Assembly: GCA_018902385.1 (NCBI GenBank)
Contig: JABSSW010000045.1
Location: 124,001-188,000 of the forward strand
Reading direction: 5' to 3'
Length of the DNA: 64,000 nt
DNA from: Physcia stellaris
Lineage: Eukaryota > Ascomycota > Lecanoromycetes > Caliciales > Physciaceae
Position numbers and translations under genes: made by a program. This document shows, one piece after another, positions 1 to 64,000 of this stretch. Positions within the stretch are counted from its first letter, which is position 1, and the number at the start of each line of letters is the position of its first letter. The notes under the pieces were generated by a model, which made no database searches, was not told where the DNA came from, and worked only from the letters and a program-made list of their open reading frames with translations.

Positions 1-2
1 GA

Positions 3-707
3 ATGTCTGAAGGCAGTATGCCTGCTCCGAAGACTACTTCGAGATCGCCACGAAGGCAAATTCAAGCCTTCGCTTCTCGAATTGCCTCTGCTACACTGCC
101 TCTACCGCTTAAGCGAGAACACACATGGGACCGTCGATGTTTGGTTCAAGACGTTGTCACTAAACGAAATGCAGCAAAGTATGCACGTAGTGACAGTCAA
201 AATAGCATATCCTCAGTGGCATCGGAGCCGACCCAACAGCATCTCCAGAACAAAGTCACTGCCCGGAAAACATCTCATCACACCGCTGCATTCGAGACAC
301 CAAATCTCGACTATCTCTCTTTTCCCAATGAACCGAATCCGGTTGTAAGCCACGCGCCTCCAAAATCCACACCCGGGGCTAAAGAGCCAAATTGCCCGAT
401 GGGTCGTAGCTCTACGCAGCAAGCACGGTTCAATAGCCTGCTTTCGTCGCAAGACGTACTGTCAGCACACACCTCTACTTCCTCTTCTCAGGCAACCCAC
501 GATTGGGCATTTGACTGTTGGCTGGTGCCGCAGCCAAGCACTGGTCCAGCATCGGCACAAAGTGTACTGAGTTTCTCGGAAGAAGATTTTACGAGTGGCG
601 AGGAGCTCAGCATTTGTGATCCGGTAGGCGAGTTTCCTGGGATCGCAATGCCCAATATTGAAAATTTAGATGGGTTCGACGATTTAGATGACAATCTCAT
701 TCTCTGA
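3..707 (+). CDS. Unknown protein, C-terminal part, open at the left window edge
   Basis: An open frame runs from the window edge to a TGA at 705-707, giving at least 234 residues. The first Met is at position 3, but the frame is open to the edge, so the true N-terminus may lie outside. The protein is rich in Ser, Thr, Pro and Gln with no globular domain that I recognise. Its end is strongly acidic (FDDLDDNLIL), and the last 60 residues include an SFSEEDFTSGEE segment. Such a short acidic and hydrophobic tail could be an interaction or activation motif, but that is inference only. No signal peptide or membrane segment is visible. I do not recognise the family. Confidence 0.6.
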   Translation: MSEGSMPAPKTTSRSPRRQIQAFASRIASATLPLPLKREHTWDRRCLVQDVVTKRNAAKYARSDSQNSISSVASEPTQQHLQNKVTARKTSHHTAAFETPNLDYLSFPNEPNPVVSHAPPKSTPGAKEPNCPMGRSSTQQARFNSLLSSQDVLSAHTSTSSSQATHDWAFDCWLVPQPSTGPASAQSVLSFSEEDFTSGEELSICDPVGEFPGIAMPNIENLDGFDDLDDNLIL

Positions 708-1325
708 GCTCGAGCGCCGGGGGTTGTGGCGCAGTCCGAGTGAACAATTTCTTGTCGAAGCTGCGGAAGAGGATATCTGTGCTAATACTACCTACTAAGT
801 ACCGTGTTCTTAAACTCACGGGTAACCGGGATCATCATCGATGAAGAACGAAGAATGTATACACAATGGCATTTCGAGTACCAACGCGACTGGATATGAA
901 TGTTTCAAAGTTTCTTGCTATGCAACAGAAGGTCTGTAGTTATTATTTACTCCTTATAAGGATACCAAGACCAGCACCAGACGTCGCATAACTCGTAAAC
1001 ATTTGTTTTATTCTACTACTGCAAATTGGGGACGTTCACTCTATCTGATGTGTAAAAGGCTTTAGTCACTCATACCTGTTTGGGGAAATCGTGTGGGGGT
1101 GAAGCGCGCTGAGCGCATGTTTTTTAATTGATTGTCTTTAACCACATTCTTGTGGGCCGGTGTTCATCGCTGTGGTCACATGGCGCCCATATCGACCGTG
1201 ATATAATCATAAGGATGCTTCATGTCGACAAGTGAAACGATGCAGGTCTATTCGTAGCTCTCGCTGCCCAGTCTTCTAGCCTATCATCCTTGCAGTAGAG
1301 GGGGCGCTTAGTGAAGGCGACAGTG
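708..1325. other. Intergenic region with pho85 promoter
   Basis: No coding frame of note. It should hold the 3' UTR of the upstream gene and the promoter and leader of the CDK gene. I see no repeat or RNA gene in it. Confidence 0.5.
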
Positions 1326-2603
1326 ATGGCACTTAAAGACACCTCCAGCCCTTCGCGAACTTCAACGTCAACGAAGCACTTTCTGACTCAACGCCTTAAT
1401 GATATTGCCGAGTCCTTAATATCTCCAAGCGACGTCCTCCAGTTTGAAAGACCTTCCCCTAAGCAGCCTAATAAGCCCCTCCCAGCCACGTCTTATACCC
1501 CGCACGTCATGGACAAGAGACATCCAAGCTCATTTCAGCAACTAGAGAAGGTATATCCTGGACGATGCTACTTCCTCGTCGATATCTCGGGAAGCTAATG
1601 TCACCCATAGCTTGGAGAGGGAACGTATGCTACTGTACGATCGAAATCTGGCCGGCAGGCGACGACCTAAAGCTGACCACACGGTTAGGTTTTCAAAGGT
1701 CGAAACCGCCAAACGGGCGAGCTCGTGGCTCTGAAAGAGATCCACTTGGATTCCGAGGAGGGCACACCTTCAACTGCGATACGAGAGATTTCGTTGATGA
1801 AAGAGCTAAAGCATGAGAACATTGTCTCTTTGCACGATGTTATTCACACGGAGAACAAGCTCATGCTTGTTTTCGAGTACATGGACAAAGATTTGAAGAA
1901 GTTCATGGACTCGCGGGGCACTGGAGGGGCACTCGACTTCATCACCATCAAATCATTCATGCACCAGCTTCTTCAGGGAATCGCCTTCTGCCACAACAAT
2001 AGAGTTCTCCATCGAGATCTCAAACCCCAAAACCTTCTGATTAACAACAAGGGGCAACTCAAGCTTGCAGACTTTGGACTCGCACGCGCTTTTGGCATTC
2101 CGGTCAACACATTCTCGAACGAGGTTGTAACACTCTGGTACCGGGCCCCTGACGTCTTGTTGGGCAGTAGGACGTACAACACCAGTATAGACATATGGTC
2201 TGCCGGTTGTATTATGGCCGAGATGTACACTGGTCGTCCCCTATTTCCCGGCACCACGAACGAAGACCAGCTTCAGAAGATCTTCAGGCTCATGGGAACA
2301 CCCTCCGAACGCTCCTGGCCCGGGATTTCGCAATTCCCCGAGTACAAGCCAAATTTTCACGTCTACGCTACACAGGATCTGCGCTTGATCTTACATCAAA
2401 TCGATCAGTACGGTTTAGACGTCCTCGGCAAAATGCTGCAGTTGAGACCTGAGATGCGTGTCAGTGCTAATGAGGCATTGACTCACGTGTGGTTCAGAGA
2501 CTTGGGACAACTACGAATGCAACAGCAAATGCAGAACCAGCAGCAGGGGCAAATGCAGCATCAAATGATGGCTGGCGGCTATGGCGTATCGGCTTATCAA
2601 TAG
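1326..2603 (+). CDS. pho85: Pho85/PhoA-family cyclin-dependent kinase
   Basis: Serine/threonine kinase of the Pho85 (PhoA/PhoB, CDK5-like) family, which with Pcl cyclins links phosphate and nutrient status to growth and development. Exons: 1326-1550 (or from 1509), 1611-1634, 1689-2603. Splicing gives [17 protein letters not shown], the glycine loop. The cyclin-binding helix reads PSTAIRE (about residues 49-55 of the short form), catalytic loop HRDLKPQN (about 130), DFG about 150, then [10 protein letters not shown]. The C-terminus has a Gln/Met-rich tail. The short form from ATG 1509 is 326 aa, close to the usual family length. An in-frame ATG at 1326 would add 61 residues with no stop between. 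Aspergillus nidulans PHOA is known to be made from two starts, so both may be used. Exon 2 is only 24 nt. Family assignment is very secure; start choice is not. Confidence 0.95.
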
Positions 2604-3296
2604 CTGCGGCACTTTTTCTCTATCATATGTCAGGATACCCCATGGCTTCGTGCAGCATAGGTGTAAGTGTAATTTTATGGGTCTTTTTTGGGAAGCGATT
2701 GGAGCCAATGGCGTTACATTTAGAGGCCATCCTGGGGGGGCTTAGAGCGAGCTTTCCGTCTTTGTTCATTTACAGCTACGGGGCATTCCCCTCCATATCT
2801 GCATAGGACTGCTGACTAAAAGTTCTTTGGGACAGTATGAAGATTTAGAACAATAGTAGAACTATGCATGTCCATCTTACTCGATCAGATACCAAGGTTT
2901 TTTTGTTTATCCTTCACCAGGCTTGATGTCGTATTATATCCTGTTTTACATTGCACATAGTATCTTCCAACAGGCTACCTTCTGGCTCTCTCGGTATTTC
3001 ATTTTCCTTGGGAGACGCACATCAAGACCAACCCTAAAGTGTTTAGGGTTAGGTGTAAAACAGGGAGACTAGCTCGACTAGCACTTCGCTACTGGGGTTT
3101 CTCAAGAATGGGATCAAAACAAACCGGCATTGAGTGATCCCAAAAACAAGAAACTTCTGGTGATACCCATTCGAACGTCTCTTCGACAAGATCTTCAACT
3201 TCCATCTTCTCTTTTTCTTACTGGGTCCTTCACGCTGATCTGATCGCATTCTGTCAATCACGAGTTCCTGCGCTCGATCATTCACCAAACCTCGCA
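2604..3296. other. Intergenic region with tho1 promoter
   Basis: No gene seen. The distal part is the 3' region of the CDK gene. The proximal part carries a palindromic telobox at 3030-3050, described separately, and CT-rich leader sequence before the ATG at 3297. Confidence 0.5.
3030..3050. promoter_or_regulatory. Palindromic telobox
   Basis: AACCCTAAA, a GTG spacer, then its exact reverse complement TTTAGGGTT, followed by a further AGG. It sits about 247 bp before the ATG of the Tho1-like gene. Telobox (AAACCCTAA-type) motifs are known promoter elements of ribosomal and RNA-processing genes in plants and fungi. The match is seen directly; function is inferred. Confidence 0.5.
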
Positions 3297-4196
3297 ATGA
3301 CAACCGACTATAGCAGGAAGAAAAACGCAGAACTAGAAGAGCTTCTCAAAGCGCGATCGCTGCCACACACAGGCAAGAAAGCCGACCTTGTTGCCCGCCT
3401 TCAGCAGTACGACGCTCAGCATTCCTCCATCAAGCCTGCTGCTTCAACAAATGCAAGCGGTGAGGATGAGATCGATTGGGATGATGATGCGCCACCTACT
3501 ACCGCTCCTACGGTAGGCTCTGATCCTGTCGCCACCGCTGCATTGGCTGCGGGAGGCCTCGGCCAAGTCGCAAATCCTGCAGCTGTCCCTAATCAAGTCG
3601 TTGGTACCGACCCATCGAAGACCGATGACCTCACTGTAGATCCACCAGCCCAAGGGGTAGCAACCACAGATCAAGAAGCTCAGGAGACGTCAGCTACCGA
3701 AGATGCGAAGACCACTAAAGCGCCGTCCGCTCCACCGCCCACAAACTTCACGTCAGGCCTATCTTCCACCAGCCTCGATGATGAAATTACCAAGCGTCAG
3801 AAGCGCGCTGCCAGATTTAATCTCAAAGAGGACGACAGTGAAGCACTTAAAAGTTTGGAACGAGCAAAGAAGTTCGGCACCGGCACTGCGGAGGACAAGA
3901 CTGCCATTAAAGGTCTGGACGAAGCCTTGCCGGAGAGAGCGAAGCGGGAGAGGGGGGTCAAGAGGGGCCGGGAAGAGCACAAGGATGGGAGAGGTGAGGC
4001 AAAGCGTAGGGAAAGTGGCAAGAGAAATAATGATGCGAGGCAAGCTCGCTCGACCAGTAGGTCGAAAAGAAATGGCGGCAGGCATAACCGATCGGGAAGC
4101 CGGCAGAAGAAGACGGGGAAACCGGGGAACGAATTGAGCGACAAAGATCGATTGGCTGCGGAGGCTAGAAAGAAGAGGTTCGCTCAAGCAAGCTGA
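3297..4196 (+). CDS. tho1: SAP-domain RNA-binding protein, Tho1/SARNP-like
   Basis: Single-exon protein of 299 aa. Residues about 4-40 form a SAP domain (LEELLKARSLPHTGKKADL), which binds nucleic acid. The middle (about 150-190) has the family block with TNFTSGLS and KRQKRAARFNL, typical of Tho1/Hcc1/SARNP proteins. The C-terminal 90 residues are very rich in Arg, Lys and Gly (KRGREEHKDGRG, RSTSRSKRN) and probably bind RNA. Proteins of this family act in nuclear mRNP assembly and export next to the THO/TREX complex. The start is the first ATG in frame and is directly followed by the SAP domain. No intron is needed. The symbol follows the yeast gene; orthology rests on domain order only. Confidence 0.85.
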   Translation: MTTDYSRKKNAELEELLKARSLPHTGKKADLVARLQQYDAQHSSIKPAASTNASGEDEIDWDDDAPPTTAPTVGSDPVATAALAAGGLGQVANPAAVPNQVVGTDPSKTDDLTVDPPAQGVATTDQEAQETSATEDAKTTKAPSAPPPTNFTSGLSSTSLDDEITKRQKRAARFNLKEDDSEALKSLERAKKFGTGTAEDKTAIKGLDEALPERAKRERGVKRGREEHKDGRGEAKRRESGKRNNDARQARSTSRSKRNGGRHNRSGSRQKKTGKPGNELSDKDRLAAEARKKRFAQAS

Positions 4197-6730
4197 GTGG
4201 GGAGTTGTGATTGCAGCGCGGATGGGTCGTTCCAGCACGTCTTGACCCTATGGCGGGCTTTTCTCCAACTTTCAGCATTCCGGCAGTGGTATAGGCAGGA
4301 TTTACTTGGGTGCCCTAGAAGCTGTGGTAAAAATGGCGTCTGGGTCTGGGCTAGATGGATGTCTTTGCACAGTACATCTACGAAGCCGATGCTCTTCCAC
4401 GATATTGGTGTCTAGGTTGCCCCCGGGCCGGACAATGTAATCGATCCTCTACAAGGTAGTCCGCTCCTCTACGATCACTCGCTTTCAGATTGTGACGTCC
4501 CAGCTATATTATTGACAACCTGCTAACCCCGGTTTCCGGGGGCTTGGTTTGCCTATCACATGACCAGAAAAGGCTGCGACTCTAATGCACGTTTCACGCC
4601 AATTGAGGACCAATAGGTCCAATACGGATACAGTAATTACCCAAAGCCAGCCTGGGGCTCTGACACGTTCCCAAGTCATGCACCACTCGCAGGGTTCCAC
4701 CAAATGACACAATCGCGCCGAATGGTCAACAAATCATGTAGTAGTAGTATTGAATCTGCACCTCCGGACCAAGAGCTCTTTCAGGAGGCCGGAGAGCGCC
4801 TTAACTTCGTTCGCCTGGTCACTTTGCCAGCTTTGGAAGTTCCGACGTTAGCACTCCGTACCCTTGAATGATGTTGCTACATGGATCATACAGTCCCTTT
4901 CCAAAAACGGATTGCAAGCTTATCTTAGTACACTTCCACGGGGAGAAGTAGAGAGTCTCATAGAGAATTTACCTGTCAAACGAAATTCAAACCCTACGCC
5001 ACTATACACCAGCAATCCGCTGTGGGAAGGGACCGGACTGCCCAAGTGTCATCAAAGAGTCCGCCTGGCGAACAATCAAGTCTCAAGCTTTGGGAGGGTG
5101 GTATTGAGAATCATCCCAACCTCAATATTAATTGGTATTACTAGAAATTCTCGAATGTGATACGTACGGGTAGTGTGGAGGTGATCCTGTCAGTCATGGA
5201 CGACGCATACGGTCCGAAAGGCGCGGGAGTATCCTTGGGATGCGTCAGTAGTGGAATGTGGAGGTATATTACCATTGATCCATAGACCGGATTCTCAAAT
5301 TGCATGGGTGAAATGCTCTGTAGCGATCATCATCACCGGTACCCTACTGCTTGCATCATAGCTCTGATCTAAGCAGAGCATTGTTCTCAGTAGTAACTAA
5401 TGGCCTTGGTCTCTGAGGCGTAGTGCAGTGCGTTGGCCTTGGTCGAGCAAGTTTTCCAGCTTACCACTACTACTCTACTGCGGCTGCATTGGGGGGACGG
5501 GGATGTTGTACGGAGTTCTCCGTAATGGAACGAACCGAAAGCGGCCTTGTCCCGAGTGTGCTCCAGTCGGACCCAACAGCTGCACGTCAGACGCATGTCG
5601 CACGCTATTTCTACTCCTTGGGGAACGAATGGCAGCCACGTCGTTTATCACGGTCTCGAGTCTTCACCCAACTTCCATTTCTTCATTTGCCACCAACACG
5701 GCCGGCAACGAGAACGCGAGTTAGATCGATTTCTCTCCGGCTTCTTGTATTTGTCGATCTGGCAAATGATCGCTGCCCTGCGTCGGGTTCGTCACGTTAC
5801 TGGACGCTCACATTTCCGATCACGCGGCTCAGGTGTCGCAAGTAAAGCGTCGTACGAGTCTCGTGATAGCACCTGCAATGCTGGATGCCGCGTCTCTTCC
5901 GTGGGTTTGTTCTCTGACGAGCAGTCGAAGGAGAGGTTGCGATGTGAAGTACACAGGTACATGGAGCAGTCTTCCGGGCCTCTCACCGTGCGTTTGTGGC
6001 AGGTAGTAGGTGGGAGTAGGGAGATCTGGCGTCGGCACATCTGGTTACTGGAGTTATGTCCATCTGGAAGTTGAAGCAGGTTGAGCTCTTGTCATCCAAT
6101 CGCAGGGCAGTTGGGCCCTGTCAGCGGCGCTTTGCCTTCCCGTCGCTACCAGAAAAGCGCTCTCGAGAGTCTGGTAGCGCCGACTCTTCAATCCCCTCAC
6201 CTTTCCCTATGTCTATTGTCTCCCCATATCCTCTGCACATACTTCGACTTCGATACTTGCGCCTCTCTTTTCTAATCTCGTTTTAGTTTGGCATCGATAT
6301 GTAGTAGGGACAACGCATCACTACATTGGACTTGCCTCACCGCAAGTCGCCTGCTCTAAATTCGCCTTTTGGTGGCTGTGCAACTAGACCGGCCGCAAAC
6401 CCCAAAAACCACAGACCATTTCTCTTTCTATTATTGATGTTCCATTTATCTGCTGCCTCCCGAACATCATCGACTTTTCTCCTTATGGTACACCGTATGC
6501 ATGTTATAAGTCTATCGGCGTTGATGCCACCCATCCGTTCACAAGGTTTCAGTACGATTCGACTTCAAAGCAACCCTTCGTGCATTCTAAACTAATTGCT
6601 CAACCTTCACAGCGGCCAGTGTCTCCATCACTTCATAGCCAATGGTTGCGTGAACTTCCCGTCTCTGCACGTCTCTCATGTCCTTCATCGCTGTACATAG
6701 GACGAGCGTTGCCTTGCTATATCGGCAGCA
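4197..6730. other. Long intergenic region, probable long leader of the next gene
   Basis: 2.5 kb with only short frames (for example 4864-5160 and 5423-5845) that match nothing I know and lack codon patterns of their neighbours. A short palindrome, TACGGAG-TT-CTCCGTA, is at 5509-5524. From about 6170 the sequence is pyrimidine-rich on the plus strand, as expected for a fungal promoter and leader of the gene at 6731. No RNA gene or repeat recognised. Confidence 0.45.
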
Positions 6731-9700
6731 ATGGCCTCAACGAGCGCCCATCTTGCTCGCTCTGCAGGACGCCCGCCAGCAGCGGGACCGAAGGAGAAGG
6801 AGTCTATAGGCGTACATCGCAAGGTATCAATTACGGAGCCATCTTCACCAATGTCTAAAATACCGACATCATCCTGGTTTTCGCGTAGTAAGCATCCCCG
6901 CCAAAAGGAACGACCGTCGGAGGTCGCAAGGGAGAAATCGCAGGATCGTTCAGAGAACAGATTTCGACTTCCATCGGCCGAGTCAGCTTCGTCCTCGAAA
7001 CCACAAGGCTCGGATGGACATGGATTAGGTATCTCGGCTTCAACGTCTTCCAGCTATATTTCCTCCACTTCGCATGAACCTCGTCAGCGGAATGTACTTC
7101 GACGAAAAATGGCCTCGGCTGATCAGCATCGCTATTATGCACGTACGGAGACTTCATCAGCATCCTCACATGAGGCCATGCCTCTCCCGAGGCAGCACGA
7201 GACTGCTAGTACACCGGGTGGCCTATTGAGCTCTGCATCTGAGTCAATCTTTGGCCTTGCCTTGCCTACTGCATCAACCTCTACATCATATTTGCCGAGT
7301 ACAAGACTCATGAACCCTGACCAGGCAACCTCGAGCTCACGCATGGCCGTTTACCAAAATCGTAAAGAGCCACAGGCCTTATTAACGCAAAATCTCCCGC
7401 CGGCGACATCCAGCTTCGCCCAAAGCAGTGGATCTTCCACGCGACGCTCAGAGTCTCCAGGCTCACTTAGCCGCACGTCTACCCCCACTTCCATGTCCTC
7501 ATATTCGCCTAGTATATCTCTCCCAACTCAGTCTCCTTTAAAGATAAGGCTGTCTAGTCCCGCGCGAAGTCGTCCGCCGGTTACGAGGTGGCGAATCAAG
7601 CAGGATGACGTTGACGCTGAAACCAGGGGACTTGCGGCAGTACGAGAGTCTATCACGTCGTCATCGTCTTCGTCAACTGTCAAAGCAACTGAGCGTAGTG
7701 ATAATAGTCACTATCGTCAGACAACTCAGCCCTTATCTCCGCCGCCACCTAGTCCGCCTTTCCGTGCAATGAGCACTAAACAAGCTCAATTTCGTGACCA
7801 GACGACGGCACAAAGAAATACCAAAAGCCCAGCTAACGATTCTCCTCAACCCCAACGCGATCTCTCAACCCACGAAGCAGATGTGTATCGTTCGAGGAGC
7901 TTCAATCCATCTTCCCACAAGCTATCAGCCCCTCCACCTCGCCCTAGCCGGGAGGGTACGCCCAAGCTTGATGACTACATTGCACCATCTCCTGTTATAC
8001 ATAGCAATCTGAGCCGTTTGGTCACAACAGGGCACAAGCGACGCGAATCGTCGGAAAAAGCAGCTTCAAAGAACGAAGGGGCATTGGTAGGGAGGACAGT
8101 GCTAGGACGCTCTCCATCCAACGCTTCAACCTTCTCAGCAAGGCCTTCACGTTTACCATCACCTGGTCCAACTACGGGTGCTTCAGGTGCTGTGCGCCCT
8201 TCCCAAACACTTCCCAGTGAAACAAGCAAATTACGGAGCCTACCATCAGTGGAGCCTACCAATCTGACGGAACGTACAACAAAGGACCCAAATCCCCTCA
8301 GCGCTGGCTCGAGCAAATCCTCCGCGCGCTTTGGTATCTTTTCCAAGAGGTCAATATCACCCATGGAGCCATCCGGCTCCGGGAGCGCCGATAGAGCATC
8401 TAAAAAAGGCCCGGTGGCCGGTACCGGTCACGAAGGCTATGGCAAATACGCAAGACGAGGTCGTAGTGGTAGTATAAGCACGAGTGCAAGCAGAGGCCGT
8501 TCTACTAGCACAAGTGGCACTGCCAGTAGCAGTATTGCTCGTACCACATTGAGTCGCAATAGTAGTGTCACAAGTCGAGGTGAACCTGACATGGACGAGT
8601 TCTTGCTTGAAAGGCTTGCGCCTGTTGTCATTAGTGGCGGTGGGATGGTTGATAACCGTACCATGGGCCCTGAACAGCATCAATACAGTAGTAGTGAAAG
8701 CTCTTCTGGTATTGTGGCAAACGACATCCGATCCACTGGCCGACCACCAATCGCAATCCAATATTCACGCAACACTGCTGCGAATACAAAAGTCGAAGAG
8801 GCTAGACGCCTCAGGCGGGAATCTAGGAGTATCCGGCATGGACACGACCATGCCTCAGACCTAATCCACATCAATGACGAGAGCGACTTTAGTTCCTCTC
8901 GATCACGACCCGCGCTGGCTGTTCGCCGCTCATTGCATCGATCGCAGATATTCAAGGAGGCGGAGCCGATAACGATGCCGGCACCCATCAATACTCAAAT
9001 CTTAGCTACTTCGCCAATCGACAGTCGAGATAGAGAACCAACCTCGGGACGGACAACTAATAGTACAATGCTGTTGAGTGACGAGATATCGGAAGGTAGG
9101 GAAGGCAATTGGCTCAAGCCAAAAAGAGCCGGAGAAAGAGCACGGTCGCCAAAGAAATGGAACTTCTTCCAGCGAGCACTGGCGTCTCCCAAGAAAAGTT
9201 CAGAGCATGGAAAGCAGAACGCTCTGACCAAAACTGGAGGACCCCCGGCTACTGTCTCAAGACTTCAAGAGTCACGTCCGCTGCCTTATTATGCTATAAT
9301 CGATGCGAATGAGCAAGGAGATCCCCGCTATACGACTAACGATACGCAAATCGACAGAACTATGCAAAATGACTTCGGAACTTCATTGGAACCCCCAGCG
9401 GCGGCCCAGAGTGAGCACAGTCCACTCAAGCAGGACAAAACCCATTCGATGCTCTTACGTTCTCCACCCAAGTTTCCCGCAGGATTTGCCATCACAGATA
9501 ATTTGAACACCGAGACAAAAGTTGAATCAACGCACCCGTCAGACGTCACACTTGTCAGTGAGCTTATGACCGTTGAGCCTCCAAAGCCCAGGAAACCTCG
9601 GCTGCAACAGATAGGCCGCATCCCCAGAGTCGTGTCAAAACGTGACCGACTCCACAATCCGCCACCGCAGTCATTCTCCCGACCGTTTGCGCGCCTGTTA

Positions 9701-11402
9701 CCACAGATAGGCCATGTCGTTCCTACCACGTCGCAGGATTTCGGCGCTCGGCAGCATCTGCCTGCACCTACCATCAATACAGAAATGACCTCATCTGATT
9801 CATGGCGAGCTGGGATCTCCTCGAAATTAGCTAGTGCACCTGCAATCACCCAAGAGGCTGACGAGGCATCACGTCCAGTCAATCAGGGTGAATTTCTGAC
9901 GTTCCCTTCGAGAAAATTATCCGAGATATCTGCGTCAAGCAGTTCTGGAGGTGGAAGTTTCGCAGCTGCTGTAGCCACCACTGCCATATTGCCTGAACCT
10001 CATACAGCTCCCGGCGAGGACGAGATTTGGAACGAGTATAACGATTTCTTAGATACTGTAGAATCTCCGGCTCCTTTGCCGGAAGTATCCCTTCCTGAGC
10101 ACGACCATATGCACAAGACCACCCGAATGGCACCTGCACCCCTCTACATCAGGAAGGAGGCCCAGCCAAACGAATCCCAGGCAATATCCAACCCTGTTGG
10201 AGATACCGCCGATGATCATGGTCTTCCTAGCCCTCCGCCTATGTCCAAACTTCTTGCTCCTCGGCAGTCTGCAGAGACGGCATCATCTCCGATGTCATTT
10301 TCTGACTTTTTCGCAGGCTATGCCGACCGAAACCGCGTCAGTGCCGCTAGTAAGCATCAAAGTTACTCCTCCGGCAGCCATTACAGTACGGACTCTGATG
10401 TTGGCCCTGGAGACCGTAGTGATGGCAAAAGACACACACAGATAATGGCGGAGAAAACAGAAAAGGCATCCGGTACGCAGAGTAATCTACGATTTAGTGC
10501 ACTCATGACAAGCCGTTGGTTATCATTCGGACGGGTTCTATTTAGTCCAGCCCACGACGAAATACAAGGCAATCGGCAAGACCGAGTCCTAGTACTTGAC
10601 GGCCTGGGAAATGACGACTGGTCTTTCTATTGTGCTTTGACCTATCCAAATGCCACCATCTACAATCTCAGCCCTTTTGACCTCAGGTAGCGCCTCGGCC
10701 AAGAGGCGCGAGGCGGGTGCCTATGACTCTCCCTCGAATCATCGTCAGATCTACCACGTCAGCATTGCCCATCCGTTCCCTTTCCCGAAGGGCTTCTTTA
10801 CTGCAGCAGTCTTCCGATTTCCAATTGCTGGCTCAGAGAGTACTTACATTAGCGCTATCGCCGAATTTAAACGTGTTCTCCAGCCAGGCGGTTACCTAGA
10901 GCTTAGTATCCTGGACCTGGACATGGTTAATATGGGCAACCGTACCCGTAACGCGGTGCGCCAGCTAAAGGTCAAAATGCAGCAATCCAACTCAGAGGTG
11001 TCGCTCAAGCCAAATTCGGACAATTTTCAGAAGATGCTGGGTCGTCGCGGGTTTGAGAATCTAAAAAGTTGCATGGTTGACGTTCCGGTTGCCGGCCACA
11101 TTTCGTCCTCCCGAGCAGGTTCTTTCGATTCCAAGGACATGAGTCTGGGCGACATGCTTAGAGACTCATCGGCTAGGGGCGATGAGAGTATCACGAAAAT
11201 GGTTTCGAAAGTGGGCAGATGGTGGTACACAAGGTGCTACGAAGCCGGTCTTCCGTCACTAGATGATACGGTCGAAGAGCACAGTATGTGGGACGATAAG
11301 CAACTTTTGAAAGAATGCGAGAAACGAGAGACGGGGTTGAAGCTGCTGATTTGCCATGCGCAAAAGCCCGTTAGCACCAAGAGGAGGACTGTGTCGATGT
11401 AA
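6731..11402 (+). CDS. Giant disordered protein with C-terminal methyltransferase-like domain
   Basis: The first ~1,260 residues are low-complexity Ser/Thr/Pro/Arg sequence with many SSS, SRSTS and PPPP runs. The last ~250 form a methyltransferase-like domain: strand and loop VLVLDGLGNDDWSFYCALTY, then NHRQIYHVSIAHPFPFPKGF, FKRVLQPGGYLELSILDLD (the post-motif III region) and LGRRGFENL. A C-terminal piece KMVSKVGRWWYTRCYE is also typical of this conserved Pezizomycotina family. The frame is broken once: the first part runs 6731-10690 and the conserved continuation runs in the next frame to 11402. Reading one base fewer in the CCCTTTT run near 10672-10678 joins them into 1,556 residues. No canonical intron fixes the phase without deleting conserved sequence. 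The canonical acidic SAM-binding residues are only partly recognisable, so enzymatic activity is uncertain. It may be a regulatory scaffold. Confidence 0.8.
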
Positions 11403-12911
11403 CCAGGGGGCCCTCGAAGAGAGCGAGGAGCGTACATATTTTCAGAAGGAAGTGGAGGATAACGATTATGAGACGACGAGACGACGCGTGCGCACGAAGG
11501 CCTGTCTTACCATTGTATCCAGCGACATTTTCGAAGCGAAGCATTCTGTTTGCATTCACGAAAGAACCACTGGCGCGAGCCGTGTACGATTATGAGCATG
11601 ACATGATTGATTCATGAACATCTTTGGGAAATGATACCCAATGGAGGGTTGCTTTTTGGGTTGAATCAATAATCAGAGACATCTTCGATATTTCTACGGG
11701 ATAGGAAAGTGCTTGAAGCACAATTTTAGATAATGAAGGAAGGGAAGCGGTAGGCTGGAACATACTGCTGAGATGCTTTGGGATATGAGAGATGATTAGA
11801 TGTGACGATATACCCATATATTCTAGCACGAAAGTGCTTCCGGTTGAACATACTCTTTTGCTCACAATTTTCTCTCTCTCTCCTCCGCTTTTTCTCAACG
11901 ATTATCCCAGGACTATTCATATGTTTTGTCTTCCAGATTGCCCATAGACTAATCATTGTATAAATCGTCAAATCGTCAAACCGCCTGATAGTAGTCGTGA
12001 TGGTATCCCACCATCTACCAACGCCCTCACAAGATGGCCACTCGACACCCATCTCAAGCGTCTAATACTTACTAAAGGTAAGAGGCCAGGCAACGAGCAA
12101 TATTCGCACTCAACACAAAGGAACAGCTGGGCGATAGGGGCATTTTTGGCAACCACCATCACAGGCGAGCAAGCCGCTACCGTAGCATTAGGTGTCTTCG
12201 CTCGGCAAGATATCTATCATATCGTAACCGGGAAAACCACTGGTACCTGTAATCAGAAAGCCATCTGCGGGAGAGAAATGGAGCTTGCACTGGATGCGAT
12301 GGGTGTTTGTAGATGGAAGGGGTTTGAGAGGGTGGATTGCCATGTGTGAGAGATATACAGTATGTACTTGCCCCAGAGTCTCAAAGCTTCAGAGCAGACT
12401 CATCTTAGCGTATATTTAAGGAGGGTGCCAAGGGCGAGAGCAGGACCCTCGCGTTTATGGGCGATGGCATCGCACTGCTGCGAAGTGAGCGGATGTCAGT
12501 TTGCTTGATCATGTTGCATAGCAGTATCACACAGCTCGGACTGGGACAATGCATGATCTTTTTTTAATCTTGAGCATTGGACGCCATTATTGGCGCCTTT
12601 TGCAATCATCGCGTGAAAGAGTCATAAAGCTGAAAAAGCTGGGTATCTCCGCAATACTCGAGTAGGGCCCGCCTCCCAAAGATAATGCAATGACATGATT
12701 CTGCTGTGATGCTTTGATCCTTCCCGTGTTCCCAAACGCCATCCATGAACGAGTAGAAATAGCTCGATAGGAGCTAGATATACTGTATCGTAGCAAACGC
12801 TTCGTTCGGCTTTCCATTAGGAGGGCTCGCTAGTCGTCCTGAGAACGGTTTGGGGTTACTCCTTACTCCGTGGAGGAAGCACGACGTTTCGGTTTTCGTC
12901 CTAGCCGTGAC
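11403..12911. other. Intergenic region between convergent genes
   Basis: 1.5 kb between the 3' ends of the genes at 11402 (plus) and 12912 (minus). Short open frames at 11590-12052 and 12146-12349 are unsupported. Nothing else recognised. Confidence 0.45.
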
Positions 12912-13907
12912 CTAATCTTCCCAAATCGTCTCCAGATCAAGGTCTCCTCTCCTCTCAGCGCCACAAACGCTCCACCTCTTCCTCTTATCCTTCATCACCC
13001 CACTTGAGCTGGATCTTCGCCGAACGCCTTCCTCTCCTTCGAATTCGCCCTCCTTGTCTGCTGCAGCTTTCAGCTTGGCGACATTCTCAGCCTCCAGCTC
13101 GGCGTCTGGCGAGTCGGGGATAGTCTCAAGGGATGAAATACTAGGAGAGCGGGACCGAAAGGAGGTGGGCGTCGAAGGAATGGATGAAGAAGAATAGGAG
13201 TAAGTGGAAGGGTACGGCTCGTTGAACTGAGCAGCGGCCAAAGATGGAGTCGATGAGCTGGTACGTAGCGTATGTTGGGAGCCGCTGGTCTGAGATATCT
13301 GATGTAAGGGGGATGATGGACGCCGCCTGTTTCGAGGAAAGGTACTGTGAATGGGTGACGTCTGGGAGAGCTCGGGGTCTGCTGCAGCTTTCGGGGTAAG
13401 ATCCAATTCCTTGCCTTCCGCAATGGTCTCGCCGATATCTACTTGCCATCCATAACTAGGATAGGCCTCATCTGAGACTCTACGTAGCGGGCTTCGACGC
13501 CGAGTAAGTGGTCCTGAAGGACTGGAAGGCCGGGCAATGGTCGAGGAAAATGAACGTGCGGCGTCTGGCATTGGCGAAGATTGGGATCGAGCCATTTGGG
13601 GAGCAGAAAGCGGGCTGTTGGACGACCTTGACCTCATATGGGTCCTCGTGTAAGGTGAACGGTTACGAGGTCGTAGCGGTAGGGTAGCTGGTGACGCCCC
13701 GGAGAAGGTCGAGAGGACATCGGCATGATCTCCTGCCTCGGGGGCTGTCACACGGCGCGTTGGGCTTGGGCGGGGGGAATGCAGCTCCATTTCAGAGACA
13801 ATGACGGGATCGTCTTCAGTCAATTCAGACTTTGATGTTTCCTTCCCTGGTAGTGGTGGCTGCTGTTTGACTGGGGGCTCAGGCGTGTGGGGAGGCATGC
13901 TGGCCAA
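12912..13907 (-). CDS. Disordered protein with conserved WSVCGAERRGDL C-terminus
   Basis: Single exon of 331 aa, Ser/Pro/Arg-rich nearly throughout and probably unstructured. The last 25 residues (KRKRWSVCGAERRGDLDLET, then IWED) form a sharply conserved tail that I have seen at the end of uncharacterised Pezizomycotina proteins. A basic and acidic patch (NVAKLKAAADKEGEFEGEEG, about residues 276-295) may form a short helix before the tail. The start ATG at 13907 is the first in frame. A possible 5' UTR intron lies at 14032-14103 (GTAAGC donor, TTTCAG acceptor on the minus strand). Function is unknown. The conserved tail points to a docking motif, but this is inference. Confidence 0.7.
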   Translation of the reverse strand: MASMPPHTPEPPVKQQPPLPGKETSKSELTEDDPVIVSEMELHSPRPSPTRRVTAPEAGDHADVLSTFSGASPATLPLRPRNRSPYTRTHMRSRSSNSPLSAPQMARSQSSPMPDAARSFSSTIARPSSPSGPLTRRRSPLRRVSDEAYPSYGWQVDIGETIAEGKELDLTPKAAADPELSQTSPIHSTFPRNRRRPSSPLHQISQTSGSQHTLRTSSSTPSLAAAQFNEPYPSTYSYSSSSIPSTPTSFRSRSPSISSLETIPDSPDAELEAENVAKLKAAADKEGEFEGEEGVRRRSSSSGVMKDKRKRWSVCGAERRGDLDLETIWED

Positions 13908-14965
13908 GGGTGTAGAAGAGAGAGGAATGTTCGTTCGCGTAGAGATATCCTCGCCTCAGAGCATTGTCGGGCTATGAGTCAACAACAGTGAAGGTGTTCA
14001 CACAACCGCTGGCGGCTTTTCAGTCGAGTCGTGCTGAAACCTGTTAGTCATTTAGCATAAAACGCTGGACATGATCACGCGAAAAGACAGTTGAGGTGCT
14101 TACGAAGACGGTGAGAGGTGCGAATAGCACAAATACGGGATGCTGTGTCTGATGTCTACATGACTGGACGAGAGTTGTATTCTTCGTTCTTTTACTTCAC
14201 ATGCATCGTCTTTCGGTCACAAGCGATAGTGGGGTCTTCCAGGGGCGAGCCCGGGCGAGGCGGGGTTTAGTGTTTAGTGGCCCTCCCCCTTACGGATAGG
14301 TACCTACAGCCTAGGCACTTGATCCAGACTGCGGAGTACGGAGTACATACTATATATTATCATTGGCGCGGGATACTTTTGATAACAATCAAGCCCACCT
14401 ACCTGCCTTTACAAATTACTATCTGGATAGAACCACCCTCATTCCAGACCCTTTGATCCAGGCTTGTTTACATTATTAGTATCCGCACTGCTTGCCTCCA
14501 TTCCCATTAATTATAATCATAGCCACCATATGCACGCCTTTCCTTTCCTGGCTTACGAAAATTGATTAAAGGCCTGGACGATCATGTGTCTAGCTGGTTA
14601 CAGACAAGGTCTCTTTGCTTCATGCCGAGTCGCCATCTGCCTTCAACAGATCTGCCTCAATCGCTCCGCCAGTATCCGCCTCCCCACGTCTCAAGCCTTC
14701 ATTAGACCCTGTTCGCTCAGATCGATCCCCTTGACATTCACCATATCCTGCCCCGGCGGGCTTGCTGACCCATCCATCTCCAACATATGTAGACTTCCCC
14801 CTAGTCTTCCAATGCTTTCGCACTCCACCTTTACATAAAAATGTTGCAAAAGTTATAAACCTCTTCGACCGTTGGAGCCATAGCTTGCAAAGTCCAAAGC
14901 CAAGCAATGCCAATATGCGTCTCCGATCACCGGATGCGAAGAAATCGGTGGACAGGTCTCCCTAG
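13908..14965. other. Intergenic region
   Basis: Holds the promoter and leader of the minus-strand gene ending at 13907, including the possible leader intron 14032-14103. A tandem CGGAGTACGGAGTAC lies near 14332. The rest, to the HAD gene stop at 14966, shows no gene. Confidence 0.45.
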
Positions 14966-16520
14966 CTATTCTTCCTCGAATATGACTCCGTTGGCCTCAC
15001 CATTACTATCAATAGCTTGAGACTTCATTGACTTCGTTGCCTCCCGCTTGATACCGTGCTTAACGGCCTCAAGCACGTTGTCAACTGTCGCCATGGGCGT
15101 GAAGCGTGGCTTGGTCCCTTCCCGAAAAACACCAGTGCGCACAAGGATGGAGTACCACGTGTTCTCACAGAGCGGGGACTCATTGAATTCGTTGGTTCCT
15201 CGGATGTCCGACTCAGGGGTATCGCCGACAAAGTAGACTGTTTGTGGCGGCGAGTCGATCCCGTGAACGTCTTTACGCCACTGTTGCAAAAGTCGCGTTG
15301 CGAACTGAAATGTTCCAACTTGAGGTTTGCCGAACGCTGTCGACTTCATGTCTTTGCCAGTCATCGCCTTAAACATGGCCTCCAACGAGGCCCGGAGAGC
15401 CCCCATTCCTAGGCGAGTATGGTCATGGGAGGTGGCCCAGACCATGTCATTATGAGAGAAAAATATTGGAGGACCCTCATCAAAGGTCTCGGAGCGAGTG
15501 CCTAGTCGTCCTTTTTTGGACATTAAGAGATCCAGGATGATTTGCTGGTCTCCAGCCCAGTCGCGACTGTCTGCGAACACGAATATAGCTTCGATCTCGG
15601 CTTCCCCGAAATTACGCTTCCTGGAATGCTCTTGCTCGTCCTTGGTGAGCTTCCGGAAAGGTGTAGTATTCACGTTATCTTTGATGATATCTCCGGGAGT
15701 GCAGACGTCTCTAAATCCATAGCCTTCGGCAACTTGACGGCATTTCTCTCCCTCGCCGCCTACGACGAGGACGGTACCGTAGCGTTCAGCCATTTCTCGC
15801 ATGGGTGTGTGGCCACAAATAAATTGCCCAGGTGATACTTCCATATGAAGTTGTCTGCTGAGATCTAGGCATCGCTCTTCCTCAGACTTACCGCCGCCGT
15901 TAGTCACAAAAATGTAGGGTCTAACACGGATCAGCATGTCCATATTGAGGGAATCGATGCAAAGCAACTTACATCTTCACACCATATTGATTCTGCCCGT
16001 TGAGGACCTTCATTGCCTCAATAGCCTCTGGAATTGGCTCACCACCACGTATCAATACGCCATCAATATCAAAGGCAAAAGCATAAGCATCCGTTGTCGA
16101 GGTCACTGGTGGCGTGGTTGGCGTGCTAACGGGCTCATCGGCAGTGATCCTGCTGATACGTCGTTTGGCGATTTCCAGAGCAGCAGCAGTCTCGTGAGCA
16201 TCGGTGGGTTGTTCCAGATGCTGTGGTGGCACGACGACAGACGGTCCCAGGGACAGATCATCCAAAGTCGCACTCACAGACGAGAGCCGGCGCACTCCAG
16301 GCTTCATATTGGGCGGTGAAAGGATCTTTTCTTTCGTGCTGGTAAGACTCATTCTTAAGCCGAACACCGATCGGGATGTATTCTTGAAATATAAATTGAA
16401 GTGGAAGCTGCTGGCAAAATGTCGTTGACACAACAACAGCTGAGACTTTGACGACGAGGATACCGACGGGCTCGCTCTCAATAGGTATTGCCAGCCGCTC
16501 GATGAGGTGATTATGTACAA
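14966..16520 (-). CDS. HAD-superfamily class IIA hydrolase, CECR5/YKR070w-like
   Basis: Two exons: 15973-16520 and 14966-15920, joined by a 52-nt GTAAGT intron that restores VKI-PYIFVTNGGG. All four HAD motifs are visible: FDIDGVLIRGG (nucleophile Asp), VTNGG, the Lys in FGKPQVGTFQFA, and VGDTPESDIRGTNE. The length and CECR5-type cap match the mitochondrial phosphatase-like family of yeast YKR070w. Two starts are possible. ATG 16520 gives 500 aa with a Ser/Arg-rich N-terminus that looks like a mitochondrial presequence. ATG 16352 (MSLTSTKEKIL) gives 444 aa. The substrate is unknown for the family; lipid-phosphate roles have been proposed. I favour mitochondrial location. Confidence 0.88.
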
Positions 16521-17460
16521 ACTTGAAGGTTGTTGCAGGGGCCAGGGGGAGGAGGATTAGTAACTTGGCATGAAAGGGGTTCGGCGGGTGTTCAAGCTCT
16601 CGACACTCAAAAATGTGTTTTGATTTCTGGGGTGGATTGGAAGTACAAAGCTGACTGCGAAGGGATACAAGCATGGGCTCTTACTTATAGACCTGGAACG
16701 GTCGAGTCGTTACTTGTGGCGGATGGTAGAAAAGATTGACAACCCTGCAAGAAGACCCTGATTTCCCCTATCAGATGGCCAAAGCTTCCATTTAGTGTGA
16801 ACAGGGTCGAAAAAGCTCCTAGTGTTCGGAATGTAAGTAGCGGTGGCAGGCACCATTCGAGGAGCTTGCTGATGATGAAATAGTCGATTCGGCCCGTGTT
16901 GCAAACCCTTCAAAACCCCTCAGGCCAGAATCGGAGGTTTGCATGTGAAACCCCACCTCGTCTTAAACTTGGATGAGGATGAAAAAAATGGCGCAGGAAT
17001 TAACGGGCACCAACCATCGATCCGATCTTTGTCTTCTCTGATAAGACTAATACTGCCAGGCAGATAAAAAATCGGCATGCAGGAGTATGGCGGTCGGAGT
17101 TTTTGGTAAATCTGCCAGGTCTGAGATGATACCATTTCGGAGCGAGAGTGGTGAACAAGTAGCCTGGTGGTATCCCATGGTCTGGCATGGTGCGACTCTG
17201 CCTCACATGTACCGCCACTGATACACCCAGACAAGACACATACCCGTCTCCGGCACAAAGCATATGAAGATGGCATGAGGACGACATGAAAAAAACATGT
17301 GGAAGACATCATTTCTGATTCCGTCCCAGGTCGGGTAATCGCAGATCTGTCGATGTAACCTAAAAAATAGCACGACTTACTACCAGATCATGGGATGGAC
17401 GACAAGGAACGAAGGACTTCTTCGGGAGAGACCGTGCCGCAAACAACAAAATAGCTCAAA
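16521..17460. other. Intergenic region containing a MITE-like element
   Basis: Promoter side of the HAD gene, then a spacer with no supported gene. A 227-bp inverted-repeat element (17171-17397) occupies its distal part and ends about 60 bp from the stop of the next minus-strand gene. Confidence 0.6.
17171..17397. mobile_element. MITE-like element, copy A
   Basis: About 227 bp with terminal inverted repeats: left TATCCCATGGTCTGG, right CCAGATCATGGGAT. The inner repeat also continues (ACTTACTACCAG on the right side). The same layout, ends and internal blocks recur at 30369-30600. It has no coding capacity. A TA at the left edge and TG at the right would fit a decayed TA target duplication, as in Tc1/mariner-type non-autonomous elements. 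The family name is inferred only from the ends. Confidence 0.6.
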
Positions 17461-18533
17461 TCAATCTCTCTTTGACCTTTTCCTCTGCATAGCTTCGTTC
17501 ATTAGGAGAGCAACGTCTTCCGTGTCTGTTCCTCGCTGTCGCGACTCGGTCTTCTCCTTGCCCAATTCTGTGTCCTCTGCCACCATACGGAATATCTCAC
17601 TGGCGCCGCTGAACATGTCGCTATCAAAGCCGCCTTCTTCGTGGAAAGTATCTGCAATCTCTTCCATTTCCCTTACCCATCGGTAGGCTTTGGGCGGCAT
17701 GCCTACAAGACCTTTCTCTGCCAGCTGGCCTGTCCTTGGTGAGTACTCTACCAGATGCTGCTGTAACTCTGGCAGGACCCCGAGCTTCTGGGCAGTGGTA
17801 AAGGACTGGATAGCAATCGCTGTGAACCCTTTCGTCATGGACGCAAAACACATCTTCAGTCCGCTGGCTGAGCCTACGGAAGAAGAGACTTGCTTTATAT
17901 TGAGGGTGTCAATGAAAGCAGTAGGAGAGACAGGTGCGTCTTGCAATTTATGCGGACCTGAAATAACAAGGCTAGGCCGACACCAAGAACCGTCTTTACT
18001 TGAAGGGGCCTGAGGGGCTGGCCCAATTATCTTTAAGATAGTTAGAATTTTAAGTCCAAGAGATCTATGGTATCGACACTTACACCGCCATCCAGGAACC
18101 GGATTGAGGTTGACTCAAACAAGCTTGACATCTCTCTCGCCGAGCGCGGGCTGATGGCATTAAGGTCAAGATAGTATAATGGCGAAGACCTATTGATTCC
18201 AGCAGAAGCAGCGACAATCCGTTTCGCTGTGGCCAAGGCATCACGGGGAGGTACAATAGATAGGATGTAATCCGAGCGAGTGACAAGGTCTTGGTCTGAG
18301 GGCACGAGCTCTATCGAAGCTGAGGCTGCTCGCCGCCGGGTCGATTCGCTAGCTAAATTCAGTGAATGTCTACAAGATTCTCCAGATTCTTCTTGCACAG
18401 GTGAGGATTACCTTCGACCTTCAAGACTGGTGACGGCTTGGAAGTTGAAGGCGTCGAGCAGCTTCGCAACCCCCAAGCCCATCTCCCCAATGGAAAGTAT
18501 GCCAACTGTAGCCAATCTTTTCGTCGTTGACAT
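17461..18533 (-). CDS. 6-phosphogluconate dehydrogenase-like protein with DUF1932 domain
   Basis: Three exons: 18412-18533, 18084-18348 and 17461-18030, with 63- and 53-nt introns; 318 aa. The N-terminus has a Rossmann nucleotide-binding loop (VGILSIGEMGLGVAKLL), followed by an NAD-binding domain (SDYILSIVPPRDALATAKRI, YYLDLNAISPRSA, FLDGGIIGPAP). The C-terminal half (ASGLKMCFASMTKGFTAIAI onward) matches the DUF1932 domain, which follows NAD-binding domains in this 6PGDH/hydroxyisobutyrate dehydrogenase-like family. The Lys of KMCFASMTKG occupies the usual catalytic region. The substrate is unknown. It is probably a cytosolic NAD(P)-dependent hydroxyacid dehydrogenase, by family membership only. 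Confidence 0.85.
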
Positions 18534-19457
18534 TTTGACGTTCGGTACGTTGTAAATGATACGATTGTGAGCCACTAAATTCCAGGTCTCCTAATGGTCA
18601 GTCCAGATATGGCGTGCTTTACTGCAGAGGCTATTACAGCCAATCATCCACACATCGACCAAGGTTACCCGTCTTTGGAGTTTCATACCGATATGAATGA
18701 AGCTTTGAAATTGATGTTCTTCCCAAGTCGGGCTATCGTTTGTTCATTTTCCTTTTTATTTTGTGAAGTTCAAGGTGAGTTCGTCAGATTCTGCGCGCTG
18801 AGCTAGGCGTAATTAACGATCCTATCTTCAAAACGCCTTACCTATGAAGCATCTCAAATAAGAGCGGAGAGGCACGTACCTATCTACCTGCTTTGCGGCG
18901 GAATCTGCTTCGGCCTCACATAATGGAGGGTGGTGTTTAAGAGGTAAGTACTTTGGCTGAATGCACAGCAGTCAACTGGACTTACCACCTCAGCCGTAAA
19001 GGCACCCTGAATTGATAGCTTGTTGGAAGCAATGTTGGAAGCTCTACAATTGACAATCATTGAGCGATTAGCAGATTCTATAATTGAGTGGACTGTAATC
19101 CGTAGTCGACAGAGCCGTGTGGGAAAATTACACCGTATTTAAGAGGTCTCACTCCTCTATGACACCCCTAATACCCTACCTACAAAGACGGGACGCAGCC
19201 CGAGTAAAGCGAGCTTTATTCTCTTCAAATCTTGACGAGCTTTCATCCTACGGGACATCTAGAAAGAAGGTGTCAGGTAAGCTGGCTGCTCTCTACGAAA
19301 AAGACGTAACAACATTGTCGGCTCTGGAAGATGCTGAGGTGGAGAATACTGCCTTGCTCTGCTATGATACATGCTCTTTGTCGCGAATGCCTATAACTTC
19401 TAAATTCTTATTAGTACAAAGTCCTCGTTCGGTCTGACTGTCTGAACATATATACCC
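18534..19457. other. Intergenic region
   Basis: Promoter of the dehydrogenase gene, then a spacer to the prohibitin stop. The segment 18600-18745 weakly resembles the internal blocks of the MITE-like family (ACCCGTCTTTGG, CCCAAGTCGGGC) but lacks clear ends. The open frame at 19117-19437 is not supported. Confidence 0.4.
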
Positions 19458-20391
19458 TTATGATCTTAAGCCCAGTAGCAGACCTGCCCCTTTACCACCT
19501 TCTTTGCCTCCTTCTCCGCCACCAGGCAGATACGTGACGTTGGGATTGTTCGCCAACGTCTGGGCAATCTCCCGACTTGCCTCGATCCTTCTGATCATTA
19601 TGAGCCCATCGCCCGCCTTTGCTACCGCCTTACTGATCGTTTCAGCACTTTCTGCCTCGCCCTCAGCTCGGATGACGTTGGCCTGTCGCTCCTGCTCTGC
19701 CTTCTCGACAATGAATCGTGATCGTTCAGCATCTTGTTGGGCGATCTGCTTTTGCTCTACGGCACGCGTGAACTCTTTTCCAAACGTCATGTGCGTTATG
19801 GAAACATCCTCGAGTGCAATATTAAATTCCGAAGCGCGCTTCAATAAATCGGTCCTGATCCGTGCTGAAACGGATTCTCGCTGTGTGATAAGCTCTGCGG
19901 CGTCAAATTGTGCGACGATCGCTTTGAGAACCTCGTTGCCGATAGACGGAAGAACTCGCTCATCGTAGTCAAGGCCAAGGGACTAGAAGGAAATGTCAAT
20001 GCTTTCAGAGTACATAGGCTCCCGCAGCAGACCAACCATCTGGCTGCAAATGAGGGAAGGAATTTACCTGGTAGATTTTGGGCAGCTGCTGGACCTCTGG
20101 ACGATGTAAGACACGCAGGGTTAAGCTGACCATTTGCAGGTCTTTGCTCCCAGTTGTTGTAGAAATGTTGCGAGGTTTGGTGCGAACGTCATAAATGATG
20201 GACTTCTGTAGCCATGGGATGAGAAAATGAGTTCCCTCATTCACAACGGTCTCCTTGACACCAGAAAGACGATCGAATATGACTGCCCGTGTGCCACCCT
20301 TGACGTCGTATATTGAAGCTTGAGCGAAAGCAAAGCCGATGGATAGCGGAACAGCGTAGCGGTACACGGCCTGGAGTCCACTCGCGGCCAT
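19458..20391 (-). CDS. phb1: Prohibitin 1
   Basis: Two exons: 20068-20391 and 19458-19982, 85-nt intron, 282 aa, the usual PHB1 length. The N-terminal hydrophobic anchor ([16 protein letters not shown]) is followed by the SPFH/PHB domain with [31 protein letters not shown] and [18 protein letters not shown]. The C-terminal coiled coil runs [20 protein letters not shown] onward, and the end is Gly-rich. Prohibitin 1 assembles with prohibitin 2 into large rings in the mitochondrial inner membrane that support protein quality control and cristae. The ATG at 20391 is chosen because [12 protein letters not shown] matches the family start; an in-frame upstream Met at 20427 is unlikely. The gene is head to head with qcr8 across 236 bp. 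Confidence 0.97.
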
Positions 20392-20627
20392 TGTTAGGAG
20401 TGGAAAAGGCCCGATGTCTTTAATCAATCGGTTGACGTTGGATGTCTAGGAGTCTCGCAGAGAAAAGTCGGGTCTAGATGAATCAGCTCCCCATTAGGCT
20501 TAGCGTTGGTACTGTATTATGTGAAACAATTCGAGAACGGTGATTGGCTTTTGTATCTTAGGACTTTCAACTCTCAACCACCATCCCCAAAACCCCTCTC
20601 AAAGAAAACACTGCGGACTCCAAAAGT
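20392..20627. promoter_or_regulatory. Bidirectional promoter of phb1 and qcr8
   Basis: 236 bp separate the two start codons, which diverge. A CCAAT box in reverse orientation (GATTGG, core 20543-20547) lies 80 bp before qcr8. CCAAT boxes bind the HAP complex, which controls respiratory genes in fungi. The layout is seen; co-regulation is inferred. Confidence 0.6.
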
Positions 20628-21293
20628 ATGGCGGGTGGCAGCGAACCTTTGGATACCAAGCATGGCCAGTGAGTTGCTCATTCCCACTTCAGCCGCCCTT
20701 TCTGCTCGCGTTGACTCCACGCCCTTGCCCAAGCATACATGTGGTTACTAGGCATATGCTAACATGTCTTACAGATACCTTGGTCCCTGGGGAAATCTAG
20801 GTAAGGCTCACGGCTCTATTCAAATCACTTGCTTCCTGAGACGAAGCAAATTGTCAAGAATAAACAGGTTCACAAGATCTGTCGCATCGACCCTGGATAA
20901 ACCATCAGCCATGGTACATACCCAGCTGACAGAAATCGACTCCAGGCTCTCAGACCCAGAAAGGGATTACCACCTACGCTATCTCAGCCAATCGACAACG
21001 ACCACTTGCAGGCACAGCAAACGCAGCGATCTTCAACAGCTGGCGAAGATTTAGGGCACAGGCGTTATACTGGATCCCTCCTTTCGCCATCGCTTATTTG
21101 ACAATGAACTGGGCGATTGAAAAGTACGTATAGTATACCCGCCTGATAGGTGCTCCTGGCCATCAGAGATTCTAGACTTAGACCGTTATGCTTAAATCCG
21201 CCTAGGAATGAATACCTGAACTCGAAAACAGGTCGCATTCACGACGCTGAGGAGTCAGACGCTGCTCGTCAAGGAGGATCCGTGCGTGGCTAG
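20628..21293 (+). CDS. qcr8: Cytochrome bc1 complex subunit 8 (ubiquinone-binding, QCR8)
   Basis: Small subunit of respiratory complex III in the mitochondrial inner membrane. Exons: 20628-20668, 20775-20800 (26 nt), 20946-21124, 21206-21293. Splicing gives MAGGSEPLDTKHGQYLGPWG, NLGSQTQKGITTYAISANRQ, RPLAGTANAAIFNSWRRF, one membrane span (YWIPPFAIAYLTMNWAIEK) and NEYLNSKTGRIHDAEES, 110 aa in all. The order and length fit fungal QCR8. The exon 3/4 junction is one base out of phase: the run of four A at 21121-21124 would need three A for AA-G to encode the expected Lys before NEYLNS. This is either a sequence error or a real defect. The gene diverges from phb1. Confidence 0.9.
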
Positions 21294-21646
21294 AATCTCC
21301 ATTTTTAAATTTACCATTGAATTCCTTTAAGTGCTGCTCGGATGGACAGCAATTCTGTGTATCGGTAGCGAGGAATTGTACATAGTTTTACATCATGCTC
21401 GGAAATGCCAAAGCTTTCTCTGCCAGAAAGCACTGCTAGATTTAACTGCAAACCCTTTCACTCGTCTCGCACACCTAGTCAATGCCAAGAACACCGCTGC
21501 TACGTACGATGTGAGCACAGTGCTCGGTTTAGACAGGCCTACAAAGAGTATCCGGCGGGCCCGAAACCCTAACCCTAGAATAGTATAATCTGAGTCGGCT
21601 CAGTAGAATTTTGTTGAAATTAAGAGAGCTACTACCCTTTGCCACA
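21294..21646. other. Intergenic region with NHP2 promoter
   Basis: No gene. It ends in the NHP2 promoter with a double telobox at 21564-21577. Confidence 0.5.
21564..21577. promoter_or_regulatory. Double telobox upstream of NHP2
   Basis: AAACCCTAACCCTA, two telomere-type repeat units, lies about 70 bp before the NHP2 start codon. Teloboxes are associated with ribosomal protein and snoRNP gene promoters, so the placement is apt. Confidence 0.55.
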
Positions 21647-22414
21647 ATGGCCAAAGAAAAGAGCGCAGACCGGGAGCAACGCAAGAAGGACAAGAAGGCA
21701 TCGAAAGAAAAGCGTTCGGAAGTAGACGGGGTTCACAAGAGCAAAAAAGACAAGAAGGAGAAAAAGGAGAAAAACGTTGCAGCCGAAGCGGAGGACATTG
21801 AGGTCACCACCAAATTGCTGAACGCCTTAGAAGAGGAAAAGCCGGGGACTGTAGCAGTCAAAGAGAATGGAGACATCCAGCTGAAAGTCAAGAGCGCGCC
21901 GCTCTTGGGCGCACTGGTCCCGTTCGCGAACCCATTGGCAGATGAGAAAGCAGCGAAGAAGGTGCTGAAGACCGTGAAAAAAGGTACATCACAAATTGCC
22001 TTATAAATGGTTAAGCTGCTGACGAGTATACTAGCTGCCAAAAACAAAGCATTGAAGCGCGGTGTCAAGGAAGTAGTTAAAGCTCTCCGGAAATCTCCAA
22101 CCGCCGTAGCGGGCGACCTTCCTTTCGCCGTCGTTGTTGTTGCCGCTGATATCTCGCCCATGGACGTCATATCACACATACCTGTACTCTGCGAAGACCA
22201 TAGCATCCCGTACATCTTTGTCACATCCCGAACCGAGTTAGGTGCTGCGGGAAGTACGAAGCGGCCGACAAGCGTAACCATGATCAACAGGGAGAAAGGT
22301 GGGAAGAAGAAGGACGTGGCGAAAGAGAAAGAGGAAGGAGAGGAAGACTGGAACGATGTTTATAAGGATCTTGTCAAGGTTGTCGCTAAGGCGTCCAAAG
22401 ATGTTCGAATATGA
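21647..22414 (+). CDS. nhp2: H/ACA ribonucleoprotein core subunit Nhp2
   Basis: Two exons: 21647-21983 and 22035-22414, 51-nt intron, 238 aa. The N-terminal ~60 residues are a Lys-rich charged tail (KKDKKEKKEKN) longer than in yeast. The C-terminal half is an L7Ae/Nhp2 RNA-binding domain: AAKNKALKRGVKEVVKALRK, AVVVVAADISPMDVISHIPV, CEDHSIPYIFVTSRTELG. Nhp2 binds H/ACA snoRNAs with Cbf5, Nop10 and Gar1 in the nucleolus, guiding rRNA pseudouridylation. ATG 21647 starts MAKEKSADREQRK. The double telobox just upstream fits a ribosome-biogenesis gene. A short basic and acidic extension follows the domain (REKGGKKKDVAKEKEEGEED). Confidence 0.95.
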
Positions 22415-22839
22415 GCAAACATGTATCTGGCACAATCGAGGCGTTCAAGGTCAATGAAAAGTTTGGAAGGTACTTTGCTGTTACAACCTGTAAGCACTAC
22501 TATCAATTACCCTCGAGGCTAGCACTGTCTTAGCTAATATTGGTGATGAAGGGCTGTAAATATTCTATGTTCCCTGCCTAAGATACCCCTGGTGATCTAA
22601 GGTTCGCATTCACAGTATGCGGCATACACGTCTCGCCTTAGTAACTGTGAATGATAGATGTACACAGCTAAGGTCCCAAGTTCTAACATCAAAGCATGCA
22701 TACCGGATAAGTATGCTTCTGTCTAAGTGAATGCCAAAGGAAAATCGCAAGTCGACCACCAGACAACCGTCTGGATTGAACAACCCATCATGTCCTTTTC
22801 AAAAGCATATATCTTCTTCATAGACCGGTTGCCGGAGCA
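22415..22839. other. Intergenic region between convergent genes
   Basis: 3' UTR space. A perfect 10-bp inverted repeat, CATTCACAGT (22607-22616) and ACTGTGAATG (22644-22653), with a 27-nt loop could form a hairpin near the NHP2 3' end. Nothing else seen. Confidence 0.4.
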
Positions 22840-23338
22840 TTAGGTCCTTGCATCTTTCGGTAGTCCTCCTAGATTGTCGTGACCTTCGCGTCCAACACCA
22901 CTGGGTGCGGCTGTGTTCTTCGAAAACTCCGCACCGTCTGTCCTAACATTGCTGTCGCTCGTCGCTGGCTCTCTCAATGCGTCGTTCCCATAAGACATGC
23001 CTTCCTCCAAACGTCCCGAGCCTACGTTGACCTTACTCTCATCAGACGAATTCCAGTCCGAGGCCACCGGCGGCTGATCTGGGAGAGGTAGACCCGCTTG
23101 TCGTTCGTCGATCAACTCTTTCTTTGACTTCTCCTGGTTTTGATCGACGATTGACTTTGAGCAGATGTTAGCCTGGATGGTTGGATGAAATTATATGCCC
23201 AGTCAGTGATGGGCCTTAACGCACCTTCATTTGAGATGGCTCTGACGAGGATGGAACGTGACCGCCACCCTTATGAGATACCTTACTCTCCGGCTTGCGG
23301 ATGTCCTCTCGAGTGGTGTGGAAGGTTGAGTCGGACAT
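22840..23338 (-). CDS. Small hydrophilic conserved fungal protein
   Basis: Two exons: 23225-23338 and 22840-23172, 52-nt intron, 148 aa. Very hydrophilic, with no membrane segment or globular core visible: MSDSTFHTTREDIRKPESK, then a conserved block VDQNQEKSKKELIDERQAG and LPLPDQPPVASDWNSSDE, then KVNVGSGRLEEG. I regard it as a conserved Pezizomycotina protein of unknown function. Composition resembles LEA-like or hydrophilin proteins. It diverges from a second hydrophilic gene at 23730, and a perfect CRE (TGACGTCA) at 23460 lies between them, which suggests shared AtfA-type stress control. That link is inference. Confidence 0.8.
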
Positions 23339-23729
23339 TGTGATTGTACTCCCGAAGTTGGATTGGTGATTCAGGTCACAGATCAATTATATGTGCCTCT
23401 TGATGACAATGTGTTTAGAGAAGAGTTAAAGCGGAAAAAGGGAAGACGTTCGTACAAGGTGACGTCAGGGCTTGAGGCTTTAAGATCCCACCCCATTCTC
23501 TTGTGCCTGAGCAATCGGCTTTGGAGAATGCCATAGTGGGGCAATTTGGCGGGGCTGGATTACATCACTGAAGCACAATCGTGTTTCAACGTCAATGCTG
23601 AAATATTAATGACTTTTCGTCTCAATTCACACTGAATTGCTCAAAGTCGGCTCCCACTTAACAATCGACTTCAATACATCACCAGACCATCACCGATATT
23701 AATCTTCAACGTCTGTGAATTAGCTCGCT
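23339..23729. promoter_or_regulatory. Bidirectional promoter of two hydrophilic genes, with a CRE
   Basis: 391 bp between diverging start codons. It holds TGACGTCA at 23460-23467, the palindromic site of ATF/CREB bZIP factors such as fungal AtfA/Atf1. Confidence 0.5.
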
Positions 23730-24846
23730 ATGAATCAACAAGGCACACCAATTGGATCGACCAATCAAGGAATGAAGTAGGTATATCTTTTTGATATGGG
23801 ACTCGTTGCTTATATCCTCAATCTCACTCATCGCAGTAATTGCTGAAACTGATGTTGTCTAGGGTGAGATTTGCTATAGCTTCGTTGCAGCGCATGGAGA
23901 TCATGAGTTTTCGGGATATTCAGTAACACAACATCGCAGAATACCTCTGACCCTGAGAAATATACCAATCCGGTGAAGGAGGGATCAGGCGCTGTAGCTT
24001 CGGACTGTACGTGCTTTCGGAGCCTTTTTCTGGCCTTTCCTAGCTTCTCGATGGGATGTTCAGAGTAGTCGCCGGAGCGATTAGCCCAAGTGACTGTCTC
24101 GTAGCTGAACCCTTGCACTGGTGGACAAGCTGACTTTGCGTTCACGAATAGCTCTTGCTGCAGAATCAGTTAATTCGGGGGGCGCATTTGGAGTCAACCG
24201 TGACGCAGGACCCCTTTCCGTCTCTGGCAGCTCCTCGACCTTCAACAATACGGATACCTCCGGTGCTACCACACTTCCGCCTGCTCCGGACGCCACTGAG
24301 CGAGGAGCCAAAACAGCATATGAAGAGACTTCTGACGAGGCAAAAGGACCAGGCGGCCAAAAGTATCCCGAAGGTCTTGGTGGACAGGGTGTGTTCGATG
24401 GCCAGCACAATGCTGACGGTTACGCCGGTGGATCTTCAGATGCGAAGCAGAGTTTGTCTAATCAGACCAATGGCGACAATGTGTATCAAGCATCAGGCAT
24501 CCGCGGAGGAGGCACTGATGATGTGACTGAGGAAGGTAACAAGGGTGGATCAGATACTAGTGCCGCCGGTACTGCTCCGTCATACGTATCAAGTGTCGCG
24601 TCAGATCCTGCCCAAACTGGCAAACCAAAAGGGAAGAACATCACCGAGGGAGGTTTTGACAGTGACCCAAGCAACAATGCTAGCTTCAACAATGAGATTG
24701 GAACGGAGAATGATCCAGGTCGGGTAGCCGAGCAGACTCTCCAAACTGCTGCCCAGAGTGCAAGTGGTGGCACAGGACCGAACCAAAAGCTGGGTGACAG
24801 CGACAACTCGCAATATGACGTCCTGAAGTCGGATCAAAGTGCATAA
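23730..24846 (+). CDS. Hydrophilic, Gly/Ser/Asn-rich conserved fungal protein
   Basis: Three exons: 23730-23776, 23924-24006 and 24152-24846; about 274 aa. Phases match: N-NTTSQ at the first junction and ASDS-LAAES at the second. The sequence is rich in Gly, Ser, Asn, Asp and Thr, with segments such as GGAFGVNRDAGPLSVSG, STFNNTDTSGATTLPPAPD and GGQKYPEGLGGQGVFDG. No membrane span or known catalytic motif. Composition suggests a disordered, LEA-like or storage protein. The first intron is 147 nt, longer than its neighbours, so the first exon is the least certain part. It shares a CRE-containing promoter with the gene at 22840-23338, so both may be expressed together. Confidence 0.72.
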
Positions 24847-25057
24847 AGCGGGGTTTCTATTCGATGTTTCTGGTCCAGAAAATAGATTGGAATGTGCGAC
24901 AGAGGTAGCAAGTATTGCTAAATCATAAGACACTTCAGTGCCACAAGAAGAATTGACATTGGCATGGTGAAATGATGTTCCGGGGTTGTTGTGGAACTCC
25001 GGTCCTCACTTTGAATGGTCCAGCGATGACAAGGGGCTGGATAGTATCGTAATCAGA

Positions 25058-26287
25058 TCAGGTTCTCCTATACAAATGCATCTGATACCTCATGTTCTCA
25101 AGGTCAATGGGATAGTTCAAGTCCGGCAATCGGAACCATTTACTATTATTCTCTTCGAGTTTCTCCCATTGCTTCTTTCCATTGCTTCCAACAGCTGCGT
25201 TCAACAAGGTGTGGTCCAAGAGCCACAGCATGGGATATCTTTTCTGTGTCTCTGTATCCTGAACCCTTTCATCCCTTCCTAGATTAATGGTGGAATAGCT
25301 GCCTGGACTGTCAACTACTAGAAGCAAGGAACCTGGCTGGATCAATTCGGTCATTGACAAGAGAAAATTCGTCGTTCCGCTCATAGAAGTGCTGTACAGC
25401 TCGTTCAATGTGAACATCAGAGTGACAAGAGCGCAGTCCCGAAATAACGATCCCATCTGCGAGACTTCCATCTTTAAAAGATCTTGCTGCGCGAAGCTGA
25501 CTCGAAATAAATCGTGATCGACCATTGTTGTTGTTCTCGCGGCTTCGTATGAAGCGTATTCTGGCTCGGCTGGGTTATTAGTGAGACCGGCATGCAATCG
25601 CGCGATGACAGAGGACCAATCGGCTACATCGACCAATGCCACATCAAGAGATAACGGTCTTTGATGCGAGTCAGCACTTGCAGGACAGTCGCCGTTGGTA
25701 GAGCGGCCAAGGCCACAAAGAAGCCCTGCAAGCGCAACTAGCTCAGCACCTGCTCCACCTCCCAAGCTGACAACTTTGACTCGCTGAGTAGATTCTTCCT
25801 TCCGAGACAAAGATAGCTTATCTTGAGATGCTGGGACATCGTCAGTGATAGTTCCGCTGGTACCTTCTGGCTTGTCAGAGAGGGCACGATATGTTTTTCT
25901 TTGGTGCGATTGCAGGTGACCGTGAACCTCATCCAAACGGTTGAAGATTTCAAGGTATGCTAAGGCTCTACTTGGACTCCATCTGATTACATACGCGTCA
26001 AGGGATGTCTGATTACCAAAAGCCTGGGCAAAGTCTCTATTGAAGAGATGCTTCTTGACATCTTGTATCACCTGACCGAGGGAATCGTTGAAGTGCTCCT
26101 CGAAAGTAATTTTGAAGATATCGACGAGTGATTGTTGGAGTTGGAGAGGTACTCCTGTTGATAGTTGATGGAGGCGATTCTGAGAGACGTGCTGGCCCGT
26201 TCCTCTATTAGATCTATGCACATCCTCGTTTTTGCTGGCTTTGTGGCTCTTGCTTTGCTTGATCTTACCATTGCTGGCAGGTGCCAT
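25058..26287 (-). CDS. bmt6: 25S rRNA (uridine-N3)-methyltransferase Bmt6
   Basis: Single exon, 409 aa. The N-terminus is basic (KIKQSKSHKASKNED), as in nucleolar proteins. The SAM-binding loop VVSLGGGAGAELVALAGLL lies at about residues 172-190. The acidic strand VALVDVADWSSVIARL follows, then CALVTLMFTLNELYSTSM and LIQPGSLLLVVDSPGSYS, the pattern of Bmt6 and its filamentous relatives. Yeast Bmt6 methylates one uridine of 25S rRNA in the large ribosomal subunit. The start is the first ATG. It diverges from pob3 across a 519-bp shared promoter with a CRE at 26359. The exact target base is inferred from the family. Confidence 0.9.
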   Translation of the reverse strand: MAPASNGKIKQSKSHKASKNEDVHRSNRGTGQHVSQNRLHQLSTGVPLQLQQSLVDIFKITFEEHFNDSLGQVIQDVKKHLFNRDFAQAFGNQTSLDAYVIRWSPSRALAYLEIFNRLDEVHGHLQSHQRKTYRALSDKPEGTSGTITDDVPASQDKLSLSRKEESTQRVKVVSLGGGAGAELVALAGLLCGLGRSTNGDCPASADSHQRPLSLDVALVDVADWSSVIARLHAGLTNNPAEPEYASYEAARTTTMVDHDLFRVSFAQQDLLKMEVSQMGSLFRDCALVTLMFTLNELYSTSMSGTTNFLLSMTELIQPGSLLLVVDSPGSYSTINLGRDERVQDTETQKRYPMLWLLDHTLLNAAVGSNGKKQWEKLEENNSKWFRLPDLNYPIDLENMRYQMHLYRRT

Positions 26288-26806
26288 AGGGCAAAAGGAA
26301 AAATGTACGATACGATATGAAAGAAGCTATCACTTTATGAGATACCCGGTAGCTCTGTTGACGTCAAAATTGTTTGAAGAAAGAGGCAGCGAAAAGTGAA
26401 CGTAATTCCACAGGGTACACTAGCCTCTAGAGCTGTGCTGTAAAGAAATCAACGTCTAACTTCAAGCGGGCGCGCGGCAAGGACATTGGACTTATGGCCT
26501 ATAAGGAAGTCAGCTTAACCCTGGAGTATCTTTCTGTCTCCATATGGGTAGCTGTTATGGCCAAGGCCCGGAGCGCCTGTGAGAGGGATGGCTGGATGGG
26601 CAAGCTGAGAAAATTAAGGAGACGTGATAATATTATTATGGAAAGGACACAAACTTAACCGCGCGTCAAAGATAAGTTGCTCGGCTCGCTCAAACCCGCG
26701 TTGTACGCGATTATTCGTGCCAATATTCCAGAGGTCTCCACTTCTTGCATATCTCACCTCATCTTGAAGCACGTGCCTCTACCACGATCGAAAGCTCGTC
26801 ACAGAA
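26288..26806. promoter_or_regulatory. Shared promoter region of bmt6 and pob3
   Basis: 519 bp between diverging starts, no gene. A perfect TGACGTCA is at 26359-26366, 72 bp before the bmt6 ATG. Confidence 0.5.
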
Positions 26807-28855
26807 ATGGAGTCTTTTGAGGGCATACATCTTGACCTCTCGAAACTGCCTGGAAAATGCAGGATAGCAGAGAGTGGACTTGGCTGGAAACCTTCAGGGG
26901 GTGGTGATACTTTCACTCTCGACGGAAGTGATATTGACGGTGCCCAATGGAGTCGTGCGGCCAGAGGCTACGAGTTGAAGATACTCTCACGTAAATTGGG
27001 TGTCATACAGTTTGATGGATTTGATCAAGAAGTGAGAAGTCGCGCCCCTAGGATCTAGAAAAACATAGTTGACACGAGCAGGATGTCGATCGTGTGGGCA
27101 AAGTATTCAAACTTTTCTACGGTATAAATTTGGAGAACAAAGAGCATGCGCTTCGTGGCTGGAATTGGGGCAAAGCCGAGTTCGGAAAAGCAGAACTCGC
27201 GTTCAACGTCCAAAACCGACCGGCTTTCGAGATACCTTATTCGGAGATATTGAATACTAATCTTGCAGGAAAGAACGAGGTGGCCGTCGAACTTTCGTTA
27301 CCGGTCGGCGGAAATGAGACGGGGACAAACGGTCACCTTGGTGGAGCTCGAAGTAAAGGGCGCAAAGCCGGCGCCGCAAGAGACCAATTGGTCGAGATGA
27401 GATTTTATGTACCGGGAACTGCAACAAAGAAAGAACAAGACGAAGAAGGGGAAGATAAAAGTGTTGATGGCTCAGACGCCGAAGAGCACAATGCTGCAAA
27501 TCTGTTCTACGAAACCTTGAAGGACAAGGCAGAGATTGGTCAAGTCGCCGGAGATACCATTGCGACATTCCTGGATGTACTGCATCTCACACCGAGGCTC
27601 GTCCACCAAAAAGCAACAAACTACTGCGGCGAGATTGCTAACGACCTTCTAGAGGTCGCTTCGATGTCGACATGTATGAGACTTCTTTTCGATTGCGTGG
27701 TAAAACCTACGACTACAAAATCCCATACGACCACATCAAAAAATTCATGTTGCTACCGAAACCGGACGACCTTCACACTTTGATTACTGTTGGCTTAGAC
27801 CCTCCACTCAGGCAAGGTCAAACACAGTATCCTTTCCTAGTCATGCAATTCAAGCGGGAGGAAGAAGTCCTTATAGATCTCAATATGACTGAGTAAATGC
27901 TCTTACAGCGTGTCTTCTGAAATTTGCTAATCTTTATCAGTGAGCTGCTTGAAAAGTACAAAGGCAAGTTAGTTGCACATTATGAGCAACCAGCACATTC
28001 GGTTGTTGCCATTCTGTTCCGCGGCCTGGCCGGAAAGAGGGTTGTGACTCCTTCTAAAGATTTCGTAAGGTACGTATTTCGTTTGGTCGCCTTTTGACAA
28101 GCATAAGACAGCGGCCTTCTTTCTACATAGCACTCTGTCGCGAGGCTTGCGCTGACGAGGTCTAGCCACCATCAACAATCCGGTGTTAAGTGTAGCATCA
28201 AAGCCAACGAAGGCCACTTGTTCTGCTTGGACAAGAGCTTTATGTTCGTACCAAAGCCTGCAACGTACATAGCTTTCGAGAAGGTTGCTGTCATCACCAT
28301 GTCCAGAGTAGGCGGTGCTGTGTCAGCTAGCCGGACCTTCGATATCAGCGTTACTTTGAAGGAAGGTCTAGGAGAGCATCAATTTAGCAACATTAACCGG
28401 TAAGTCGTGTTTGGTGGAAGTACTGACTCTGCTGACAAGGTTACTAGTGAGGAGCAGAAACCCCTGGAAGACTTCTTCGAAGCCAAAGGTTTAAGGACGA
28501 AGAATGAGATGACCGAAGATGTAAGAGGCTTCTTGATCACGTTTCAATTGCAATTACTAAAACTCTACAGTCCGGTGCCCTGATTGCGGCGGCGCTCAAG
28601 GACGTAGATATGGCATCCTCGGATGAAGAAGTTGTTGCGGCTCGAGCCGATCGTGGTTCAGCAGACGAAGATGAGGAGAGCGTTGATGAAGACTTTAGGA
28701 CTGATTCTGAATCGGACGTCGCCGAAGAATATGACTCTGCGCATGAGAGCAGTGGATCAGATGCAGAAATGGCCGACGCCGACGGTGAAGCCGACGGACC
28801 GCCGAATCCCCGTGCTGATGAGCGGCCAAAGAAAAAGGCGAAGACCTCGAAATAG
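26807..28855 (+). CDS. pob3: FACT complex subunit Pob3 (SSRP1-like)
   Basis: Seven exons: 26807-27031, 27082-27596, 27653-27892, 27941-28069, 28166-28399, 28448-28520, 28571-28855; 566 aa, the normal length. N-terminal Pob3 domain (FEGIHLDLSKLPGKCRIAES), then the SSRP1 PH-like domain (HLTPRGRFDVDMYETSFRLR), then the Rtt106-like PH domain (SHHQQSGVKCSIKANEG, AVITMSRVGGAVSASRTFDI), ending in a very acidic tail and a basic KKKAKTSK signal. With Spt16 it forms FACT, a histone chaperone for transcription and replication. Intron 2 (27597-27652) needs a GC donor: CCG AG then GCTCGT; a good GCTAAC branch point is at 27637. All other introns are GT..AG. Confidence 0.96.
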
Positions 28856-29177
28856 ATTCAAAATTAATGCATCACAGGCGTTTATTTGCACCTCTTGGAG
28901 TGGGGACTTGGCGTGGTTCAAGGCATCTGAAATGGGACGAGAGTGCACGATATTCTGGAGATACCCACCAAATAGTATATTCTGAGGATTGGCACATTTT
29001 TAGTGGCCATGCGATTTCATAGCCATAACTCAGTATGAAGGATTCCAAGTGCAGCATATCACCAAAACTCCCAGTTTTCCACCCTTGCTCCATACCGTAG
29101 CCCCGCCTTCCGAGTTGTGGTGGATATAACGCCTACTAAGTGGTATCTTCCAAAACGCCAAGGTTCGTTCGAAACCC
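28856..29177. other. Convergent 3' region of pob3 and nnf1
   Basis: 322 bp of spacer; no gene or repeat seen. Confidence 0.5.
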
Positions 29178-29950
29178 TTACAGCTTCATTTCCCTTTCCC
29201 TCCCCAGATCTCTCAATTCTTCCTCCATCTCCCCCAAATCCTTCCGCATATCTTCACCTTCCACCACGCCATCCATAGCCTCGTTCGCGGCTTCTAGATC
29301 TCTCACCACGGTCTCCAGCCCTTCCACTAGTCTCTCAACCTCCTCTCGTTGTCCTTGTAATCCCTGGGCCAAACCCTCATTCTCGGCTTGGATTTGCTTC
29401 AATTCAGCCTGCAGCTCGATCTCCGTCTCAGCGAGGTAAGGCGCCAGATGCGCCAGATAGAGCCGCGTCGGTGGAAGGGTATGCGGCCTGCAATCACTCA
29501 CAGCGGTCAGCCCGTGATGCTCGCATAGTCCATCCTTCCCCTCCCCCAAACCCCCCCGGCAACCCACCGCAGCAAAAAAAAAAGAAAAACTCACGCCTCC
29601 CCCGGCCCCTCCAACACACCCGTCTCTCTCCTCCTTCTCGCCTCCGTCACCAGTCTCTCCAGCTCATTCAAGCCCCTCACCACATCCCGCTCCTGCATGA
29701 TGTCCTCGAACTCCCGCTTCGAGCTCTCGTCGATCTTGGCTGTGATCTGTCCGTGCACGCTCTTCAATATACCTGACGCTTTCGCTGCAGACGTTGGGAA
29801 ACAGGCGCTGAAGGCTGGGTAGGACATTGTTTTCAGGGTGCGTGAGAGGGCGCTCGTGAAGGCGGCGGTGAGAGCGGTTGCGCGGGGGCCGGGGGCGAGG
29901 GGAACTGGAGGGGCGGCGACGGGGGAAGGAGAGCGCGATTGAGGTGCCAT
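29178..29950 (-). CDS. nnf1: Kinetochore protein Nnf1 (MIND/MIS12 complex)
   Basis: Two exons: 29595-29950 and 29178-29487, intron of 107 nt with long homopolymers (A9 and T-rich on the other strand). 221 aa. The N-terminal Pro-rich lead is followed by the Nnf1 signature: ALTAAFTSALSRTLKTMSYP, FSACFPTSAAKAS, FEDIMQERDVVRGLNELERL. The second exon is a long coiled coil (ETEIELQAELKQIQAENEGL onward). Nnf1 joins Mtw1, Dsn1 and Nsl1 in the complex linking centromeric chromatin to the microtubule-binding Ndc80 complex. Junction GEA-PHTLPPTRL is in phase. A telobox-like TTTTTAGGGTTG lies at 30106, about 150 bp upstream of the start. Confidence 0.93.
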
Positions 29951-30755
29951 TGTATGTTTGTAGGTTCAGTGCTTTTGGATGCAGCGATTCAGTGACAGGG
30001 CGACATGGGGGTGAGAGAGAATTGGCAATGGTGTTTGTTTAATTGGGGATTGTTTGGAGAACGCGCCTGAGGCGCCGCGATGCCGCGATGCCGAGGTATC
30101 TTAGGTTTTTAGGGTTGTCGTAGGTTTGCCCCTGAGCCCCTTTTTGCATTGGACGACAAGCTTCAAGGAATAGAGATACTATCTGTATCTGCATGACGCT
30201 TTTTGCAGGCGTGTTATGTAGACCACATCCCGAAATTAGAAGCACACTGGGCAGCAAGATACACTCGTCAATCGTGGAGGATATCCTCGACCGAGCGGCT
30301 GTTGGAGAATGGAACATGTACCGAAAGCTGCATGTTTCAGAGCCAACTCTAGGAATGAATGGCGATTGTATCCCATGCTCTGGTGTGGTGCTAATTTTGC
30401 CTCTCATGCATCACCACTAACACGCTCGGATGCAACAAGGCGTGTACCCATTCTTGGCACAAAGTGAATGGAATATAAGATGAAGAAGACATCATCTTCA
30501 GCTTTCGTTCCAAGTCGGGCATCCGCTGGTCTGTCGGGGGATATCATAGGAAAGATGTGTCACATATAATTAGCACCACTTACTACCAGGCCATGGGATA
30601 CAACGATCAGTCTCTGGGAAATCAGGACGACGAAATATCTAAATAGAATGGCATCCTTCAAAAATCTCAAGATCGGAGTCTCTTAAACCAGTAAGCCCGC
30701 CTTCTGACTGTTATGTTAACTCTAGCAATCATCTCAGCAGCGATACCAGATAGAA
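29951..30755. other. Intergenic region with nnf1 promoter and a MITE-like element
   Basis: The promoter of nnf1 holds a single telobox-type TTTTTAGGGTTG (30106-30117). The MITE-like copy B occupies 30369-30600. The rest shows nothing. Confidence 0.55.
30369..30600. mobile_element. MITE-like element, copy B
   Basis: 232 bp with terminal inverted repeats that start TATCCCATGCTCTGG and end CCAGGCCATGGGATA. The inverted match continues inward with a small gap: GTGGTGCT on the left and AGCACCAC on the right. TA flanks both ends. It shares ends, spacing and internal blocks (GACATCAT, AAGTCGGGC, ACTTACTACCAGG) with copy A at 17171-17397, in the same orientation. No coding capacity. Confidence 0.65.
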
Positions 30756-32973
30756 CTATCCAGAGAGTCTTTCTATGGCTTGGGGCCACAGTAGATATTC
30801 GTCCTGCATATCCCTTACTACTTCATGGGTCAATTCCTTATATTTCTCTTTCACCGAGCTGAACTTCTCTGGACTACCGGATAGCTTTACCACTGCTGCT
30901 TCCTTTATCAAGGCTTCACGCTCTTCCTCTAATGCACCCGAGATGTGTCCTAGCTTCGCCGCACCTCGATAGAAGGTTTCCGCATTCTTGATCAACGTGG
31001 GAGCACTTCTTACTGCGAGCTCGTAAGGAAGTGGAGCTTTGCCGAGGCCGTAACGTATGAGCTCACAATCGCCTCGCCTTAGATGGCTCCTTGGGAGATT
31101 CTCTGCTTGGGAGAACTTGGTTGCTGCCGTTAGGTCCTCGAGAGCCTTGGTGGCATGTCTCCAACAGAGATCATGGAGCTGCGACACTTCTGATTCAGGA
31201 GCACTAGCGTTCATTTGGAGTAGGGTAAGGACGCTGGTAATGAAAGCAATCTCCGCGTCTGCTCGATCGCACAAGCTCTGCTCATCAAGCCGCGAAGCAA
31301 GACAGTCGGCGAAAACGGTGTTGAGCTCACGCTCGTAGGTTAGTATATCAATAGTCCCAACATGGAAACTTGCGTCTGCGAACGCGATCCTAAATTTGGC
31401 TCTCATCAAACTGATTTCCTCCAGTCTTCCAGAATTCCTTGAGACGAGTTCAATCCTAGGCTGCAGCATCTCAAGGTAATATTCTTCAATCCACCCAATG
31501 TTTGTCTTACTGAGATTACTTGAGATGCTGCATATGGTGATTAATGCGCCCATTTGAGCCAACAACGTTTCAAGCAGGGAGTTGTTCGTTACGGGCTCCT
31601 CGATGGAAACCCAGACTTCCTCCTCTTCAACGGCATTCTGCGGAGAACATTGGCTCCGCTCGGGCATTGCATTGGGCACCTCCCATGCACCTTGGGAAGC
31701 GCTTGCGCCTACACCTTCAGTCGGCGTGAGCTGTTCTTCTTGTAGGGAAAGGCATCGCTGGAAAAGTTCTAGGGCTTCCTGCAAAAGGCGAAGACTGCCA
31801 TCCAAAGTTGCTTCATCTGAACTCCTCTCATTAGACGCTTCCGCGATACTCGTTAAGACCTGAGCCGTATTACTATAACACATCAACCAAGGCCATTGAT
31901 CAAAGCACGAGGAAGCTTACAATAAGAGGTCTGCGTTGTATTGATTCACAGTGAGAGCATATCTGTGGGATTCAAGTGCAACATTCAACAAGTCGACCAA
32001 GGAATAGGGAAGGTGATCAAGAAGTTTTGGCTGCTGTGCTAAATCATACTGTAGCCTGGCCCTGGAATGCTCCGTTAGCCGACACTTTTGAGCAACCCCA
32101 AGACAGGACGAGTATCTAGGGATAAAACTCACTTGTTGTACGCGAGATCAAAGTTTCTTGGGAACAGTCGGAGGCCGTCCTCGTATTTGTCCAGGGCTCG
32201 GACGAAGAAGCGAGTGGACTTGGCCGCATCGCCAGCCCGCCACTTCTCGCCCGCCTCTTCGTTGTTGACCCCCGCTAATGTTCGTTAGCTATACGAGCCT
32301 TTAACACACGTATTGTGACTATTACGCGAGAAGGGAAGAGAGACGAGATTATGCCTCCGCAAAGGTGACCTTAACTCAGACCAAGCGGGTCTCTGTAGCC
32401 AACAGCCGTGGACGCTATTCCCCACGGTGGCTCTCTGTTGGTTTATCAAGGGATAATTCAAGGCAATGGGGATAGCAAAGTGCTTTGACTGGGTACATGG
32501 CCAAAACGACGTATGCATCGGCGTGAGAAAATTGGATTATCGATGAGACTATGCCCACGGCTTTATCCAGAATTTCCGTAGCACTCTAACAGACTAAATG
32601 TATGCTTCTCAGACAGACTTTGCTTCATAGCCTCACAAAGCACTATTGGAGCACAACGTGATTTTGAGGCGATCCGAAAGAGTCCGCAGTTCTCGAGGCA
32701 AAGGAGAGTAACTAGGAAAAGCAAACACAGGGTGGTGAGAAGCGTGGAGGACTTCCACGTGCGCCACTGCCACTTCGGGACGCTGCTAGACGAAAGACTA
32801 ACGGAAGGATGAACAGGCCCCCATCACCTCGCTCATCACCTTTGAAATGAATATATCGATGAGATGATCTACCTACCGGCCAAGTAGTCGTCTCCCGTTG
32901 CTGGTGATTCTTGCTTGCCCTTCCTCTTATCAAGATTTTTGGCGCTCTTCAACAGCTGCTTTGATCTAGGCAT
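30756..32973 (-). CDS. TPR-like helical protein, conserved fungal family
   Basis: Four exons: 32877-32973, 32133-32274, 31921-32061 and 30756-31872; 498 aa. All junctions are in phase, for example YLAAGVNNEEAGEKWRAGDA and YNKARLQYDLAQQPKLLDHL. The N-terminus is basic (MPRSKQLLKSAKNLDKRKGK). A TPR-like pair of helices follows (RFFVRALDKYEDGLRLFPRN, then FDLAYNKARLQY), and then mixed helices through the C-terminus (LLQEALELFQRCLSLQEEQL). This looks like a tetratricopeptide scaffold, and the partner is unknown. The first intron is 602 nt, far longer than all others in the window; I see no RNA gene in it. I do not recognise a named orthologue. Confidence 0.8.
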
Positions 32974-33678
32974 GTTACGGGCTAAGGGCGCAACTGCCGG
33001 TCGAGAATGTGTGAGTGAAATGCAAAGAGGTGGGCAAGAGGATTATCGATAAGTAGGTATCAAATTTCAATATTATTGTTCTTTAAGGTAAGTGAGAGAT
33101 CTGCGATTTCTCGGGTCCTCTCACGTGGGAAACAGGGATTGATGCCGCTCCAACCTCTGCAGCCAAGCGGATTTCGTGTTGATAGGTCAGCTTGACAAGT
33201 CCCCGGACCCAGTGAGATCATCCCACCCTCCGCCATCAATTACCTGTCAGACAGGAGAACAGCTTGCTTCCTTCCACTTCTCGCTTGTATCTCCATTGTC
33301 TGCCTGAGCCTCTCTACCAGTCGTAAGAAATTCCAACAACAAAACCAGACCTGTGGGCCGATTCCGTCTCAGGGGCACCTTCACCGCGGCTAGCGGCAGT
33401 CGGGACGAGATCGAATCAAGGCTGCACTGTCTGCAATATCACTCTTCGCTTCGCTTGAGCTTCTCGTTCCATTTCGGCCGCATTTGACCCATAGTCATTC
33501 ACACTCTCCTCGAGTCATTGACGTCAGGTTAAAATTCAAATCTCAGCCCGCCAAAGCTGCGCTTGGCCATTTGTGAAACAATCGACATTGCCGATCAGAT
33601 CAGCCAAAAGGGGCCAGTCTATCCGATCAGGGTTATATCATCTACGCCCAAGACAGTGTACCATTCTCCTCAATCATC
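32974..33678. other. Divergent intergenic region with a CRE
   Basis: 705 bp between the TPR-like gene (minus) and the small gene at 33679 (plus). A perfect TGACGTCA lies at 33520-33527. No gene seen. Confidence 0.5.
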
Positions 33679-34208
33679 ATGGCTCGCTCGGTTGATTCTT
33701 CACGGCCCATCATGGCACCCAGCGTAAGTCTGAACTTGCCTCATCCACACGACATGTCTTACGAATCGCCTGACGGTCAATGGATTGTATATCTCCCAAG
33801 AGGTGTCCTTCGGACAACACCGTTGGCGGACTGACTGACACTGTTTTGCTACAGGTGACATCGAAGCGCACGTCCAAACGTTTCTCCACCTTCAGCGGTG
33901 TCCCTTCCCTAGCACCCTCTGACAATACGGTCAATACCAACACCTCTTCGACAAGCAATGACTCGCGCCTACAAGAGATCAAGGAGTGGACTCAAGGCTT
34001 CGACCGGCTTGAAAGCAAACGTCTACAACAGCAGCGATACCACCCTACTCCCGAGAAGAGCGATAACCTGAGCAAACTCGCCTTGGGAGCCAAAGTCGAA
34101 AGGGCACTGGGAAGGAGAATGACGGATCAAGATGCGTCAATGAAAGTACGCCCAAAGCTTTTGGACGAGAAGAGTGGGGTAGGGAGATCGGTCACCACTG
34201 CATCATAA
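33679..34208 (+). CDS. Small conserved fungal protein of unknown function
   Basis: Two exons: 33679-33723 and 33855-34208, 131-nt intron; 132 aa. Start MARSVDSSRPIMAPS joins VTSKRTSKRFSTFSGVPSLA. The C-terminal half has the conserved block DNLSKLALGAKVERALGRRM followed by TDQDASMK, which I have seen in small Pezizomycotina proteins. An amphipathic helix (LQEIKEWTQGFDRLESKRLQ) precedes it. No membrane span, signal peptide or catalytic motif. A CRE about 150 bp upstream may place it under an ATF/CREB factor. Function unknown. Confidence 0.8.
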
Positions 34209-35342
34209 AAAATTGGTTTACTTACTTCCCCTCGAACCTGTTTTTCCTGAAGGCCTTTGAGGTAGATTCTGATATGGGGTCGGCTGTCCGTCTGTTGTGG
34301 TTCGAAAGCCTGTATGATCAAGATGTATCTGGCGCCTGTCTGATTTGAGCGTCGGCAAATCTGTACTTTTGACGCACAAACATATACCCTTTGGCTCTCG
34401 GGAAGCGGAAAGAGTCGCGTTAGAATACACAATGGTTTTCTTAGACGTGACTTGTCTCAAGGTCGGTGACCACCCAAGAATAAGGTATGATTCAAATACG
34501 TCACAATAGAAAGCCAGTTCAGAACTTCAGACTTCGCTTCTCGGCAGCACTTAGCCCCTAGTGGCTCCAGCATGCAGAGAAAGCTCTTTCCCCACAGCCA
34601 TGGACAGAAAAACATAAGCTAGCTAGATACAGTAGTCTTGTAATTCTGTTTCCTCGCGACGTGCGACGTGAAATGATCAGCCTTGGCTAAAGGTCAAAAA
34701 GGAAATCGAATCATGGTCTCAGGCGAGTGTGAAGGGTGAGAGTTTGATCTTATCCATATATGCTTGTGCTTGGTATCTGTTAATTCGCCGAGGGTTGAAT
34801 TTGTTTCCCGCTTGGCGGGTTTTGATTTCCCTGTCACTTGCGCTTTCCCTATTCTAAAACCATCGAATGAAAATTCCCATCATCAAGCATCCCGAATTCT
34901 TCAGCCCCTCTGCAACACCCCAAACGACTACTTGCAAAGAAACGTCTTTGGACATCCTCATCACATCCCATATCAACACTTGTCTTCATCATCTTGACTA
35001 CTTCACTCCAACTCTCATCTAGCCACAACCCGGCCTTCATCTCTCCAGTGCCACTGTTTTCATTAATCTCCCCGCACCTTTTGATTCCCCATATCGGGTG
35101 GCCCTGAGATCTTCTAATAGTTAAGCGAATCATACGCCTGACAATTCTATTGCAGTTTCTTTACTATCTACACTCTGTACGTCCTTTCTCACACTCACTT
35201 CACACCGCCAAAGCCTCAACTGACCTGTCCATATCAGCTCTCTGCCCTTCTTCTAGAACGTACCCACAAATCTCTTTCACGATTTCCGATAACACGGCAA
35301 GAGCTCTCTGCGCCACAACCCTGGTTCATCAGGTGATCAAAC
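34209..35342. other. Intergenic region and long leader of nxt3/bre5
   Basis: 1.1 kb with no supported gene. From about 34850 it is pyrimidine-rich on the plus strand, as expected of the promoter and leader of the gene at 35343. A GGTTCGAAAGCC near 34296 resembles a tRNA B box but no tRNA fold is present. Confidence 0.45.
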
Positions 35343-37211
35343 ATGGCTTCTGATGCTGCACTGAAAGGGGTGAATGGCTACGCATCTCAGCAGTACGACC
35401 AACAAGCACCAACCTACGGTGCTAACAGTATGAGCGGAAGTACTGTCTCTGGGTCTTTGAGTGCTGAACCTACAAACACTGCAAGCGCCGGAAACACTGC
35501 CTCATCTGCTGCAGCTGAAGGCAACGGCAGTGTGCCCAAAGACGAAGTGGGGTGGTACTTCGTGGAGCAGTATTACACCACTCTCAGTAAGAATCCCGAG
35601 AAACTACATGTAAGCTTCCCGTTAAGGCATTTCGTAGCTGAAGCTTGATCTGAGACTGACCATCTGTAAGCTATTCTACTCCAAGCGATCCCAATTCGTC
35701 TCCGGCGTTGAGGCGGAGAAAGTCTCTGTATCTGTTGGTCAACGTGTAAGTACCAGAGCTGGCCCCTTCTACTCACTGCTGAACAACTACTTGTAGGCCA
35801 TTAACGAACGCATCAAAGAGCTCGACATTTCTGATTGTAAAGTTCGCGTTTCCAATGTTGATTCGCAGGAGTCCTTCAAGAATATCGTAGTCCAAGTCAT
35901 TGGGGAAATGTCCAATAAAGCCGCACCTCACCGCAAGTTCGTCCAGACGTTCGTTCTTGCTGAGCAACCAAACGGCTATTTCGTACTCAATGATATCTTC
36001 CGCTACATTGTTGAAGAGGAAGAAGACGAGCCCATAGAGCCTGAAGGCCCTGCCATCCACGAGCCACCTCCTACTGCTGCTCCAGAGGCCGAGCCCGAGA
36101 CATTGACCAGCTCTGGTGACCCGGAACAGCAGCAACACGACGTTGAGCAAGTTGACAAGAAACTCGAAGAGGAATTAAAGGATCGCACGGAGACCAACGA
36201 AGTTCCTACGGAGACTCAAGTTGTTGAAGAGTCTGATGCTCTGGGATCCGCCGGGGAAGAAACATCTGACCAAGCTCCAGTAGCTGCCGAGCCATCGTCC
36301 GAAGGCTTCCCAGAACCGGAACTGCCGTCAGTCGAGGCGGAAACGGCAGATGCTGCAAACGAGGAGTTGCAGCAAGAGAAGCAGAAAGATGCTGAGCCAA
36401 CGCCTGTTGCCTCGCCGCCAAAGCCTGCAACCGCTGTACCTGCCCAAGCGCCCACACCAGCTGCACCACCAAAACCAGCTGCTCCCAAGACTTGGGCAAA
36501 TCTGGTAGCTGCTAATCGTGTCGTTCCCCCAGCAGTTCCGAGTCCAGCCACATCCACATCGCCTGCCGCCCCTCAGCCCAAAGCTACTCAACCCCAACCA
36601 GCCCCATCCACTTCACCTCAAGCCTCCACAAAGGAAGAGCCACCAGCTCGTTCACAGGCTAATGGAAACTCCGGGTGGCAAATGGCCGGCCAAGATAGCG
36701 CCAAACGACAGAATCGTCAGCAGTCAGTGTCTGGCAATACCGACAAAGACAATGTTTTAGGGTACGTTAAAAATGTGACAGACAAGGTCGATGCCTCTCT
36801 GCTCAAGGAAGCGCTCTTGCAACACGGCAAACTCATATATTTCGATGTCAGCCGTCAAAAGGTATGATGAATCGATCCTTCAGGGTTTGAAGGTTCTTGC
36901 TGATTACCGCGCAGAATTGCGCCTTTGTGGAGTTCTCTGACACTGCTGGATACCAAAGCGCCGTTGCAGCTAATCCCTATGAAATTGGTGGCGAACATAT
37001 TTGGGTCGAAGAACGCCGACCCCGTCCAAATGCATATGGCGGAGGATACAATGCCCGCGGCGGGATGCGAGGTGGCCGCGGGGGCTCTGAAGGCCGCGGC
37101 GGTAGCCAAGGCCGTGGAGGGTTCCCCAAGGACGGCCGTGGTGGCTTTACTCCCCGCGGACGCGGTGGGAACATGGCACCCAGAGGCCGAGGCCAGCCTC
37201 AACCTGCGTAA
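35343..37211 (+). CDS. NTF2-like and RRM protein, G3BP/Nxt3/Bre5 type
   Basis: Four exons: 35343-35609, 35671-35745, 35797-36861 and 36915-37211; 567 aa. After a Gln/Ser-rich lead, residues about 67-215 form an NTF2-like domain: VGWYFVEQYYTTLSKNPEKL, LFYSKRSQFVSGVEAE, APHRKFVQTFVLAEQPNGYF, then VLNDIFRY. A long acidic, Pro/Ala-rich linker follows. The RRM (about 430-505) has VLGYVKNVTDKVDASLLKEA and the RNP1-like NCAFVEF. The C-terminus is an RGG/RGR tail. This domain order is that of G3BP, fission yeast Nxt3 and the Bre5 cofactor of the Ubp3 deubiquitinase; these act in stress granules, ribophagy and RNA control. Which role holds here cannot be told from sequence. Confidence 0.93.
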
Positions 37212-38045
37212 GTGATGGTGTCCCAATTAGTCCTGTGCGAAGATCTCTATTGACTATTATCAGTTGATGCACGCCCTTCTCGTGCATTTCGACGGACGAG
37301 ATATCACACTTTCCTTCGTCTTGTAATCTATGCGACGATACCTCCCACTTACATATAGCTTTCGAAGCGCGCCGGAAAAGTCTTGGGATTAGGAGCATTG
37401 ATCGGCATAGCGGGATACGGGCGACTTGTATCATTGTGCTCTTTGCATTGGTCATGAAAATCTCAATCGTTGGAGGGCTTTTGGTTAGACGGAACATTTC
37501 CCCGGGGCTTCTCTTGAGTGATACCGTAGCCTTCAAGGGATTACGGCACGGTCAATATGGTTGAACGATCTACCCGACCTTACCTGCACGTCGAGAAGGG
37601 ATTACCCCCAGAAGAAACACTTCATGGCTACCTTTAGGGCGGCATGCTATGATACAGTACCTTGGGTTCTTGCCTAAGAAGTCGGCAGCGGCATGGCATG
37701 CTTCGTCATGTAAAAATAGACTATCTTTCAATAATTACATAGGGTAGTGGCAGGCAGTTGATACATGTCATATACAGAATACTTGCATCAACAACTGATT
37801 CGTGGCTACATTTCGGATCCAGCTTGTGGAAAAGGTACGATAGTAAAGTACGTTGTTTTGCATCCAGAGTTCGACGTCCAAACTCCATGTCAATCAAATG
37901 CTGTTGACGAAGTGACGATTTATGTCAGAGGATACTCTGATGCAGGTGCTAACAGACACAACGTAGATGGCAGCATCATCCCTCTGAAGCTCTTTTCCCT
38001 CTAGCTCCGATCCAACTCTCCCTCTTACGTACATGGCCGAGCATC
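37212..38045. other. Convergent intergenic region
   Basis: 834 bp between convergent gene ends. The frame at 37765-38004 is unsupported. Nothing else seen. Confidence 0.45.
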
Positions 38046-41000
38046 TTACGCCTTCTTCTTCACGCCGTCTACTCCTCCCCCTTCCTTCAAGCTCTGCAAC
38101 ATCATCTCCTCCACCTTCTTCTGTCCCACTGCGTCCGCCTTCTTATCTCCCTCCTCACCAACACCCGCGACCCTCTCGTCCAGCGCCAGCTTCGTGTCCC
38201 CTAATGCTAGAATCTGTTCCTCGATCGTGCCCCTGCTGACCAACCTCACAACCTCCACCTCCCTCTTTTGGCCCACGCGATGGGCGCGATTCTCGGCTTG
38301 GATGTCATCCTGGGGGTTGAAGCTGCTATCGAAGATGACGACTTTGTTGGCACACGCGAGATTGATGCCTGCGCCGCCGGCTTTGGTGCTCAAGAGGAAG
38401 ACGGGGATGGGCGGGTCGGAGATGGTAAACTCATCGATGAGGGGTTGGCGGGTGCTGATTGGGGTGTCTCCATCGAGGCGGGAGAAGGGCATATTGAGAG
38501 TATCGAGGAGGGGCTCCAGGAGGTTTAGGACCATGACGAATTGGGAGAAGATGAGCACCCGGTCGCCATTGGCAGCGTACGTCTTAAGTAAGGAGGTTAG
38601 GGTAGAGATCTTGCCGCTGTCCAGACAGGCATCGGCGTCTAACGAGTACGATGACATAGTATCTGGATACCGCTCGCAGAATTTGTGGAGTTCCCAATCC
38701 GTCATGACTTCCATGTCTTCGTAGACAAAGGCGAGATTGCTGTCGACGAACTCAGGCTCGCGAAGACATGCTTTCGACATCTTTTTGAGCTTGCTGTCGG
38801 TGTAGAGACGGCGGAAGAGAAGAGGATGAATCGAAGCTTTGCGGAGGGCCATCATAATATTCGCCGACTCATTGCCAACTTTTACTCCTGCAGCTCTATC
38901 CTGGATGATCTTCAAAGCCTTCTTCTTATGAGATTCATATACTTCCAATTGCGAGGGCGTGAGCTCGCAATATTCAACTCGACGTGATTTCGTGGGAAGA
39001 TGCTTGAGAACCTGATGCTTCTTTCTTCGAAGAACGAACGGTGTCATCATCGCTTTGGCTCTAGCAATTCGCTGCATCGACAATAACGCTGCATGACTAT
39101 CGTCGGTAGTCTTTGCTTTGTGACTGAATATGTATTGAAGATTCTCGCTATGCTCCTGAAACACGGATGGTAGAATGAATCCCAGGAGAGATACGAGCTC
39201 ATTAAGATTGTTCTGTAGCGGCGTGCCCGTCAGGAGCAGACGGAATTGCGAGCCAATCCTCATCAATTGTGTATATGCCTCCGACTGGCTGTTCTTTAAT
39301 AGATGTCCTTCGTCATACACGCATACCACAGGATGCAACTTGCGCAGGAATTTGGTCTCCAGTTTGCGTTTTGCCATTCCATAGGTTGTGACAATGACAT
39401 CAACTGTTCCGTCTTCCATCCTAGCCTCAATTTCTTCTCGAACCAGCTCTCTTTCTTTCTGATCGGCATAGTATGGCATGACCTGCAGCTGGGGGCAAAA
39501 GACCTGGAATTCTCGCAACCAATTTTCAAGCGTAGAAGCCGGGACAACGATGAGATGAACACCCTTTACCGCTTTCTCTTTCAAATGCGCTAGGAACGAA
39601 ACCACTTGACAGGTTTTGCCTAACCCCATGTCGTCCGCCAGGATACAGCTCAGTTTCTTATCAAAAAGTAAAGAGAGCCAATTGATCCCAACGACTTGAT
39701 AGTCCTTCAGCGTGACCCCATCTGCCAAAAGAGGGGGTTGCGGAAAGAACACTTGTTTCCTTCGCACATTGAGTCCCTTCTTCGTCTGAATCTCGTCATG
39801 CTCATCGGCAGACATACTGCTAGGAGTTCCAATTCCTGAGTCACGTCCGGGCGAAGTGTGCTCGTCAATGTTAACAACCTCGAGCTCACCGTTGATCGAG
39901 GCTCCAAAAACATTGACGCCCCATTTCTTCATGTCTTCTGCTACAGGCTTCCCTAAGGTTTCGCAATGTCTGACAAGCTCGTCGACAGCCTCATACCCTT
40001 TCCACATGTCGAGACACTTGTCCACTATTTTGTCACCTATCGGTTTTCTGGCTGCTTTCTTCTTACTCCCAGCTCCCTGCGCCTCTTTGGTCACTTGACG
40101 CACATCATGTAAAGACCTGAAGGGCTTTTTGGAAAGCAAAAAGGTAGCCGTTTCTTCTGTTATAGCTGCAATATCAACCAAATCTTGAGATGAGCATCCG
40201 TTGAAGAACTCTAACACCTTTACTTCTATCTCTGCTCTGTCATCCTCCTCAAGATCAAGACCAGAGTCTGACTCGTCTGAATCAGGTGTTTCTTGACGTT
40301 TAGGAGGAGGCGAAGGAGCTGCGTCGTCCACGTCTGGAATTTCTTCTTGCGGGATCGCACGGTTCTTACCCTGAACCAGGCGCCTTCGAGGCTTCGGTGG
40401 TGCAGCGACAGGCGATGACGAAAATGCTGGCGCTTGCCGTTGACTACTTTTAGCAAGGTATTGAGTTCCGGTCCATCTCTCTTGAATTGACTTGATCGCA
40501 GGCTTCACTTGTTGTTTGACTGACGCTCTATTTGTCGAAGCGGATGCTTGCTTGGATTTTGAATCGTTGTCCGATGTCAAGTCGATCTCTAAGGGATGAG
40601 GGTCACTATCTGTTAATGAATCGAGCGCATCGTCCAAGTTGCCTCTTTTGTTCATTAAGGCATCTTTACATTGGCGAACACTATGATTGGGAAAGACAGC
40701 GCGCATTCTCTCTATTTTGTGACGTAGTTGATAGTCCCCTATTTCATCAAGGGGGATATCTTCGATTACCTGTGCCTTTGTCGGCTTAGGTTGTCGGATC
40801 TGCTTAGCTGGTCGACTCGAACCTCCGTAAGCGTTGGCCATGACATCCGCAGATCTTTTCGCTGTAGCTACCCCTTGGGAAGCGGTCTGACTGGGCTCAA
40901 GCGGTTTATAGAATGCGCCTGCTGTGATTTCGCGAAAACGACTGATGCTACCAGTAGTCTTCGTACTGTTGTCCATGCTCGGCTTGTTCTTCGAGGATGT

Positions 41001-41503
41001 TACGAATGTTGTTGGCTGGATGTCTGCTCTACTTGGTTGCAATTCATCTTCCGATGAACCAGCGCGATACAGGGGGCCTTCATCATCGCTAAGGTCAATC
41101 ACTGGCGGAGGCTTCATGATCCCCATTGGTGGTCGAAATGAAGTTCCTGCTGGAGCCATCATACTAGCTATTGCGACTCCTTTTTCTTAACAGCATCGGC
41201 AGAGATGGGAGATGACGTAGAAGTCGAAGGTCTGGCGGGCGAAGACGCAGCCACTTGGACAATTGAAGGTTGCTGAGCACTTGCGGAAGGCCCCTGCGTG
41301 TTTCTATTGATTATTTGGGTTGGTTGAGTCGTGTAAGCTGGCGGAGAAAATGCGCGGTCGGGCAGGGGAACTGTTGCAATTGTCTCGTGCCCTTCAAACA
41401 GATCATCACCACTGTCATCCTGGGAGTCGTATGCCTGGCCGCTTGGGACATGGCCATTATCTGTTCTCCTTCTCTTGGTCGGTGTTTCCAGAACAGAGTC
41501 CAT
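38046..41503 (-). CDS. fun30: Fun30/SMARCAD1-type SNF2 chromatin remodeller
   Basis: About 1,152 aa. N-terminal lead MDSVLETPTKRRRTD with an acidic patch (SQDDSGDDLF), then a linker to a CUE ubiquitin-binding motif (about residue 264: IERMRAVFPNHSVRQCKDAL). The SNF2 ATPase has DMGLGKT (about 620), DEGH, LTGTPLQN, VFLLSTKAGGAGINL and AENRAHRVGQKR. Fun30 family enzymes act in heterochromatin silencing and DNA end resection. The 5' part (41503 down to about 41185) and the main frame (41162 down) are one base apart. Adding one base to the T5 run at 41181-41185 gives KKKGVAIASMMAPAGTSF, which fits relatives. Only a too-short 27-nt intron could otherwise join them. The gene diverges from vma21. Confidence 0.93.
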
Positions 41504-41812
41504 GATCAGCTGCGGTCGTAAGGTAATGGTTGAAAAATGAGATGTAGATGAGATTTTGAGAGATAAGGAAGTGTTGAAAGCAGCGAGCAAGAGTTCAATC
41601 TAGCTCTGCCTGGAATTAGTATGTATTCAATGTTCCAGAGCTTGTTGACGTTCCTGACTTAGACATGATTACTAGCAACAGCGTAGACAAAGAGTGATAA
41701 TTTTTTTGTGGATTGAAAGCCAACCCTGACGCCACCAACGCGTTCCTTGACACGCGGGAAATCGCGACACGGAGTTTCACAAACCGCCAGTTCGACGCAG
41801 TTAGATATTATT
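41504..41812. promoter_or_regulatory. Shared promoter of fun30 and vma21
   Basis: 309 bp between diverging start codons; no distinct motif recognised. Confidence 0.5.
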
Positions 41813-42279
41813 ATGACCTCCAGAAGAATAGTTTCCGGCGAGAAGACTCTACTGGAAAAGGATGATCGAGATGATCGGAGTCCCAGCGCAATAGAAAAGT
41901 CCAACATTGCCCCTGCAGTACCGGCGTAAGATCCCTCCATGCTCCACCTTACTTCAACGGCGCCGCTCACCCCATTTGCTCTTGCTTTGCTAAAACATGT
42001 GTAGGATTGTCATATACAAGTTGCTGGGGTTCACTTTGGCAATGATAGGAGGGCCCATCGGCACCTATTTTCTCACTCTGAACACAATCTTTCGGGGTTC
42101 GCGACCACTGATCCTACAAGATGCAGAGTGCTAAGTAGCTTGCAGGAAATTCAACCTGGGCAGGTGCTACGGCAGCATTGACGGCGAACGTCGTCCTGAT
42201 TGCCTACGTAGTTGTAGCTATGAAGGAAGATGAAAGCGATAAGATCGAGGCCGAACAAAGAGCCAGAAAGGGGCAATGA
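41813..42279 (+). CDS. vma21: V-ATPase assembly factor Vma21
   Basis: Three exons: 41813-41925, 42005-42096 and 42146-42279; 112 aa. Two membrane spans: IVIYKLLGFTLAMIGGPIG with TYFLTLNTIF, and TAALTANVVLIAYVVVAM, with the family NSTWAGATAALTAN between them. Vma21 resides in the endoplasmic reticulum and helps assemble the proton-translocating Vo sector of the vacuolar ATPase. The cytosolic tail ends ARKGQ. Yeast uses a dilysine retrieval signal; here the -3 and -4 residues are Lys and Arg, a weaker variant. The N-terminal 37 residues are charged and poorly conserved. Each splice junction is in phase. Confidence 0.93.
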
Positions 42280-42698
42280 GTTACAAGACCCCTAATTTAA
42301 CATAACTGCTCTCGCTGCTATCTCGTACAGCCAGATTCTCATGTCACTGAGTACAAACTGCTGAAACCAAGTGGTATCAGCCGAATACAGTTTTGGTGAC
42401 GACCAAGGGAAATGGCAGGAGGGAGTTTCAGCAGATATAGGCATAGCTGATTATATGTATTTCGTATCGCTCTATCTGGCATGTATGGCTAATTAAGGGA
42501 AGGACCTCACTGCCATTTTAGATGCCTCCAAACGCCACTGATGCCGGTCATAACCCCAATGCAACCATACTTCATTAAGTATTAATGTGGTTCTCCTTTA
42601 GCCCACGGTCCTGTTCTCGACATATATACGCCTTTTAGCTTCCCTGTAATGCGAAACGCTCCACAGGGATCTGCGTGCCTTCTCAGGTTGTGTTTCTT
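42280..42698. other. Convergent intergenic region
   Basis: 419 bp between vma21 and the DUF2406 gene ends. Nothing recognised. Confidence 0.45.
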
Positions 42699-44201
42699 TT
42701 AATTCTTACTGAACCTTCTCTTGAGCCAGCTTTTGCGCTTCTCGCTATTGGTAGTTGACGAGGGGCTTGTAGGAATCTGTCCCGAGCCGCCAAGTTTGAT
42801 GGGTACTCTCGGTGCACTTTGCGGCTGTATTCCATGCGGCGGTGGTGCTGGAGGAGCAGCTCCATTACCTTGGAAAGGCATACCACCGGTCATGCTGGGG
42901 TGTGATTGACCATATCCTGGCTGACCGTAGGCAGGCGACTCGGAACCGTGTTCCTCTAAGATAGGTCCCTGGAACTGAGGTGTGCCCCCAAACCCGCTAA
43001 AGCCGTACGCTTCTCCGACTTCTGGCTTGGTAGCTTGGGGAACTCTATCGATTGAGCTGTTCTCGCTGCTGGGATCGGTAGAATTACCCCACTGCTCTGT
43101 GGCACCACTTCCATTTACAGATGCGGATGCGACCGTATCGTAGGACTGCTGATAGCCATGCGAAGGATAGACCCCACCTCGATTGTTGTTGCCGTACATG
43201 ACAGGATCAGAGCTCACTCGATGACCTGGACCAAAGCGACGCCCATGGTTGTTTTGTACTGGCGAGTTGCCATTAGTATCAATATAACTGTCCGGCCTCG
43301 AACCCATGCGATTCCCATAATACCCTCCGCTATCGATTGGACCGCGCTGCTGCACACCTGGACCTGTGAAAGAGCACAAGTCAGCTGATAAGCGCTAGTA
43401 AAGCCTATAGCGGCCGCAAAGCACGTAGGGCAGCACATGGGAAGGGTGGGGGCGTTGCCGCGGGAGATCTCCGGGATGTATTGCGTGCGCCCTGTCCAAG
43501 TGAGTTTAAAGGGCATGGCCCGGGCCAGCTGGCCTACAATAGGAAGATCGAAGTGGGGAAAAATGTCGAGAAACGGGTTGTAATTCAAGGAGAGGAGACG
43601 TCAAACTCTTACCAGGATGGTAGCTGCTATGTCGCTGACGAGGGTTCAATATTTGGGTAGAATCTGTAAGACCTGACGTCAGATCGAGTGTGATAAACAA
43701 AGGTAGGGAGAATATTTTACCAGCTCTTGACATTGGCCTCCTGCTGTAGGATCTATCGATCGCCGCTTCGAAAGCTCTTATCGTGTCAAGCGGTCGTTCG
43801 AGACGGGAGCGAGTTGGATTTGAAGCATCAGGATCAGCTTGCTAAGTATCAGTGCTGCCGCCATCTTCCGTGATGATACTGAAGTCTTACTGATGAGATT
43901 GCCATTGATATCTCTATGCTGAACCGCTCGCAGAGGCTCTATGGTTGTACTCTCGTGAGACCACGCAGCTAGCTTGGGTCAGCGCCATCGACAGAATCTT
44001 CTCAAGCCTGTATGGAGTCGTACCAGGTTGGGCCTCATTTATTGCCTTGGTAGGATCCGCCTTCGAGTGCATCTTGTGCGCCTCTTTCTCTTCCCTGGAC
44101 TCATTCTCGGATTTCCCAAATACCAGGCTCATACGATTTTTCCCGCTGAAGCTCAACATAGACTTTGTACGAGGCCGGCGTTGACCTAGATCTTCCGACA
44201 T
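42699..44201 (-). CDS. DUF2406-family protein
   Basis: Five exons: 44024-44201, 43891-43968, 43721-43837, 43613-43663 and 42699-43363; 362 aa. Pieces join in phase: HSKADPTKAINEAQP-AAWSHEST, PLRAVQHRDINGNLI-TDPDA and SNPTRSRLERPLDTIRAFEA, AIDRSYSRRPMSRA-DSTQ. These are the diagnostic blocks of DUF2406, a fungal family with yeast members of ill-defined role at the cell periphery. The C-terminal 220 residues are Gly/Ser/Pro/Gln-rich and end in a basic KRKSWLKRRFSKN, which could contact membrane or acidic partners. A perfect CRE (43674) falls inside an intron. The last intron is 249 nt and contains a weak open frame. Function unknown. Confidence 0.88.
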
Positions 44202-46312
44202 TGTGGAGCAGGCTTTGAGGTGAGTTGTGTAAAGATGGCTGTGGTGCTGGAGGAGGGTGGGTGGATTGTGAAATCCGATTGAGCGTGAGTAGTAATGACG
44301 GTTTGGTTTATAGCGGCCAATGCTATTGCAGCATCAAGTAACGAGCGGGTGGAACGTGGCAGGGAAAATTGCGAAACGAAGCGTCGATCTCCGCAGCTTC
44401 GACAGCTTGGGTGGAAGTGGGCAATGCCAAGTATCCTGTTCAAGCGACAGTGGTTCTATCAATAGAGGGGAACGATAGAAGATGAATATGATACAAGAAA
44501 AGACTGGTGAAGAGATGATGAAAAAGCGAATGGCGGGTTTGACGGAGGTGCTACCTTACGGTGGAGTAGGCAGATAAGAAGAGACTTTCAACTTTAAGCT
44601 TCCCGCATACGGTGTCGATCCGTACTAGCCTACTACTTTAACCGGGCCACTGCCAAGAACGCACTGACGGATGACGACGCCGCCTGCACCTCGGTCAGAT
44701 CCGCTACGTTTCATACGCGGCACATATGTACTCGTACCTTGAACTATAGTGCTTTGTGCGACCTGAACATTGCCCGTTAGCTATTGGTGATTATGCAGGG
44801 AAGTGGATGCTTAAGAGGATCAGACGTGGCCTGCGTATGCACCGGATGGGAGCAGCTTCTGATGAAGGTGGATTGCAATAGCTACAATAGTGGCACCCTA
44901 CAGAGGGCTAATTGTCTCTCTCAGACGCCTGTCGTAGTCATGCATCCTCATCCTCCACAAATGCCCATAAACCAGAACCGCTAAATTGACGAAGGATACA
45001 GCATCACCCTGACCGAGGCACCGAAGGATTTCGGGGGTAGGTTCTTCCTGAATTGTGCTCTCACCACGCCCGAGTTGCCTGGCAGATGATGATCTCAGTA
45101 TTCAATCCCTATACCGCGATCCGAATGTCGCATCTTACCATGTGGTCTTGTGACCTTGCCCCAGATTACTCGAATCTTTGTGCCCCGGACCTCCTTGTGT
45201 GCGCGGTAGACGAATGCGACCTTCTTGCCCAGATAGAATCTAATGGCATTGTCAATGGCTGACGGTAGTGTTGCTCATGCGGATCAATCGCTCACGTTGC
45301 CGCTTTCGGATCGTCCACGCCTTCGATTTTTATGAGACTGGTGAGCCAGTCAGTGAATGGCCATATCGAGGCGCCAAAGAATGTTACCCACCTAGTCCCC
45401 GGGTTGGTGTTTCGCTTGCCCCGCTGGTAGCTCAGATGACGGCCTCTGTGGTTGAAAAGATCAATATCAATCCCAGACCATTATAGTAGCCTAACTACAT
45501 CGAGAGCCGATGGGTGAACTGTGTTCGTGGATCACTGAGATAAATTGAGAGCCGGAGACTCACTTGACGTATACTGTGTACATGTCAGCTTCCTCAAAAC
45601 TATACAAAATATCTAGACGGTGACGAAAGCTAGAGACAGAGTTTATTGCTGCCGCAGCAGGGTAGAGATTTCGCATCACTCACACCGATGTCCTGCGCCA
45701 GAAGGCATCTTTGCTTTCCCCTGCGTTGGAGCTGGGAGTATCGCGATTTTCGTCGAGGGAATGACTGATTGGGGTTTTGGTGCAGAAAGAATTATAGGGT
45801 CAACATTCAGTATCACGATTTGCAAAGCCAGACTTTGTCGTGCTCTAGGCTAGCCCAGCACGGACTAGCTTGAATCTGTAGGGCTCAAGCCCTCACGCCA
45901 AGATCGCAACAACGACATGGCCTCGAGAGCTATCTCACCATTCTCACGCTTCGACGCTACCTCCTTCCGCACACTATCTCACCAGACTTTATACCTATAA
46001 AACCTGAAGACGAAACCCAACTCACTATTGGGCGAGAATCTCCCTCGAATTGGGCAAACTTCAGAGTCATACTGTGCTCGTATAGACTGGTCATTTCCTA
46101 ATTAAGGGATCCATCAATGGTCAAGGAAGTTCGCTTTTCTACGATCCGACAGGAAAGGGGAGTCTCTGCCTTGGGCTCTACACGGCAGTCTTTGTTGGCA
46201 ATCCATTTATCCATCCGAGATACTTCAAACTACATTGCTTGAGGCGATTGTAGTTTTAGTGCAGCTCTAGAGTCTCGAAGTCGTTCACCTATTTTTTGTC
46301 AAATCTGTCAGG
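44202..46312. other. Gene-poor stretch
   Basis: 2.1 kb with only short, unsupported frames on the plus strand (44784-44984, 45053-45262, 45268-45486, 45620-45853) and none over 60 codons on the minus strand between 44443 and 46289. It contains the promoter of the DUF2406 gene at its left end. I see no repeat, RNA gene or degraded gene I can name. Confidence 0.45.
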
Positions 46313-46721
46313 ATGGCAGCTGCCTTTTCCACTGCAACACGCTTCAAGCTTGTTTTCTTCGTACCCCAATCCGCCCTGGTAGCTTGCAAGTCTGCTATAT
46401 TTGCGGCCGGTGCAGGCCATTACCCTGGGCCAGGAGGCTACACTGAATGTTGCTGGACCGCCATGGGTCTTGGCCAATTCCGCCCCGGTGCAGCTGCGAA
46501 ACCTCATATTGGAAGCGTAGACGCTCTGGAAGAGGTAACAGAGGCTAGAGTGGAGACAATATGTCTTAATGAAGAGGTGGCTAGGAAGGCTGTGCAAGCG
46601 CTGAAAGCGTGAGCTCCTTGTTTCATTTTCTCCAAAATTCTTAGGCTGATTTGATCAATTTCCAAGGGCTCATCCGTACGAGGAACCCGCATATGAAGTT
46701 TACAGACTGGAGAACATATGA
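46313..46721 (+). CDS. NIF3/YbgI-type small protein
   Basis: Two exons: 46313-46608 and 46667-46721, 58-nt intron; 116 aa. Starts MAAAFSTATRFKLVFFVPQS, then ALVACKSAIFAAGAGHYPGP, GGYTECCWTAMGLGQFRPG and the closing HPYEEPAYEVYRLENI. The pattern FFVP...AGxGxYPGPGGYTECCW..GxGQF..G...HPYEEPAYEV is that of the C-terminal (CutA-like) domain of NIF3-family proteins, here standing alone as in many fungi. Bacterial relatives bind metal, but the fungal role is unknown. The start is the first ATG and gives the family length. Confidence 0.88.
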
Positions 46722-47870
46722 CCGAGAGTCAGGGAATTTGAGCGCCGCTTGGTGAACTAGAGTGGTTGCTGCTAGCTTTGCAGACTCGTCTCACCGGTAA
46801 ATTGACGTCCAGTGGTTGACTTTACGAAACCAAGAAGTTGGAGTAAAGTATCCAGGAAAGATCCTTTGGCCTGTTGATAGCTTATATTGACGTGTCTGAT
46901 GTCCGATGGTCCGAACGCTTTCAGAGCTCTGCGATTCTAAGATTCTCTTAGCAGCTTGAATCGCTTGACGCGCTCTAATACTCGTGCCTAAGTACCTACT
47001 GACAGAGATCTTAGCTCATGTCAAACAGCACAGTCAAAGGAGTCCCTCATATTACTATAGGTTCAACACAAGCCGCCAAGTACGAATACAGTATGTGTCA
47101 AGTAGTCTATTGCGCCGGAGAAATACTTTAGTGTACGAGGTGGACTCAACGTCCAATAATCCAATTAGACTTCTCATACTTTTGACTTGTCTTCAAGGTG
47201 GATCTTAGTAAGAATTGTCTATGGCTTTCGATTTACTAAAATAGCTGTTTTTCTTGGCGAGCTTGATGAGATCTGTGCCATTGTCACGTTTGGTGTAGCC
47301 TTTAAACGCAGTACCCGTTTGAGCGAAATATGCTGGAGCGCAATGACCCTTGCCCTTGCGATCGTCATTGCGCTCCAAGCGACGACAAGCATATTCCTGC
47401 ATCCAGAACTTACGAGCTTAAGCTACCGGGTCTCGCGGGCGTACTCAAGTACTTAGCGCTATGCGTGCTGCATCCAGATCTTACGAGCTTAAGCTATGCA
47501 TAGACAGACAGCAGATGAGCAAATGATAATGATTCATCACATGTTCACAACTTGAGTGGTGATGTATATCATGCTTTGATGTATTGATGAATAGTCCGGT
47601 TGAAGTGCTGAGACGAAAAGGGACGGCCAGAGCCGAGCGGCATTACGGCTATTTGGTCCGACGATGATTACTCTAGCGGAGAATGACGATGCCGCAGCGG
47701 GATTGCTAAGCTCGAGTCGACTTTGGAATAGTAGTGACGCTGCGTACCAAAATCTTCTGGCACGAATTGCATCCCTCAAACTTCAGCAGCGCTATTGTCT
47801 CCCTCCAGTATCAGTGGTTCCTGAGGCCAATCGCAAGTGACCTCTACCACCCAACCCCCACATCGCCGTG
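46722..47870. other. Intergenic region with a direct repeat
   Basis: 1.15 kb with no supported gene. It holds a 29-bp direct repeat (47397-47425 and 47468-47496) and the leader of the G6PD gene. Confidence 0.5.
47397..47496. repeat. Pair of 29-bp direct repeats
   Basis: Copies at 47397-47425 and 47468-47496 differ at one position (A or T in the middle) and are spaced by 71 bp. Each begins CTGCATCCAGA and ends GAGCTTAAGCTA. They may be footprints of a mobile element or a local duplication. Confidence 0.55.
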
Positions 47871-49841
47871 ATGGCGGACACCATGATCCAGCCCGATGAG
47901 TCCGACAACGTTGGGTGAGTTTGTTGTCCCGGACCTGACATCGCAGCTGTACCAGGAGAAATTACGCCATAAGACAATGCCTACTTGCAATCCAGAAATT
48001 GCGTATACCTGTTCGCCTCGCATCTCGTATTGCGAGACCTACGTAGTAATCAGAGTCAGGACTCGGCTAACCGAATTATTCTAGTACCATTGAGCTTAAA
48101 GACAATACCGTGATCGTGGTCCTGGGTGCATCCGGTGACCTCGCGAAGAAGAAGACAGTAAGGAAACTCATGGGAGCTAAAGTCCTTTGCACCATACTAA
48201 TTGCTTGCGCAGTTTCCAGCGTTATTCGGTCTTGTTTGTAGTAACAAGTGCATAGCCCCGTATGTCTCAACTGACGGAATGGCAGCATCGGAATCAATTC
48301 CTACCCAAAGATATCAAGATAGTTGGATATGCTCGCACAAAAATGGATCGCACAGAGTACCTCAAGCGGGTCAAGTCATACATCAAGGTGCCGACGAAAG
48401 ATATGGAAGAGCAATTAGAAGGCTTCTGTAACCTCTGTACATACGTCTCTGGACAATACGACCAAGACGACTCCTTCATTGCACTCAACAAGCACCTTGA
48501 GGAAATTGAGCAGGGCAGGAGCGAACAGAATCGAGTCTTCTATATGGCCTTACCTCCAAGCGTCTTCATAACGGTGTCGCAGCACTTGAAAAAGAACTGT
48601 TACCCCAAGAACGGTATCTCGCGCATCATTGTCGAGAAGCCTTTCGGCAAAGATCTTGGAAGCTCAAGGGAGCTGCAGCGTGCGCTGGAGCCAGACTGGA
48701 AAGAAGAAGAGATATTCCGCATCGACCATTACTTGGGGAAGGAAATGGTGAAGAACATCCTAATTCTAAGATTTGGCAACGAATTCTTTGGAGCGACTTG
48801 GAACCGGAATCACATCGACAACGTACAGATCTCGTTCAAGGAACCCTTCGGTACGGAGGGTAGAGGAGGTTACTTTGATGAATTTGGGATTATACGCGAT
48901 GTCATGCAGAATCATTTGCTGCAGGTCCTGACCCTGCTCGCAATGGAAAGACCTATCTCATTTTCCTCGGAAGACATTAGAGATGAAAAGGTTCGCGTTC
49001 TCAGGGGCATACCTGCGATAGAGCCCAAGAACGTCATTATTGGCCAATATGGCAAGTCACTGGACGGCAATAAACCTTCATACAAAGAAGACGATACCGT
49101 TCCGAAAGACTCCCGATGTCCCACATTCTGTGCCATGGTAGCACATATCAAGAACGAAAGGTGGGACGGGGTACCCTTCATATTGAAGGCTGGAAAAGGT
49201 AAGTTTTGTCTTCATGCTATCTTGAGATCCGCACTAGATTCAGAACCGTTGACCTCTACTACAGCTCTCAACGAGCAGAAGACCGAAATCCGCATTCAAT
49301 TCAAGGATGTCACCTCTGGTATATTCAAAGATATCCCACGGAATGAACTGGTCATTCGAGTCCAGCCCAATGAATCCGTCTACATCAAGATGAATTCAAA
49401 GCTGCCTGGTCTCAGCATGCAAACTGTGGTTACGGAATTAGACTTGACCTACCGACGTCGCTTCTCGGACCTCAAGATCCCTGAGGCTTACGAGTCATTG
49501 ATCCTGGATGCGCTAAAGGGTGACCACTCCAACTTTGTCCGTGACGACGAGCTAGATGCGAGCTGGAGGATCTTCACGCCACTGCTGCACTACCTGGACA
49601 ACAACAAAGAAATTGTTCCTATGGAATATCCATATGGTAAGTCACAACTTTCGTTTGATTAGTTATTTCCCTGTCCCTTAACCTGCGATACAAACATTTG
49701 TTTCTTGGGTCAATCGCTAAAGGGGAGTCCTTAGGTTCGCGAGGCCCAGCAGTCCTGGACGACTTTACATCCTCGTACGGCTACAAGTTTAGTGACCCGG
49801 CCGGCTACCAGTGGGGCAACGTTCAAGGCGGCACTGACTGA
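47871..49841 (+). CDS. zwf1: Glucose-6-phosphate 1-dehydrogenase
   Basis: Six exons: 47871-47914, 48085-48157, 48213-48233 (21 nt), 48286-49198, 49265-49636 and 49735-49841; 509 aa, the usual length. NADP loop GASGDLAKKK (29-38), the active-site signature RIDHYLGKE (191-199), IVEKPFGKDL, and the C-terminal SYGYKFSDPAGYQWGNVQGG. It makes 6-phosphogluconolactone and NADPH, the entry step of the oxidative pentose phosphate pathway, in the cytosol (gsdA in Aspergillus). Splice phases all match; the seven-codon exon FPALFGL sits between two of them. The 5' intron (170 nt) splits the coding region after MADTMIQPDESDNVG. Confidence 0.97.
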
Positions 49842-50238
49842 CTTGGGAGTAAAAAACTCCAACATCGCTCCAAGCTCTAACCTTGCTGGTCGTGGTGATG
49901 CATTGGCTTAGTATTCCATGAGCAAACAATAGATATGCGACTTGATCCCTTTACCGTCTCGTAGGTTAGATAGTGATCAGGAAAGCGAAGACATAGTCAT
50001 CAAAGCTGTATGATAAGAACGACTCTTGTTGCAGGCCTTCAATAACAGGCTTGGTTATATCTGGATCTACGATAGCTTCACTTTGCAGAAACGTGCACGC
50101 TAATTATGCTTTCTCAGCAATTGTGGGTCGCTTTATATCATGTTCTCATTCCATGCCCACAATGCAACGCCATCGCTATGATTTGAGCATCAGAGCATAT
50201 CAGGTACCCACTGTGGATGTCTCTTGAAGAGTTCCACA
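49842..50238. other. Convergent intergenic region
   Basis: 397 bp between zwf1 and csn1 ends; nothing recognised. Confidence 0.5.
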
Positions 50239-51853
50239 TCAGCCACCTCTCGTCCCACTTCGAAGGTTCTTCCCCATGAATACATCTCCTGCCAGGCCAT
50301 TTCCGAACGAGCTATCCTGATTTGTGCCGAACCATCCCCCTCCATCGTCCTGGTTCTTTCGCTTCCCTTTGTGAACTTCTAGTCCCGCATTGAGAATTTC
50401 GATCCTCAGAATCCGGAGATGTGCAGTTCGCTCATACTCCTTCGCCATTGCCAGCGCATCAGCGTGGACTTTGTTCCTAGGATTCTGCTTGCGAGCCAGC
50501 AGGACACGGTCGACAAGATCGATGCGCGCATCCAGTTGATCTTTTTCGATCATGGATGTAAGCTCGACTTCGATGGTTGCTTCATCGCTCGCAAAGGCTG
50601 CTGCCATGGCTGAGAAGGTGACGTGCGAGAAGGGGATGAAGTACTGTCGAATAGCTTTCGTGCGGATCTCGGAGTAGATGGTGTCGACATGTTTCTGAAG
50701 GTAGATATCGAGGAGGTAGTCGGGTTTGTAGCTATCTAATATGGAGAGACACGACGAGTATTTTCCGGAGATGAAGAAGGAAACAGCTCGCCGGATATGT
50801 GGTTCTAGCTCTAGGTAATTCCGAAAGGATGTATTTTCAAGAACTCTGGACTGAAGTTGTTCGCGCGACATCGAAGCTAAAGCACAAAGTCCGCCATAGA
50901 CTGCAATGTCATTCGGGGTCAAAACCTCGTTGAAGCTCTCGTCGTCCGAGTCATCCATCTTCGCAGTTGCCATGCGAGGATCTGTGTTCAGGAATTCTCG
51001 TGCAGCCTCTTTGTAGTTGCCGGAAGCAAGACTAGCCAGACCCATTGCCGCAGAGAGCTTGGCCGTGACTTTCTCCACTTCTGGCGATTTGCCTGGAGTT
51101 TGACGGATGCTGTGAACGTTGGTCTGTACTTGGATCCAATTGCGCTGTTCAATTGCAATTTTAAGAAGTCGGATTTTCATGATTATGACGTGTGATGTAG
51201 TGGTACAGGATTCACGCATCCGCGTGTACGCTTTGTGGGCATCGGAAAGTTCGCCAATCTTGTGATAGTGTTGGCCAAGATCATCATAACCCATCTGCCG
51301 ATGAGACAGCTCAGTATATCGCTATAACTCATGCATGGTAGATTTTCATACCCGAATGCTCTCTTTGATCAGATTGTTCTTGTACCCCTTCAACTCCTGC
51401 TCGAGACGGTCTGAATCAATCTTGACCTTTTTACTCGTTCTGTCGATCCATGCAATATCTGGATTCCCATCTTCATCTTCCGGGGCAATCTCCTTGAGCA
51501 CTGCCGTAGCTCTCTCGTAGCGTCCGACATCATTGCCTGCTTTCGCGTCTTTGATTGCTAATTTGAGTGCTTCTGAGTAGAGGTATGACGAGGAGGAACC
51601 GATGAGTAGGAGTCGGTTAAACTGGGTTCTGCCTGACGAATGTATGAGCCAAAGTGCAGAGAGTTTAATTGAACCAGGAATCACCTCTATAATTCGAGAT
51701 ATAGGCATCAAGGTCGAATTTGGGGGGATCTAATCAGAGAGTTAACAGCATCCAATAGAACCTGTAGTGACAAAAGTAAGATATACCTGAGACCACTATC
51801 CATCCATTTTGACGGGCTCTCTTGAAATATTCTGGCTCAGCATGACTAGCCAT
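50239..51853 (-). CDS. csn1: COP9 signalosome subunit 1
   Basis: Four exons: 51787-51853, 51685-51729, 51352-51632 and 50239-51294; 482 aa. MASHAEPEYFKRARQNGWI is followed by DPPKFDLDAYISNYRGRTQF, a Csn1/Rpn7-like entry to the helical repeats, and YDDLGQHYHKIGELSDAHKA. The C-terminal half has the PCI domain with LEPHIRRAVSFFISGKYSSC, YIPFSHVTFSAMAAAF-like and IEKDQLDARIDLVDRVLLA. Csn1 is a core subunit of the signalosome that removes Nedd8 from cullins, controlling light response and development in filamentous fungi (csnA in Aspergillus). Exon 2 is only 45 nt. The gene diverges from a Trm61-like gene over 247 bp. Confidence 0.95.
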
Positions 51854-52100
51854 TGTGATAGTAGCGAATAGTAGGCTGGTGGTAGGGGGATGTTTAGGTA
51901 CAATGTCGAAATGGAACAACTGAATTTATTGCTCGACCTGATGATGGGTGACGGAACCAATTCCGTCAATGTTGACGGCGGTGCGGTTGCCGTATTGATT
52001 TGCAACTCGTGGTTGGCTGTGTCAGACTTCAACCTAAGTATTCGAAATCCAATCAGAGAATCTGGGCATTGATATCCTGCTGAATGTTACGTCGTCAATC
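51854..52100. promoter_or_regulatory. Shared promoter of csn1 and the Trm61-like gene
   Basis: 247 bp between diverging start codons. No clear motif. Confidence 0.45.
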
Positions 52101-53628
52101 ATGCCTTCAGTCACTAACGCGCGTTTGTGTGGTACCTGGAAGACCTCGCATATCCCGCAACTACACGATTCAAGGCAAGTCAGGGGTAACACCAGGTTGT
52201 AGAAACATCAGTAAATCTAACACAATTACCTAGCGGGTGAACGAATTCTATTCAGCGACTTCGATGACAACTTTATCTTGAGTCATCCGCTCCGCTCGAA
52301 GGGTCTGACCCATTCACGATGGGGAGATATAAGTCATGTTAGTGCTATACTCACTCAAATCCCCCATCGAATAACTGGTATCATGTCGGGGGTTGACGTG
52401 TAGGTTATCATAGGATAGCATTATTGGAAGCCAAGATGGCCGACATCGCCTCCAAACAGAGACAGGCAAGGAGATCACATATTCTGTGCCAACCCTTGCA
52501 GAGTATGTGACCTTGACACCTCGGATGGTTACTCCAGTGAGTAATCGGCAAGTATGAATGTACCTTATGAGTCTAATTGCCCATCAGTAGATTTATCCGG
52601 CAGATGCAGCGTTCGTTGTAAATCACTTGGACCTGCATGGTCCTAATGACACTGACGATCCCCCGCTCGAGATACTAGGTCAGTCTCCTTAAAATACTTC
52701 ACTCCTTTCTTAGATATCTTTCAAAGCTATAAGAGATGTCAAGAAGTGGTTTGCGTAGAGGACATGTTTGGCAACTCCACGTTCACCTGACAATGGAAAT
52801 ACTGACCTAAAACCATGAGTAGAAGCTGGAACAGGGCACGGTTCTCTGACTCTTTTTCTTGCAAGAGCAATCCATGCCTTCAATACTCATCTGTTCCGGG
52901 GTCAGGCTGTGCCGGACCAAGCCTCTCCAAGCTTCGAACAGCCACAGCGTAGAGCAATTGTTCACACAGTAGATGTATCTGAAAAGTATTCTGAGTATGC
53001 AAAGGAAATCGTTCATGGGTTTCGGCAAGCGCTTTACGAAAAAGATATAACTTTCAATGTGGCCAACGTCTCAGATTGGCTGGATCAGCAAATGAGGGAA
53101 CGTCAACTCGAGAATTCCGAAGATAAAGCATTCCTACACCATGTAATTCTCGACATGCCCTCATCATATCAACACATGGCGAAAGCCTCCACCACTCTTC
53201 GCTCTAATGGCAGCCTGCTTCTTTTCTCTCCAAGCATAACCCAGATCACTGCCGCTGTTGATCTTGTTAGGACGAAGAAGCTGCCATTGTTTCTCGAGCG
53301 AGTCGTCGAATTAGGCCCTAGCTTGACCGGAGGCAAAGAGTGGGATGTTCGAGCAGTCAAGCCAAGGGCTTTGCTACTTGCAGAACAGGAGGGGAAACAG
53401 ACCAGCAAAATGGAACTTAAGGGTAGGGCACCCAGCCTCGAACATCCTGAAACGACCAGCACACAGCAATCGGTAGATATGATTAGCAGAGGTGGCGAGC
53501 AGTCTCAAGCAGCAATTGGTGGGGGGCAAGGGTTGGAAATGATTTGCAGGCCCAAGCCATTCGCGCGGCTACTTGGGGGTGGGTTTCTTGGTGTATGGAG
53601 AAAGAAGCTATCAGGTCGCGAATCCTAA
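52101..53628 (+). CDS. Trm61/Gcd14-type tRNA (adenine-N1) methyltransferase-like protein
   Basis: Five exons: 52101-52185, 52234-52337, 52414-52536, 52591-52678 and 52823-53628; 401 aa. Order: GERILFSDFDDNFILSHPLR, SKGLTHSRWGDISHDSIIG (the N-terminal barrel typical of m1A58 enzymes), TPIYPADAAFVVNHLDLHG, SAM loop EAGTGHGSLTLFLARAI (134-150), and later HHVILDMPSSYQHMAKASTT. The N-terminus lacks the MSPFL start of the cytosolic Trm61 and is basic (NARLCGTWKTSHIPQLHDSR), so it may be the mitochondrial-type paralogue. Which tRNAs are modified is unknown. The second acceptor (52413) was chosen because it restores ISHDSIIG. A C-terminal extension of ~90 residues is variable. Confidence 0.85.
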
Positions 53629-53790
53629 GTCCAATCACTGCAAATAGAATTGAGGGCCGAAAGGCAGCGAACGGAGTGGTGGTCCGAGTAGGGAACCTCA
53701 GTGTCGCCAAGTGCCCACCCTTTTGCGGCACTCAGTTTTGTTTATTGTGGGTGGCTTGGTGGTAATCTTCGATATGTGGGTTATTCGATA

Positions 53791-54834
53791 TTATAACTTG
53801 CTCTGAGTTCCTTCAATTTTGGCCGTTTGATTAGTGATTTGAGTTGTCCGAGCGAGTATCCAGTCCGCAACTTCATTTGCGAATGTTTTCTTGTCGTCGC
53901 CTGGCTCAGCGTGGACTATTCTTGGTCAGCCTAACATTCATTAGGTCATCTACGAACGCCATCCTACGCTTGTGATACCACCCATCGTAAACTCTGAAGT
54001 CTTTCTCTTTCACTTCAAGCCGCGACATGAACTTTTGTGTTGCGTCGAAGCTACAGACTTTGTCTCCACTCCCATGGCCCACCCATATCTGCAAATTGGT
54101 CCTATCCTTAATAACCACCGTACCCCTTTCCAACTCTTCAGCTCTTTGCAACATTCCAGCCAACCCTTCCAACGTCCCAGTGTCGTGGCATAAGGTGTCT
54201 GCATCATACTGTTGACAGATTTCTTGATCTCGACTCATCATGTTGGGATCCAGCTTTTGAATCATTTGCCTTTTGGGCAAAAAGCGAGCTGCCAGTCGAC
54301 CTGCGATGACAGTGAATCTTGCGGGCTGTGAATCCGGATGTATCGCAATGAAGGGGCTTTCAGCCAGATATCCGCTGATCTGTTGTTTCAACTCGTCAGG
54401 CCCTCGAGCTATCCATTGCAGCACCTGCGCACCACCCATACTATGGCCCATCAGGAACATTGGGATTGCGTCCACGTTGTTCTTGAGCTGCGTTTCAATC
54501 AAAGAAGTCATGTCCGCTAACACAGTAGTTGTGGGACCAGTCAACCCTCGTGAAGCCGGGGAGGTCACTGAACGTCCCCATCCGCGTTGATCGACTCCGA
54601 CTGTCTGAATACCGCGTGAAGCTAAGATAGGAAACAATTCATAGTATGCATTGATATGATCGGAGAAGCCATGGATGAAGATCAGGATGGCTCTCGGAGG
54701 TAGTGTGGAGGGCTACTCATTACCTTTAGCCATGAGATCCAGTGAAAAAGGGTGAGGGGAGGGCTGACCTTCCACGTTTTCGAGTATAACTTTGTCCCAT
54801 CAGGGAGTACGTGTTCCCCTTCTTCTGTATTCAT
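53791..54834 (-). CDS. Monoglyceride lipase-like alpha/beta hydrolase (Yju3 type)
   Basis: Three exons: 54769-54834, 53968-54712 and 53791-53915; 311 aa. Starts MNTEEGEHVLPDGTKLYSKT. The oxyanion turn IHGFSDH, the nucleophile elbow GHSMGG (Ser 113), the acid in WVGHGSGDKVCS and the His in YHKLHAEPGDDKKTFANEVA are all present. Splicing of the last intron (53916-53967) restores YHKLH, which the unspliced frame lacks. This is the pattern of serine hydrolases of the monoglyceride lipase family, which release fatty acid and glycerol on lipid droplets and the ER. The last ~20 residues are variable. It diverges from the LYR gene over 250 bp. Fatty-acid substrates are inferred. Confidence 0.92.
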
Positions 54835-55084
54835 CGTTACATCGTCGACTGAAATGTTCGCGTGGGCGCAGATAGACAAACAGCTGAGTAAGAACGAGGC
54901 TCAACTTTATCGATAAGATTAAGCCCAATCTGGCCCTCGGCAGGGAACCTGGAGCAGTGACGACGTCAACTTTTGTAAAACCTCCTCAACTCGGAAAACA
55001 AACAGCTAAGGTACATGAAATTCCTGCTTCACCCCTCATTTGATGCCTCACTACTTAGCATGTCATATGCCATAGCGAGCTGAT
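54835..55084. promoter_or_regulatory. Shared promoter of the lipase and LYR genes
   Basis: 250 bp between diverging start codons; no motif recognised. Confidence 0.4.
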
Positions 55085-55500
55085 ATGACGAACCCAGAGC
55101 TTCGTCGACAAGTCATCAACATTTACAAAGGTAACACCACAAGAGGTACATCTTCAAGCAAAGCTAAGAAAAAACAATCACACAGAACTGCTTAATTTGG
55201 GTCGAGAATATCCTTTGGGCTATTCCTATTTCCAAACTCGTCTGCACAAAGCGTTCGCGAGTCAAGCCGACTTGAAGGATGCTGAGAAGATAAAGCAAGG
55301 TATTGAGCGAGCTGAGTACGTGAAAAAAGGTACGGCTCTAATCTAAAGTCCTCGGTGCCTTGATACTCAAAGTTCTCCTGGACAGAGGTAGAAGCACTGT
55401 AAGTCTAATAAGACGGGCACTGTGATGTAGCTATCATGTGACACATGATAGATACTATCTGAAGCGATATCGAGCTCTCCGCCAGCGCTATAACACCTGA
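55085..55500 (+). CDS. LYR-motif family protein (LYRM5/ETF regulator-like)
   Basis: Four exons: 55085-55130, 55186-55329, 55386-55398 (only 13 nt) and 55452-55500; 83 aa. [80 protein letters not shown]. Length and spacing match small mitochondrial LYR proteins of the LYRM5 class, which act with acyl carrier protein on electron-transfer flavoprotein or iron-sulphur assembly. The signature tripeptide is IYK here in place of LYR, but the conserved Phe (Phe 31) and the YLKRYRAL end are kept. Every splice phase matches, which supports the microexon. The specific role is unproven. Confidence 0.85.
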
Positions 55501-55510
55501 CATGCAACGA

Positions 55511-56887
55511 TCAGGACTCTATCTTCCGAGCCCACCAAGCGCCTACTTCAAGACATTCACCGTTCAATAACCCATCATGCTCCAGTACGTCATTATTGAA
55601 GCCAGACCACCATCTGTCCCACTCGTCTTGCGTCTTCCCACTCTGTTCTACTAACAAGGGTTCCAGGCTTTCGACAAGCCCAAGAAATGTGATCAGAGCA
55701 GTTCGCCTTAGCGAAGTTTGCTCTGGCGTCAAAGGTCTGGATTTCCTTGTCGTTTCTGTCTCAACCAAGGGCTTCGAGCTACTTTTCCCACGACCGCCCG
55801 TTTTTGGCGCGGGGCTACTGTCCACGCATTCCTCCCGTTCCCACCGTATCTCGGAGAGTGGTATGGCAACTCTCCGGCTACCAACGCTACCGTAAATATC
55901 AGGATCGCTCGAAAACGTCAAGCCCATGAGAGCACAAGGCGTAGCGGTGCAGTCAAGTTCGTCTATTGCCTTCTTGGCCCATTCATTGTAATCCTTGACA
56001 TACTTATTTTGAGCCTTAGCAAACGGCGTACCAGGGGCTATATTGTAAGTAGCAGTAGCCTCTGCTTGTTCCACATCGTTACTAGACATCTTAAGACTCA
56101 TCGGAGGTGATGGAAGGAGAGCTCGCAGCAGAAGATCGGTCTCCCAAACTTCGATCACGCCTGATGGCTTCAAATACCGCATCAATTCCGTTAGTGGATC
56201 AAGCTCGACCCCGGCGGAGGCTGCACAGAATACTGTGTCTTTCACAAAGATATAGTCGAATTCACCTTCTTTGAATGGCCATGGTGTTTTCCGCATGTCA
56301 TGCTGGACAAACCTCCAATCCATGCCCTGCTTCTGGAAGTCTGGCGCCAAAGGTGCAATATCTAATCCCGTGAACGAGATGTTCGCATGGCCTTCTCGGC
56401 TGAAATAGTCGTGAACTATAGAGCTCCAAAGTGCCGAGCCGCAAGCTACCTCTAGGATTTTCTTTGGGGCTCGATCACGGAAAAATGGTGCACAGAAAGG
56501 TTTACCGAAAACCTGCATAAGCAGCATCGTCCGAAGACTTTGCCTGTGAAGCTCTACCAGGTCGACCGGTAACGGATATGAGACGCTCGGGTCCCGCAAG
56601 TAGCGTCTACCATACCTATAGGCGAAAGGTGTCGCCATGTAGTCCTCGCCTCCCGAGGGTCGCGTTTGCGAAGGCTTGGACTGATGGTTCACGGCAACTT
56701 CGTAGTGTACAACGGTGATCTTTCCGAACTCCGGGCCGTTACTACAAGTCTCATTGTTGAGTGTGTGCGACTTTGTCAGCGTGGGATCAACTTTGGTTTT
56801 TTGTGAGGTATGAGAGTTTGGGTTTGTGCTACGCTTCGTACGCTGATTGGGATTATCTTCCGTTTTTGCCAGGTGGCGTTGTGGCAT
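55511..56887 (-). CDS. SAM-dependent methyltransferase, conserved fungal family
   Basis: Single frame of 458 aa. Residues 1-85 are low-complexity, with no clear signal. From about 85: TPFAYRYGRRYLRDPSVSYP and LPVDLVELHRQSLRTMLLMQ, then SAM motif I ILEVACGSALWSSIVHDYF, an acidic strand FTGLDIAPLAPD, VQHDMRKTPWPFKEGEFDYI and YLKPSGVIEVWETDLLLRAL. This is a class I methyltransferase fold with a helical N-terminal lead, of a kind common in Pezizomycotina. The substrate is unknown. ATG 56887 is the first in frame; a shorter start at MATPFAYRYG (about residue 83) would still hold the whole domain. The 3' end lies only 10 bp from the LYR gene's stop on the opposite strand. Confidence 0.88.
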   Translation of the reverse strand: MPQRHLAKTEDNPNQRTKRSTNPNSHTSQKTKVDPTLTKSHTLNNETCSNGPEFGKITVVHYEVAVNHQSKPSQTRPSGGEDYMATPFAYRYGRRYLRDPSVSYPLPVDLVELHRQSLRTMLLMQVFGKPFCAPFFRDRAPKKILEVACGSALWSSIVHDYFSREGHANISFTGLDIAPLAPDFQKQGMDWRFVQHDMRKTPWPFKEGEFDYIFVKDTVFCAASAGVELDPLTELMRYLKPSGVIEVWETDLLLRALLPSPPMSLKMSSNDVEQAEATATYNIAPGTPFAKAQNKYVKDYNEWAKKAIDELDCTATPCALMGLTFSSDPDIYGSVGSRRVAIPLSEIRWEREECVDSSPAPKTGGRGKSSSKPLVETETTRKSRPLTPEQTSLRRTALITFLGLVESLEPLLVEQSGKTQDEWDRWWSGFNNDVLEHDGLLNGECLEVGAWWARKIES

Positions 56888-58749
56888 AGTGAGCCAAAGT
56901 CTAGTTCTGGAATAGACGTGGGTCGGTCATTGTCTCGTACAGCTTGTCTTGTTGTCTGTACCTCCTCCAGGCGTGGGAAGATCTCACGAGAGGCTCGAAT
57001 CTGGTGCCGACCTCGAAGCTTTAGGGGTAGGTGCTTCCATGGGCTCTCTTCTGGCCTCTAGTCCCACCATGGATCCTCAGCTGATGCATAGCAAAAGGAC
57101 TATGAGGATCAGTGGTGGGGACGAGGGAATCGAGCTTTACATATGGGAGAATCCGAATCTCCAAAAGGCTTTCAAGGCCGGTAAGAAAATCTAGTGCGGA
57201 ACAAGTGCTTGGGCATTCCCTCTTCAAGCTGATTGGCAACCTCATCAAAAACTGAGCAGGGGTCTCGGTAATCTCGATCTACTGAGTAGTAGCGCGCGGA
57301 AGACTCCGGGAGATCAGCTTACAAGGGACAAGTCGCCGGGAAGCGTGTGAGGTGTACGGAGTATTCGAAAGCTCTGGAGGAGAAAGGTCTGCGACAGTGT
57401 CGAAAGGACACTTTTCAAGTGACCGCATTGACAAAACCAAAGCCGGAGCTCGGACACTTCTGCTAACAAGAATTGAGGCTTGGAGTAGCGAGCAAGTGTC
57501 GGCGGGGTGCTCAACGGCCGAGGGGCTAAATCACCCCTCACCTGGCTAAACTCGGCTTGACAGCTTGGCGGAGATTTTATTGCCGATGATCGTTTCCAAG
57601 CCTCACCTTACTGCTATAGCTAGTCGTGAACTTTAGAATCCTGCGTTACAGGGAGTACGATAAGCACAGCTTGAGGGCTGCCCAACGAGCGTACAATCGT
57701 ATACCCAGCTCGGGAAATCCTATAAAGCCTGAACAATTATTCACAGCACATGGAGCCTGGGTAGTTTATGCTTGCAGAAGAGTGAATCAAGGCGAGCAAA
57801 AGTTTTAAATCCAAGATCAATACTGTACATATCAATGGAGCTAGCTCCTCGCTCGGCGCTCGCACATGTTACAGCGCCAAGAGCTCGCTTAGAGCTAAAG
57901 CCGAAGGTCAGGGACTCAGGGTCCTGCGCTACAAGCGTTAGCGCATAAGGGTCCTGACCTTCGGCTACTCGTACCTTAGAGGGAGCGAAACGGGGAACGG
58001 TGGAAGTCAAATACCACTAGAAGATTCGAACCAAAGGCAATTGTTCCGAATGGGATCAATCACTCGCCCAAGTGCTCCAATCACGGTGATTGACTCTCTC
58101 TAGACTTCACCGTCGTGTGCAAGAAGTGTGGTCCTTGACGTGCAAAAGATTGGTACGGAAGTAGAGACTGTTCGCACGGCCAGCTTGGGAAACGCTCACG
58201 TGACATAGTGAGGATGTATTTATATTTCTCTCGGTAATCTATCTGCTGGGTCAAAGCATGCTACCTCTGCAAACCTCGCCAATTTTCGAGTGTGCGCATC
58301 CGAAGAATGTTCCCGCCAGTCTATCGCAATTCGCAACCCCTCCATTCCCGTAAAGTGGGTGACGTCGTCGGATATGTTGGGTTATACGTATGTATGGGCT
58401 AGGCACACCTGTGGCGCAAATCCCCGCATTCTGCTTTGTGTAATATGTTCGAGAAATATAGCTCGTATCATGGCTGGTCGCATGAGGATCAACAAATAGG
58501 CCTTCCTGGGACTAGGAGAAACGGTTGTGGTGCCAGCCAGCGTCGTCCGAGAATGGATAATTGAAGTGAATGTCATGCAGAACTCCCAGGTGCTGGGTAA
58601 ACAATGTTGCCGGTCGAAGTGGACCAGAGACGGGGTATCTTAATGTGTAACGCCATAAAGCATGCTCGCCGAGCAAAAAAAAATTCCGATAGGAAAATGC
58701 AGATGATGCCGCATGCTTTTATGGTATCAAAGATCCAGAGAAGTAGAGA
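56888..58749. other. Gene desert with nested hairpins
   Basis: 1.9 kb with no supported gene. It carries TACGGAGTA-type sequence near 57355 and a cluster of inverted repeats at 57842-57965, listed separately. A B-box-like GGTTCGAATC on the minus strand near 58025 does not fold as tRNA. Confidence 0.5.
57842..57965. repeat. Cluster of hairpin-forming inverted repeats
   Basis: Two adjacent hairpins. The first: TAGCTC (57842-57847) and GAGCTA (57892-57897), with inner GGCGCT and AGCGCC (57855-57860 and 57873-57878). The second: GCCGAAGGTCAGG (57900-57912) and CCTGACCTTCGGC (57953-57965), a perfect 13-bp stem, with an inner TGCGCTA and TAGCGCA. The loop also repeats GGGTCCTG twice. Stems are seen directly; whether it is an RNA or a mobile DNA footprint is unknown. 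Confidence 0.6.
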
Positions 58750-59793
58750 TCACTGAGGACCACCAGCTGGTGAAGTGCTGTCGGCTCGTTGCGGATGCAA
58801 TCTGCGCTCGTTTTCCTTCTGCAGCAGGCGCTCCACCATATCCCTACCGTTGTTCTTTTTCGAGGCCGGTGAGCCTGTGTTGCGGGCCATCAAGTAATCA
58901 CCCTCACTCTCCAGTGCTAATGGCGTCACGGGGCCTGGGCTGCCCATTGGGTTTAGTCGTGGCGAGCGTGGACTCTCGGTAGCTTTGGGAGATAAGGTCA
59001 GGCGAGCTGCTCTGGTGGCGTTGGTGACTATGTCACGCTGGTACTTGTGGATTTGCTGTTTTGCATCTGAGTACTGGCGTCCATGAGCCGTGGGCCTTGA
59101 AGCTTGAGAAGTGTTGGCTGTAGCTTCCAGTGTTGGAGATTCATAGTTGGCAGGATGGAAGCGTGGGAGAGAGGGTAAGCGTAGAGCATTCGGAGGAGGG
59201 GAGGGATGTCCGGCGCGAGGGAAGCGCTGCGAAAGGGGCATGGACGGCGAGCGAGGAGATACGGGGGTATCTCGCTGGGTTTTACTGGCGGAGATTGCAG
59301 AAGAGTCGGAGCTGTCGGAAAAGTAATTGACGTGCCTGCTGTTGTCGGGAGACCTCATGTATTTCGGTTGTAGTGATCTGCCAAGGTGGTGGGAGGGTTT
59401 GCCGTCGCCTCTCGCGCTCAGTGGAGTTATAGGACAATCAAGATCTCCTCTAGATGGGGGAATTGGAATTGGAATGGGAGCGGAAGAAGTGTGGGTGATG
59501 ACGGTTGGCCGTTTTGGTTTGGAAGATTTCTCAGCAGAGGCCAAGCGGAGGTGCAGCGGGGAAGGCCGAGTGGAATTAAGAGCAACGGGAGTGAGCGGGA
59601 GATCATCTTGACCATTCGAACTATTTGCCGCTGACCGCACCCGTTGCACCTCCGTCTTGGCTCGCTCCCTCCCCCGATGGCGCTCCTCGGACTTAGGAGT
59701 AGTGGAAGCGGACGAGATAGAAGTCGAGGAATGCCGGGAAGGTCTGCGTGTCGAGCGATGATCGTGGGATGACGGCGATGACGCTGACTGCAT
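58750..59793 (-). CDS. Disordered Ser/Pro/Arg-rich fungal protein
   Basis: Single exon, 347 aa, basic and low-complexity. Possible phosphorylation sites abound (SPRSP, SPSMPLSQR, TPVALNSTRP). More conserved-looking parts are GRQYSDAKQQIHKYQRDIVT (about residue 234) and the C-terminal EGDYLMARNTGSPASKKNNG with RDMVERLLQKENERRL. The latter is a short helix-like motif followed by a tail. No domain recognised, no signal peptide or membrane span. ATG 59793 is the first in frame. Upstream lies an (AAGGT) tract. Confidence 0.7.
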   Translation of the reverse strand: MQSASSPSSHDHRSTRRPSRHSSTSISSASTTPKSEERHRGRERAKTEVQRVRSAANSSNGQDDLPLTPVALNSTRPSPLHLRLASAEKSSKPKRPTVITHTSSAPIPIPIPPSRGDLDCPITPLSARGDGKPSHHLGRSLQPKYMRSPDNSRHVNYFSDSSDSSAISASKTQRDTPVSPRSPSMPLSQRFPRAGHPSPPPNALRLPSLPRFHPANYESPTLEATANTSQASRPTAHGRQYSDAKQQIHKYQRDIVTNATRAARLTLSPKATESPRSPRLNPMGSPGPVTPLALESEGDYLMARNTGSPASKKNNGRDMVERLLQKENERRLHPQRADSTSPAGGPQ

Positions 59794-60360
59794 GTTTCGT
59801 TGCAGAGGAAATGTGTTTAGTGTGGGATTCAGTGACGGGTCAGCAAATCAGAGGCTGGACTACTGATACAACCTTTCCTGAAAAGTGTCGGGAGGCTCAG
59901 CGGCTGGCTGGCGTTGATCGGCGTTGCCAACAGCAGTACTAAGGTAAGGTAAGGTAAGGTAAGGTAAAGATGGGTTGTGCATGAGGCTTCCAATCATAAC
60001 GTTGTGTGAAATACGTCAGATAAGACCACGTCATCGGCCCACTTTCACCAGAGGAATTCACAGCGCCCAGTCGTGAGGAAAGCCCACATGCACACAGAGC
60101 GGGAAGAACCTAATGTACCTACATGTAGCTAAGGTAAATCTCAGCTCAATTCATCACGTGTTCACATTGATCTACAGAGCCTGATACTCAAAGCATCGAA
60201 ATCCGTATACCAGCGCTCGTGCAGAATACACATTGCAGTGAGGTAGTCATCAACAGAGAAAGGGCTTCGTCGCTGCCTCCCAGTTCGGAATACATGTAAG
60301 CTGTACAACGATCAATAAGAATAAGAGTAATGAGCCCTCCGGCCGATACAAGTGTCAAGC
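59794..60360. other. Intergenic region with (AAGGT)n
   Basis: Contains the (AAGGT) microsatellite at 59941-59967 and the leader of the disordered-protein gene. Nothing else seen. Confidence 0.5.
59941..59967. repeat. (AAGGT)5 microsatellite
   Basis: Five perfect units of AAGGT followed by AA, about 150 bp upstream of the ATG at 59793. Confidence 0.9.
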
Positions 60361-63300
60361 TCATGCCCTTATTGATTTCTGTCCCTTGAGAGCACTGAAT
60401 CCTTTCGTCAATGTGCCATCACCCTTACCCTTCACTTCCTGTTCAACCGAGGTAATTCTCCGTCCCAATTTATTTTCATCGCTGTAGCCCCAGTCAGTAT
60501 GATCAATGTACACGTTTGGAACGGCACCTGTGAGCTTACTCGTTGGGAGTGGGGAATAGCTTCCATAGTCGGCTCTCATGTAGAGGTAGGATCCTTCAGG
60601 CTGTAGAACTTTCTTCAACTGGCCTATGTACTTCGTCAGTCTCGCTGAGCGCAAATAAGTCTCAAGAAGACGCTGACCTTGTCCTCCGGGCGCCCGCCTG
60701 AGATTGTCTAGGCGGCCGACAACCTTAAGCATCGCTGTTAGAGCTATTCGGCTGGCGTCTTGGCCAAGGCAGTCATCTAGCCCTGCACCGTGATAGAGAT
60801 ACGAGTCGAGGTTCCTCGTGATGTCTACCTCGTCGGGATTCGGGAAGAACTTGGCTTCTCTGTTAGCGCTAACCTGTGACTGATCAGCATACACGTTGGT
60901 CAACATCTGATCAATAGTCAGACTGACGAAGCTGCAGAGAACCCTATCTCCAGGCTTGATAGATAAAGCTCGACCACCGTCATCGACCGTCGTTGATGTC
61001 GTTGCCTCCCGATGAATGCCAAAATTACCGCCGAGTCGAATTCCCTCCATCGCATAGCGAAGGATTTTGTCGTCGGCTTCTTCCGTGTTTGCTTTCGCCA
61101 GGCGGTTGATCTCGGGAAGATACCGCTTGCCTCCATCGGACAGATAGTAGTCCAGTAATTGGGTGAACTGTGACAATCTTAGAGATGAGACCTAGGAAGG
61201 ATTCGGAATGTCTTACCACTTGTGCCTGGTTCGCTACCATTGCGCCTGCGCTCGGCAGGATCTGAGACCATGTGATTTCTGATGCTCCCAGACCACTGTC
61301 GAGCAGCTTCTTGACCACACTTACACCATAATCGGTGATGGGCGTGTGGTTTCTGGCTATTCCGTCCACAAGACCTGCAATCCACCCAGGCATGTTGACT
61401 GCTTTGACGTGGGCTTCAACAAGCTTAGCTAGTGGCTGCGTGGCCGCTCGACCGGCTTGATGCAATGGGAAAGACTTGGCTGGGTCGAGATCTAGGAAAA
61501 TGGTGATAAAGATGACAGCCATGGCCATATACATCTCCTGCTCGCTGTAAACACCGTGCGGATGATCCTCGGTTTTCAGAGATAGTGAGAAGAGCTTGGC
61601 GGCGAAATGAACCGGCGCGATATTGCCAACGCTATGAGGATTAATCTTGAGACTCCTTAGACTCAGGACCTCATGAACTTACTGTCGAGTAATATCAACC
61701 TGGTTCAAACCTGCAATCTTACACGAATGCTGGTGCAGCAAATTTAGCGTTGTGTACTCGTAGAAGTCTTTGATCTGTCGGTGCCATTGATCGCGATCCA
61801 AAGAGTCGCCCACGAGCTTTCGCTGCTTGCTTTCTCCGCTCAACATAAAGTCCCAGCCGCTCTTTTCCATGATCCGTCCTGGAGCCTTACCCCAGGCAAC
61901 CTTGAAGTCCTTGGGCCGTTCCAAGATGGACTGGACTGCATTGTAGGAGAAAACGTTCACCGTGTGTCTGTCCAGAGTTCAGGGTCAGCGCTGCTGTATC
62001 CAGCAAAAAAAGGCGTATGTGATAAGTCAGGCGGTGCCTTTGCTTGTGACCCATGCCTTATGGACAAGATAGCCATGCAAAAGATGAGGGAAAGATTGCG
62101 AAATACACTTACGGAATCTTAGTGGGTTTGTCCCAGGAATACTGATTATCTCTTCCGAGATCTCGGAGGATTTTCTTGTTTTCCGAGGGGATCGTCATCG
62201 GATAGTGCGCGTATATCGAATTTGGCTTGAAATAATCAGGGAAGGCTCTCATGAACAATCTGTACAACACGCAGCCTTGATTGACGTTCAGATCGTACTG
62301 AACCTCGCTGTAACCCCAGTTTGTGAGGTTTCTAGGGTTGTAGTCAGTTGTATAGAATCTGTCTCCTCGCACAAGGGTCACAGCATCAGACAGGATGGCT
62401 CTTGATATCGTGTAATTTGGAGCTATTCCCACACCGGGCTATCGAGAGTCAGCATTCCCATTCTCGGCTAAGCATTGGGTTGTAAGACATGACAAAGTTC
62501 TCAGGTGGCAGGCATGTCTTGCAACTTGTGAAAGGACCTCCTAGAGGAAGAAAACGCCCAAAAACTACTTACCACCATTGGCTCCTTTGCGTTCTCCGTT
62601 ACAAGACCTGGGTACATTTCAACATAATCGGGGTGCTCATACAGGTTCTTGAGCTGCTCGGCGACAACGGGATCAGGGTTGATTGCTTCGAAGGTGTCGT
62701 GTGGTTTCAGTAGGAAGAACTTGCGGAATTCGTTGAGTGACGCGAGGTTCCAACTTCTAGACTGCTGCATGCCTAATACAGTTATGGCTTTCAAACACTT
62801 TGGAATGTTGTTCGCTCCGAAAGCTCCAGAAATATCTTCGATAGAGCTGACAAGGATATCAACCAGCCCTTGATCCGGTAATCTGCCGTTCGCATCTCTT
62901 TCTAAGTGAGCAAAGGGCCTCTTCTGAGGATCTTTATCCAGCCCGTGCTCCCACTTTCCCAGACCTTCTAACAGTTCTGGAAGGGTCACATCTTCAGCGG
63001 ATTTTCCGAAGAGTTCCTTATACAAGTCCTGAGTCCACTGATCGTCCTTCTCACTGATGGCTGAGTGCCAACGATATGCAAGATTAAATTCCGCGGAGAC
63101 TTGATTGCCAGTACCATAGTCTGTTTTGTAATGTCCGGTCTTTGACATTTCAGCTCGTGGATCCAACGACCATGTGGTGTTTGTCCTGTTCAGATTGATA
63201 ATGGTCCTAAGATAATCATAAAGAGTGACGTTGATGTAGTATCCACAGAGAACGAGTCTACCAGTCTGGAAGAGGTCATTGTCATATTTTGCCCACGCTT

Positions 63301-64000
63301 TCTGTGCGACTTCAGCTGGAAGACCTTCTTTAGGTTTCGTAAATCGCCCGCGTTCGTTGATGGCTGCCAGTTGTTCCACAATATAGTTGTGATACCTGTT
63401 CAGCATGATGAGCAGCACACCGCATCCTGGAGGGAATCCAAGTAATCTCTGCTCAGCGAAGCAGTCGGCCTTCAACTTCCCATCTTGGAATGTTCTGATC
63501 TGGTCTTGGTCTTCCTGCGTATCGCCGTACAGCGTCGACAGATCCAGGTATGATGACGTTTGAGAGATGCTGAAGTCTCTGTGGCTCGTTTGGAATAGGT
63601 CATGGATGATTAGGGAAGCCCAATAAAAGAAGACGCTTGAGACTTTATTGGGATGCGGAGTGAATTTATTACGTGCCATGACGCTATCGAAAATAAGCGA
63701 AGGATCGGGAAGGGCTCCTGGAGGAATGGTGACTGGGTTGACTGAGCGAGCATATGGGGTGTTGGCAGCTCCCAATAAAGGAAACATGGGATTCTAAACC
63801 GCTTAGCTTGACGAATCTATAGGCGGACCTAGAACTCACGTTGTACGAGCCATCGCCAGATCTATATGTATATGTATCGCCTGTAGAAATTTGAAGTCAG
63901 TATTGATAATACAGACTTTGGTTTCAGGTTCCAACTTGTCTCCAGGGCTTTTGTGTATCTTTCACACCCAGGACATGATTTTGGGACTTGAGAGACCGTC
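60361..64000 (-). CDS. ppoA: Psi-producing oxygenase (Ppo / linoleate diol synthase), N-terminus outside window
   Basis: Oxylipin enzyme of the PpoA type, runs off the right edge. Exons: an uncertain exon near 63968-64000, then 63840-63880, 62573-63793, 62113-62438, 61683-61967, 61217-61631, 60928-61167, 60678-60873 and 60361-60623, all in phase, at least 994 aa. The heme peroxidase domain has IIHDLF (distal His), NRYHNYI (proximal His) and EFNLAYRWHS (catalytic Tyr). The P450-like domain keeps EGIR and the Cys in DDCLGQD, so it should isomerise the hydroperoxide to a diol, unlike PpoC enzymes that lack this Cys. Products (psi factors) balance sexual and asexual sporulation. Two 54-nt introns (60874-60927 and 60624-60677) have no stop and could be retained in frame. 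The subclass (5,8- or 7,8-diol) is not decided. Confidence 0.95.

What the first reader, a model, noticed from the sequence alone, without database searches (positions are those of the whole stretch)
17171..30600. Unlabelled MITE-like family, two copies (17171-17397 and 30369-30600)
Both copies have about 15-bp terminal inverted repeats built on TATCCCATG..TCTGG, the same length class (227 and 232 bp), the same orientation and shared internal blocks. Copy B has TA at both ends. Each sits in a spacer near a gene 3' end. A third, degraded copy may lie at 18600-18745. I know no named family with these ends.
Basis: seen in the sequence. Interest (0 to 1): 0.7.

Follow-up and report, generated by a model that had tools for sequence, protein, structure and literature searches.

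The report
Fungal MITEs sharing one core
The two short repeats are real members of a jumping-DNA family with hundreds of copies in this fungal genome; they appear to insert without the usual duplication of the target site, and they carry a central piece that also sits inside two other jumping-DNA families with quite different ends.

Summary
A left-end pattern hits 373 places in the window's own 44-Mb genome (reversed-pattern control 4). Two things go beyond the finding.

(1) The TA at both ends is probably not a target-site duplication. Three Fam1 insertions (at two different sites) have uninterrupted paralogues. The best paralogues read TATA, split TA|TA, with nothing gained. TATA flanks at most 5 of 67 TA/TA copies. 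This resembles Spy elements, at another target. A Tc1-like element compared the same way shows a true TA duplication.

(2) The "third copy" (18600-18745) is real but belongs to another family. Three MITE families share a ~90-bp core: Fam1 (TCCCATGG ends, TA|TA), Fam2 (GGGAGCTTC ends, probably 8-bp TSD, few copies) and Fam3 (CACTCGCC ends, 3-bp TSD). The exact core arms TACCCGTCTTTGG..CCCAAGTCGGG occur 20 times, control 0; 0 of 3000 shuffles reach the core alignment score.

No transposase with Fam1 ends was found in the 21 of 44 transposase hits read, and no conserved RNA structure; sister species could not be searched. Closest precedent: coral CMITEs (shared core, different TIRs, one TSD type).

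The parts
17173..17395 (+). Copy A of Fam1 (element TCCC..GGGA, 223 bp); flanks TA (17171-17172) and TG (17396-17397)
17234..17342 (+). shared core in copy A (carries an insertion between the arms)
30371..30598 (+). Copy B of Fam1 (element TCCC..GGGA, 228 bp); TA at 30369-30370 and 30599-30600 (halves of a TATA target on the reading proposed here)
30437..30527 (+). shared core in copy B
18658..18740 (+). shared core in the Fam2 relic (TACCCGTCTTTGG .. CCCAAGTCGGG)

Best explanation
The two elements are non-autonomous DNA transposons (MITEs) of one old family, Fam1. Shown: hundreds of dispersed copies with matching ends, and past mobility (insertions with uninterrupted paralogues). Well supported: Fam1 inserts in the middle of TATA, leaving TA on each side and no target-site duplication. 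Shown: its central ~90 bp is homologous to the centre of two other MITE families with unrelated ends, Fam3 (3-bp duplications) and Fam2 (probably 8-bp duplications, few copies). Inferred: a transposase supplied in trans cuts at TCCC..GGGA and joins the ends at the centre of TATA. Inferred: the core passed between MITE families, most likely by copying another element's interior during faulty gap repair after excision, and was kept either because its two arms help transposition or by hitch-hiking. Which transposase moves Fam1 is unknown.
For: Copy number: 171+202 left ends at up to 2 mismatches, control 3+1. Empty sites: in L033 the empty repeat unit reads GAGATG-TATA-GGAG where the filled unit reads GAGATG-TA[el]TA-GAAG; L043 and L150 sit in the same TATA of B-type Fam1 hosts. 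For L150, 14 of 25 distinct host paralogues shown read TA|TA at the junction and the best one aligns without a gap when both TA are kept; for L043, 3 of 3 shown read TATA. Of 90 strict unique copies 67 have TA/TA, and at most 5 of these have TATA on a side (2 left, 3 right); a TA duplication at TATA targets would leave TATA on one side of nearly all. Control for the method: a Tc1-like element in a Fam2 copy reads TTTCG-TA-[el]-TA-ACATG against a single TA in L097 (by eye; inverted repeats). Fam3: 12 of 25 copies have an exact 3-bp duplication; cross-paired flanks match in 22 of 600, i.e. 0.9 expected. Core homology: score 200 against shuffle mean 80.6, sd 12.5, maximum 140, 0 of 3000; exact 24-base arm pattern 20 hits, control 0, in sequences of the Fam1 type, the Fam3 type and the window relic. 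In 70 aligned Fam1 copies the arms are 0.90 conserved against 0.81 for the rest of the interior; 56 of 5000 random window pairs do as well.
Against: Only three insertions at two sites support TSD-less insertion, by paralogues and not alleles. At the L150 site 11 of 25 paralogues shown do not read TATA exactly. A genome search with 11 joined flanks found only the copies themselves. No transposase with Fam1 ends was found in 10 of 10 DDE_1 hits, 5 of 23 DDE_3 hits and 6 of 11 DDE_Tnp_4 hits read; 23 of 44 hits were not read. The Fam2 duplication rests on one exact case, one 7-of-8 case and one displaced case, and L110 shows none (by eye). The single Fam3 empty site (L117) aligns with 2-base gaps near the junction. 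Fam1 and Fam3 are quasi-palindromic, and with the consensus sequences antisense alignment of Fam1 to Fam3 scores as high as or higher than sense (186 vs 161; 148 vs 144), so core orientation rests on the exact arms. How the core moved is not shown.
Confidence: 0.75

Rival explanations
1. Fam1 is an ordinary Tc1/mariner-type MITE (Stowaway-like) with a TA target-site duplication.
For: 67 of 90 strict copies carry TA on both sides; a Tc1-like element with a TA duplication exists in this genome.
Against: In all three insertions with an uninterrupted paralogue the best paralogue has TATA and no net gain. No Fam1 ends bound any DDE_1 locus (10 of 10) or DDE_3 locus (5 of 23) read.
Confidence: 0.2
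2. The shared core is an older small transposon that inserted independently into the ancestors of the three MITE families (nested insertion).
For: The core arms are an imperfect inverted repeat (TACCCGTCTTTGG / CCCAAGTCGGGTA), like small TIRs; MITE-in-MITE insertion occurs here.
Against: No free core was seen among the 28 genome hits to the window relic: 13 loci lacking two clear ends were read and each shows Fam2- or Fam3-like sequence on at least one side, by eye; the others match Fam2 or Fam3 beyond the core. Duplications flanking the core were not tested formally.
Confidence: 0.25
3. The core is a structured RNA gene or SINE-like unit that the MITEs captured, as the SINE V domain was captured by MER6.
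For: A conserved interior under different ends resembles the V domain in the MITE MER6 (PMC6887750, abstract read).
Against: No Rfam match in the window at gathering scores. RNAalifold finds 3 pairs and almost no covariation in 50 cores. Folding z-scores of 4 cores are -1.78, 0.09, -2.09 and -0.23.
Confidence: 0.07
4. The similarity of the cores is convergent or due to shared composition and palindromy.
For: Both elements are quasi-palindromes, and antisense alignments of Fam1 to Fam3 score as high as sense ones.
Against: 0 of 3000 dinucleotide shuffles reach the observed score; exact collinear 13- and 11-base arms at near-equal spacing in Fam1- and Fam3-type sequences, control 0; the Fam1 and Fam2/3 majorities agree at 49 of 103 alignment columns.
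Confidence: 0.02

Closest known systems
Coral CMITEs (Acropora; PMC2872659, abstract and two sections read)
   Same: MITE families with different TIRs share a conserved internal region (75 bp there, ~90 bp here) of unknown origin.
   Different: All CMITEs are flanked by TTAA and keep a piggyBac-like end motif. Here the families have 0-, 3- and probably 8-bp duplications and unrelated ends, so probably three kinds of integration.
Spy group of the PHIS superfamily (PMC4482050, passages read)
   Same: Cut-and-paste element inserting in an AT-rich palindrome without target-site duplication.
   Different: Spy prefers AAATTT; Fam1 splits TATA. No transposase with Fam1 ends was found. Ends were not compared with Spy ends.
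Stowaway / mimp-type Tc1-mariner MITEs (recalled)
   Same: Small size, TIRs, TA on both sides.
   Different: The empty sites found show no TA duplication; ends not compared with named families.
MER6 with V domain (PMC6887750, abstract read)
   Same: A conserved module shared by otherwise unrelated mobile elements, one of them a MITE.
   Different: There a SINE and a mariner-derived MITE; here three MITE families.
PHISTA, fungal PHIS elements with TA duplications (PMC12730594, passages read)
   Same: Fungal DNA transposons flanked by TA.
   Different: Reported with TA duplications in rust fungi; relation to Fam1 not tested.

Membership tests
MITE (non-autonomous DNA transposon) | terminal inverted repeats | tested here: met
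   TCCCATGNYCTGG..CCAGRNCATGGGA at up to 2 mismatches per end defines 90 unique copies in hand; majority arms longer still
MITE (non-autonomous DNA transposon) | many dispersed copies of near-uniform short length | tested here: met
   373 left ends, control 4; commonest lengths 228, 227, 206, 226 bp
MITE (non-autonomous DNA transposon) | no coding capacity | tested here: inconclusive
   223-228 bp is too short for a transposase; mechanical small ORFs overlap the copies; coding was not tested
MITE (non-autonomous DNA transposon) | past mobility shown by empty sites | tested here: met
   three insertions with uninterrupted paralogues
MITE (non-autonomous DNA transposon) | autonomous partner with the same ends | tested here: inconclusive
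   none in 21 of 44 transposase hits read
Tc1/mariner MITE (Stowaway-like) | TA target-site duplication | tested here: not met
   three insertions, two sites: best paralogues have TATA and no net gain; TATA on a side of at most 5 of 67
Spy (PHIS) | no target-site duplication | tested here: met
   same three insertions
Spy (PHIS) | target AAA|TTT | tested here: not met
   target TA|TA; G or C, not A or T, is favoured just outside it
Spy (PHIS) | PHIS transposase in the autonomous partner | tested here: inconclusive
   11 DDE_Tnp_4 hits; 6 loci read, no Fam1 ends in the ~3.4 kb held for each
CMITE group | TTAA duplication and piggyBac-like CCYT ends | tested here: not met
   ends TCCCATGG, flanks TA
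CMITE group | interior more conserved between families than TIRs | tested here: met
   Fam1, Fam2 and Fam3 share the core but not the ends
CACTA/CMC (for Fam3) | CACT-type ends with 3-bp duplication | tested here: met
   CACTCG ends; 12 of 25 exact 3-bp duplications, 0.9 expected
CACTA/CMC (for Fam3) | CMC transposase in the partner | not tested
   no CMC family was searched; among 78 Fam3 ends I saw no distant inverted pair by eye

The most novel reading that the evidence does not exclude
The ~90-bp core is a modular passenger that moved between at least three transposon families using three different integration reactions (0-, 3- and 8-bp duplications). It was kept because its two arms give any MITE that carries them an advantage, for example by binding a host factor used by different transposases. 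Fam1 itself represents a TSD-less, TATA-splitting transposon group not yet described.
Probability: 0.25. Interest if true: 0.8.

Novelty: new variant of a known kind. Interest (0 to 1): 0.6.

Why it matters
MITE families are normally defined by their ends, and interiors of different families are usually dissimilar. Here the reverse holds across families that seem to use different integration chemistry, which makes the open question of whether a MITE's interior helps it amplify directly testable. A TATA-splitting element without duplication would add a second target to TSD-less cut-and-paste insertion, and it warns that TA at both ends is not proof of a mariner MITE without an empty site.

Tried and rejected
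RNA gene or SINE: no Rfam match in the window, almost no covariation, weak folds. Ordinary TA duplication: contradicted by the empty sites. DDE_1 elements as partner: seven of the ten loci show other long inverted repeats or none of Fam1's; only L094 carries Fam1 ends, as a separate MITE copy. DDE_3 loci (L109, L133-L136) and DDE_Tnp_4 loci (L177-L182): no Fam1 ends. Apparent distant pairs of Fam1 ends (L007, L043, L176): L043 is the nested pair, L007 has a weak chance-like end with no element around it, L176 was fetched because it holds neighbouring copies and was not analysed further. One spanning hit (L157 against L145) is local similarity of an element's own left end, not an empty site. 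In one search copies were counted on both strands; the numbers used are those. In one search looser ends gave 120 Fam1 copies, some spurious; not used for counts, although the 70 TA/TA copies aligned come from that set. The conservation sum failed to find arm 1 and was replaced. Many Fam1 loci were chosen by an exact left-end match, so the 90 copies favour intact ends; copies with more than 2 mismatches in an end or an HMM score of 40 or less were dropped. Classical CpA RIP was expected in the dead transposases, but the indices point elsewhere. Literature: one search listed no relevant paper; searches gave listings from which four papers were opened (PMC2872659, PMC6887750, PMC4482050, PMC12730594). 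Repbase, Dfam, sister species and the species name could not be tested; coding of the core was not tested.
Full report
What is there. The window lies in a 43.97-Mb genome of 147 contigs (C45:124001-188000); the gene content fits a filamentous fungus, which is an inference. Copy A (17173-17395) and copy B (30371-30598) share ends and interior. Against the whole genome B gives 42 matches and A gives 40, each with only the best 40 candidates scored. A left-end pattern finds 373 places with up to 2 mismatches, against 4 for the reversed pattern. I call this family Fam1. The commonest lengths are 228, 227, 206 and 226 bp. The two window copies belong to different subgroups, A-like and B-like.

Ends and flanks. 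Of 90 unique copies with strict ends among the loci in hand, 67 have TA on both sides, 80 on the left and 74 on the right. The element proper is TCCC..GGGA. Beyond the TA the flanks do not repeat: among the 67, the next base is equal in 24, the next two in 7, three in 2, four in 0. The Fam1 majority sequence aligns over its whole length with its own reverse complement, so it is a long decayed palindrome.

No duplication. I joined the flanks of the full copies and searched all DNA in hand. Three Fam1 insertions have an uninterrupted paralogue. In L033 the insertion lies in a tandem repeat whose empty unit reads GAGATG-TATA-GGAG, while the filled unit reads GAGATG-TA[el]TA-GAAG. L043 and L150 are nested in other Fam1 copies at one and the same place. 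For L043 the 3 paralogues shown read TATA; for L150, 14 of the 25 distinct paralogues shown read TA|TA and the other 11 differ there. With both TA kept, the best paralogue of each aligns without a gap. A TA duplication at such targets would have left TATA on one side; at most 5 of 67 TA/TA copies show that. The same comparison gives the expected result elsewhere: a Tc1-like element in a Fam2 copy on C22 has TA on both sides and a single TA in the empty paralogue L097 (by eye; inverted repeats). A Fam3 copy nested in Fam1 (L117) has ACA on both sides and a single ACA in Fam1 copies, though with 2-base gaps close by. Limits: three insertions, two sites, paralogues not alleles; a genome search with 11 joined flanks found only the copies themselves.

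The third copy. Window 18590-18760 is a dispersed repeat itself (28 matches, its own included). Its relatives fall into two families with other ends. Fam2 (about 298 bp) has ends GGGAGCTTCTATACTGCAGACG; a Fam2 query gives 27 matches from 19 candidates, some of them core-only hits to Fam3. By eye, 8-bp duplications are exact in L098, 7 of 8 in L109/L104, exact but displaced in L097, absent in L110. Fam3 (commonly about 216 bp; 40 of 90 candidates scored) has ends CACTCGCCCCGGACA; its end pattern hits 78 places, control 0. Twelve of 25 Fam3 copies have an exact 3-bp duplication, against 0.9 expected from cross-paired flanks.

The shared core. Fam2 and Fam3 majority sequences align best from TCARATCAAGG through CTATCGTT; beyond that the alignment is gapped and weak. 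The Fam1 majority sequence aligns with the Fam2/Fam3 core majority at score 200; 3000 dinucleotide shuffles of Fam1 gave mean 80.6, sd 12.5, maximum 140. The exact pattern TACCCGTCTTTGG N40-70 CCCAAGTCGGG occurs 20 times, 0 in the control, in sequences of the Fam1 type and the Fam3 type and in the window relic. In an alignment of 50 cores the Fam1 and Fam2/3 majorities agree at 49 of 103 columns, among them both arms. In 70 Fam1 copies the arms are more conserved (0.90) than the rest of the interior (0.81) but less than the TIRs (0.95); 56 of 5000 random window pairs do as well. Against a simple picture: because Fam1 and Fam3 are quasi-palindromic, their antisense alignment scores as high as the sense one. 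Thirteen core loci without two clear ends each show Fam2- or Fam3-like sequence on at least one side by eye, so no free core was seen; this surveys the 28 hits, not the genome.

What the core is not. No Rfam family in the window at gathering scores; almost no conserved pairs; folding z-scores of four cores -1.78, 0.09, -2.09 and -0.23. Coding was not tested.

Partners. Ten DDE_1, 23 DDE_3 and 11 DDE_Tnp_4 hits were found. In the 10, 5 and 6 of them read, no transposase is bounded by Fam1 ends; Fam2 and Fam3 ends were scanned only in the six DDE_Tnp_4 loci, with none found. Sixteen of 20 loci measured have a GC content of 0.311 or less over their central 1.2 kb. In ten AT-rich loci that I picked, CpC falls from 57.5 to 8.0 per kb and CpT from 69.1 to 25.7 relative to the window, while CpA (67.8 to 64.7) and CpG (53.9 to 58.2) hardly change. 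Fam1 and Fam3 keep 45-46% GC; Fam2 copies have 38-39%, and L110 only 29%. Inference: larger elements were destroyed by a RIP-like process that largely spared Fam1 and Fam3, which would explain orphan MITEs.

Comparison with what is known. Coral CMITEs are the nearest precedent for a core shared under different TIRs, but they are flanked by TTAA (PMC2872659; abstract and two sections). Spy elements are the nearest for insertion without duplication, in AAATTT (PMC4482050, passages). A conserved module shared between SINEs and the MITE MER6 is known (PMC6887750, abstract). Two searches of the open library listed no paper on a core shared between MITEs with different duplication lengths that I recognised from titles and abstract beginnings; that is weak evidence of absence.

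Verdict. A real, old, high-copy fungal MITE family; probable TATA-splitting insertion without duplication; a core shared with two MITE families that seem to use other integration reactions. New variant of a known kind.

Noticed in passing
L088, L089, L091, L092, L177-L182 (transposase loci, AT-rich ones picked): Loss of CpC (8.0 vs 57.5 per kb in the window) and CpT (25.7 vs 69.1) with CpA and CpG nearly unchanged; stops inside the DDE_1 and DDE_Tnp_4 hits are 73 TGA, 8 TAA, 0 TAG. This is not the usual CpA RIP signature.
   Followed up: partly
L109 (C22:377640-379400): A Tc1-like element of about 1.52 kb (TIR CTACGTATCCAGCATG.., DDE_3 hit without stops in an 86-aa open frame) is inserted at a TA inside a Fam2 MITE copy, with a TA duplication and an empty paralogue in L097.
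   Followed up: partly
L043 (C3) and L150 (C18): Two independent Fam1 insertions in the same TATA at the centre of B-type Fam1 hosts, a possible self-targeting hot spot.
   Followed up: partly
window 17171-18825: An ORF with a DUF1932 domain (17461-17946, minus) has a Fam1 copy about 65 bp past its end and a Fam2 relic further upstream of it.
   Followed up: no
L033 (C11:536358-537576): Tandem repeat of at least three diverged units, one of which holds a Fam1 insertion.
   Followed up: no
window 62501-63787 and 55511-56887: ORFs with animal haem peroxidase and methyltransferase domains; not pursued.
   Followed up: no
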